Part shown: piece after piece, positions 1-56,117 of the stretch
Layout of the letters: each line of letters begins with the position of its first letter
How positions within the stretch are numbered: the stretch's first letter is position 1
From: a virus
Virus record (IMG/VR): IMGVR_UViG_3300042868_001938
Span: 1-56,117 of that record
Reading direction: 5' to 3' (one strand)
Length of the DNA: 56,117 nt
Program-made: the position numbers and the translations under genes
The notes under the pieces: model-generated
What the model saw: only the letters and a program-made list of their open reading frames with translations
Told to the model about the DNA's origin: nothing
Database searches by the model: none

Positions 1-701
1 TTGCTAAGATTGGTATTGTAACTTAACTGAATATCTGTCCTACCTGAACGTATCATCTCCTCAAGTATAACATAATGTTCTTCTGTAATCAAGGGCTCTC
101 CGCCCGCAAAGTATGCAGTTTCTATGTGTTCAATCTGACCCAATACGTCGGATAAGAACTCTTTGTTGTCATTCTTAGGTATAGTTCTAGCGAACCAAAC
201 GTTGTTCTTTAAGTCTTCTTGTTCCCATTGTGTGCTGAATCCTGATCCGCACGTTCTGCATTTAAAGTTACAAATGTTACTGAAACGGATATCAAAGTAA
301 CGCATTTTAAACTCACTCAATGACCCATCAATGTTCGTGGTTTCCATTGCTTCACCAAAAAACTGTTCATAGTCTCTGTTAGCATGTTTGCGGAAACTCA
401 CTACACCCTGATCTTCGTGATTGTGACATTTAGCACATTCAGGATTTCTTACGTCAGATAGCATATCTAAACGTAATTGTTTCATCTTATCACTGTTAAT
501 GATAGTTGACAATGATTGTGTTCTAGAATTACCTACGCCGTCTTCTGTGGCACAAGATTCTGATATGCAACATGGTGCGGCTACACCACTAGGACTAGTG
601 TGCAAATGAATCCAAGGAATGATACAGAATGACTTTCCCTCAGTCAATATATCTTTCTTTGGTATAGCCTTCTTTGGAAGCTTTTTTACTTTTTTTATCA
701 T
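1..701 (-). CDS. Radical SAM protein with N-terminal twitch domain (3' end off the window)
   Basis: Reading leftward from ATG 701-699, 233 codons are open to the window edge, so the C-terminus is missing. Residues 144-151 carry the radical SAM iron-sulfur motif CNFKCRTC (CxxxCxxC), followed by a GGEP motif near residue 205. Before the core, Cys26, the pair Cys44-Cys45, Cys50 and an ECAKC motif (89-92) form a second cysteine cluster in the arrangement of N-terminal-twitch radical SAM proteins, where it would hold an auxiliary cluster. The start overlaps the upstream stop as ATGA, so translation is probably coupled to its paralogue. The family cleaves S-adenosylmethionine to start radical chemistry. 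The substrate is unknown; glycosyltransferase neighbours suggest sugar or surface modification, which is inference. Confidence 0.85.
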   Translation of the reverse strand, partial: MIKKVKKLPKKAIPKKDILTEGKSFCIIPWIHLHTSPSGVAAPCCISESCATEDGVGNSRTQSLSTIINSDKMKQLRLDMLSDVRNPECAKCHNHEDQGVVSFRKHANRDYEQFFGEAMETTNIDGSLSEFKMRYFDIRFSNICNFKCRTCGSGFSTQWEQEDLKNNVWFARTIPKNDNKEFLSDVLGQIEHIETAYFAGGEPLITEEHYVILEEMIRSGRTDIQLSYNTNLS

Positions 702-2095
702 TTTGGATTCAATTGATTAACTTCTTGACACAAACGGTAGAAGTTTAAATACTCAGGAAATACTGATAGCATGTCTGCATCTCTGCGTTCATCTAATTCA
801 TTGAACCAATTGTAGAAATCTCTGCGACCCTCTATCAATTTAGCATCTGAGTAATTTGTTTCAGCCATATAATCTACTACACGTTTGAACTTCTCATACT
901 CAATTGTAGTGAATGCTTCTGCTTTGTTGTCGTCTACATGTTCTTCCATGAACTTTAATGCATCATGCATGTAGGGCATGAATTCTTCTTTAGGAAGAAT
1001 GTTCATATCATATTGAATAGGATCACGCAAGTAAGGGGTGTCAAAACGAATACGATGTTTGTCTGAATCTTTGTCTTCATACCATCCATATTGCTTGCGC
1101 CATTCTAAGAATTTACCCAAGAATTCTTTGAATGTCGTGACACTAAAGATATTGAAAGTAATCATGAATGTGATTGGACTGTCTGTGTTCTGTAGATATG
1201 TATGAAAGTTCTTCTCCCACAGTTCTAAATCAAGACCTGTGCGAATATACTCAGCACGTGGGCCCCATGTATCTAAGCTAGTAAATAATTTGAAGCTACG
1301 AATCTTATTATCGTCACATAGTTGCTTAACTGATGTTGATAGCTTTTCAACCAATGCAGTCTTTGTCCCTAAGTTGCTATTGATGTTCAACTCTAACCAG
1401 GGCATAGGATCATTGTCAATCTCTTTCAGTAGCTTCCATGTGCTTGTATGCATCGTAGGTTCTCCCCCGGTCACACGCATGATATTCAATGTCTTGCGTA
1501 GTTCAGGCCACCATTTCCAAAATGCGTCAACATAGGGGTTTTCTTCTTCACGTTGATACAACTTCATCCAATCAATGTCGCAACGATGATTCGTTACTGT
1601 AGTGACAGGACCGTGATCTTTAATCTCGTTGAAGAATCGTGTACTGTATTTGGGGTGACAGTATCCACACTTAAAATTACACTCATTCCCGAAGTTGATT
1701 TCCAAATATTCAGGATTGATATTTTGATCCCAAGGACCTTTAAGGGTTTGCTCATAACGTTCCTCTGTAAAAATGCTACTGTTACGTATATGTCTATCAC
1801 TTATATAGTCCGGACCCATTGCTTCAATGTTCCAGCAATATTGACATCCTGCAGGCTTTTCACCTTCTAACATCATCTTTCGTTCCATCTTCTTTTCTTG
1901 CGTATTGTGCAACGCTGATGGATTATCTTTAAGCTCACTGAGTGGAATCTTATGTGGTTTAGGGTGATAACAACTGTGTGTCTCACCTGATTGCAGATAC
2001 ATTGTTACATGATGCCATTTGGCAAGGCAGAACGTAGGTGTAGCTTCGTTCTCAATCTTTATCTTAATCTGTTTGATTCTATCGTGTTCTGCCAT
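698..2095 (-). CDS. Radical SAM protein with N-terminal twitch domain
   Basis: This 465-residue protein has the radical SAM motif CNFKCGYC at residues 139-146 and a GGEP motif in RVTGGEPTM near residue 210. Its N-terminal part carries Cys23, Cys42 and a GCQYCW motif (Cys84, Cys87), consistent with an auxiliary-cluster twitch domain placed before the core. It is a diverged paralogue of the next gene downstream, with the same domain order. Its start overlaps the stop of the upstream glycosyltransferase-like gene (TAATG), and its stop overlaps the next start (ATGA), so the genes form one translationally coupled operon. The family assignment is secure. The reaction is unknown; epimerisation, methylthiolation or peptide modification are all possible in this superfamily. 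Confidence 0.87.
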   Translation of the reverse strand: MAEHDRIKQIKIKIENEATPTFCLAKWHHVTMYLQSGETHSCYHPKPHKIPLSELKDNPSALHNTQEKKMERKMMLEGEKPAGCQYCWNIEAMGPDYISDRHIRNSSIFTEERYEQTLKGPWDQNINPEYLEINFGNECNFKCGYCHPKYSTRFFNEIKDHGPVTTVTNHRCDIDWMKLYQREEENPYVDAFWKWWPELRKTLNIMRVTGGEPTMHTSTWKLLKEIDNDPMPWLELNINSNLGTKTALVEKLSTSVKQLCDDNKIRSFKLFTSLDTWGPRAEYIRTGLDLELWEKNFHTYLQNTDSPITFMITFNIFSVTTFKEFLGKFLEWRKQYGWYEDKDSDKHRIRFDTPYLRDPIQYDMNILPKEEFMPYMHDALKFMEEHVDDNKAEAFTTIEYEKFKRVVDYMAETNYSDAKLIEGRRDFYNWFNELDERRDADMLSVFPEYLNFYRLCQEVNQLNPK

Positions 2096-3048
2096 TACCA
2101 GCCTTCAATTTTTCTAATAACATCCATCTCTGTTACGAGAGGGCCTAGATTGTGTTTGTCTGCATTGTAGTGACGTTTGAAGAACTTGCTTTGTTCCTTG
2201 TCTAGTGTGCAGATCGGTAGTCCTAATTTATCTTGAAGAATCTTACCGATATCTTCTGCTTGGTGAGTAGGGCCCATGTTACCGTATTGTTCCCACAATT
2301 CATTATAGTTGTCGAACCATTGTACATCATGTGCGTTCCAATCAGTAAGTAATGTTAAGTACGTTCCTAGGCGGGCACCGTAGATTGCCCAATTACCATT
2401 CTCCGCATCCATACCTACATTGTGCCAGACGGTCAAGTTGTTTAAGTTACGACTTGCTACTGTTTCTTTGAATTCATCTACTGATGGGACTTTGCCTCTG
2501 TTCAAACACATCTTAACACCTTCACGGAAACCTGCGCGCCATGCTTGAAACGGTGTCATGTTTGGATATGTTGTGCTGTAGCAATCATGCATTGCCCAAT
2601 ACAAATTGTCTTTACTGTCTAAGCAGAAATCGGCTATACGTGATTCATCACCTTCTGTCTGGTGTTCATGTGTTTTCATTTCACGCACATAAGTCTTTGT
2701 CCAAGAACTCATGCCCCCGTTGCCATAACGCAACCCGTTAACGCTATTAACAGCTTTCCAACGAAACTGTGCTTGTTTGAATTTCTCGTCTTTACCGGTG
2801 AAGTCTAGTTGAATGTTGAAGAAGTCTTCATCGGGCATGTTGTCCCCGTCGATAAGAATGAATCGTTCAGTGTCTGAAGCTTCGCCGGCCGCTTTGTGAG
2901 CCGCGTCAGAACCCTTAACACCGTCAACCCGTTTTGCCCAAGGCACCATGTTCTTAATCTTGAGCCAAAATTCTTCTTTTTGTGGTTCATCGTAACTGAG
3001 ATAGATGCAGTCTAAATCAGCTACGTCAATGATATCATCCGAGTTCAT
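2095..3048 (-). CDS. Glycosyltransferase-like protein (GT-A type)
   Basis: This 317-residue protein begins with a beta-alpha segment (DCIYLSYDEP, 13-22) and reaches a hydrophobic strand ending in DGDN (67-70), the position and form of the metal-binding DxD motif of GT-A nucleotide-sugar transferases. No signal peptide or membrane segment is visible, so it should act in the host cytoplasm. It lies between a 114-residue unknown, whose 3' end it overlaps by 14 bases, and the radical SAM pair. The acceptor cannot be inferred; host surface glycans, virion proteins and modified nucleobases are all possible. The fold call rests on the N-terminal third only. The rest matches nothing I recognise. Confidence 0.55.
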   Translation of the reverse strand: MNSDDIIDVADLDCIYLSYDEPQKEEFWLKIKNMVPWAKRVDGVKGSDAAHKAAGEASDTERFILIDGDNMPDEDFFNIQLDFTGKDEKFKQAQFRWKAVNSVNGLRYGNGGMSSWTKTYVREMKTHEHQTEGDESRIADFCLDSKDNLYWAMHDCYSTTYPNMTPFQAWRAGFREGVKMCLNRGKVPSVDEFKETVASRNLNNLTVWHNVGMDAENGNWAIYGARLGTYLTLLTDWNAHDVQWFDNYNELWEQYGNMGPTHQAEDIGKILQDKLGLPICTLDKEQSKFFKRHYNADKHNLGPLVTEMDVIRKIEGW

Positions 3049-3379
3049 ATGTGTTTAGTTTCCATTTCTGTATTTTACCTGTGTAACTGTCATTAGTGAT
3101 GATACTGATATCATCAAATGCACAAGTAACGCCCTCATGTTCGTCGGGCATCAATTTAGAAACTACTAAGTTAGACGATACTGTTGAGATTCTACCGTCA
3201 ACTACTCTAATGTCAGGACGACCTTGAGCAAAAGTCAAAGCATCAATGACAATGTAGTTTCCATCAAGCTTCTCACAAGTATAGCATATTACGTGCCCTG
3301 TGTCATCATAATATAGCCTAAGTTCGGGTGGAACAACCACTGGAGCTTCCCAAATAATTAAATGTTCGCTGTCTTCCAT
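3035..3379 (-). CDS. Hypothetical protein, 114 residues
   Basis: I do not recognise this small protein. It starts at ATG 3379 with an AAGGAA ribosome-binding site five bases upstream, and its last 14 bases overlap the start of the next gene. The sequence is rich in beta-forming residues and acidic overall, with two close cysteines (ICYTC) but no other metal-site pattern. No signal peptide or membrane segment is visible. Its tight packing between glycosyltransferase-like genes suggests a role in the same modification pathway, which is inference from context. Confidence 0.6.
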   Translation of the reverse strand: MEDSEHLIIWEAPVVVPPELRLYYDDTGHVICYTCEKLDGNYIVIDALTFAQGRPDIRVVDGRISTVSSNLVVSKLMPDEHEGVTCAFDDISIITNDSYTGKIQKWKLNTYELG

Positions 3380-3388
3380 TAGTATTCC

Positions 3389-4129
3389 TTAAAGTTTATT
3401 CGCAAATGATTTCACATGATAGTGAAACGGGTACAGTTGCGGGTATGTATTCACTCTGATATAGTCACTTGTTACTTCGTACAACAGAGTATCAGTCCAA
3501 GTTTCTGTGGGCAATTCATTAACGAATTGCTTCATATGTATCATACTCATTTCTGTAAAATTAGGTAGTAGAGTCTTTTCAACACCTACAATGTGAGATG
3601 CTATTGCGTAAGCCCAGTCAGTAGTAGCTAATTCTTGTGGGTTGCATTTTAATATAGCTTTGTACTCACCCCAATTCTCAAATACATCTTTAACTATTTC
3701 AAAGAATTGTTTAGCTGTTTCAGATTTCTTAAAGTATGTGATTGCGTTATACGTATCTGGTAAATCGTTATCTATTATGAATCTGCGGTAAGCTCTTACA
3801 TCTGAAACTACACCTTTGTAATTACGTATAGTGCTATTCACTACTATATCACGCTTAGATAATATATCCCACCAGTGGTCAATGTTACGTGGTATAATCA
3901 TATCTGCTTCTAACTTGATAGTTTCATCGTACGGGCTAGCTTCGTACACTTGCCAATCATTTTGAAGCTTCCAATTAGTGTCAGGTGCTTGATCGCCGTA
4001 GGGTAACATATCGGTAGTAATGATAGTTACGTTAGCCTCAGGCATTACCCGTTTAATACTTGCTTCTAGCTTACTAGCGCAACGGACGTAATCATCTCCT
4101 TGAGCCATTATAACAAAACCCTTAGTCAT
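3389..4129 (-). CDS. Glycosyltransferase-like protein, paralogue of upstream gene
   Basis: This 246-residue protein opens with the alternating strand/helix pattern of a Rossmann-like nucleotide-sugar binding fold (KGFVIMAQGDDY; NVTIITTD at 33-40). It then has the segment ASPYDETIKLEADMI at 64-78, where EAD (74-76) occupies the site of a DxD metal motif. The same SPYDET segment occurs in the adjacent upstream gene, so the two look like an ancient tandem duplication. The start overlaps the upstream stop by eight bases. Donor and acceptor are unknown. The first aspartate of DxD is replaced by Glu, so activity is less certain than for its paralogue. Confidence 0.6.
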   Translation of the reverse strand: MTKGFVIMAQGDDYVRCASKLEASIKRVMPEANVTIITTDMLPYGDQAPDTNWKLQNDWQVYEASPYDETIKLEADMIIPRNIDHWWDILSKRDIVVNSTIRNYKGVVSDVRAYRRFIIDNDLPDTYNAITYFKKSETAKQFFEIVKDVFENWGEYKAILKCNPQELATTDWAYAIASHIVGVEKTLLPNFTEMSMIHMKQFVNELPTETWTDTLLYEVTSDYIRVNTYPQLYPFHYHVKSFANKL

Positions 4130-4928
4130 TGATTAGCTCCATGAAGTTATCTTTGTTCATTACGTGAAAGTCACAATCTTTTATTGTAGTGTATTCTTTG
4201 CGAATCTTACCACGTTGCCAATTATCAAACATAACAGTATATTCGGTGTTGAACTCGTCATCGTTGTTTTTATATACGCTAGTATTCTTACCAACATGAA
4301 CTAGGTTCCATGGGATAATATCTGATGGATCAGTACTATGCCCGTTAGCTATACGTAACGCTAATGTCAGTGCATAGTCATTTCTGAAAACACCTGCAAT
4401 AAAGTTGTGAATGTTAGCATAATGATTGTAGTTCTTTTGAACCATTTCTAGACATTCAAAGATATGTTTTGCCCGTTCAGTCTTCCTGAACATTATCACT
4501 GTAGCCCACAATGTATCAAAGCTATAAGCACTCAATACTTCTTGCGGCACTCCCGGGTGCATCATAAAACTTGTAGTGTCATGGCAACAGAAATCAACAC
4601 CTGTATCAAATGTCTTCAATAACTTGTCTGAGTTAACTACGTAATCTGTATCCAATAATAATGTTTCGTCATATGGACTTAGTTCATATGCACGATATCT
4701 ACCTTTGTTTAACCAAAGAGTATTGTCTCGTTTGTTTGTTTTGTCTGCGGGTGCAATGATAACATTGTCAAATTCATATGTTGTATTTGTTGCGGCTGAT
4801 TCTTCATCAGTGACTACAGACACTGGTAGGTTTAGGAAATGATTGATACGCTTTGCCGCATACACAGCCATGGCATAATAATCATATTTAGGGGAGTTGA
4901 ATGCAAAGAGTAGAACGCCTCTGCTCAT
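4122..4928 (-). CDS. Glycosyltransferase-like protein with DTD motif
   Basis: This 268-residue protein has an N-terminal strand (GVLLFAFNSP) and the segment ELSPYDETLLLDTDYVV at residues 82-98, where DTD (93-95) is a canonical GT-A metal/nucleotide-sugar motif after a hydrophobic strand. It shares SPYDET with its downstream paralogue. Later residues (WNLVHVGKN, FHVMNKDNF) fit the acceptor half of family-8-like transferases, but I would not assign a family. The start codon overlaps the previous stop as ATGA, so it is coupled to the small gene upstream. No membrane segment is visible. It probably modifies a cytoplasmic precursor or a phage product. Confidence 0.65.
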   Translation of the reverse strand: MSRGVLLFAFNSPKYDYYAMAVYAAKRINHFLNLPVSVVTDEESAATNTTYEFDNVIIAPADKTNKRDNTLWLNKGRYRAYELSPYDETLLLDTDYVVNSDKLLKTFDTGVDFCCHDTTSFMMHPGVPQEVLSAYSFDTLWATVIMFRKTERAKHIFECLEMVQKNYNHYANIHNFIAGVFRNDYALTLALRIANGHSTDPSDIIPWNLVHVGKNTSVYKNNDDEFNTEYTVMFDNWQRGKIRKEYTTIKDCDFHVMNKDNFMELIND

Positions 4929-5230
4929 CGTTTTTTCTCTAATTCAGACCATTCTTCATACCATTCAGTCATCACTGATTCGTATGTGTTTTGCAATATT
5001 GATAGCAATTCTTTTCTATCAACTTGTACAGGGTTATTAAAAGTGTCAATTAAAATGACCTTTTCTTTATCCGATGCGTTGAGAAAATTGATTGTTTCTA
5101 AGTTAGCTTTCCAGAGTCCACCTTGTTCAGCGACAATAAATTTGCCGTCGTATTTGTCCCTGAGATATGCTTTAGTTGAATTGTGATTGAAGCGGGCTTT
5201 GGCCTCGCTGATTAACGTCTTTGTATCCAT
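4925..5230 (-). CDS. Hypothetical phage protein, 101 residues, first gene of accessory operon
   Basis: The start chosen is ATG 5230-5228. A GTG six bases further upstream is in frame but lies against the AGGAG ribosome-binding site (5240-5236), which is spaced correctly only for the ATG. The protein is a charged, helix-rich 101 residues with a conserved-looking N-terminal motif (ISEAKARFNHNS) and a GGLWKAN segment. I recognise the type as a small conserved phage protein but know no function. A TAAATA late-promoter element lies just upstream, so it probably heads the operon that runs through the glycosyltransferase-like genes to the radical SAM genes. Confidence 0.75.
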   Translation of the reverse strand: MDTKTLISEAKARFNHNSTKAYLRDKYDGKFIVAEQGGLWKANLETINFLNASDKEKVILIDTFNNPVQVDRKELLSILQNTYESVMTEWYEEWSELEKKR

Positions 5231-5245
5231 AAACACTCCTACGAG

Positions 5246-5253
5246 TATTTACA
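5246..5253 (-). promoter_or_regulatory. T4-type late promoter element
   Basis: TGTAAATA on the minus strand. With T4 late spacing the transcript begins at 5240, the first base of AGGAG, giving a 10-base leader to the ATG at 5230. Confidence 0.5.
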
Positions 5254-5275
5254 CAGATACAAAGACTAGAGAAAA

Positions 5276-6226
5276 TTATACGACTGAGACAGTGCCAGTG
5301 ACCGAAATCGTACCCCAACTGTTAGCTAAATTGGTTGTTTCGGGAGGTCGAACTGTAAGTGTTGTAGTACCACCGGATGCCACTACTAACCCGTCAGGAA
5401 CTTCGTCCCAAATAGTGTAGATAGTGATGACAGAACCTGTATCACCGTTGCTACCTTGAGTACCGTTTGACTTAGCAATCATACGAATAAATGTAGCTAA
5501 GTAACCAGATGGGCCTGTACTTGCAGTCTGAGTGAATACTGTTGTATTTGAAGTAGTCATTGCATAGTATCCGCTGTTAGTAGATACAGTAGGTGTGCTA
5601 CCGCCGCCACCAACTTTAGTAATACCGTTGTATGATGTACCAACAATTGTTACTGCACCTGAAGAAGGTGCAGACATAACTACAGTTCCTACGTTACTGC
5701 ATAAGTTGTTGAACAACAAGTTAATACCCGATGCTCCTGATTGTGCGCAAGTGATTGCTAATTGACCACCTGAGTTAAAGAAGTAACGTGCCGCATTACC
5801 GTTAGCAAAAGTTACAGTGTGTGTGAACGTTGCAAGTTGCGACCATGTTGTACCAATAGTTACAGTGTTTGCTGTTGTACCACCTTGTGAGGCTGCATTT
5901 AAACGAGCACTATAGATAGTATTTAAGTTAGGTTGTACAGCAGACAGATAGGTAACAATACCACCTACAACCGGTACACCAACTGAGCTAATACTTGAAC
6001 CTTGATGTGTGGCTGCACTAGCAGTATTAGAAACTAACGCTGCCCAATTACTTGCGGCAACAGTTCCACCTACAGCAACGTTAGCTGCCGCAGTTTGTCC
6101 ATATCCTGCAGTTGCGCCGCCGGTGGCCCAAGTAGCATTAAGTGTGTTAGCAGTCGTTGTAGGATTTCCGCCCACTAATGTATTATAATCTGTTGCCTCG
6201 ATTGTTCCAAATTGTGCCCAAGTCAT
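5276..6226 (-). CDS. Virion appendage/fibre-like protein
   Basis: This 316-residue protein is rich in Thr, Ser, Ala, Gly and Asn with almost no charged residues, typical of beta-structured phage appendage proteins. The N-terminus (MTWAQFGTIEATDYN, then GYGQTAA and NWAAL) resembles the N-termini of tail-fibre or collar-type proteins that recur as paralogues in T4-like environmental phages. The C-terminal third is beta-rich and ends in a valine-rich strand. An AAAGGA ribosome-binding site sits inside the end of the preceding gene, with only three bases between the genes. It is probably a receptor-binding or decoration protein on the virion surface; the exact location is inferred. Confidence 0.6.
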   Translation of the reverse strand: MTWAQFGTIEATDYNTLVGGNPTTTANTLNATWATGGATAGYGQTAAANVAVGGTVAASNWAALVSNTASAATHQGSSISSVGVPVVGGIVTYLSAVQPNLNTIYSARLNAASQGGTTANTVTIGTTWSQLATFTHTVTFANGNAARYFFNSGGQLAITCAQSGASGINLLFNNLCSNVGTVVMSAPSSGAVTIVGTSYNGITKVGGGGSTPTVSTNSGYYAMTTSNTTVFTQTASTGPSGYLATFIRMIAKSNGTQGSNGDTGSVITIYTIWDEVPDGLVVASGGTTTLTVRPPETTNLANSWGTISVTGTVSVV

Positions 6227-6229
6227 GGT

Positions 6230-7441
6230 TTATCCTTTAATTGTTACGATTGCTTCAACAGTGCCGGCGCCGTCGTCTATTTTATTCTCCAATGATCTAC
6301 CAATGACGTTGAACGCCGTTGCTTCCCCATCGTTTGCCGCACGTGCGATACCATTACCTGCACTAACTAAGCGTTGACCTTTACGAACTTTACCCGTAAC
6401 TTTAACTTGTACACGACCTGAAACTGCAATTGGAGGGTGAGTTGTATCTGACCCTGCTCCAGCATTCATCAAGTAAGCCGCTGTATCGGATACAACACCA
6501 AACACATCTTCTGATAATTCATATTGAACCGCAGTAATTTCTTTTTCCCCGCCCATTTCAACAACTGTTCCAGCATCATAATAAGCGTCAGCTTCAAAAC
6601 GTTCTGCCAAGTCAGCGTATGTAGCATTTAAACGTGATCCTGTACTCAATGTCCAGTTACCTGTAACAGTACCTGCAGTTGTATTAGCACCTGTAGTTAG
6701 AGTAATACCCTGTAATGTAGTTGCTAAGACGTTGCCGTTGTATGTTGGTAAATATGCCGCAACGTTTGCATTTGAGTATGTACCTGCAAAAGAGATTGGG
6801 CTACCATTTGAATAGTAATAGAAATCAGACTTGATACCTGCGCTTGCTGTGTTTGCAATAAACAAGTTACCATTAGTAATAACAAATGAGTTACCTGATG
6901 CGCCACCGTTTGCAGTCCATGTACCTGTCAATGAACCTGCAGTTGTGTTAGAACCTGATGTAATTGATGTTGTGTTAGCAGTACCTAAAATAGCACTAGT
7001 GATATTACCTACAGCAATGTTTGCGTTAGCACTTACTGAGATATTAGTGAAAATACCGTTTGCGCCAGTCACGTTGTTAGTTGCAGTAATGTTATTGGCT
7101 TGTAAGTTTCCAGTTACAGTAACTTGACCAAAAGTCGTTGTACCACCACTAGCAGTAGAAGTCAATGCAAACCAGTTTGCAGGGTTAGTTTCGCCGTCTG
7201 TAGGGCAAACTAATAAAACCTGTGTGTTGGTATTATACCACAACTGACCTCTAATAGGATTATCCGGTGGATTTACATCCGCAAAGTTTTCCAATTGATG
7301 CACAATGTTTGTGTCTAGTGTTTGTCCGTAGCCAGCATAGTTTCTTCCAGGAAGCCCCTGTGAAGTACTTGTTGTGTTGATAGTTCCGTCTGCAATTGTG
7401 GTCAGTACTGTACCATCACTCTTTACAATTGTATATGCCAT
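6230..7441 (-). CDS. Tail fibre-like protein with C-terminal processing/chaperone-type domain
   Basis: This 403-residue protein starts with a widespread phage fibre N-terminal domain (YTIVKSDGTVLTTIADGTI; GRNYAGYGQ; NPIRGQLWYNT), up to about residue 90. The middle (about 100-270) consists of short TGN/NAN beta-repeats typical of trimeric shafts. From about residue 280 it has a distinct domain (DLAERFEAD, then GTVVEMGG, VFGVVSD, PPIAVSGRVQVKVTG) resembling the C-terminal domains of fibres that trimerise and sometimes self-cleave; cleavage here is not shown. A TAAATA late promoter and a CGGAG ribosome-binding site precede the ATG. It is likely an adsorption protein. Confidence 0.7.
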   Translation of the reverse strand: MAYTIVKSDGTVLTTIADGTINTTSTSQGLPGRNYAGYGQTLDTNIVHQLENFADVNPPDNPIRGQLWYNTNTQVLLVCPTDGETNPANWFALTSTASGGTTTFGQVTVTGNLQANNITATNNVTGANGIFTNISVSANANIAVGNITSAILGTANTTSITSGSNTTAGSLTGTWTANGGASGNSFVITNGNLFIANTASAGIKSDFYYYSNGSPISFAGTYSNANVAAYLPTYNGNVLATTLQGITLTTGANTTAGTVTGNWTLSTGSRLNATYADLAERFEADAYYDAGTVVEMGGEKEITAVQYELSEDVFGVVSDTAAYLMNAGAGSDTTHPPIAVSGRVQVKVTGKVRKGQRLVSAGNGIARAANDGEATAFNVIGRSLENKIDDGAGTVEAIVTIKG

Positions 7442-7464
7442 ATTAAATCACTCCGATATTCTGT

Positions 7465-7472
7465 TATTTATC
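7465..7472 (-). promoter_or_regulatory. T4-type late promoter element
   Basis: GATAAATA, abutting the upstream-gene side of the fibre gene that starts at 7441. Predicted start 7459, with an 18-base leader containing CGGAG. Confidence 0.6.
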
Positions 7473-8093
7473 TTAAATTGTCACTAAGTTAGTCAAGCTC
7501 TGAATTCTAACTGTATAATCTATTTGAATTTGTCGGTTCAAAGACTTCTGAACCGGGTGAAAGATAACGTGAGTCAGTAATCGTGTGATTACGTTTCCAT
7601 CATTGTCTGTTCCGTAGTTTGCTAATAACCCAAGTTCGTCAAAAATGTACGAACTATCCGTTTGAGTACTATTATCAAATGCCGCTTGTCCTGCAGGCTC
7701 ACCGTAATCTAGCAAACACTGCACTAAAATGTCAGTATAGACCTTACCTGTAGTATGAGAAACTGTCATTTTGTTACGTGTAGGGTCTAAGTTAAACACA
7801 CTAGTATCATCAACGATTTTAGCGTAAGTTTGGTTATACAGTGCCGCATTCTGACCAGTTGTATTTGGTGGCAAATACGTAATAACGCCGGTTTCGTCAA
7901 CTGACGCACCACCGTTACCAAATGCCATTTCGTAGATTTCTCCGTAACCACGACTGCTTAATGTGTCAGCAATAGCTTCTGACATGTTTTCATAATTGAT
8001 GGCATTTTTCTTGTCTACGAATACTTCCCCGTTGTTTGGGTCGTAGATTTTGATAAAACCTTCAACTTTGTATGATAGTGTTATTACTGACAT
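7473..8093 (-). CDS. Probable virion structural protein, 206 residues
   Basis: This protein is mixed alpha/beta with motifs such as EMAFGNGGASVDETGVITY and LYNQTYAKIVDD (about residues 56-95) and a C-terminal strand pair (HVIFHPVQKSLNRQIQIDYTVRI). I have the impression of similar sequences in the tail/fibre clusters of environmental T4-like phages, but I cannot name the family. An AGAGG ribosome-binding site lies at the end of the small gene upstream, three bases away. Downstream lies the fibre-like gene. It could be a connector between the baseplate and the appendages; that role is inferred from position only. Confidence 0.6.
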   Translation of the reverse strand: MSVITLSYKVEGFIKIYDPNNGEVFVDKKNAINYENMSEAIADTLSSRGYGEIYEMAFGNGGASVDETGVITYLPPNTTGQNAALYNQTYAKIVDDTSVFNLDPTRNKMTVSHTTGKVYTDILVQCLLDYGEPAGQAAFDNSTQTDSSYIFDELGLLANYGTDNDGNVITRLLTHVIFHPVQKSLNRQIQIDYTVRIQSLTNLVTI

Positions 8094-8096
8094 TCG

Positions 8097-8246
8097 TTAA
8101 TCGCCTCTTGTTTGAACCAATACTTGTTTAGTATTCGGGTCTGTTATCTTTAGGAAAGAAGAAAAGTAAAATCCACCAGTTTCGTTCGGTTTTTTACCGG
8201 AATCTTCGGTAGATTCTACTTTTTGCTGATCCGCATTATTATTCAT
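8097..8246 (-). CDS. Small hypothetical protein, 49 residues
   Basis: This gene sits between the giant structural gene and the 206-residue gene. The start chosen is ATG 8246: a GATAAATA late-promoter element ends five bases before it, so a late transcript would start at the ATG itself. An in-frame ATG at 8261 directly follows the giant gene's stop and would add five residues; neither start has a clear Shine-Dalgarno sequence. The product is hydrophilic with an acidic/Asn/Gln-rich N-terminus and an aromatic patch (GGFYFSSFLKI) near the middle. Codon use resembles the neighbours. The function is unknown; it may be a small baseplate or fibre accessory protein. Confidence 0.6.
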   Translation of the reverse strand: MNNNADQQKVESTEDSGKKPNETGGFYFSSFLKITDPNTKQVLVQTRGD

Positions 8247-8251
8247 ATATT

Positions 8252-8259
8252 TATTTATC
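8252..8259 (-). promoter_or_regulatory. T4-type late promoter element
   Basis: GATAAATA, ending five bases before ATG 8246. The predicted start is the ATG itself (leaderless). Confidence 0.5.
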
Positions 8260-8261
8260 AT

Positions 8262-11200
8262 TTAGCTGATATCCGTATTTAAGAATATTGCGGCTGCTGT
8301 CTGACTAATTTGTAGAGGGTCACCGTCGGTTGTATTATAAACATACGAATTCCACTCTTTATTATACTGAGTGTTAGTCATTCTATTTGAAGATAATATA
8401 CCAAATACTTCACTGTACAATGGAATTACTGCTTGCTCACCTGTACCGTTTGCTCCTCGCTGTAGACCAGATAATGTGTTGGTTGCTAAATTAACAGATG
8501 TGAACTTGATTTGTTCACCGTTAATATAGACTAAATTACCCTCAATTACAGTGATTACTAGGTCATCCCCGGTGCTTACACCTGCAGTAATTACTAGCGT
8601 AGGGGCTAGATTGATTACCTTTATAGTGTAAGAAGTTACCATCATTCCTGTCGTAGTGTTATATACGCTAATTGCAGAAATTATGTTCTTATCAGCAGTT
8701 ATACCAACATGATAATTACCGTTTACTTCCGGTGATGGGGTCGTAGTATTCTCAATTACAGAATCGGTAATTCTAGTAACATCATGTACTTGGATACTTG
8801 ATGATGTGTTATACAATGGCTGAGTCAACCAAGTTCTAGTTAAGGTATTAGCTCTGTATACTGACGCTTGATTGGTTTGATTTACATTCAACAAGTAAAC
8901 TTCTTCATTAGGTGTTGCACTTGGAATCATACTAGTTATGATTACTTCGTCTGCACTAGTGATTGGGGACAATATACTAACTTGGTTATTAGGATTTAAT
9001 CTCAATGAACTAGAAGGAACTCTGTACCCGTTAACAGTTACCCATAATCTATCAACGTTATCCTGCTCCCATTGAGTCATGTTGAAAGTTTGAGAATCAG
9101 CAGTTAGTGCAAATTCTGTTCCGCCACGTGTCTCAGAAACAGAGAATTCACCCACGTTGAAAATTTCTCTGATATAATATGTTGTACCTACAACGATACC
9201 GCAATCTAGTACATCTCCTATCTGAGTTCCAAATAATGAGAACAGAATTGGTGTTCCCACTGTCATTGATGTAGTATCGCCTAATATTCTGTGGCTACTT
9301 ACAACAACAGTTGTTCCGGTAGAAACTGCTGTGACTAACGGGAAGATATTTTGAATCCAAGTATAACCACCACCTGTATACGCAGAGATTTCAGTAATTG
9401 GATAGTTTACTGCGGCGTATGAAGAATCGTATGGCTCAGAGTACAAATCAAATTGTATTGAATTAATCACTTTTACATAGAATATTTGATTGTTCAATTG
9501 CGTTGATCCAGTAGTACCGTCAATCATAACAATATCACCATCTGAATAACCATGAGCAGTAACAGTTGTTACACGAACAGCAGGTTGACCTCCAACATAA
9601 GCAACAATCAAGCCTGTCCCTGTAGTCAAGTTCACAATAGTGCCGGCTTCATTTTCAATAGTGAAGTGGGTGCTATCAATAACAGCACGTACAAAGTAAA
9701 CAGTACCGTTAGTAGCTATAGAACCAAAACTAGTGCCTTTGAATTCTATTGTTTGTCCTACAATAAAGTTAGTAGTAGATGCACAAGTGATATATTCTGT
9801 TGTACCGTCAGTTGCAGTTACGTTTGTAGATGCAATTGGTGCAGAAATAGCGTTAGTTATATCTGCAATAGAAGATACTGTATTACCGGTTATACCGTAC
9901 TGAGTAGTTAGATATTGACGCAATGTAATGTTATATGTTGTTACTGATATTACTGAACCCAAAGAAGGTGCAGTTGTAAAGGTAACTGTATCGGTGTATG
10001 AATCAATAGTATACTCAGTATCACTTACACGTATTCCGTCAATCTCCACAATACCACTGGTAACGTTGTCTAACTCATTATTGTTTAGTAAAACAAATAC
10101 ATCAGTTGAACCGTCACCTTCAAAGTATTGTGTTTCGGGAATAGTATATCCATACTGCTCAGGCGCAGTTTCTCCAAACAATGTATATGTGATATAATCA
10201 ACATCAGTGTCGTATTGGCTTGCAAATATTAACTTTGCTGACACACCATTGGGAGCGATACCAAATGCATAATCATTTGTTACAAATGATGCACCACCGG
10301 TAGCAGTAGTCAATGCCAAGTCAGTACCCGGATAAGTTTCAGAAACGGTAAACTCGTTAGCATCATATATGCTGTTAATATAATATACAGTCTGTGGTTG
10401 AATCACACCACCAAACATAGTGTCACTGAATACAATAGGAGTTCCTAAAATCATTGATCCAGTAGTGTTACATGTAATTGCATTGTTTAGGCTACTTGTT
10501 TTTGTAACTGTACCGGTTGTTCCGTGCAATAGTTTAACACCATTATGATATAATAAAGGATCAGTGTACGTAGTTCCAGTACCAACGTTGATAACAGCAA
10601 TCATATTACCTGTATCGGAAGTCAATGCTAGCGTTGGGCCTGCAGTACCTGTAGAAAGATTGTATGTCAATGATACAGTAATTTTATTAGTTATAATACT
10701 TACTGTTTTAACGTAGTAAGTTGTGTCCTCAGCAATTCCCCCAAACACTGCTCCTTGGAATGTGATAGGGTCATTAATATTAAAGTCACGTATGTTATCG
10801 CATAATATAGTGTCTGTTACAGAGTCCGTCACAGACGCAGTTGCAAATTTTTCATTTGTTCCCGATTGGATGACCCCTGATCCATTGAATATTGTACCTG
10901 TGTAATTACAGTTAACATATATTTCATTCCAACCAGTGACTGTGTTTATGCGAAGAGGATCTGTTTTTGTACTAGCCTTAACTAGTTGGTCTCCATTACC
11001 TGTTTCATATAAGTCAATACGTAATTTATTAGTTGGAGTACCACCTAAAGGAGCATTTAATGTTATGGTAGATGTAATCCAGTTGATACTATAATCAGCC
11101 GTAACACTGTCATTGTTAGGACCAATTAATGTAGTACTCAATCCAGTTGTTCCATCTATCGCAAACACAGCTAACTGTGCAGGAGTCTGAACTAATTCTG

Positions 11201-14200
11201 CAAAACTATATATTGTTTGGGTAGCTGACTCAGGAGTATATTCTCTAGAAACTACATCGTAGCCCGCATGTGCATATGTTTCAACTGACCAGTTAGTACC
11301 AGGACGAGTTGCAACTATCATAGTTACATTGTCTGTCACTACACCAGGAACCAATTCTTCTGGACCGTATCCATACATGAACTCGTTACCCTGAACATCA
11401 TAGATTGTAGGGTCTACCGTGAACAATGAGATGCTTTCCCACGTAGATCCGTCATCACTGCTTTGTAGAATAACGTTGTTATCCCCTACAACAATCCACA
11501 CAGAGTCATCGGCGTTAAACATAACTCCGTTTAGTTTTTCTGTAGTACCTGATGTTTGAGTTGTCCAAGAATAACCGTCACTTGATGTTCGGATGATACC
11601 ATTGTCACCCACTGCCATAAATAATGAGTTAGCAAAATAAACATCGTTCAATGTGTCAGTCTCTGGGTAGAGATACATCTGTGTTGCTACTGTTGGTTGA
11701 GCAGAAGTCAATGTTAATGTACTGCCACCCAATGATGTAGATATAGTGACTCTACTTGATGAATCAACTGTCTTAATCCAGTAATCTGTACTAGCAGATA
11801 TAACACCAAAAGAAGTTGTGAATCTAATCTTATCATTTACTGCGAAACCTAATGTACTTTGTACACTAACTTGATTTGCAGTGACGAATGAACCGTACAC
11901 TAATGTTTCGGATACACCTAACCATAATGCTCCGTTAACACTTGAGTAGATAACACCGTCTTCACCTACAACGATAATTAAACTACCGTTGTCAGTTGCG
12001 CTATTAAATCCTTTAGTAGTTAATGAAGGGATAGTGCTCCACTGATAACCAGTAGTACTAGTCATTAATATGTTAGTGTCAACAGTTTGAGTTACACCAG
12101 TAGAGTAATCGTATCGCTGACCTTTACCAACTGCTACAAAACCTGCAAAGCTAGTAACTGCAACACCATCTACTCCGTTAAACTGATTAACTAAATCATC
12201 CGGGAAGAAATATGTTTCTCTCCATACGTATGTGTCAGTACTTGTGACAATATTTTCACCTACTGCTACCCATAGACCCAATGAATCAGAATAACCCACA
12301 CTATTCAATGAGATAGATGCTACTTCCAAAGCAGTTACATCATATGGGAAATCATCATACGGAGTCGAACTATACGGTGTATACTGTCCGTTTGATGTCC
12401 AGTCTGTTCCGTTGTTACTTCTGTAGATAGGTGTCGCTGCGTTGCGTGTGGTCAATACATAGTATCCACCTGCATATAGCATATCTGTAAAGTTTAGAGA
12501 TGTGTTGGCTAATTTATCAATAGTCCACTCGTCACCGGGGGCACTTGCTATGATAGCAGAGTAATCAGGGGTGTTAGATGCGCCTAAATAAGTCAATCCG
12601 TCCCATGTAATTGAAACGTTGTCTACTTCAGTAGGATAGAAAGGCTGATCTTGTAGGATAGTATCAACTTCAAACTGTTGCTCTGGTGCGAACGCATTAC
12701 CCAAATATGTACTGTCTGGATAAGTGATTCCCTCAACTAACTGTGTCAAGTCTAGACCCGGCATGTTAGCTGTAGGTTGATAGTAGCCCACAATTCTGTC
12801 AAGTGCATTTAGATATCTATCACCGCTGTCTAATAGTTCCCACTTACCAAATATGAAGTCTGTGTCATTGTTACTGATGATACAACGATATACTCTGTTA
12901 TTGTATTTGACAACACTCTGATTGAATGAGAACGGTTCCGGTAACAATGCAAAGTCACCTGACTTAGCCATTGTAAATGACAAGTCTGTTTCTGTTCCTA
13001 CATCAAATGATGCGCCGCCTACTGTTTCACTAATAGTAAATGTAGGAGTTAGTGTCTTGATATAGTATGTAGTTCCTAATTCAATATTACCCGCAACTGT
13101 ACCAGTGAAGACTACTGGATCGTTGACACTGAAGCCAGTTAAACTATCTACTGTAATATCATACGTGTCAAGTTCAGTCACAGTGGTTGAAGTAACGCCT
13201 TGATACGGGAAGTCTATTCCACTTACAGGGATAGTCATCAATGAATTTGAATATACTCCAAACTGATTAGCCGACAATACTCTGAAATAATATTGAACAC
13301 TAGTTCCTGCAGGAGTGCCAGAACAAATTACAGAAGTAATTGCACCTGTACTACTTACTGAGTCTACTGTTAATGTTAAGTCATTTGCAGTAGTTGACCC
13401 ACCAATGTCATTACCTGAAATAGTAATAATATTATCAACTGCATAACCAGTTGCACCGTCTTCAATCGTAACTCTATATCCACCTAAAATATAACTTGCA
13501 TCAAAGCTAGGTGTTCCGATTGGTGTCTGTGTTAAAGTCACAGGACCTGTAGCGGTAGATAAAGTTTCTGCTGTTCCACCAAGAGTCTGTGATACCTGTA
13601 TGTATGGTGAACCAGTTCCTACCATTGTTCCGTTGTCATTTGACATTACTGTTTCTGCACCGCCGGGGGTATTAGTTACAGTGAATGTAGTAGATGTTGA
13701 GATAGACTTGACGTAATACTCAACTGACAAATCTATAGTTCCTAAACCAGTACCACTGAATATGATTGGCATGTCTACATACAATGATGCAGTGCTAGTG
13801 CATAGTAGTGCGTTACCAGTAGAAGATGTGTTAGTTACAGTAACTGAAATGTTACCATGATCTACAATATAGTATTGAGTACCTGTAGTTAGACCACCAA
13901 TGTTTGATGCCACTTCGATTGGCATATTATCATATAAGTTAGTCAGTCCACCGCTTGTTTCTGTAATAGCAATTCGGTTAACAGTAGCTAATGTCTTTTC
14001 AATAGTTCTAGTAATCAAGCTACCATCTGTTCCAGTAACATTGTTATACTGTTCAGATGTGGGGTACAACGTGAATAACTGACCGTTAACTTGACCTGGA
14101 CTGACTGGTAATGAAACGTTCATTGTCATGTTACCAGTAGCTGTAGTTAATGTGACTGTATCAGACTGGCTTGTCATCAAGGCTGAAGTATTAGATGCCG

Positions 14201-17200
14201 CAACTATATCTGTTGTTATGTCAAAAGTTCCACCATTTACTACTGAAGAAATAGTAAGTTGTGTTGGATTAATAATTGAACTTACATAGTATGTTGTTCC
14301 ATCTTGGATGCCACCAAAGTCGGTTACTGCGGAACCAGCAATCAACATATTGTTGAAAATAACAGGATCATTTATATTTAAATCTAGAGTAGATTCACAA
14401 TTTATGATATTAGTTGATGCAGTAGCAGAGTATACAGTTACAGATACCGGATCTTGATTTTCAGACATAGTAAATGTCTGAGAATCGATAACAGTTGTAA
14501 CATAATATGTTAAGTTTTCAACTATACCACCAAAAACGTTACCTGTAAAGAAGATAGGCAAGTTTACATAAAATCCTGCTGTTCCCCCGGTACCTGTATC
14601 GTTTAGTGGTACTGTAATTGTATTCAATGTTTTCAGTGTGTTAGTTACATTGCGTATTCCTGGATAGTTAACCGTGATTACTGCGGTATTAGTAACTTCA
14701 CCAACAAAACATTGTAGTCCGGCTGCGCCGATAGTTTGTGTACCTAATGAGAATATTGAACCGTTAACTGTTGCAGAAATAGTAAAGGATATTTCACTTA
14801 ATACTTCTTTGACATAGTATGTAACATCATTCACAATATTGCTAGAACCAACTGCACCTTTAAATTTCACTGGCATCCCAACATAGAAACCAAGAGTAGT
14901 ACCAGATGCGTTTAACTCAAGATCAGACAAGTCAGGATTGTTTCCGTCTAGTGGAGTCAACAGAATACTATCATATGTTGCTTCAGTGCTCTTTACAGAA
15001 CGAATGAATGATGACCATGTTAATTCTTGGTCGTTGTCGACGGTAACTATTTCAAATGCTATACCTTGTGCGCTTGCTAAAATAGATTCAATTGGAGGCT
15101 GAGTAGTCTCTAATGTAATTACAGAACTAGCAACTGTTTGGCTACTGTTGTATGTACCTGCATAGTAGGATCCGTAGAACTTGCCAGCTAACCAATCTAT
15201 AACTTGTGAGTCATATGTGGTTCTATCAAAGCGAATTGCAATGTTGTTCTCTCTAACTGGGCTAGATGAGCTAATACATGATGCTCTTGCACCTTCACTG
15301 AATACGTGACCTACACCTGTCCCAGTAGAGTATAATTCAACTCTATCTTGATCCTTAACTGCATTGCTATATCTGCTATACAATGCGACAGTTACTGTTG
15401 GTACAGTCTCTAAAACTTTTACATAGTACCATTGACCAATAGACAACCCTTGAATAGGAGTAGTACCTGACATGACGCTATATTGCACTAAATCACCTGT
15501 TGCTAACAACGGTGCATATAATTGAATAGTATTTGTAGTAACGCTTACTTCACTTGAAGCAAATGTTACAGTAACTGCACTGTCAATTATAATTTCGGGC
15601 AAGACCGCATAACCTTTACCCGGGTTTACTACTGTAACGCTTAGTACAGAGTCTAGGTTCATAACCGCAACTAACTGTGCTAGTTCATCAGGTTCTGGAT
15701 ATATGGAAGTATCAATATATGCAGTAACCTTAGGAGGCTCTGCATACCCTCTACCACCATTCAATACTAGTACAGCAGGTAAGTCAATAGTAATGATCTC
15801 ACCTGGAATATGGGTCGATATGTCAGTACCATTCACTCCGCGGGTTAAGCCACTGATGATGTTTAAATTTCTGTCAACTGATGAGTATCCAATCAACTCA
15901 GTGCCGATCTTAACAACGCCGTTGATTGGGAAACCATATGCATTGTCAACTGCAAATGAGTGTGTGTTCAATGCTACATAAGTTGCTAGAACAGAGATAG
16001 GATAATCAGGCTGTCCTGTTATGCTTACACCGTAGTTGCTAAACCATTGTGAGTATGCAGGATCTTGCCAAATTGCACTATCAGATGAATACTGATTATC
16101 AGAACTTGGATTACCGTATACTAGTTCTGGAGTGATGTATTTCTCAAGTGCGGTGTTATACTTAGCTGGCAAGTCAAAGTCTGTAATGTCACCTTCGTAA
16201 ACTTCTGTCTTTGTGTACTTGAACAAAAATTCTTTAATAACTACATGATATGGTTTAACTTCATTCAAATATCCGGCTAAGAAATCTTGATTATCAGACT
16301 GGAATACTTCTAATGGAACTAACTCACGAATGGTATGTGCAACATCAACAAATGATGTTTTATTCAACCAAGGCAAGTAATTCTGTGATTCAATTGTTTC
16401 TGATTGAATGTATTCAAATAGAAGAATCAAACTTTGATTACGGTATATCAATAAGTCATTGATATAAATTTGCTCATTCAGTGCTCTAACAATGTAACGT
16501 GTTTCTTCAGACGGATATTCATCAAAAGGGTTCGTATCATAGAAGTTATCGCCAAATCCTAGTCTAGCCGCAGAGTAGTCCCACAATGCGCTATTGATTG
16601 TAATGGTTCCGTTGTTCAATCCAATACGAGTCCATGTACCATCTGTGTTCTTAATGTAAGTTTCTGCCTTACCATCACCGTTGGCTGCTACTCTAGCGAT
16701 AGTACCGGTATCAACTTCAAGTGCTGCTAAATCGGCATATATAGGAACTTGCACCGCAGACTTAGTGTTATCATTATAACCAATTGCCCACCAATTAGTG
16801 AAACTCCAATAGTTACTAGTATTATAGAACGCACCTGAAGTAGTTAAGAATGAAGTTCGGCGTGTTTCTGTAATAGGATACAATGACAAAACTTCATTCG
16901 CAAATGTCAAATAGTTTTTAAGTGCCAAGAATCTATTGATGAAGAAGCTTTGACGAGGACGAACTAATACACCTAACTGAACTGCTTTAGGTAAGTACGG
17001 GTTAGGTACCACTGCTCCTGTCTCATCAACACCACATAAGCTATCTAACATTCTGTCATACAAATATTGAGGACTGTCAGTAGAAGTCGTTGCAGGTAGA
17101 CCTGGCAAGAAGTCATCCGCATAATTAGCACGAATTAATGAATAACGTGAGTGCGGGACATCACCATTGTCTCCGGTAGCGTATCCAATGTGCAATACAG

Positions 17201-20200
17201 TATCGTTTGCATTGATGTATTCTGCACAGTTGTACAATGCAAATACGTTTGGTAACAACGGTGCAAAGTATGCAATACCTGAACTCTTAGGAGAAAGAAT
17301 ATATGCTTGAATCACAGAATCAGCTAATGTCTTGCCAATATTTTCAAACACAATATTAGTGTTACGAGCCCAGAAGAAGTAGACAGGTGTTAACGATCCT
17401 GAAGGATTAGAAATATAGTCTATTGAGTATACGGTTCTATCGTATGGTACTCCGGGGCCTACGTATGAGCTAGGTGGAACATTACTTGATATCCAAGTAT
17501 AAACAGCAACACTGCTACCCGGGAACAATGTTCCCCAGTACTTACTATTGTAAGTATTATCATTCTGGTGATAGTTTACAAATCTAACAGCAGATGTGTC
17601 GAACCAAATCTGTCCAACTTTATCAGCTTTCCAAGCTAATGGACGCTGTGTTGATTGTGCAACAGGTGTAGTATTGTATCCGGCTGGATCAATGTTAGAA
17701 ATGCAGTCAATGTTCTGTCTTACAGAACCTAGTATTTTTCCTTGCAACGGATCAATGTAATCCAAATTATCTAGTGTATTGTTTGTTTCAGCACTAAACA
17801 ATTGAACGTTTTGAATCTTATCAACATCTACTACTGCTGCCGAACTTCTATACACTGACCAATCAGCTTGTCCGGAAGTGTTTATGTATGTTACAACCTG
17901 ACCGTTGCTATCGCCGTTAGTCATGTTAGGTGTACCAACAATAACATGATAGTCAGAGAAGTCAACTGCATGACCATACATAGGTTGTGAGCCATATTCT
18001 TCATTCAATGCATTCACGCTTTGTGCATATGCAAACTTACCTGGAGTTAATAATGATTCGTTAGCTACTGATAGGTAGTCAAACATGTATACAGCACCTG
18101 CATAACTGAATGTGTCTATCCACTGAGTGGCATTGTTATCAAAGATTGTGTCATCGTCTTGATTCTCGTCATCGGAGAAGTCAAAAGTTGTTGCTACATA
18201 ACGTGTTCCTGTTGGCGCGCTAGCTACAAAAGACCCAGCTTGGTTAAATTGAACAACGTTACCAAATTGAGTAGGCCCTGTTTTATGCGGGCAAGTTATA
18301 ACTTGAGTTTGGGTGAATACAGAAATACCCAACTCAGCTAAAGTTGCAGTATTTGTTACTGCGATAGTTAACTTGTCATTAGGTGTCGATAGATCGGTGT
18401 TTATCAAGCTGATTACTAGTTTGCCGTTGATAGCACTAGCTTGAATATTAGTAATCTTAGAACTGTTAATATAGTTAGCCGCTACTGTTGCATTTCCTGC
18501 AGGTATGGATACTAGATACCCGTTCAATAGAACGTTCCTAGTTACTGTTAGTGAGCAATCAGTTGTACCAATTAGTACCCCGTACTTGCCGCCTGCGTTT
18601 GTATAGCGATGCACTGCACCTTCTTGGTTTTCACTGTTAAGTGCGAACGGTGCACCAACTATAATTTCACTAGCATACGTAGTTGTGTCAACACTTTGAC
18701 CAAAGTGTACACCAACTCTAGGTGTAGCTTCTGTCGTCAATGTTTGAATTTTTGTAAACTGATTACCGCTTACGTTTACAATATCGCCCGCATTGATTGA
18801 TTTAGTAACTATTACTTGACTGCCAACTACAGCGTAATCGTTATCTACAAGCAATGTTCCGTTAACGCTTACATACAACGGTGTGCTTTGTACGTTTACA
18901 ATCATGCCTGAACCACTATCAGTGTCTAATTCAAATACAGCACCGTTTCTAGTCAAAGAAATAGTAAAGTTTGTAGCATCCACAACTTGTTTAATGTAGT
19001 AAACTGTATTAGGATCAATATTACTTGATGCCAATACTGTACCTGAGAATATAACTGGTTGACCTAGAGTACCACCAACAAAGCCACTAGTACTCACGCA
19101 AGTAATTCTATTAGTTGAACTAGAAGTTGCTGAGGCTGCTGTGCTAATTGTAGTAGGGGTCCACGCTAATGTAAATGCTTGTTGACTTAATACCGGAGTA
19201 GTATATTGAGCTTCAATGTTTTGTACTACACGGTCAAATACATAAGTGTAACCCCAGTTATCTATTGTCGCACTATAATCTTGATTAGGTGCAGAAATTA
19301 CAACAGTATCACCATAGTAATCTGTAGCTATGCTATAACCAAACATGTCACCGGAGGCTAAACTAGCATCAGTTAGGTAAGTTACGTACTCATATTCTTC
19401 TGTCAACTGAGATAGTCTATACACATAAACTCTGTTTAAGTCAGTAGCAGAAATGTACAACCACTTCTTATCGCCTGATATTTCTACTGCACTTCCCCAG
19501 TTAGTAGAACTGTCTCTAGCTGTGATAGGACTTTGATATACAATCAAGTCATCAACTAGCGTTGTATTTTGTAAGTCATAGATATGAACCTGTGATGCAC
19601 CTGTTGGCTCAGAGATAACGAAAATGTTATCTGCATACGCAATTGATGAACCGAATGACGCACTGTGAGATATAGTTTGAACTAAATCATACACATTATT
19701 CAAGTCATTGTATGTGTAACGATATGCCTTACCGTCTCCTGCATCGCCTACTAAGTAACCCAAAACAGAAGTATACGCTACTGCACTACCGAATGTTACG
19801 GTGTTCTCTTTAGTAATTTCAGATTCGTATTGGTAGTTTATACCCTTGCGATAAACTGCCCATGCTCCGTCGTTATTAGTATCAACCCATACTTTGTTCT
19901 TAGTGAATTCACTGTCTAATAAAGGCAAGTTGATAATATCAGCAGGAGTATTGACTCGTTGAGATTGGAACTTAAATCCAACTCCTTGACCAGTAACATT
20001 AAGAATGCTTGGATTCAAGTTCAAATTAATGATGACTCTATATTGGTCGATCACTAGTGTAGCAATGTAATAACCATTAATAACGTTGTCAAAGTTTACT
20101 ATAGCAAATGCTTCGTACTTCTTTAACTTGTGCGGGTTAGTAAATGTTGCGGTTACTGTACCATTCAAATTATTTTTAATTAATACTACTTGACCCATTG

Positions 20201-23200
20201 ATGTAGGAGTGTACACTTGCCATGAACCAAGATAATCAGCTAACCATACATAATCACGCACATAGAAATTATCTATTGGTATTATAGTACCATTCTGATT
20301 GATAGCGGTTGCCATGTTGTTGTAAAAATAAGATACCATTTTTACATCATTGAAGTTTACGTAGCCGGCATCAGGAAACACTGTAGACGGGGTTATAGTA
20401 GGTATTGTTGCTAAAACATTTTCATCGGTTACTAGTCTACCATAATTGAATAATGAATATAATGGGATTTCTTGCTGTACACCTTCATTTGGTGTGCCAG
20501 TAGTTATTCCTACGATAGACGGATTACCAGTCATGTAATTTTCGTTGATTTTGAATTCAATAAAATTGTTGTTCAATACACCGCCGAACTCACCTGATAG
20601 TATTGCCCAGTTTTCATAGATATCGTAATCAATACCACCTTGTGGTAAGTTAGCACCCTTGAATGCATTGGTTGCATTACGAGTACCTTTATTCTTAATC
20701 ATGTTCTTGTAGACATTAATTTGAGTAATGTCTGTCAAATCCGCAAGTGCTAGATAGTCACGTGGACGATATCCAATCAAGCTAAAGCTTAATAAGTCTG
20801 CGTCATTTTCAAGGTTAGCTTTGTTTACGTCATAGTATAATGTAGATTCATATGAGCGTGTGGAACTGTTAGGTAACAAACCTTTTTGTATTTCGTTATA
20901 ATCAGTTTGCTTCCAATCACGTTCGTCAAATAATTCTTTTGCTTGAATGATTTTAGTAGCAATCCAATACTTGTTCTTGTACTTGACAATAGAACCAGTA
21001 GTGTACTTAAATTCTTTTGTCCACTCTACAATATTGTCTTGGTTTAATATAAAACCTTGTGCGTCAACTGTACCATTCCACTCAGCAGTCTTTGTTCCCT
21101 TAGTAAGAATACGTGTTTGACGTAGACCAGTGATAGTATTATAGATAATATCATTGAACAATGTTACGTTGTCGAATACAATGCCATGCTCAAAATTGCT
21201 TAGATTAAATTGACCATACGCAACGGTATCACCCTGATTCAGCGGTTGAACCGTGAAAGCAGTGCCGTCACGTAATATAGACAAGTCCTTTGATTGAATA
21301 GGATACAAATTCTGATTCAATACAAAGTTTTGTTGACGGAATGTTAATGGTTGTACAATGCTATTTTCTTTGTCAATTAACAACAATGAGGCTGCAGGGT
21401 TCATAGTAACGATACTACCTGTCTGCCATCCTGTCTGAGACCAGTATAAGAATTCAGCAACCATCTGGCGCCATGTGATTGGCAATCCATTTTCTATTTG
21501 GTCAAAAACAACACCCTGTGATTCTAAATATCTACCGTAGCTTTCGATGAACTGTGCAACTTCCTGCACGTTGTAGAACTCAGTGTTATACGGTACGTAT
21601 GATATGTTATCAGAATAATCATTTGCTAACTTAACGGTTGTCTTATCAACTTCAAGTGTATAATAATTACCGTTAATTAATGGATCTTGTACTGTAAAGA
21701 ATGCTTCAGTTTGTGAGTTACCAAAAACTGTATAGCCGTTCTTAGACAATTGTATAACTACACCACTGTAAACAATTCTAGTGAACGGTTGGTTATCATA
21801 TAATAGAACAGAGTAGCTTTCGTCAGGGATCAACAACGATGCATTTCTACTATTCGGAGTACCCTTTTCAACGTAGAACTTTAACAAGTTCTTATCAGTG
21901 AAGCCGGCAGCACGATATACTAAACGAACATCTAGGTTCTTTAACAAGTCTGATATGTTCTGTGTTGCGTCTATGCCAACTTGTTTTTCATAGTCAACTA
22001 TCCAGTTAATGTAACTAGTTTTAGCTGTACCGTTACCGTAGATTTCTATGTCACCTAGTACTAAATGACTTCTATCATTGACCAAGTACTGATTAAACTC
22101 CTCGTTATATTTGTAGTTGTCAACGTCTACTGCTAAGTTGAAGAACTCTGCTGGTTTGGTCAATGCAATTATACGCATCAAATCAAAAGGATATGAGCTA
22201 CTTCTACGGTATGAGAATTCTGCAGGACCCGCATCACCAACTTTCCAATCACGTTGGAAAATATTACTGTTGTAATTGCCTACGAGTGATACAAAAGGTG
22301 ACACTAAGTTACCTGCACTATCCACTGGCAGTACGTCTAGTAATTGAGGACGTATTGCTTGTTCGATAACAACTGGGTCACCGTTATTCCAATTAATACC
22401 TGCTGCCAAATCACCCCATAACACTAAGTTGTCACTTGTGTATGGTGCAGGACCGTATCGTGTTGCCCACCATGATGGCATGTTTTTAAAGCCGAGCATT
22501 TCCCAAGGACTTGTGTCGGGAGTACTAGTATCGTAGAAATATTGATACACCCCTCTCCAGTTTCCTGGTTGGATAACGGCTTTATTAATTTTGTTTCCAC
22601 TTTGATAGTAATTCCAAGTGAATTCGTCTTGCTTATTAAAGATTTGACGTTTGTAATTTATTCTGTTTTGACCTACCCAATTCAAGAATGTTTCTGAATA
22701 TATTTTCAAGACTTCATCATACGTGTAATCTGTTTCTCTGAAGAAACCGGGTAATACCTCGTATTCCTGTACAGGAATAGTGTTGCTTAGTTTCAAGTTG
22801 TTATATACACGTGTTTCATACTCAAGCAAAGCTTGATCTCTGAAGTCAATCAATACACCTGTGACAGGGTCATACTCGCCGTATAATTTATTATATGAAC
22901 CGTCGTGTCCTTTAATAAAATATGTAGGGACATTGTATGACGAATCTAATACGACACTCGGAATTGATGCAGGATACAACCCCATCTTAGTAGGAGTGTT
23001 GGGTGCATAGCTACCGTATGTTTGATTATATTCTTTGATAATAATCTGATCGTTTGGCAATAAGTCTAATGTAACTGTCAATGACGGTGCTGTTGCACTA
23101 ACTGAGTAGTCAACATTTTTTACAAGCTGAGTGGTTTGTGTAAACCCATTAGTAGTTCTAACCAAGTATACTAGCACACCGTAATAATTTGCAGTAGCAA

Positions 23201-26200
23201 AGTTATAGACTCTAGTTAAAGGATAGATACTAACATCTAATGAGTTTGCGAAAGAATATGTATTTGTTACATACGCAGCCTTAGAAGGTAACATATCAGA
23301 CCAGAAGAATGGTTCGCTGTCAGTTTTTGAAGCAGCCATTTGGTCTAGTGCGTTGTCTAGCATTTCAGCAGGAGTTTGTAATCTAGAATACGCAGTCTTG
23401 TTAACAGTGTCAACTAGTAATGTCTTGAAGGCAATATACTCTCTGCTGTTAAACATCAATGCATTAAACAAGTTGTGATTTTGCTTACGCAAGAATACGC
23501 TAGGCAATACTAAGCTTGCACTATTCTGAATGATTCTGTTGCCCCATGGCACAACATTGCCTAAGTCACGATAGTTGTTTGAGCCAAAAACTTCACCGGT
23601 TGTATTTGGGTTGTTATAGAAAATACTCTGATACTGGCCGCGAATGTCACCAATGTTAGCGATAGTCAAGTCTTGATTCAATGGGTTGTTGTTCAAGTTA
23701 ACAGGTATAGTATAATAAGCAGTCTTACTCACTTGGTCGCTTAATAACAACACTTGAACAATCTGTGCTTCTACAGGCGTGGTCAACATCACAATAGTTG
23801 TGCTGTTGTTAGTTGTAGTATAAGAATACTCAGTTGCATCTAACAAAATATTGTTAGCATACACTTGAATAACTGGCCACTTAGATTGTGTCTCACCAAT
23901 AGTAGCAATATCTAAGAAGAAGGTGTCTATTGTGTCGGGGCCGTATGTATATTGGAACAACTGATACTGCACGCTAGGAGCGACGGCTGTTTGCCAGCCC
24001 AACTGTCTATTAAATGTCGCGGTAGAAGTGTAGTTATATACGTATCCAGTGTTTACTTTTTGGGTGACAGGAGTAGATCCATTAACATAGTCAAACGTAT
24101 CGGAGTTTAGCGAAACATCAAAGCTAATATCTCCTACGTTGTTAACAGAGCTATAGCGTACTGGGAACCCTAATACGGTATCATCTAATCCAGCACTTGC
24201 AATACCATATGCAAATAGTTTTGTTCCGACAAAAGAACTACCAACATATACAGAGCGGTCACCAAAACTGATGCCGTTGCTATCGTAGATATCAAATAAC
24301 GGTGGCTGATTTGCGTTTACTTTTTGCTGTGAACTAATCCATTCAACGCCATCAAAGTGGAAATCTTTTCCTGCATTGTTGTATCCTCTAAAAGCAACAG
24401 TCTGCTCGTTAGGCAATACGTCACCGTCAGCCGCTTCGCTCAATGTAATAATTGGTGATCCTGATGAACTGACAGTAGAGAAGTGAACTACGTAAATTTT
24501 ATTACGTACTTCCAAATCAGAATCTACTGTGAATACTATGCGACTACCTTCAAATAATGCATAGTTATCAACAGTGGTATCAGTTGATACTAACGCCGCC
24601 ACTGATGTGGATGCAAACAATGTGTCGCTAGCCCACACTATAGTAATAGTAGTAGTAGTAGTTGTTTGAGAGATAGTTGATACTAATGAATTATTTGGTA
24701 ATAGATTAGTAGAGTCAGCAATGTACTGTCCTACTTGCAATGATCCAAACAAGTTTGCATTTGCTACAGTGATTGTAGTACTCAACGGGGTTACAGTAGC
24801 TACCATAGAGCCACCACTAGCAGTAGTTACAGGTAATACATCACCGTCTTGTGTCAATGAGATTGTAAATTTAGTTGTGTCTAGTATATCCTTGATATAA
24901 TAAACTGCACCTGAAGTAAGACCACCGATCATTGTACCAGAGAACACAATCTTGTCATTGACCTTCATATCAGCCGTTGTTTCAAGTGAATCTAATGTTA
25001 ATGTGTTTGCTGGGTACCCGCTGGTATCGGTAACAGTATGAGTAATGTATACAGATGCCGTACCAGAACCTGAACCAACACCTGTTGCAACAAACGTTGT
25101 GCCCACTGTGTTTGCGGTTGCACCTATAGCGGTAAAGTTAGTTGTGCCTAAGCTGATAATTTTATATTGTTTACCGATAGTAAAAGAACCAGCAGATAAT
25201 AGTGTACCTACGAAAGATGCGCTTGCAGTAGTATAAGAAGCAACGTCAGGATAATAGCTCGGCTGGCCGGCAACTTGTGTGAATGCGTCAGTAGTTCGCA
25301 TGTCAATAAAATCAACCGGAGCTTTACCAATTGCTCCTGCGTTGAATAGTGACAAGTTTGGATAGAATTCGATAATTGGGCGCTTAGCCTTGTTATTAAT
25401 CGTGGCTAGAACAGTTGCTATGCTTGGATTATTATTGTATGTTGCAGATGCATTGATGACATCAATATGGAACCATCTGTTACTTCTTGACCACGCATTT
25501 TTGTTGATACTATTTCTAGAAATAGTAATGTAGTCAGGTACTACAGGTATATATAAGTCGCTATCATAGTTTCCAATATCATACGGGGTAGTATCATAGG
25601 GGATATATGTACTTACTGTAAATGACTCTGGTGCAATTAGGTCCGCGACAGGAATTAATTCAATTGCTGTTCCTACACCCTCAACATAGTACTGTCCATC
25701 TTTGTATGATGATGGGTATATGTCACCTTCAAATACCACTTTAAGACCGTTGGTGAAAACAACACCATTTGATGCTGTGTAATTAATTTTACCTAATATG
25801 TCAGTTTCAACATTAATTCTGTTAGTAGTGTTGCTATCAATTAATTTGATTACACCTACTTTATTAGCAGTAGTGCCATCTTGGTAGTACAACGTATCTA
25901 ACAATGAACTTAAGTAAGGAACTATAGAAATATTACCATTAACGTCTTTGTAAAATTCTCTGTTAATCCACTCGCTACCATATTGAGGAAGAATTTTTTC
26001 TTCAATTGGAATAGGACCTGCAGGTAATAATCTGATTGTTGGGTTTGAAGGGTCTCCTACGTAAGTAACAGTATAGAAGGTGTTATTCACTTGTGTGTAG
26101 TAACCTTCTTCCATCAAACCTTGATTAATATTACCTGTCATTGCGCCGCTAGCAGTCGTCAATGTTACTTGCGTTCCACCTAGAGAAAGTGATACGGTAA

Positions 26201-27350
26201 ACTGTGTACTGTTAACAATGGATTCTATATAATATAGAGTATTAGGTAGTGTTTCTGAGTACTGTGATATTCCACCAAAAGGTGTACCGGTGAAGGTAAT
26301 AGTTGAACCTACAATTAAATCAGCAGTCGTGTTGCATGTAATAAGATTACCAGTAGCATTAGTATTTGTCACTGATATTGTTGCAGCCGGAACTAAATCA
26401 TTATTTACGTCAAACGCAGTATAGTCAAAGAAGTTAGATATAAATCCGCTCTCATTTACAACACCGGTGTTGTAGAACATCACAGTCAATCCTTCTAGTG
26501 AAGTGATACTATCAATTCCACCAATGTCACTTACTCTCGCTCCGTTAACTTGAATGAAGGGTAATGTACTAACTACACCTACTGAATTGTTTCCGGGGAA
26601 ATTGTATTGGTTCTGTGAATTTTTATTAGGTACAGTGAAAGTAACGATACCGGACGTAGTACCGTTATTAGTTACTCCAAATACATCTCTTGTTTGTATG
26701 TTAGGTTGAGTTAGACTATATCCAGTTACACCCGGTTCACCTTGAATCCAAAACTGTGTTGTTTGGTTAACTGCAAAAGTATATGTGCCACCACGCAACA
26801 ACGTTAGTGTTGGGTTAGTTGAGCCGGCACCACCGGTGGGTGTTGTTATTATATATCCGTTGGTAGCATCATTTACAATATAATCAGTTGAGATGAAAAC
26901 AGTATCCGCAGAAACCACGACTTGTTCTGGGCCGTTAGGTAACCAGTAATATTGATTATAGTTAATAATCTTGTCTAAGTTAGTAAACGAGTCCCATGAA
27001 TAGAACTCGCTATTAAACAAACGATTATTATCATCAGTAATAGCACCTTCTAACTTAAGTGCATCAATGATACCAGGATATGATATAAAATCTTGCGCTG
27101 TAGATTCGTTGTTCTTAGTAAAGACAACGCCTGGTTCAAGTTGATAATCAACTCTAGTTTTTGTAGGTTCAGTAACGTAATAATCCTTAGGATTAATACC
27201 GTAACCAAACTTACTACCAATATAACCTTCTATCTTTTGAGTATTAGGTTGTTGTACAATCTGATCCAATGTAGCTCGTAAAAACTGAGCATTAGTTGGA
27301 GTTTTGAATATGTCTGGTAAAAAATTTAGTGTTCTGATTCGTGTTGCCAT
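8262..27350 (-). CDS. Giant modular virion protein, 6362 residues
   Basis: A single uninterrupted frame of 19,089 bases starts at ATG 27350 (weak GAGAT ribosome-binding site). Residues 1-150 form a conserved-looking head (FLPDIFKTP, FGYGINPKDYY, QYYWLPNGPEQ). About 1400-2250 is a non-repetitive alpha/beta region. About 2515-3155 holds seven FG-GAP-like blades (FGSxxAY, FGYSIA, FGQSVD, YGHAVD), a probable beta-propeller. About 4905-5310 holds seven blades of a second, Asp-box/Ycf48-like propeller (LNDVYF, VAVGDN, TSSDGYSW). Roughly 15 copies of an 80-residue beta module (I.C.ST, VGxPI.F.G, YYVK.I, FTIS, LTTA.G) occur from residue 320 to 6090, and an FCCH-like segment lies near 5930-5980. It sits between gp6 and the fibre genes, so a baseplate-peripheral or giant-fibre role is inferred. 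Codon use matches the neighbours. Confidence 0.85.
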   Translation of the reverse strand: MATRIRTLNFLPDIFKTPTNAQFLRATLDQIVQQPNTQKIEGYIGSKFGYGINPKDYYVTEPTKTRVDYQLEPGVVFTKNNESTAQDFISYPGIIDALKLEGAITDDNNRLFNSEFYSWDSFTNLDKIINYNQYYWLPNGPEQVVVSADTVFISTDYIVNDATNGYIITTPTGGAGSTNPTLTLLRGGTYTFAVNQTTQFWIQGEPGVTGYSLTQPNIQTRDVFGVTNNGTTSGIVTFTVPNKNSQNQYNFPGNNSVGVVSTLPFIQVNGARVSDIGGIDSITSLEGLTVMFYNTGVVNESGFISNFFDYTAFDVNNDLVPAATISVTNTNATGNLITCNTTADLIVGSTITFTGTPFGGISQYSETLPNTLYYIESIVNSTQFTVSLSLGGTQVTLTTASGAMTGNINQGLMEEGYYTQVNNTFYTVTYVGDPSNPTIRLLPAGPIPIEEKILPQYGSEWINREFYKDVNGNISIVPYLSSLLDTLYYQDGTTANKVGVIKLIDSNTTNRINVETDILGKINYTASNGVVFTNGLKVVFEGDIYPSSYKDGQYYVEGVGTAIELIPVADLIAPESFTVSTYIPYDTTPYDIGNYDSDLYIPVVPDYITISRNSINKNAWSRSNRWFHIDVINASATYNNNPSIATVLATINNKAKRPIIEFYPNLSLFNAGAIGKAPVDFIDMRTTDAFTQVAGQPSYYPDVASYTTASASFVGTLLSAGSFTIGKQYKIISLGTTNFTAIGATANTVGTTFVATGVGSGSGTASVYITHTVTDTSGYPANTLTLDSLETTADMKVNDKIVFSGTMIGGLTSGAVYYIKDILDTTKFTISLTQDGDVLPVTTASGGSMVATVTPLSTTITVANANLFGSLQVGQYIADSTNLLPNNSLVSTISQTTTTTTITIVWASDTLFASTSVAALVSTDTTVDNYALFEGSRIVFTVDSDLEVRNKIYVVHFSTVSSSGSPIITLSEAADGDVLPNEQTVAFRGYNNAGKDFHFDGVEWISSQQKVNANQPPLFDIYDSNGISFGDRSVYVGSSFVGTKLFAYGIASAGLDDTVLGFPVRYSSVNNVGDISFDVSLNSDTFDYVNGSTPVTQKVNTGYVYNYTSTATFNRQLGWQTAVAPSVQYQLFQYTYGPDTIDTFFLDIATIGETQSKWPVIQVYANNILLDATEYSYTTTNNSTTIVMLTTPVEAQIVQVLLLSDQVSKTAYYTIPVNLNNNPLNQDLTIANIGDIRGQYQSIFYNNPNTTGEVFGSNNYRDLGNVVPWGNRIIQNSASLVLPSVFLRKQNHNLFNALMFNSREYIAFKTLLVDTVNKTAYSRLQTPAEMLDNALDQMAASKTDSEPFFWSDMLPSKAAYVTNTYSFANSLDVSIYPLTRVYNFATANYYGVLVYLVRTTNGFTQTTQLVKNVDYSVSATAPSLTVTLDLLPNDQIIIKEYNQTYGSYAPNTPTKMGLYPASIPSVVLDSSYNVPTYFIKGHDGSYNKLYGEYDPVTGVLIDFRDQALLEYETRVYNNLKLSNTIPVQEYEVLPGFFRETDYTYDEVLKIYSETFLNWVGQNRINYKRQIFNKQDEFTWNYYQSGNKINKAVIQPGNWRGVYQYFYDTSTPDTSPWEMLGFKNMPSWWATRYGPAPYTSDNLVLWGDLAAGINWNNGDPVVIEQAIRPQLLDVLPVDSAGNLVSPFVSLVGNYNSNIFQRDWKVGDAGPAEFSYRRSSSYPFDLMRIIALTKPAEFFNLAVDVDNYKYNEEFNQYLVNDRSHLVLGDIEIYGNGTAKTSYINWIVDYEKQVGIDATQNISDLLKNLDVRLVYRAAGFTDKNLLKFYVEKGTPNSRNASLLIPDESYSVLLYDNQPFTRIVYSGVVIQLSKNGYTVFGNSQTEAFFTVQDPLINGNYYTLEVDKTTVKLANDYSDNISYVPYNTEFYNVQEVAQFIESYGRYLESQGVVFDQIENGLPITWRQMVAEFLYWSQTGWQTGSIVTMNPAASLLLIDKENSIVQPLTFRQQNFVLNQNLYPIQSKDLSILRDGTAFTVQPLNQGDTVAYGQFNLSNFEHGIVFDNVTLFNDIIYNTITGLRQTRILTKGTKTAEWNGTVDAQGFILNQDNIVEWTKEFKYTTGSIVKYKNKYWIATKIIQAKELFDERDWKQTDYNEIQKGLLPNSSTRSYESTLYYDVNKANLENDADLLSFSLIGYRPRDYLALADLTDITQINVYKNMIKNKGTRNATNAFKGANLPQGGIDYDIYENWAILSGEFGGVLNNNFIEFKINENYMTGNPSIVGITTGTPNEGVQQEIPLYSLFNYGRLVTDENVLATIPTITPSTVFPDAGYVNFNDVKMVSYFYNNMATAINQNGTIIPIDNFYVRDYVWLADYLGSWQVYTPTSMGQVVLIKNNLNGTVTATFTNPHKLKKYEAFAIVNFDNVINGYYIATLVIDQYRVIINLNLNPSILNVTGQGVGFKFQSQRVNTPADIINLPLLDSEFTKNKVWVDTNNDGAWAVYRKGINYQYESEITKENTVTFGSAVAYTSVLGYLVGDAGDGKAYRYTYNDLNNVYDLVQTISHSASFGSSIAYADNIFVISEPTGASQVHIYDLQNTTLVDDLIVYQSPITARDSSTNWGSAVEISGDKKWLYISATDLNRVYVYRLSQLTEEYEYVTYLTDASLASGDMFGYSIATDYYGDTVVISAPNQDYSATIDNWGYTYVFDRVVQNIEAQYTTPVLSQQAFTLAWTPTTISTAASATSSSTNRITCVSTSGFVGGTLGQPVIFSGTVLASSNIDPNTVYYIKQVVDATNFTISLTRNGAVFELDTDSGSGMIVNVQSTPLYVSVNGTLLVDNDYAVVGSQVIVTKSINAGDIVNVSGNQFTKIQTLTTEATPRVGVHFGQSVDTTTYASEIIVGAPFALNSENQEGAVHRYTNAGGKYGVLIGTTDCSLTVTRNVLLNGYLVSIPAGNATVAANYINSSKITNIQASAINGKLVISLINTDLSTPNDKLTIAVTNTATLAELGISVFTQTQVITCPHKTGPTQFGNVVQFNQAGSFVASAPTGTRYVATTFDFSDDENQDDDTIFDNNATQWIDTFSYAGAVYMFDYLSVANESLLTPGKFAYAQSVNALNEEYGSQPMYGHAVDFSDYHVIVGTPNMTNGDSNGQVVTYINTSGQADWSVYRSSAAVVDVDKIQNVQLFSAETNNTLDNLDYIDPLQGKILGSVRQNIDCISNIDPAGYNTTPVAQSTQRPLAWKADKVGQIWFDTSAVRFVNYHQNDNTYNSKYWGTLFPGSSVAVYTWISSNVPPSSYVGPGVPYDRTVYSIDYISNPSGSLTPVYFFWARNTNIVFENIGKTLADSVIQAYILSPKSSGIAYFAPLLPNVFALYNCAEYINANDTVLHIGYATGDNGDVPHSRYSLIRANYADDFLPGLPATTSTDSPQYLYDRMLDSLCGVDETGAVVPNPYLPKAVQLGVLVRPRQSFFINRFLALKNYLTFANEVLSLYPITETRRTSFLTTSGAFYNTSNYWSFTNWWAIGYNDNTKSAVQVPIYADLAALEVDTGTIARVAANGDGKAETYIKNTDGTWTRIGLNNGTITINSALWDYSAARLGFGDNFYDTNPFDEYPSEETRYIVRALNEQIYINDLLIYRNQSLILLFEYIQSETIESQNYLPWLNKTSFVDVAHTIRELVPLEVFQSDNQDFLAGYLNEVKPYHVVIKEFLFKYTKTEVYEGDITDFDLPAKYNTALEKYITPELVYGNPSSDNQYSSDSAIWQDPAYSQWFSNYGVSITGQPDYPISVLATYVALNTHSFAVDNAYGFPINGVVKIGTELIGYSSVDRNLNIISGLTRGVNGTDISTHIPGEIITIDLPAVLVLNGGRGYAEPPKVTAYIDTSIYPEPDELAQLVAVMNLDSVLSVTVVNPGKGYAVLPEIIIDSAVTVTFASSEVSVTTNTIQLYAPLLATGDLVQYSVMSGTTPIQGLSIGQWYYVKVLETVPTVTVALYSRYSNAVKDQDRVELYSTGTGVGHVFSEGARASCISSSSPVRENNIAIRFDRTTYDSQVIDWLAGKFYGSYYAGTYNSSQTVASSVITLETTQPPIESILASAQGIAFEIVTVDNDQELTWSSFIRSVKSTEATYDSILLTPLDGNNPDLSDLELNASGTTLGFYVGMPVKFKGAVGSSNIVNDVTYYVKEVLSEISFTISATVNGSIFSLGTQTIGAAGLQCFVGEVTNTAVITVNYPGIRNVTNTLKTLNTITVPLNDTGTGGTAGFYVNLPIFFTGNVFGGIVENLTYYVTTVIDSQTFTMSENQDPVSVTVYSATASTNIINCESTLDLNINDPVIFNNMLIAGSAVTDFGGIQDGTTYYVSSIINPTQLTISSVVNGGTFDITTDIVAASNTSALMTSQSDTVTLTTATGNMTMNVSLPVSPGQVNGQLFTLYPTSEQYNNVTGTDGSLITRTIEKTLATVNRIAITETSGGLTNLYDNMPIEVASNIGGLTTGTQYYIVDHGNISVTVTNTSSTGNALLCTSTASLYVDMPIIFSGTGLGTIDLSVEYYVKSISTSTTFTVTNTPGGAETVMSNDNGTMVGTGSPYIQVSQTLGGTAETLSTATGPVTLTQTPIGTPSFDASYILGGYRVTIEDGATGYAVDNIITISGNDIGGSTTANDLTLTVDSVSSTGAITSVICSGTPAGTSVQYYFRVLSANQFGVYSNSLMTIPVSGIDFPYQGVTSTTVTELDTYDITVDSLTGFSVNDPVVFTGTVAGNIELGTTYYIKTLTPTFTISETVGGASFDVGTETDLSFTMAKSGDFALLPEPFSFNQSVVKYNNRVYRCIISNNDTDFIFGKWELLDSGDRYLNALDRIVGYYQPTANMPGLDLTQLVEGITYPDSTYLGNAFAPEQQFEVDTILQDQPFYPTEVDNVSITWDGLTYLGASNTPDYSAIIASAPGDEWTIDKLANTSLNFTDMLYAGGYYVLTTRNAATPIYRSNNGTDWTSNGQYTPYSSTPYDDFPYDVTALEVASISLNSVGYSDSLGLWVAVGENIVTSTDTYVWRETYFFPDDLVNQFNGVDGVAVTSFAGFVAVGKGQRYDYSTGVTQTVDTNILMTSTTGYQWSTIPSLTTKGFNSATDNGSLIIVVGEDGVIYSSVNGALWLGVSETLVYGSFVTANQVSVQSTLGFAVNDKIRFTTSFGVISASTDYWIKTVDSSSRVTISTSLGGSTLTLTSAQPTVATQMYLYPETDTLNDVYFANSLFMAVGDNGIIRTSSDGYSWTTQTSGTTEKLNGVMFNADDSVWIVVGDNNVILQSSDDGSTWESISLFTVDPTIYDVQGNEFMYGYGPEELVPGVVTDNVTMIVATRPGTNWSVETYAHAGYDVVSREYTPESATQTIYSFAELVQTPAQLAVFAIDGTTGLSTTLIGPNNDSVTADYSINWITSTITLNAPLGGTPTNKLRIDLYETGNGDQLVKASTKTDPLRINTVTGWNEIYVNCNYTGTIFNGSGVIQSGTNEKFATASVTDSVTDTILCDNIRDFNINDPITFQGAVFGGIAEDTTYYVKTVSIITNKITVSLTYNLSTGTAGPTLALTSDTGNMIAVINVGTGTTYTDPLLYHNGVKLLHGTTGTVTKTSSLNNAITCNTTGSMILGTPIVFSDTMFGGVIQPQTVYYINSIYDANEFTVSETYPGTDLALTTATGGASFVTNDYAFGIAPNGVSAKLIFASQYDTDVDYITYTLFGETAPEQYGYTIPETQYFEGDGSTDVFVLLNNNELDNVTSGIVEIDGIRVSDTEYTIDSYTDTVTFTTAPSLGSVISVTTYNITLRQYLTTQYGITGNTVSSIADITNAISAPIASTNVTATDGTTEYITCASTTNFIVGQTIEFKGTSFGSIATNGTVYFVRAVIDSTHFTIENEAGTIVNLTTGTGLIVAYVGGQPAVRVTTVTAHGYSDGDIVMIDGTTGSTQLNNQIFYVKVINSIQFDLYSEPYDSSYAAVNYPITEISAYTGGGYTWIQNIFPLVTAVSTGTTVVVSSHRILGDTTSMTVGTPILFSLFGTQIGDVLDCGIVVGTTYYIREIFNVGEFSVSETRGGTEFALTADSQTFNMTQWEQDNVDRLWVTVNGYRVPSSSLRLNPNNQVSILSPITSADEVIITSMIPSATPNEEVYLLNVNQTNQASVYRANTLTRTWLTQPLYNTSSSIQVHDVTRITDSVIENTTTPSPEVNGNYHVGITADKNIISAISVYNTTTGMMVTSYTIKVINLAPTLVITAGVSTGDDLVITVIEGNLVYINGEQIKFTSVNLATNTLSGLQRGANGTGEQAVIPLYSEVFGILSSNRMTNTQYNKEWNSYVYNTTDGDPLQISQTAAAIFLNTDIS

Positions 27351-27375
27351 TGTTTATCTCGATTACTTATAGTAC

Positions 27376-30300
27376 TTATCTTATTTGTAATTCGGCGGAA
27401 GTTAGTGCTGAAATTACTACCACATCGCTAGCCGTTGCCGCGTTTACGAATATCTCGTATGGCGCACATTTGATTTCATATAAATCTCCAAAACTCATTG
27501 TAGGGTCATTTGGTACTAGCACAACTGAGCTAACTAATTCACCAATCTCACCGTGAATATATGCACTCAATTCAGAGAAGTAGAATGTATCTCCGAAGTT
27601 CCAATTGTTAATGCTGAAATAGGTATTCATAGTAGTCAATGTTGCACTACGTATTTCACTATCACTTGCATTAGTGTTAGATGCCTTAATAACCTTAATA
27701 GTTGCTCTTAATGCAGAGGCGGCTTTAGGTCCAAACAATGGTTTGAATACAACACTGTTTAAAACAACACTGTCACTTAACATCTTGTAATCTTGTACTT
27801 TACTATACTCTTGGCTTAGTTCATTAATAGTAGGTTTGTCCGGCATAGGAATTGTGTTCGTGGTATCTTGAATCCAATTCTGATATTCAGTATAATATGC
27901 TTGGGTGACAACATATAAATCAATGATGTTTGTAGTTGCAGGATCTATACGTGTTGTATTATTACTATTGTGGCGATATTGATATATCAGTCCTTGACGA
28001 CCGGGCTTAACTGAGTACTGTGGTTGTTCAATCAACACATAGTATGGCGTTGTGATTGCATTATCTTGCTGAGTAATATAAAATATATTATCAGCATATG
28101 CATAGAACAATTGACCTTCAGGATATTCATATTTTGCAACTTCAATTTGTGTTTTAGTTGCATATTGATAAACCACAGATGTACTGGGTACAATCTGATA
28201 GGTGTTCAACGTAATATCATTCTCTATCAACTCAAAAAATACATATACCCCAATATTAGAATTACCAGTAACATATCCTGTAACTTGTGTGAAGAAGTCT
28301 GGATTAGAGATAATAGTTCTGTCGTTCACATCAATGCTAGCAACTTCAACTTCAAAGTCATCTACGTACCCATCTGATTCAACTGTTTGACCAATAACAC
28401 TTACTTTAACATCTTTGTTCAACGGGTAATTAGAATTTGGTTGTGTGTTGCTACTAAGAACATTAACAAAGTCTTGTAATATCTTACCAGAGAATGGATC
28501 ATATACTAGTTTATTTGCTTCGAATGTAAATCTAGTATCAGCAACACTTCCAAAGTAATATGCTAGCGCACGGAATGTCACTATGTACTTGTTGGCAGAT
28601 TGACTTTGAAAATTAACAAACCAATTAGCATCATCGTATGGTTTAATAGACCAACGTTCTTGATTCACTGCTAATGAGTTATTGAATACTAATGAAAAGT
28701 TTTGTTGCAGTTCCATTCTAATAATACATTCCTGTATTATTTCTGCCGATAGTGTATTATCAAAAGTAGGTAGTATAGTGGTTAGTATTGCTCCACCCGG
28801 AACATACCCGTTTAATACAATAGGACCTGTTCCATTACTAAAGCCACCTTCGCCGTTATTATAGCCGTCACCTATTACATTAAGTACAGTAGTCCACAAC
28901 ACTGTAGGGTCAGCTGGTCCCGGAACACCTGATACCAATCGGTTATTACTATCAAAATAATATCCAGTTGGTGCAGAGAATTGCACTAACGCTCCTTTGT
29001 TAATATACTTTACATTATTAGTAGAATATGTTCCGACAGGAATTGGAACTTCTTGTGAATTACTTAAATTATAGAAATAACCTGTCTCACTATTTGCATC
29101 TACTGTTTTAGTTTTCCAATACACAGTACCATCACCGCTGGCACTGTTTACTGAATATCTAGTATAGTTTTGCGTGTAATATTGTTTTGCTTTATTAGCA
29201 GACAACACTGACGATAGAGTATCTGTTAAGAACGTTATAATACTACCAGTTGTAGTAATTGTTAGTGCTAGATAACCGTTACTTGTATCTTGGTATAACG
29301 CGCCGTCACTTGCAAAACTATTTGTGCTGGAATACTTTCCAGTTGGATCTAACATATCTAAGTTTTTAGATACACCAACTGAACTGCGATTAATCGCTTT
29401 TGATTTGATAATGGAACTGTATAATGTATATGGGAAGTTGTTATAATCTTCTCCGTTAACCATACGATTCTGTGTGTAGTAACGAGTTGGAGCACGTTGT
29501 TTAATATTAGCTAATGACTCACGTGCTTGAGCGTTAGACACTGGCACTTGCAATGCTAATCCAATTGTTAGTGTTTCAATTCTTCCTACTCGGTTTACAT
29601 AAGAGAATGCAACAGTAATACCTTGCATTTCAGAAGGATCAACTGTGTATGTCAACGCATTGCCTGCACGTACATATGATCTGAAAGAACCCACAGGTAT
29701 TTCACTGAATATACCATCACCAAATATATACGATACTTGGTCGTTAAATCTTGAACCTACACTAAAAATCTTGCGCACACTAGATTCTGTTTGCAAATAT
29801 GCATCAGCATATACGTTTTCAACTTCTTTCCACAACCCGGTAGTTCCGTTTGTAGCACTCAATTGATACAACCATGTATCAGTATTGTTAATACCTTGAA
29901 TATCAATGTCAACTACTTGGTTACTGATTTGTTGTTCTAAGGTAAAGTCAAAATTCTGCAATGATCCTTGCTTGAAGTAGAAGAAGAAACCTGTGTTTGG
30001 GCTACCGTAACCTAATTTGTCGTTGCGATATAACATATTGAAACGACCGCTTGGTGCAGGAGGAATTTCATATATGTAATCTTCATCAACTGAGGTTACG
30101 GATACTAATTCAAAATTCATGTTTGTACCGTCAACCGAGCTAGTGAATGGGATGATCGGTAAACTATTTTGAGGGATATTAAGTGCGTACTCATCTGTCT
30201 TTACACCTAACAATTGTGCTGAATTGCCAGGGCGGCCGATTCGCTGTGCGTCCACTAAGGCGGCGTTAATGATAGTGTTGAACTGCTCTAGCCAATTAGG

Positions 30301-30747
30301 GTTTGCAGGGTCATTCCATAATACAGTTAAATTGCTTAGATTCAACCCGTTAACATCAATGACGTTCTGACTGGTTGACAAACTGACGACTTTCAAATAT
30401 CCTTGACCTGCTAAGTTGCGTTTAGGTGTATAGCTAACCAAGTTAGCCAATTTAACAACACTGTCTCTACGTTCAGCAGTATCAATGAAGTTTTCACGTG
30501 TGTTTAAGTCATTACGGAAAGCAAGACCTTGACCCATGAACGCCATAACGTCTAGTAAAGCAATAAATTCACTAGATTCAATATAGTCGTTAAATGTCTC
30601 TGGGTAATATACACGCAGATAATCTATGAAACTTTTACGAAGGGTTTCATAGTCGTAGCTTCTGAAATCGGCTTCTCGGAAAGTCTGATAAATCGCTTTC
30701 CAGTCATTAACGCCGAATAATGCTGATTGTCTTGAACTTGTAGCCAT
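27376..30747 (-). CDS. 6: Baseplate wedge protein gp6
   Basis: The N-terminal 110 residues are characteristic of T4-like gp6, the protein that forms the inner baseplate ring by dimer contacts between wedges: SFIDYLRVYYPETFNDYIESSEF, then MAFMGQGLAFRNDLN and RRDSVVKLANLVSYTPK. A central baseplate-J-like region follows (SYIFGDGIFSEIPVG near 330; RAPTRYYTQNRMVNGEDYN near 420). At 1123 residues it is much longer than T4 gp6 (660), with the extra length in the C-terminal half, which is beta-rich and fibre-like. A GATAAATA late element and an AAGAG ribosome-binding site precede the ATG, and gp25 lies immediately upstream as in many T4-like phages. Confidence 0.88.
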   Translation of the reverse strand: MATSSRQSALFGVNDWKAIYQTFREADFRSYDYETLRKSFIDYLRVYYPETFNDYIESSEFIALLDVMAFMGQGLAFRNDLNTRENFIDTAERRDSVVKLANLVSYTPKRNLAGQGYLKVVSLSTSQNVIDVNGLNLSNLTVLWNDPANPNWLEQFNTIINAALVDAQRIGRPGNSAQLLGVKTDEYALNIPQNSLPIIPFTSSVDGTNMNFELVSVTSVDEDYIYEIPPAPSGRFNMLYRNDKLGYGSPNTGFFFYFKQGSLQNFDFTLEQQISNQVVDIDIQGINNTDTWLYQLSATNGTTGLWKEVENVYADAYLQTESSVRKIFSVGSRFNDQVSYIFGDGIFSEIPVGSFRSYVRAGNALTYTVDPSEMQGITVAFSYVNRVGRIETLTIGLALQVPVSNAQARESLANIKQRAPTRYYTQNRMVNGEDYNNFPYTLYSSIIKSKAINRSSVGVSKNLDMLDPTGKYSSTNSFASDGALYQDTSNGYLALTITTTGSIITFLTDTLSSVLSANKAKQYYTQNYTRYSVNSASGDGTVYWKTKTVDANSETGYFYNLSNSQEVPIPVGTYSTNNVKYINKGALVQFSAPTGYYFDSNNRLVSGVPGPADPTVLWTTVLNVIGDGYNNGEGGFSNGTGPIVLNGYVPGGAILTTILPTFDNTLSAEIIQECIIRMELQQNFSLVFNNSLAVNQERWSIKPYDDANWFVNFQSQSANKYIVTFRALAYYFGSVADTRFTFEANKLVYDPFSGKILQDFVNVLSSNTQPNSNYPLNKDVKVSVIGQTVESDGYVDDFEVEVASIDVNDRTIISNPDFFTQVTGYVTGNSNIGVYVFFELIENDITLNTYQIVPSTSVVYQYATKTQIEVAKYEYPEGQLFYAYADNIFYITQQDNAITTPYYVLIEQPQYSVKPGRQGLIYQYRHNSNNTTRIDPATTNIIDLYVVTQAYYTEYQNWIQDTTNTIPMPDKPTINELSQEYSKVQDYKMLSDSVVLNSVVFKPLFGPKAASALRATIKVIKASNTNASDSEIRSATLTTMNTYFSINNWNFGDTFYFSELSAYIHGEIGELVSSVVLVPNDPTMSFGDLYEIKCAPYEIFVNAATASDVVVISALTSAELQIR

Positions 30748-30767
30748 GGGATGTGTTCTCTTTTAAG

Positions 30768-30775
30768 TATTTATC
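30768..30775 (-). promoter_or_regulatory. T4-type late promoter element for gp6
   Basis: GATAAATA in the 55-base gap before gp6. Predicted start 30762 gives a 15-base leader beginning AAGAG. Confidence 0.65.
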
Positions 30776-30802
30776 ATACTTGAAAACACCGGTTTTTAAG
30801 GG

Positions 30803-31252
30803 TTACTGAGCGGCTGCGGTATTAGTTTGACTACTGAAGAACACATTAAGAAATTGTGCTTGGTTGAAGGGTGTTATGGCTAATTCAACTTCAATTAAAA
30901 TCCCGTTTTCTTGTGGGTATGCTTTAACTGAGTTGAGAATCATTCTAGGATCTAAACTAGCAACCCTAGTGATTTCATTCTCTAATTGAAACTGTACATC
31001 CGCAGTGTTAGGTTCGAATACAAACGACCATAGGGTAGTACCATATGCTGGATTTCCTACTTTTTGCCCTTGAGGAATATTCAATGCATTAATAAAATCT
31101 TGAATGACTAATTGTGCATCAACCGATCTGTACTTTTTACCATATACGATTGGTTGCATAATGCCGCCGGCCCCGCCTGAACTACCACCTGCAAGGTTAG
31201 TTGACTGTGGTTTGTTAGCGTTAATCGTACTGAACCCAATATATGATGGCAT
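30803..31252 (-). CDS. 25: Baseplate wedge protein gp25
   Basis: This 149-residue protein matches the gp25/lysozyme-like family shared by T4-like baseplates, P2 gpW and type VI secretion TssE. It has a Gly/Ser-rich N-terminal arm, then SVDAQLVIQDFINALNIPQG, the signature GTTLWSFVFEP at about residues 84-94, and a C-terminal strand pair (ILIEVELAI). In T4, gp25 joins the wedge core bundle and contacts gp6 and gp53, both encoded nearby here. The start is ATG 31252; a CATAAATA late element lies 15 bases upstream, and AAGGA sits exactly at the predicted transcript start. Confidence 0.93.
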   Translation of the reverse strand: MPSYIGFSTINANKPQSTNLAGGSSGGAGGIMQPIVYGKKYRSVDAQLVIQDFINALNIPQGQKVGNPAYGTTLWSFVFEPNTADVQFQLENEITRVASLDPRMILNSVKAYPQENGILIEVELAITPFNQAQFLNVFFSSQTNTAAAQ

Positions 31253-31267
31253 ATGTATCCTTTAATT

Positions 31268-31275
31268 TATTTATG
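31268..31275 (-). promoter_or_regulatory. T4-type late promoter element for gp25
   Basis: CATAAATA overlapping the stop codon of the spike gene. Predicted start 31262 gives a 10-base leader beginning AAGGA. Confidence 0.55.
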
Positions 31276-34200
31276 CTGTTGTAGCCAACGTTTGTAGCTC
31301 TTTTCTAATTGCAACTAGTTGTTCTTCTTTTGCATACAATGCATCTCTTGCAGTTTCAATACCCGGATCGCCTGCAGGCAAATCTTTCTTAGCGTTATAG
31401 TAAGCCTTCTTCAAATCAAATATTTCATCTTGTGCTTTTTCTAAATCTTTCTTAACCTTATCATATTTCTCATATGATTCTGTTTGTTTCTTTGTCAACT
31501 GCAAACTAGCGCTGGCTTGCCCGCCCGTGAAGTTAGGCATCGGAATTTTAGCATTACCCAATACACTAGTTAGCTGGGCGTTAAGTTCCCCTCTATCTAA
31601 TGTGTTTGACGCAACTGTTGGGAGTTTAATAGGCAACGATCCACCAGCTGATAATGAATTCATAGCCGCAGATAGCTGAGAGCCCAAGCCTGGCGGCAAG
31701 CCTGACAAAGCAAGTGATGATAGTGAAGTAGCTCCCTTTTTCAATGCATCTAGTCCACCACTAAGTGCGCCAGTCAACGACCCTGTTGCCGCAGTCAATG
31801 CCCCACCTAGGCTGCCGGCGGCTGTAGTTAACCCGCTGGTTATACCTGTTATTGAGGCTGCACCGCTAACTAAACTTGCCGCGGCTGATATACCGTTGGT
31901 CGCCGCTGTTGACACCGTGTTAATCAACCCGGTTATTGCTCCCGTACCCGGGACTGCATTTAGTATTCCCTTTGCATTATCAACGACTGATGCTACTGCA
32001 TTCTGTCCACCTGGGATAGCAGATAATCCACTACTTACACCTTGTAATGCAGTAGTAACCCCCTTAGTGACACCTGATATTGCTGAAGATACGCTGTTAG
32101 CAACACTTGATACTGTACTTCCCACTGCTCCTGCTACGGTAGACAATGCACCTGTCAATCCGGTAGCACTAGATAGTGCACCGGTAAGTCCTCCAGTAGC
32201 ACTACCTACGGCAGCGTTTACTGCGCTTCCTAGTGCATTAGTTGCAGTACCCAGTGCACCAGTAACAGTACCCAAAGCACCTGTAATTGACCCAGGTGCG
32301 CTAGTTACGGATGATACTATTCCTTCAGCTTTAGCTTTTAGTTCCTTTGCGTTTGCTTCTGCAATTGCAGTTAAGTTCTGTGGTATACCGGCTTTCAATG
32401 GTTTAAACGCACTGGTAACTGCGGCAAAAGCTGATCCTGCGACACCTTTAGCAGAATCTAGTAGTCCGCTTATTCCTGCGCCTGCAGTTTTTGCGGCGCT
32501 AGATAATGCGCCTGCAATAGCTCCTAATCCACCTGTTGTAGTAGCTAGTGCGGCAGCAAAATTACCAGTAGAGATTGCGCCTGCAACTGCGTTGGCTGCG
32601 CCGTTTACTGCATTAGTTGCACCAGAGAGTGCCCCGTTTAACGCACTTGTTGCCCCATTTACTGCCCCATTTACCACATTAGTAACTCCGGTGACGGCAG
32701 CAGTGGCAGATGAAGCAACATTCTTAACTACATCTACTGTAGCATTAACCCCTACTTGTGCTCCTGCCATAACCATACCAGCTACTGCTCCCGGAGCTTC
32801 TTTACCTGTCATCACGCCGGCTGAGGTAAGTGCTGTTTGTGATTTTTGAAATAGTTCAACTTGTGCTTGAACTTGCGCTCCTGTATTTTGAACTAATTTA
32901 GTTAATGTCTCTGCACCTGGCTTACCAGTGAATAAGTTGTTAGTCATTGCGGCTGTAACATTTGCACCACCTTGTACTAATGAGTTTACTAATGCGGCTG
33001 CACCTGGTTTAATAATACCTGCATCTTGTAATTGCTTAGGAGTCTGTGCTAAACTACCTACTGCGGCTACTGCACCTTGTGCGGTTTGAACAATACCTGC
33101 TCCTGCTGCCACAGCAGCCTTAGCAGGACCTTCTGCGGCAGATTTTGCTACAGCTCCTACCATTGCGGCTGTTGTGTTTTTGTCAATGGCTGCACTTATT
33201 GCTGCCACAGGAGGTACTGTAGCTGATGTAGCGGCTGTTATTGTTGCAGGCGCTGCACCCGCGACTGCGGCATTTGTTTTTGCAACTGCAGGTGAAGGTG
33301 GAGAAGGTAACTCTGAGCTTGCGTTTGTGCTAGTTTTGACATCCACGCCCTGTCCCCAATTGGCCCAAGGCGCATGAGCAGGAGCACGACTTACTATGCT
33401 TAATAATTTACCCGGTGCTGCGGCATATCCTTTAATCGCATCAAACAATGTATCAGTATGTGCTTGAATTGGAATAGGTGGAACAACTTTTGGTACAGTA
33501 CCGGTTGAGCCTGTATTCAAATTTACTTTGCTTCCATTGATATAAGTAAGGTTTTTACTTGCAAAGGATGCATCACTACCGGATTCAAAACTCATTTGCG
33601 CATCAACTTTGTGAGTTTCTTTTCCCTTAGTATATACGCTATAGTCTGTTCCTACTTTGTGGCTAGTTTCTTTTTCAGAGTTTATGTTTATAGACTCTGC
33701 TTGAATGTTTAATTGTTTAGTTGCGTTTATGTTTATATTGTTATCTGCATGTAGGTTCAAGTCACCTTGAGTTCTAATGTTAACTGAGTTAGTAGAGTAC
33801 ATGTCGATAGTACCTTCTTTGCCTAACTCAATCCAACTCTGACCATTACTGTGTATAATAAACAAACATTGACCATCATCACTCATTAATATTTGATGTC
33901 CTAAAGCAGTACGCAATCTGATTAATTGGTCTGATCCTGTAAGATCACCGTCATCCATTACAATTGAGTGGCCACCTCTACGGGCGATAACTTTTAAATC
34001 TTCTCCGGTTGAACCAGATGTTGCCGCGCTTGCTATAGACTCATCAGTGTACCCACCTTCATAGATAGGGCGACCGGGGGAACTGACTCCCCACCCTACA
34101 CGTGAAGGTGATTCTCGTTGTGCGCTGGTACTAATAGTCCCGCGAACTGGATCTCGTATCAAGCCTTGTTGACTCAAAATAGATGCTACATAACTATGAA

Positions 34201-34753
34201 CAGGTTTTGGTTCATTCAAAAAAGTAGGACTATCTGATATATCAGAGTTGTTAGAGTTCATGTTTGTTACCGGTAGTCTAGTTGCACCACCGTAACTGTT
34301 GGCTTCTCCTGCGTTAGTAATTACTTTGTCACTACTACCGATTGCAGGGACCATATACAATGCTTCTGCTTTAGGTACACATCCAATCCAAAATCCATAA
34401 TTAGGGTCACCGTTAACAAACAAACAAATAACAGTTGTTCCTATATCAGGTGGACTACTCCACATACCGTAAGAACTTGAATTAGAAGTAAACTCTCCGT
34501 AACCAGTATCGCCTCCTGATGGTTCAGTTCTTCCATAGAACGGAGTCATGTATGAAACAGTAGACCAACTATCAGAATCATCAGGGTCTTCACCGCCTAA
34601 GTCAGATATGTATACACGCAATCTACCTGATCGTGTAGGATCAATATTGTCCTTAACAATACCAAAAACAGGAACTTCACGTGTAACCGCATTACCTGCA
34701 TCTGGTTCACTTGCCTTTGTTCTGCCTCTTGGTTTAAAATAGTCTTCTGCCAT
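31271..34753 (-). CDS. 5: gp5/VgrG-like central spike protein with long Ala-rich extension
   Basis: Residues about 25-130 form an OB-fold module like the N-terminus of T4 gp5/VgrG (FGIVKDNIDPTRSGRLRVYI; PPDIGTTVICLFVNGDP). Residues about 262-418 are short polar repeats alternating N/I/V (VNIRTQGDLNLHADNNININ), the pattern of the trimeric beta-helix needle. No lysozyme domain lies between them, unlike T4 gp5. Residues about 440-1090 are low-complexity Ala/Gly/Ser/Thr/Val with TNAVNGA/SGALSG-like units, and the last 70 residues are a charged coiled coil. The protein probably forms the membrane-puncturing tip at the baseplate hub. Its 1160 residues are twice the size of T4 gp5. It has an AAGGTAAGAG ribosome-binding site. 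Confidence 0.8.
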   Translation of the reverse strand: MAEDYFKPRGRTKASEPDAGNAVTREVPVFGIVKDNIDPTRSGRLRVYISDLGGEDPDDSDSWSTVSYMTPFYGRTEPSGGDTGYGEFTSNSSSYGMWSSPPDIGTTVICLFVNGDPNYGFWIGCVPKAEALYMVPAIGSSDKVITNAGEANSYGGATRLPVTNMNSNNSDISDSPTFLNEPKPVHSYVASILSQQGLIRDPVRGTISTSAQRESPSRVGWGVSSPGRPIYEGGYTDESIASAATSGSTGEDLKVIARRGGHSIVMDDGDLTGSDQLIRLRTALGHQILMSDDGQCLFIIHSNGQSWIELGKEGTIDMYSTNSVNIRTQGDLNLHADNNININATKQLNIQAESININSEKETSHKVGTDYSVYTKGKETHKVDAQMSFESGSDASFASKNLTYINGSKVNLNTGSTGTVPKVVPPIPIQAHTDTLFDAIKGYAAAPGKLLSIVSRAPAHAPWANWGQGVDVKTSTNASSELPSPPSPAVAKTNAAVAGAAPATITAATSATVPPVAAISAAIDKNTTAAMVGAVAKSAAEGPAKAAVAAGAGIVQTAQGAVAAVGSLAQTPKQLQDAGIIKPGAAALVNSLVQGGANVTAAMTNNLFTGKPGAETLTKLVQNTGAQVQAQVELFQKSQTALTSAGVMTGKEAPGAVAGMVMAGAQVGVNATVDVVKNVASSATAAVTGVTNVVNGAVNGATSALNGALSGATNAVNGAANAVAGAISTGNFAAALATTTGGLGAIAGALSSAAKTAGAGISGLLDSAKGVAGSAFAAVTSAFKPLKAGIPQNLTAIAEANAKELKAKAEGIVSSVTSAPGSITGALGTVTGALGTATNALGSAVNAAVGSATGGLTGALSSATGLTGALSTVAGAVGSTVSSVANSVSSAISGVTKGVTTALQGVSSGLSAIPGGQNAVASVVDNAKGILNAVPGTGAITGLINTVSTAATNGISAAASLVSGAASITGITSGLTTAAGSLGGALTAATGSLTGALSGGLDALKKGATSLSSLALSGLPPGLGSQLSAAMNSLSAGGSLPIKLPTVASNTLDRGELNAQLTSVLGNAKIPMPNFTGGQASASLQLTKKQTESYEKYDKVKKDLEKAQDEIFDLKKAYYNAKKDLPAGDPGIETARDALYAKEEQLVAIRKELQTLATTA

Positions 34754-34778
34754 GTTCTCTTACCTTACTCGGTTGTTA

Positions 34779-37700
34779 TTATCCACCAGTAGCGTCATCA
34801 TCTACTACTGCTTTGTTGACTGGTACTGAATTAGTACCACTGCCAACTGCATTCTTTTTATTATTATATTCTGTTCTTGCCGCTTCGTTCTCTGCTAATT
34901 GTTTCTTAACATCATCTACAAGCGGAGTAATAACAGTATCGTAACTAGCTTTCAAACTAGTTAATGCAGACAAATCTTGTGGGTTTGCTCTTTCTATTTG
35001 AGCATCCCATTGCGCAGGGCCCCAACCGTTTACGTTTGTTAATTCTAGCCCGCTAGGTAAAAATACAGACACAAAAATACTAGTACCTGATTGATACGCT
35101 TTAATACGTGCTCCTGCAAAAGTTGTTCTTGCAGTTGGTGTTGGATTAGGTAGAACGAACGGGGCTGGTGCAGGTGGAGCAGGTGGAGCGGTATTAGATG
35201 TTCCGCCGGTAGGGCTAGTAACTTCAGACGTTGTAGCCGCAGTTGGGGTTAGTGGTTCAGGATTTGTTGTACCACTGCTACCATTAACTTGCGCATCTGT
35301 TGTAGCGGGGCTTGGTGTCAACCCGGTACCCTCATTAGTTGATCCTGAAGAATTAGTAGCTGATCCTGAATCAACTGCTCTTGCTGAAGCTTGTGTGGCT
35401 GGTTTTGCTGGTTCTCTTCCCCCGGCTTTGTCCGCCGGTGCATCGTCAGTAGTCCCGCCAAATGTGTTTATATTGCAATTTATATCCTGAGTGAACTTAC
35501 CACCTTTAAATATGCTCGTAACTTTGATAACCAAATAACTCACACCGCCTCCTCTAGAAGCTATGTCTTTTAGAATAGCACTAGGATACTTCCAGAATAA
35601 TATTGATTCATTAATGCTTAACAACCCGGTTGAGTTTTTATAGTCTTGTGCTTCTTTGAAATTAATTTCAATAAAAACTTGGCCACCGTTTGCATTAATA
35701 GTGTATCCGTCAGTACCGTAGAATTGATTGTATACATCGTTGATGCTACCCGGAGATTCTTGAACTAAAAAGTCAGGATCTCCTAATATTGTAATTTTAG
35801 CTTCTGCATATGAGCCGGGATCAAACAAACTAGTCATGTATGAGTTCTGTGCTTCCATACCCACATCTGGTTTACCAAGCCTTGATTCATTTTGTCTTTT
35901 ACTCGCAACAGTAGATACATCAGTTGCTCCACCTTGACTAGTGCCATCACCAGTTGGTGCGATAGCTACGTTGAAGTATGCATTGTTTAATGTTTGCTCA
36001 TAGTTGATGATTTCAGAATTTTTTCCAGTGTACCAGTATTCATAACGTTTATGCGGGCCGTAATACTTTGCAGCCGCATTAGTGTACGCACTCATGACTA
36101 CTGGTGTATCATATGGTTGAATAACATAAGTAATTTCAAACGCAAAGTCGCCTACTTTATTATCCCAACCCAAACACTTTACTTCAGAACTGAGATTATA
36201 CCAACGAATCGTTTTGTTAGTATCTGGCTTTTGTTCGTCATCAGAATCTGTGCCTGAGTCCGGTTGTAAACTATCAGTATACACGACTTTCATTGCGTCT
36301 TCCAAGTATGAACTCTGCGCAACAATTTGTGTTATTGCTTGTAGTATTGGGGTGTCACTTGGGAACACAATTTGACGTTTTGTACTGTCGGGTTTTGCGG
36401 CAGTGGATGTACTATCATTTACACCTGTACTATTTTTAATATTACTCATTCGCCACTTAGACTTGTCTAAGTCGGCTTTACTTACGATAGTTGCAGTCTC
36501 TAATTCTTTAAAACCAAGTTCTTCTTTATTACCAATGAATCTAACTTTGTATACGTTAGGTATCTCAATTGATTTGTTTTTCAAAGAATCTTGTTGCGTC
36601 TTGTTAAGCTTTGTTAATAACCCTTCAACCCCTTCACCTTCACCATCAATAGCTTCTCTAACAGTATTAGCTACAATAGTTGCGCCCCTGTCAATCCTAC
36701 CACGTTTAATACCCATAGCCGTAGTTGGTGGCAATGATGCCGCAGTTATGTTGTATGTTGTTGCTCTGCCATCAATTTTAAATTTGATGCCAGTAAGCAT
36801 AATATCATAGAATGTTTGAAATACTCCGCCGTTCTTAGTTGCGTTAGGATCTAACACATCACCTGTACTACTAAACGTTTCAGTGCCGTTAATAACTTTA
36901 CCGTTTTTATCATACCCTTGAAATCTAACACCTAATATAAAAAACTGTTTTGAAGGATTTTGTAGCCCCTCAAAGTTTTTAGTCTTGCTTTTTTTCTGCA
37001 ATTCTTCGGCTGCAAATTTTAATTTTGAGATGAATGAAAAACCATATGGTTCATAAATGTTGAAGCTCATTTCACTTACGTTAGATGAAGTCTGCGTTTC
37101 TTTACCATTTGTGTTTGACACTATTTTCAAATCATCAATGTAGTAGTCTAACTCAAATCCAGGAGCACGTTTACTAGATTTGTTATTAATACCACCACTC
37201 TGAGCAATGATGTACGCACCACCTGAACTGCCGGCGGCGTTTGCACCAGTTAACACATCAATCGTTTTTCTACCTGATTGAATGAACGCATCATACGCAT
37301 CGGGTGTAATCATATATAAAGTCAATTGATAAGTGTAACTAGAGAATTCACCTAAAGGATTTTGTAATCTTCTCCCGGGCTTGGGGGCGTTTTTCTTGGC
37401 AGCAGGTGTGCTAGATTTTCCAGCGGTAGTGGTTCCGCTATTAGATCCTGATCCATTATTAGAAGCAGTAGTTCCTGTACCGTTCGTAGATGATTGATTG
37501 CTACCAGAATCGTCATCTGCTGACCCTGATTTAGCATATTCTTTATTCTGTTGGTCTGTGTTTGTGCTGCCGGGTGCTCCTGGATCTGCGGGTGCAGGAT
37601 CAGTATCCTTTTCAGGATTCTTTGCGGTGGCAACTGCTTCTTCTGCTTGCTTCTTTATAGCTTTGTATTCTACTGCTATACCTACAGTGGCTTTCCATGC

Positions 37701-37991
37701 ATCTTGAACTGCGGTAACCGCCGGGCGCATTGCTATTCTATCTTCAGAAGAGGCAGCATTGAACGCATTAACCACTGCATTATTATTCAAAGTACCTTGA
37801 GGGTTTACTGAAGTTTGAACACCTTTGTATTCTTCAGTCATAGCCGCAAGTTTAGCTTCAGCATCAGGATCATTAGGATTGTCTAAAATCGCCTGTGCTC
37901 TTGCTTTAAAATTTTCAATGGTAGGTGTTACTTCATTTATTAATTCTTGATAAGCATCAATGGCTACTTGGATATCTGCTTGTGTTGTCAT
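34779..37991 (-). CDS. Baseplate structural protein, 1070 residues
   Basis: Residues 1-120 are helical. About 120-210 is a disordered Gly/Ser/Thr/Asn-rich linker. About 215-900 is a folded beta-rich part (YQLTLYMITPDAYDAFI; ELDYYIDDLKI; FNIYEPYGFSFISKL; FAFEITYVIQPYDTP). A second Pro/Thr/Ser-rich linker (about 900-980) leads to a helical C-terminus. Large proteins of this type sit between gp5, gp25 and gp53 genes in cyanophages, where some are labelled VrlC-like, but I cannot confirm that homology. By position it could replace T4 gp27 at the hub. Its ATG directly follows the gp53 stop (TAA then ATG), implying coupled translation. Confidence 0.7.
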   Translation of the reverse strand: MTTQADIQVAIDAYQELINEVTPTIENFKARAQAILDNPNDPDAEAKLAAMTEEYKGVQTSVNPQGTLNNNAVVNAFNAASSEDRIAMRPAVTAVQDAWKATVGIAVEYKAIKKQAEEAVATAKNPEKDTDPAPADPGAPGSTNTDQQNKEYAKSGSADDDSGSNQSSTNGTGTTASNNGSGSNSGTTTAGKSSTPAAKKNAPKPGRRLQNPLGEFSSYTYQLTLYMITPDAYDAFIQSGRKTIDVLTGANAAGSSGGAYIIAQSGGINNKSSKRAPGFELDYYIDDLKIVSNTNGKETQTSSNVSEMSFNIYEPYGFSFISKLKFAAEELQKKSKTKNFEGLQNPSKQFFILGVRFQGYDKNGKVINGTETFSSTGDVLDPNATKNGGVFQTFYDIMLTGIKFKIDGRATTYNITAASLPPTTAMGIKRGRIDRGATIVANTVREAIDGEGEGVEGLLTKLNKTQQDSLKNKSIEIPNVYKVRFIGNKEELGFKELETATIVSKADLDKSKWRMSNIKNSTGVNDSTSTAAKPDSTKRQIVFPSDTPILQAITQIVAQSSYLEDAMKVVYTDSLQPDSGTDSDDEQKPDTNKTIRWYNLSSEVKCLGWDNKVGDFAFEITYVIQPYDTPVVMSAYTNAAAKYYGPHKRYEYWYTGKNSEIINYEQTLNNAYFNVAIAPTGDGTSQGGATDVSTVASKRQNESRLGKPDVGMEAQNSYMTSLFDPGSYAEAKITILGDPDFLVQESPGSINDVYNQFYGTDGYTINANGGQVFIEINFKEAQDYKNSTGLLSINESILFWKYPSAILKDIASRGGGVSYLVIKVTSIFKGGKFTQDINCNINTFGGTTDDAPADKAGGREPAKPATQASARAVDSGSATNSSGSTNEGTGLTPSPATTDAQVNGSSGTTNPEPLTPTAATTSEVTSPTGGTSNTAPPAPPAPAPFVLPNPTPTARTTFAGARIKAYQSGTSIFVSVFLPSGLELTNVNGWGPAQWDAQIERANPQDLSALTSLKASYDTVITPLVDDVKKQLAENEAARTEYNNKKNAVGSGTNSVPVNKAVVDDDATGG

Positions 37992-38303
37992 TTATAAACC
38001 TAAAACTTGATTTAAAGTTTCTGCTTTGGGAATATAAATCCCCAAGCCTGTAACAAAGTCAAAGTAAGGATCTTTCAATCTATTTGGATTTCTCGCAGTG
38101 AATACCCACCATAACTTAGAATTGCCATATAAGTCATATGCTAGTAAGTCGGGTCTGTATTCATATACTGGTGTTACTTCATAATATATGTCAGATGGTA
38201 ACATAGGTATAGGACGATAGATCATTATATCTAAGAACTTTCCTGAAACAACATCCGTGTTGTAATACGGGCTTGTTGCTGGGTATAAACTGTTATTTGC
38301 CAT
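37992..38303 (-). CDS. 53: Baseplate wedge protein gp53
   Basis: This 103-residue protein matches the gp53 family: an early FLDIMIYRPIP segment, then YRPDLLAYDLYGNSKLWW and NPNRLKDPYFDFVTGLGIYIP at about residues 50-95, combining the conserved W-W and the late turn typical of gp53. In T4, gp53 staples neighbouring wedges through gp6 and gp25; T4 gp53 is longer (196 residues). The start is ATG 38303, overlapping the upstream stop as TAATG, with a GGAGGA ribosome-binding site eight bases before it. A TTG two codons upstream would destroy that spacing and is rejected. Confidence 0.87.
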   Translation of the reverse strand: MANNSLYPATSPYYNTDVVSGKFLDIMIYRPIPMLPSDIYYEVTPVYEYRPDLLAYDLYGNSKLWWVFTARNPNRLKDPYFDFVTGLGIYIPKAETLNQVLGL

Positions 38304-40795
38304 TACCAAATTCCTCCGCCTTGGTGTTTAGTTCCTCGCAACAGTTGACCTGTTGCATATTTTTCAAGACTGAAATTATTACTAATATCATTACGTGTTA
38401 CTACCGGTACTGCCCCGATAGTCATTTGAATCTTTGTAGGTACATAGGTTGGATCTACTGTACCCGGTGGGGTAGAGAATATCGGAGCGGGTGCCTGTCC
38501 CCCGGGTCTCAAAGTCCCCAATCTTGTATTAGATGAATTAGGAGAGTTATTTACTACATTAGACGCCGCCCTGTTTACACCTGCCCCAGCCGTTACTGCC
38601 CCTGCACGTATATAGTCCACATCAGACGGTAAGCTATAATTAAAACTAGTGATTGCTAATGGATGGGCGTCGAACTGAAATGCTCCCAATCCTGATAGAT
38701 AACATAGCGGCGGAGGTGTTCCTGGTTTTGGATTTTGATCCTGTCCATAGAACATCTTAGTGACGCTTTTAAAGAAATGTATAACTGCTAATAAGTAATT
38801 TGCTTCATAGGTATCTTGTGCAGTAAAGTCACACGTAATAGAAACTGAATCCACTCCGCTGTTTCTATATTGATATATCTTATAGTTGCTATGTGTTAGA
38901 TCGGTTGGGTCGTAGTTAGCTACGTAGTTAACTTGAATTTGAGGGGTATACGGGAATATGACTCCGTCTGTCGCCTGAAGTGGTTCTAATATTCCTGCTG
39001 AACCTTTGGGAACTTTATACAAGTAATTTGCACTTGGTGCTAAACTTAAACGTACACGCCAGTCTTCCTTTTGTTTAAAGTTAGAAACGTCTTGCTGTGT
39101 TGCTTGAGAATTAGTGTTTAATTGCTTTGCTGTTAACCCTTGTGCGGCTGCCCTAGATGCATCTGCACTTGCTTGTGTTGCTGGCTCTACAAATATAGTT
39201 CCATCAGCATTATTACCAACCCATACAGGATTGTTATCTTCATCCAATGACCATCCGGGCATGAGATTACCTTCATCATCATACGGAGGACCTTGAATAC
39301 TACCTACTGGAATAGTTTTTTGGTCACTGATATTTTCACCAGTTGCATCTATGTAACCTTCACCAACCCATACCGGGTTGTTGTCCTCGTCTAGACCCCA
39401 ACCAGGATTCAAGTTACCAAGTTCATCGTACGGGTCACTAGTAGGGCCGTTTGGTACAGTTTTTTGGTCACTAATATTTTCACCAGTTGCATCTATGTAA
39501 CCTTCACCAACCCATACCGGGTTGTTGTCCTCGTCTAGACCCCAACCAGGATTTAGTTGTCCAGTTTCATCATATGGATCAGATGTGGGACCATTAGGTA
39601 CTAGTTCTGGTGCAATCTTTGGTACCATGTCAGTGCCAACATAATATGGGTTACCTAATTCATCTTGTTCCCAGCCCGGGTTCAAATTACCCAATTCATC
39701 ATACGGGATACTACCACCTCCGCTGGGTACTAGTTCCGGATTTATTTTTTCAACTGGAGTTCCTAAATCTACAGTAGTACCATCGGCAGCAGTATACGTA
39801 GTTCCAGCACCGTTAGGATCGTTAGTTACTTGATAAGTTACTCCGTCAATAGTTTCAGTAGTTACATTATATCCAGATACTTCTCCATTGATAGTAGTTG
39901 ATTGTGATACATTTGCTGTTTTAATATTCGTTACAGTAACTTCAGTTGTGTTTTGATTTGGTGTTGTTGTTACCGTTGGTGGTACGTTAATTTCGGCAGC
40001 ATATGATTGTTTTCTTAATTCAGCAGATTTATTAAAAGCTTGTTCTCGGGCAGCTTGGCGTTCATCATCAGTTAAATTCTTAACACGATTATATTCTTCC
40101 TGTGTAATTTCTCCGGAATTAAGTTTCCTGTCAAGTGCTCGCTGGCCAAACGGAGTATCTGGATTAAGAGATAGTAAGTCACGCTCTTTTGCATATATAT
40201 TTGATTGGGCTAGTAATTCTTTACTTCTTTCAGTTTGAATTGGTGGGATAGAAACAGTCGTTACTGATCCTCCACCTGTTGTATTTTCTACAGTAGTAGT
40301 CTGTGACCTACTGACAGTAGAAGTAGTGACTGAAGACGCCGAGAATCCATTCGCCGCACTGGGTGATGGAGAGGTCACTGGTGTCACTGTTGCGGGGACA
40401 TATTGGTATGATGTAGGATTTCCTGGACTAGCTGAAGCAGGCGGCGGTGTTGTTTCTGATAATGGACTACTTGCATTTTCAGCGGCTTTTGCGGCCGCTG
40501 ATTCGGCTGCCGCATTTGCATTGTTTGATTGCTGTCTAACCTGACTAGCGTTTGCAGTAGAAGTCACTACCAAATTTTGTGCGGTTAGTAATTGCTGGTT
40601 TGCAGCGGCAAGAGCCTGAGCGTTGCCTTGGGCCTTTGCTGATTCTATTGCAAGATTTGCTTTGTAAACATTAGCTTTTGCATCCAGTACACTTTGTTCT
40701 GCGGCAAAAGCTGCCAAATCAGCTTTGTAGGCCGCATCTTCTGCCGCAGCCGCGGCAGCTTTCCATTGGTTTGACGTTGATGATCCGGTTGCCAT
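38303..40795 (-). CDS. Probable baseplate tail-tube cap/initiator protein (gp48/gp54-like C-terminus) with repeat insert
   Basis: Residues 1-120 form an Ala-rich coiled coil. About 130-340 is Thr/Ser/Pro-rich. About 350-525 has four tandem units of 44-48 residues (PYDELGNLNPGW, LDEDNNPVWVG, ENISDQKT). About 560-830 is the folded end: WRVRLSLAPSANYLYKVP, VIFPYTPQIQVNYVANYD, YEANYLLAVIHFFKSVTKMFYG. That tube-like fold, together with the neighbours, suggests a gp48/gp54-type protein that caps the baseplate hub and starts tube assembly; the family call is tentative. A GCTAAATA late element lies 22 bases before the ATG, and AAGGA stands at the predicted transcript start. It is the first gene of the leftward baseplate block. 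Confidence 0.6.
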   Translation of the reverse strand: MATGSSTSNQWKAAAAAAEDAAYKADLAAFAAEQSVLDAKANVYKANLAIESAKAQGNAQALAAANQQLLTAQNLVVTSTANASQVRQQSNNANAAAESAAAKAAENASSPLSETTPPPASASPGNPTSYQYVPATVTPVTSPSPSAANGFSASSVTTSTVSRSQTTTVENTTGGGSVTTVSIPPIQTERSKELLAQSNIYAKERDLLSLNPDTPFGQRALDRKLNSGEITQEEYNRVKNLTDDERQAAREQAFNKSAELRKQSYAAEINVPPTVTTTPNQNTTEVTVTNIKTANVSQSTTINGEVSGYNVTTETIDGVTYQVTNDPNGAGTTYTAADGTTVDLGTPVEKINPELVPSGGGSIPYDELGNLNPGWEQDELGNPYYVGTDMVPKIAPELVPNGPTSDPYDETGQLNPGWGLDEDNNPVWVGEGYIDATGENISDQKTVPNGPTSDPYDELGNLNPGWGLDEDNNPVWVGEGYIDATGENISDQKTIPVGSIQGPPYDDEGNLMPGWSLDEDNNPVWVGNNADGTIFVEPATQASADASRAAAQGLTAKQLNTNSQATQQDVSNFKQKEDWRVRLSLAPSANYLYKVPKGSAGILEPLQATDGVIFPYTPQIQVNYVANYDPTDLTHSNYKIYQYRNSGVDSVSITCDFTAQDTYEANYLLAVIHFFKSVTKMFYGQDQNPKPGTPPPLCYLSGLGAFQFDAHPLAITSFNYSLPSDVDYIRAGAVTAGAGVNRAASNVVNNSPNSSNTRLGTLRPGGQAPAPIFSTPPGTVDPTYVPTKIQMTIGAVPVVTRNDISNNFSLEKYATGQLLRGTKHQGGGIW
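39314..39601 (-). repeat. Tandem 144-bp coding repeat
   Basis: Two adjacent 144-bp units (starting 39314 and 39458) are almost identical over their first ~107 bases, with one mismatch seen. They encode the middle two of four 44-48-residue units in the 830-residue protein, and the length keeps the frame. Confidence 0.85.
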
Positions 40796-40817
40796 AATAT
40801 GTTGTTATCCTTACTTA

Positions 40818-40825
40818 TATTTAGC
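40818..40825 (-). promoter_or_regulatory. Leftward late promoter element for the baseplate block
   Basis: GCTAAATA on the minus strand, back to back with a rightward copy. Predicted start 40812 gives a 17-base leader beginning AAGGA. Confidence 0.65.
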
Positions 40826-40847
40826 ACTAAATAAAAGTGCTGTTTTT
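40823..40847 (+). terminator. Possible hairpin terminator overlapping the divergent promoters
   Basis: AGCACT (40823-40828) pairs with AGTGCT (40836-40841) and is followed by GTTTTT. It would act on rightward readthrough from the leftward gene block, but it overlaps both late elements, so it may be a by-product of their palindrome. Confidence 0.35.
40826..40833 (+). promoter_or_regulatory. Rightward late promoter element upstream of gp55
   Basis: ACTAAATA. Together with the leftward copy it makes the palindrome TATTTAGCACTAAATA. It could give late autogenous expression of gp55. Confidence 0.45.
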
Positions 40848-40868
40848 ACCCTTTCAATCGTCAAATCG

Positions 40869-40897
40869 TTGCATTTCTGCAACAATCATGCTATACT
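40869..40897 (+). promoter_or_regulatory. Sigma70-type promoter for gp55
   Basis: TTGCAT (40869-40874), a 17-base spacer and TATACT (40892-40897). The predicted start is near 40904, 19 bases before the gp55 ATG, with GGAG inside the leader. Confidence 0.75.
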
Positions 40898-40922
40898 TAA
40901 TACAACATAACAACGGAGAAAT

Positions 40923-41840
40923 ATGTCCCTATTACCAGCCCCAAGAAAACCTGTCAATTACTTAAACAACAAAGACATTTTAAAAGAAATACACGATAGC
41001 AAAAACACATACTGTACATTTATTGCTCCTGAACTTCATAGGTATGATTTCATCGTAGATATGCCCACAGAATCACTAGAGAATAGTTTAGCATACGCAT
41101 TAAAAACAGAATCTATTCAGCTAGCACGTGAGACCCGAGCACTAAGAATGGACATTGAACAGGGCTTGACTAAAGGCACAATTGATCCGTTGTCTATTCC
41201 AATCACTGATTTAGTGTTTCGTGTTATGACTTGGGATCATGTCCCGGTCGCACCAAAACAACCACGTAAAACTGTCAAAAAGAAAACAGCAAAAGATATT
41301 TTTGAGTTTGACGAAGAAGATCCAGATGCTATTTTTGCTGACTTAGAAGATGCGGCTCCTATCAAAGCTGATGTTGATGACATGGTTCATGTCAAAGTAA
41401 ACTTCCCACCTTTTCAACACTATAGATTTGATGACACTAATACTGCACGTTGTATTGGTAAAAGTCATTGGAAAGGTGATTTAGAAACCGGTGAGTTCAG
41501 CAAAGATCACGGTCAAGTTACAAACAAATTAGCCCGAATGTACATTATGATGTGCGAAAAATATGCAATGAAGTATAATTGGCGCGGGTACACATACAAC
41601 GATGAAATGCGTAATTCGGCGATTCTACAACTAACCTATGTTGGTTTGCGATTCAATGAAGCGAAATCAGCTAACCCTTTCGCTTACTATACAGCCGCTA
41701 TCACTAACAGTTTCTGTCGTGTTCTTAACACTGAAAAGCGCAATCAAAACATACGTGATGATATCTTAGAACTAAACGGCCTAAACCCAAGTTGGTCTAG
41801 ACAAGGATCTGGATCCAGTTCTGTTTCATACGAAGAATAA
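40923..41840 (+). CDS. 55: Late-transcription sigma factor gp55
   Basis: This 305-residue protein has the N-terminal NNKD motif of gp55 (VNYLNNKDILKEIHDSK, 11-27). After an insert it carries the sigma-2-like core at about 201-275 (RMYIMMCEKYAMKYNW, then GYTYNDEM and NPFAYYTAAITNSFCRVLNTEKR). T4 gp55 (185 residues) has no comparable insert between these parts; here about 150 residues, partly acidic (FDEEDPDAIFADLEDA), intervene. The C-terminus (SGSSSVSYEE) lacks the hydrophobic clamp-binding end of T4 gp55. It should direct host RNA polymerase to the TAAATA promoters. The gene has a sigma70-type promoter plus a late element upstream, and GGAG before ATG 40923. Confidence 0.9.
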   Translation: MSLLPAPRKPVNYLNNKDILKEIHDSKNTYCTFIAPELHRYDFIVDMPTESLENSLAYALKTESIQLARETRALRMDIEQGLTKGTIDPLSIPITDLVFRVMTWDHVPVAPKQPRKTVKKKTAKDIFEFDEEDPDAIFADLEDAAPIKADVDDMVHVKVNFPPFQHYRFDDTNTARCIGKSHWKGDLETGEFSKDHGQVTNKLARMYIMMCEKYAMKYNWRGYTYNDEMRNSAILQLTYVGLRFNEAKSANPFAYYTAAITNSFCRVLNTEKRNQNIRDDILELNGLNPSWSRQGSGSSSVSYEE

Positions 41841-41853
41841 TCAATTTAACCAA

Positions 41854-41873
41854 GGGAGTTGCATTGCACTCCC
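41854..41873 (+). repeat. Inverted repeat over the gp47 promoter -35 region
   Basis: GGGAGT (41854-41859) and ACTCCC (41868-41873) flank an 8-base loop and are followed by TCTTCCTTT. It may be a terminator for gp55 transcripts, an operator, or both, because it covers the -35 box. Confidence 0.5.
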
Positions 41874-41887
41874 TCTTCCTTTATAAT
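41859..41887 (+). promoter_or_regulatory. Sigma70-type promoter for gp47 (leaderless)
   Basis: TTGCAT (41859-41864), a 17-base spacer and TATAAT (41882-41887). The start point seven bases on is 41894, the A of the gp47 ATG. Confidence 0.75.
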
Positions 41888-41893
41888 CAACAT

Positions 41894-42910
41894 ATGAGTA
41901 ATCTTTTCAAAAAAGCCGCTGTATTCACAGACATTCACTTTGGTCTAAAGAGTAACAGCTTACAACACAATCAAGACTGTGCCAATTTCGTAGATTGGTT
42001 TATTGAAACTGCAAAGAAAGAGGGATGTGAAACTTGCTTCTTCTTAGGTGATTATAATCATCACCGTGCGAGTATAAATATTCAGACTTTGCAATTTGGT
42101 CTACAAGCACTGGAGAAATTAAATGCTAACTTCAATCGGGTATATTTTATTCCAGGCAATCACGATCTTTATTATCGTGATCGCAGGGATATCCACAGTG
42201 TGGAATGGGCTAAACATCTACCGAACGTACAGGTCATCAATGACTTCTTCCAAGAAGGACAAGTAGTTATCGCACCCTGGCTTGTATCAGAGGATTACAA
42301 AAAGCTACAGAAGATGAAGGGCAAGTATTTGTTTGGTCATCTTGAGTTACCACGCTTCTATATGAACGCTATGGTAGAGATGCCCGATCACGGAGAAATC
42401 AGTGAAGAACACATGACTGGTTTCGAAAAAGTGTTCAGTGGGCATTTTCACAAACGTCAAAGTAGAAAGAACATTTGGTACGTAGGTAATGCGTTCCCAC
42501 ATAACTATGCTGATGCAGGTGATGATGCACGTGGCATGATGATTTTAGAGTGGGACAAAGAACCTGAATTCAAGTCATGGCCTAGACAACCTATCTATCG
42601 TGTACACAAACTGAGTGAAATATTAGAGAACCCGGAAGGCTATCTATTAATTGACAGTCATGTTAGAGTACATCTTGACATTGATATTTCATATGAGGAA
42701 GCTAACTTCCTACGTGAAACATTCATCCCCGAATACAAACTACGTGAAATGACATTGATCCCTATAAAGGGTGAGGCTATTGAGCAGGGTCAGAACAGTG
42801 ATGGTCTTAAGTTTGAGTCAGTTGACCAAATCGTCATTGACCAAATCAACGCTATTGAAAGTAAAAACTTTGACAAAAAAGTACTATTGGACATCTATAA
42901 CAACCTATGA
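41894..42910 (+). CDS. 47: Recombination endonuclease subunit gp47 (Mre11/SbcD family)
   Basis: This 338-residue calcineurin-like phosphoesterase has motifs FTDIHFG (11-17), FLGDYNHHR, PGNHDLYYRD and SGHFHKR, the metal ligands of Mre11/SbcD nucleases. T4 gp47 is 339 residues. With gp46 it processes DNA ends for recombination-dependent replication and host DNA degradation. The start is ATG 41894; a TTG ten codons upstream lies within a promoter and is rejected. There is no Shine-Dalgarno sequence, and the TATAAT box at 41882-41887 puts transcription start on the ATG itself. The stop overlaps the gp46 start as ATGA, coupling the two subunits. Confidence 0.95.
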   Translation: MSNLFKKAAVFTDIHFGLKSNSLQHNQDCANFVDWFIETAKKEGCETCFFLGDYNHHRASINIQTLQFGLQALEKLNANFNRVYFIPGNHDLYYRDRRDIHSVEWAKHLPNVQVINDFFQEGQVVIAPWLVSEDYKKLQKMKGKYLFGHLELPRFYMNAMVEMPDHGEISEEHMTGFEKVFSGHFHKRQSRKNIWYVGNAFPHNYADAGDDARGMMILEWDKEPEFKSWPRQPIYRVHKLSEILENPEGYLLIDSHVRVHLDIDISYEEANFLRETFIPEYKLREMTLIPIKGEAIEQGQNSDGLKFESVDQIVIDQINAIESKNFDKKVLLDIYNNL

Positions 42911-44991
42911 TAACTATAAAGAATATTACACTACGCAACTTCCTATCTATCGGTAACGTAACACAAGCAGTTGACTTTGACAAGAAAGACATTACACTTA
43001 TTCTAGGTGAGAATTTAGACTTAGGAGGTGATGGTGCTCGTAATGGTACTGGTAAAACTACGTTGATTCAAGGTCTATCCTATGCCTTGTTTGGTGTGCC
43101 CATTAACTCTATTCGTAAAGATAATTTAGTTAATCGTACAAATGGTAAGGGCATGTTAGTTACATTAGAGTTTAACGTTAACGGCACTGAGTACAAGATT
43201 GAGCGTGGTCGTAAGCCCAACGTATTGAAGTTTTATGTAAACGATGTTCAACAGAAAGCTACTGAAGACCAACAGGGTGAGAACAAAGAAACACAAGCGG
43301 CAATTGAGCGTGTGTTGAATATGAGTCCCGAAATGTTCAAACACATTGTTGTGTTGAACACTTATTCCGAACCATTCCTTGCACTAAAAAACAACGAGCA
43401 AAAAGATATCATTGAACAACTTTTGGGTATCACTTTATTGAGTGAGAAAGCAGAAGTAGTTAAAGACTTGATCCGTCAAAGCAAGGATGATATCCAACAA
43501 GAAGAATTTAGAATCAAAGCAGTTGAAGAAGCTAACAAGCGAGTCAAAGAACAGATCGATAGTGTTAGAAGAAGACAAACACTGTGGCAACGAAAGCATG
43601 ATGAAGACTTGTCTTTCATTGCCACTGAGTATGACGAGTTGAGTAAAGTTGACATTGATACTGAACTACAGGCTCACAAAGACTTAGTGGTTTGGAACTC
43701 ACAAAAGCAACAGCAAGAGGCATACGATGCATTGATTGCTAGACAAACAGCTTGGATGCAAAAACAAGACAAAGACATTGCTACACTCAAACTTAAAATG
43801 GATGAGTTGAGCCATATTGACTTTGTTCATGAACTACAAGCTCACACTGATTTGGCTGTGCATAACCAACAAGTTCAACTAAAGACTGCGCACGACAGTA
43901 AGGTTGATAGTTTACGTAAAGATATTACTAAAGAAAGTAAGAACTACAATAAGTTAACCCAAGAAGTTGATACACTTAAAGAACATAAATGCTATGCATG
44001 TGGACAAGATTTCCATGATGACCAACATACTAGTGTTCTAAACAGCAAGATTGAATTGTGGAATACAAGCAAGAGTCATTTGGATGATTTGCGTTTTCAG
44101 TTAGATGAACTTGTTGCTAATCCAATCGTTGTAGGAGATAAACCTGTTACACATTATAAGACAGAGGTTGAAGCAGTACGTCAGTCAACGGAGATTGATA
44201 ACATCAAAAAGCAGATTGACGAAAAATCCAGCGAGAATAACCCCTTTAGTGAACAACTTTTTGACACGCCTAGCGTCACTTTGGGTAGTAAGCCATCTAC
44301 TCATTACGATACCGAAGCCCAAGCAGTGGAGCACAGGACTAAGATATCAAATCTATTATCACAGATTGAGAACAAAGCGCAGGAAACTGATCCGTATCAA
44401 GAGCAGATTCTTGAAATGGAAGCACAAGCTCTGCAAGAAATAAATTTTGATACGATTAACAATATCACAAAAGCAATGGAACATCAAAAGTTCTTACTAG
44501 ACTTGTTAACTAGTAAAGACAGTTTCGTTCGTAAGAAGATTATTGACCAGAACTTGAGTTACTTGAACGCACGACTGACGCATTACTTAGATAAGATTGG
44601 CTTGCCTCATAATGTCGTATTTAAGAACGACTTGACAGTTGAAATCACTGAGTTAGGTCGTGAACTTGACTTTGACAACTTGAGTCGCGGTGAACGTAAT
44701 CGTTTGATCTTGGGACTGAGTTTTGCTTTCCGTGATGTATGGGAGAACTTGTATGCTCCGGTTAACACATTGTTCATTGACGAGTTGATTGACAGTGGTC
44801 TTGACACTATGGGTGTTGAGAACAGTCTAGCAATTCTCAAAGATATGAGTCGCCGTCGTCATAAGTCAATTTGGCTTGTGTCACACCGTGAAGAACTAGC
44901 AGGTCGTGTACCAAACGTTCTCAAGGTTATCAAAGAAAACGGCTTTACTTCATATAGCAATGATAGCGAGATATCAGATGTTCGAACTTGA
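42907..44991 (+). CDS. 46: Recombination ATPase subunit gp46 (Rad50/SbcC family)
   Basis: This 694-residue SMC-like ATPase has its P-loop at residues 43-52 (GARNGTGKTT, preceded by extra Gly/Asp residues), a zinc-hook CYAC at 362-365 between two long coiled-coil arms, ABC signature LSRGERNRL near 592, Walker B TLFIDELIDSG and the H-loop SHRE. Together with gp47 it forms the end-processing complex. It is longer than T4 gp46 (560), partly because each arm holds a tandem duplication: DELSxxD/ELQAHxDL units at about 224-268 and 280-324, and THYxTEAxAV units at about 410-451 and 460-501. It overlaps gp47 by four bases and the next gene by 14. Confidence 0.95.
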   Translation: MITIKNITLRNFLSIGNVTQAVDFDKKDITLILGENLDLGGDGARNGTGKTTLIQGLSYALFGVPINSIRKDNLVNRTNGKGMLVTLEFNVNGTEYKIERGRKPNVLKFYVNDVQQKATEDQQGENKETQAAIERVLNMSPEMFKHIVVLNTYSEPFLALKNNEQKDIIEQLLGITLLSEKAEVVKDLIRQSKDDIQQEEFRIKAVEEANKRVKEQIDSVRRRQTLWQRKHDEDLSFIATEYDELSKVDIDTELQAHKDLVVWNSQKQQQEAYDALIARQTAWMQKQDKDIATLKLKMDELSHIDFVHELQAHTDLAVHNQQVQLKTAHDSKVDSLRKDITKESKNYNKLTQEVDTLKEHKCYACGQDFHDDQHTSVLNSKIELWNTSKSHLDDLRFQLDELVANPIVVGDKPVTHYKTEVEAVRQSTEIDNIKKQIDEKSSENNPFSEQLFDTPSVTLGSKPSTHYDTEAQAVEHRTKISNLLSQIENKAQETDPYQEQILEMEAQALQEINFDTINNITKAMEHQKFLLDLLTSKDSFVRKKIIDQNLSYLNARLTHYLDKIGLPHNVVFKNDLTVEITELGRELDFDNLSRGERNRLILGLSFAFRDVWENLYAPVNTLFIDELIDSGLDTMGVENSLAILKDMSRRRHKSIWLVSHREELAGRVPNVLKVIKENGFTSYSNDSEISDVRT

Positions 44992-45628
44992 TAGTATTAA
45001 ATCCCTGCATCTAGAAACAAGTAGTGTTTGTAACGCGGCTTGTCCTATGTGCGGGAGAGAAATTGATCCAAAGTTTAATAAAGCTACTGACCCAAAATCA
45101 TTATCACTAGAAAAAATAAAACAATTGTTTAATGACCAGTTTATTAGTAATCTAGAATATATGTGGATGTGCGGCAATTACGGAGACCCGGCGGCGGCAC
45201 CCGAGTGCATCGACATATTTAAATACTTTAGACATGTAAATGATAATATCAGATTAGGTATACATACAAACGGTGGGTTACGTAATACATCTTGGTGGAC
45301 AGAACTAGGTAGCGTACTATCTAAACTAGGCGATGAATGTTATTTTGGTATTGATGGATTAAAAGACACAAACCATATACATCGTGTAAACACTGACTTT
45401 GAAAAGATAATGAAAAATGCCTCTGCATTTATTGCCGCGGGCGGCAGAGCACATTGGGAATACTTGGTGTTCGAATATAATGAACACCAAGTTGAGGAAG
45501 CTAGAAAGTTAGCAATTGACATGGGGTTCATAGGGTTCCGAACTAAAGTCAGTAGTCGCATGAAAAAACCTATCTTCATGCACTTGCGTGAAACATTCAA
45601 GCCACCAAAAGGAATCGAATATCAATGA
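44978..45628 (+). CDS. Radical SAM core protein lacking its own twitch domain
   Basis: From ATG 44978 the protein has 216 residues. The motif CNAACPMC at 18-25 is the CxxxCxxC radical SAM cluster site, followed by a MCGNYGDP segment at about 65-72 in place of GGEP, then the remaining core strands. It ends at PPKGIEYQ, where related proteins continue into a SPASM/twitch domain; here that domain is the next gene, overlapping as ATGA. An in-frame ATG at 44960 is an alternative start. The gene overlaps gp46 by 14 bases and is unrelated in domain order to the radical SAM pair at the left edge. The substrate is unknown. Confidence 0.8.
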   Translation: MFELDSIKSLHLETSSVCNAACPMCGREIDPKFNKATDPKSLSLEKIKQLFNDQFISNLEYMWMCGNYGDPAAAPECIDIFKYFRHVNDNIRLGIHTNGGLRNTSWWTELGSVLSKLGDECYFGIDGLKDTNHIHRVNTDFEKIMKNASAFIAAGGRAHWEYLVFEYNEHQVEEARKLAIDMGFIGFRTKVSSRMKKPIFMHLRETFKPPKGIEYQ

Positions 45629-45903
45629 TTAAATGTAGAGTATTAACTGAAAAGAGTATATTTGTTACTTCTAATGGTGACATATTACCGTGTTGTTACA
45701 TGTATGATGGTGGACCAACGCTCACTGCGGAAATTAGAGAAGCTATAAAATCTCCCAATTTCAAAACAATAACAGATTCATGGAACACTGATAAACCATT
45801 CGCACCTTGTTATAGATTATGTGATGACAGTACCATTAATAATCCTAGCAACATGATAAATTTTGAAAAGCAATGGAAAATTAAAGACGCTACTCCCAAG
45901 TGA
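45625..45903 (+). CDS. Stand-alone SPASM/twitch auxiliary-cluster domain protein
   Basis: This 92-residue protein begins with IKC (Cys4), then SIFVTSNGDILPCCYMYDGG with Cys23-Cys24, and FAPCYRLC with Cys62 and Cys66. This is the cysteine pattern and beta-hairpin of a C-terminal twitch/SPASM domain that normally follows a radical SAM core in the same chain. Its ATG overlaps the stop of the radical SAM core gene (ATGA), so the two are made together and probably assemble into one enzyme. No slippery heptamer precedes the overlap, so a frameshift fusion is not evident. The split may be natural gene fission or a point indel that created a coupled stop/start. Confidence 0.75.
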   Translation: MIKCRVLTEKSIFVTSNGDILPCCYMYDGGPTLTAEIREAIKSPNFKTITDSWNTDKPFAPCYRLCDDSTINNPSNMINFEKQWKIKDATPK

Positions 45904-45914
45904 TAAGTATTACT

Positions 45915-46484
45915 ATGACAAGTCCACAAAAAGCAAAAGGTTCAGGTTTCGAGCGAGAAGTCGCAAAATTTCTTTCTGATATTTACGGAGAGAGTTTTAT
46001 TCGTGCGCCTGGATCTGGAGCTTATGTGGGTGGAAAGAATCAATCACGTACAGAATTCTTGCATGAAGGTCAAATTCGCTCTTTCAAGGGTGACATTGTA
46101 CCCGGTCAAAGTTTCAGTAAAATGAACATTGAGTGCAAGTTTTATGCTGATTTTCCTTTTCACTTAGTACTTACAGGCGAGTGTAAGCAGTTAAATACTT
46201 GGATTGAACAGTTGATGGATGTTGCCGAAGAAGGCGATATAAATCTATTGTTCATGAAGTTTAACCGCAAAGGTCGTTATGTCGCTGTGCAATGCGGCGC
46301 TACTTGGAAAACTGATAACTTTATGTATTATTCTTCAAGTAAACTTGGTGATTGGCTAATCATTGAGTTTAATGACTTCTTTAAACACAACAGAGACCTT
46401 CTCAAACTATATTCGGGCAAAACAGACACCACGTCAACTATTACCTTTACAACAACCCCAATACAAATCCCTCAAATCAATTAA
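45915..46484 (+). CDS. PD-(D/E)XK nuclease, Holliday-junction-resolvase-like
   Basis: Counting from ATG 45915, the 189-residue protein has KGSGFEREVAKFL (8-20, Glu13), a Gly-rich RAPGSGAY turn, KGDIV with Asp60 and NIECK with Glu73 and Lys75: the ordered catalytic residues of the PD-(D/E)XK fold. The N-terminal GxxFERxV helix is typical of resolvase-like and RecB-like members. A GTG at 45900, overlapping the previous stop as GTGA, is an alternative start adding five residues; neither has a good Shine-Dalgarno sequence. It follows gp47/gp46 in the same operon, which fits a role in resolving branched DNA before packaging. Confidence 0.8.
   Translation: MTSPQKAKGSGFEREVAKFLSDIYGESFIRAPGSGAYVGGKNQSRTEFLHEGQIRSFKGDIVPGQSFSKMNIECKFYADFPFHLVLTGECKQLNTWIEQLMDVAEEGDINLLFMKFNRKGRYVAVQCGATWKTDNFMYYSSSKLGDWLIIEFNDFFKHNRDLLKLYSGKTDTTSTITFTTTPIQIPQIN

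Positions 46485-56117: not shown

What the first reader, a model, noticed from the sequence alone, without database searches (positions are those of the whole stretch)
44978..45903. Radical SAM enzyme split into core and twitch subunits by an ATGA junction
The 216-residue core ends where a C-terminal SPASM/twitch domain would begin, and the next gene encodes that domain alone (Cys4, Cys23/24, Cys62/66), overlapping by four bases. A one-base change could have produced it, yet both parts keep their cysteines, pointing to a working two-subunit enzyme within the recombination operon.
Basis: partly seen in the sequence, partly recalled or inferred. Interest (0 to 1): 0.7.

Follow-up and report, generated by a model that had tools for sequence, protein, structure and literature searches.

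The report
Two-gene radical SAM enzyme in phages
In a group of T4-like phages an iron-sulphur radical enzyme that is normally one protein is encoded as two neighbouring genes, one for the catalytic barrel and one for the domain holding the second iron-sulphur cluster, and the split has been kept through long evolution, so it is very probably a working two-part enzyme and not an error.

Summary
ORF A (44978-45628, 216 aa) is a complete radical SAM barrel. ORF B (45625-45903, 92 aa) is only a twitch/SPASM-type auxiliary Fe-S domain; the two overlap by ATGA. It is not a sequencing error. The same split occurs in 11 IMG/VR contigs from 11 other metagenome datasets, down to about 58% (core) and 39% (twitch) identity. 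The junctions vary: ATGA overlap in most, a 2-nt gap in one. Against the 88%-identical relative dN/dS is about 0.05 (A) and 0.12 (B). All eight cluster cysteines are invariant.

Relatives in the same genomic slot (after gp46, usually before a PDDEXK nuclease gene) are fused (287-302 aa), so the split is most likely derived. A second, apparently independent split is conserved in Pelagibacter phage Mosig and six related contigs (AU p = 0.014 against a single split clade). A frameshift product is not supported: no conserved slippery site, and in one relative the twitch frame is closed right up to its ATG.

Best reading: translationally coupled genes making a heteromeric radical SAM-twitch enzyme of unknown substrate. 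Complex formation and activity are inferred. New variant of a known kind; my literature searches found no described precedent.

The parts
44978..45628 (+). Gene A: radical SAM catalytic core, 216 aa, complete (beta/alpha)6 barrel, CX3CX2C cluster motif
   Evidence: PF04055 E 4.8e-11; AlphaFold2 model pLDDT 95.0, pTM 0.91, six barrel strands at 9-12, 61-64, 92-97, 120-124, 158-163, 186-190; C18/C22/C25 in 52 of 52 rows
45029..45052 (+). CNAACPMC: the three Cys ligands of the SAM-binding [4Fe-4S] cluster (C18, C22, C25)
   Evidence: sequence; invariant
45625..45628 (+). ATGA junction: start of B overlaps stop of A
45625..45903 (+). Gene B: stand-alone twitch/SPASM-type auxiliary cluster domain, 92 aa
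   Evidence: PF13186 E 1.1e-5; aligns with residues 214-284 of fused L033, E 2e-9; C4, C23, C24, C62, C66 in 51 of 51 rows
42907..44991 (+). gp46 (SbcC-like recombination nuclease subunit), overlaps gene A by 14 nt
   Evidence: phrog_77 E 5.5e-108
41864..42910 (+). gp47 (SbcD-like recombination nuclease subunit)
   Evidence: phrog_100 E 1e-66
45900..46484 (+). PDDEXK endonuclease gene downstream (ORF from GTG 45900; ATG at 45915 is the likelier start)
   Evidence: PF24608 E 7.9e-27
40923..41840 (+). late sigma factor (gp55-like), first gene of the run
   Evidence: phrog_12791 E 6.2e-72

Best explanation
Genes A and B are one radical SAM-twitch enzyme that has been split, in evolution, into two translationally coupled genes. 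A ribosome ending A at ATGA re-initiates on B, giving the two chains in comparable amounts (inferred). A folds as the (beta/alpha)6 barrel that binds SAM on its CX3CX2C [4Fe-4S] cluster; B carries the auxiliary cluster (C4, C23, C62, C66, perhaps C24) and docks on the barrel where the fused relatives have it, closing the active site and handling substrate binding or electron exit (inferred from known twitch/SPASM enzymes). The substrate is unknown. Shown: gene structure, conservation of the split, selection on both parts, invariant cysteines, fused orthologues in the same slot. Inferred: stable complex, cluster occupancy, activity.
For: Same split in 11 other contigs from 11 datasets, with ATGA in most and a 2-nt gap in L016. 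Purifying selection against the 88%-identical relative L014: dN/dS 0.051 (A) and 0.115 (B); against the 98% relative L013 0.053 and 0.015. Identities of A and B are correlated over the split clade, r = 0.97 for 21 non-independent pairs, so the halves travel together. All eight cluster Cys invariant in split and fused rows. The split clade is well supported (100/96) and sits directly after gp46, like the fused relatives L033, L021 and L022-L025. The fused relative folds as one two-domain enzyme (pLDDT 90.9, pTM 0.90) matching SuiB, BlsE, SkfB and anSME (Z 17-18). The cut lies in the inter-domain linker. Core A alone is a complete confident fold. A second lineage (Mosig and six contigs) has its own split, one common clade rejected at p-AU 0.014.
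Against: No biochemical data; the complex was not modelled, since only single chains could be predicted. The Shine-Dalgarno match before B is no stronger than in-gene background in most members (strong only in L018). B has diverged more than the twitch part of fused pairs at similar core identity (0.42 against 0.61 at core identity 0.62-0.70; pairs not independent), so its role may have loosened or changed. The Mosig lineage is on a long branch, so independence of the two splits is probable, not certain.
Confidence: 0.78

Rival explanations
1. B is a separate Fe-S protein that no longer serves only A: it dissociates and passes electrons to, or pairs with, other radical SAM enzymes of the phage or host.
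For: B evolves faster than fused twitch domains at similar core distance. The window has another radical SAM protein at 698-2095 (NF033640). Electron transfer between molecules through an auxiliary cluster is documented for PapB (PMC10470005).
Against: B is always directly behind A in the clade, with divergence that follows A; the other radical SAM protein matches a family with its own N-terminal twitch domain; B keeps the ligand pattern of the fused domain.
Confidence: 0.13
2. Programmed -1 ribosomal frameshifting joins A and B into one protein.
For: B is in the -1 frame of A in every member of the window clade and the frame is open 33 nt upstream in the window; L017 has a run AAAAAAA near the junction.
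Against: No XXXYYYZ slippery heptamer in the window or in five of six relatives tested; the twitch frame is open upstream for only 0-48 nt, and 0 nt in L018; the gene end differs in L016; the Mosig lineage uses both +1 and -1 relations.
Confidence: 0.04
3. Sequencing error or recent pseudogene: a one-base indel broke an intact fused gene.
For: Most relatives in the wider family are fused; a single indel could make such a break in principle.
Against: Same split in 11 other datasets; synonymous changes right up to the junction; low dN/dS in both parts; linker residues removed; invariant cysteines.
Confidence: 0.02
4. A works alone as a single-cluster radical SAM enzyme and B is a passenger being lost.
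For: A folds confidently alone; single-domain radical SAM enzymes exist.
Against: B keeps all its cysteines and is under purifying selection; no member of the clade with a complete locus lacks it.
Confidence: 0.03

Closest known systems
Twitch-domain radical SAM enzymes (BtrN, MoaA, SkfB)
   Same: (beta/alpha)6 barrel with CX3CX2C cluster; CX13GX4C...Cys pair giving a single auxiliary cluster site; fused relative L033 aligns with SkfB at Z 18.0, MoaA 16.8, BtrN 15.1
   Different: Two polypeptides instead of one; the last Cys pair is CX3C, not CX2C; no sequence-level relative in the PDB
Fused phage radical SAM/twitch proteins in the same slot (L033, L021, L022-L025)
   Same: Same position after gp46, 47-54% identical core, same cysteines
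   Different: One gene of 287-302 aa; about 8 more linker residues than the split pair (L033)
Pelagibacter phage Mosig EXVC030M genes Mosig_00084 and Mosig_00085
   Same: Radical SAM core (211 aa) followed by a separate twitch-like protein (112 aa, annotated hypothetical), overlapping by 8 nt; conserved in six IMG/VR contigs
   Different: About 30% identical core, other genomic setting, probably a separate splitting event
Radical SAM enzymes made of two polypeptides (Dph1-Dph2; PqqE with PqqD)
   Same: Radical SAM function spread over two proteins (Dph1-Dph2: PMC10669111, found; PqqE-PqqD: own knowledge)
   Different: There the partner is a paralogue or a peptide-binding protein, not the enzyme's own auxiliary-cluster domain

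Membership tests
Radical SAM superfamily (PF04055), gene A | CX3CX2C motif and Pfam match above the curated cut-off | tested here: met
   43.5 bits against 29.5; C18, C22, C25 invariant
Radical SAM superfamily (PF04055), gene A | (beta/alpha)6 partial TIM barrel | tested here: met
   AlphaFold2 model, pTM 0.91, six strands; matches NifB, BlsE, SkfB at Z 14-16
SPASM domain (PF13186), gene B | Pfam match above cut-off | tested here: met
   26.0 bits against 21.5
SPASM subclass (two auxiliary clusters) | Seven-cysteine motif CX9-15GX4C-gap-CX2CX5CX3C-gap-C (PMC6231123) | tested here: not met
   B has five cysteines, CX13GX4CC-gap-CX3C
Twitch subclass (one auxiliary cluster) | Truncated SPASM with ligands for one auxiliary cluster | tested here: met
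   C4, C23, C62, C66 invariant in 51 of 51 rows; last pair is CX3C
Twitch subclass (one auxiliary cluster) | Cluster actually bound | not testable with these tools
   needs purified protein and spectroscopy
Two-subunit radical SAM enzyme | Both chains made and joined in one complex | not testable with these tools
   Only single chains could be predicted here
Programmed frameshift fusion | Conserved slippery heptamer with an open overlap | tested here: not met

The most novel reading that the evidence does not exclude
The auxiliary cluster of this radical SAM family has become a separable subunit that is exchanged between partners or acts as a free redox carrier, twice independently in phages, making the auxiliary-cluster domain a natural trans-acting part.
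Probability: 0.13. Interest if true: 0.75.

Novelty: new variant of a known kind. Interest (0 to 1): 0.5.

Why it matters
What auxiliary clusters do in radical SAM enzymes is still debated; a recent paper calls their roles 'largely enigmatic' (PMC10470005). A natural two-chain version lets the barrel and the auxiliary-cluster domain be made, loaded, omitted and mixed separately without truncation artefacts. It also shows that gene annotation hides such subunits as 'hypothetical proteins' (Mosig_00085).

Tried and rejected
Sequencing error: rejected by 11 independent datasets. Frameshift fusion: rejected. Shine-Dalgarno as positive proof of separate initiation: inconclusive, since background is as strong in most members. 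PDB sequence search with split-clade profiles: no relatives. Megablast of the window against phage records: no match. Other twitch-profile hits L125-L130: fused. Bacterial relatives L140-L151: no split among them. Literature searches for split or stand-alone SPASM/twitch radical SAM enzymes: nothing in the held library. A model of the A-B complex could not be made with the tools.

Full report
What is there. Gene A (44978-45628) encodes 216 residues and gene B (45625-45903) encodes 92; they share ATGA. Pfam finds Radical_SAM in A (E 4.8e-11) and SPASM in B (E 1.1e-5), both above curated cut-offs. Neighbours are a late sigma factor, gp47, gp46 and a PDDEXK nuclease, so this is a T4-like phage and the 'recombination operon' setting is right. 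Gene A starts 14 nt before gp46 ends.

Not an error. IMG/VR holds 11 contigs from 11 other datasets with the same split: L012 and L013 are nearly the same virus, L014/L015 are 88% identical in A, L017, L016, L092/L093 and L018-L020 about 57-68%. The junction is ATGA in all but L016, where ATG follows the stop after 2 nt. Just before the junction the window and L014 differ by synonymous changes in A's frame (GGA ATC GAA TAT CAA against GGA ATT GAA TAC CAA), so that frame is read to its stop. dN/dS between window and L014 is 0.051 for A and 0.115 for B.

The ancestor was most likely fused. In the same slot after gp46, L033, L021 and L022-L025 have a single gene of 287-302 aa. Of 91 distinct cores in the first tree 78 are fused, bacterial ones included. 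A aligns with residues 1-205 of L033 (47% identity) and B with 214-284 (E 2e-9); the cut falls in the linker between barrel and twitch domain, and about 8 linker residues have gone. In the careful tree the window's split clade is supported at 100/96. The root is not inferred by the tree, so 'derived' rests on the wide spread of the fused form.

It happened twice, probably. Pelagibacter phage Mosig has a 211-aa core gene overlapping by 8 nt a 112-aa 'hypothetical' gene with the pattern KCL...GHLIPCC...CVHHC; its SPASM match is below the Pfam cut-off (E 0.023), so the assignment rests on the cysteine pattern, position and a weak local match to B. Six IMG/VR contigs keep this split with overlaps of 4, 8 or more nt. 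Forcing all split rows into one clade is rejected at p-AU 0.014, and no bootstrap tree had a single change. The Mosig clade sits on a long branch, so this is probable rather than certain.

Structure. With 57 aligned rows the fused L033 folds at pLDDT 90.9, pTM 0.90 and resembles SuiB, BlsE, SkfB, CteB and anSME, Z 17-18 over about 250 residues. Gene A alone folds at pLDDT 95.0, pTM 0.91 with all six barrel strands and matches NifB, Mmp10, BlsE and SkfB cores. Thus A is a complete barrel, not a truncated one. Eight cysteines (C18, C22, C25 of A; C4, C23, C24, C62, C66 of B) are invariant in all rows that cover them. By the definitions in PMC6231123, B is of the twitch type, one auxiliary cluster, not a seven-cysteine SPASM.

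How it probably works. Shown: two genes, conserved split, selection on both, invariant ligands, common genomic position. Inferred: coupled translation through ATGA, docking of B on A as in the fused relatives, one SAM cluster in A and one auxiliary cluster in B. The substrate is unknown; similarity to peptide and sugar-modifying enzymes is at the fold level only. Frameshifting as a way to make a fused protein fails its test. A free-standing redox role of B is possible; B diverges faster than fused twitch domains at similar core identity, though those pairs are not independent.

What is known. T4-like marine phages with many radical SAM genes are described (PMC5332604), but my searches of the held open-access library found no report of a radical SAM enzyme whose own auxiliary-cluster domain is a separate gene. 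Subscription papers were not searchable, so novelty is stated with that limit.

Noticed in passing
window 698-2095 (-): A second radical SAM protein of 465 aa, NCBIfam N_Twi_rSAM (NF033640, E 5e-93, above cut-off), a family with the twitch domain at its N-terminus.
   Followed up: partly
window 8262-27350 (-): One ORF of 6362 codons, about a third of the window; its function was not examined.
   Followed up: no
L018 3930-4370: A SegE-type GIY-YIG endonuclease (PF19835, E 9e-36) lies right behind the split pair, where other members have the PDDEXK gene.
   Followed up: partly
L021 3906-4937; L022 3864-4844; L017 618-1250: Extra genes sit in or near the gp47/gp46/rSAM run of relatives: a second radical SAM gene (L021), an unknown 326-aa gene (L022) and an unknown 210-aa gene between gp47 and gp46 (L017).
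   Followed up: partly
L010 5596-5934 (Mosig_00085): Annotated hypothetical protein that is a stand-alone twitch-like protein; weakly matches phrog_19076 (101 positions, unknown function), which may be a family of such proteins.
   Followed up: partly
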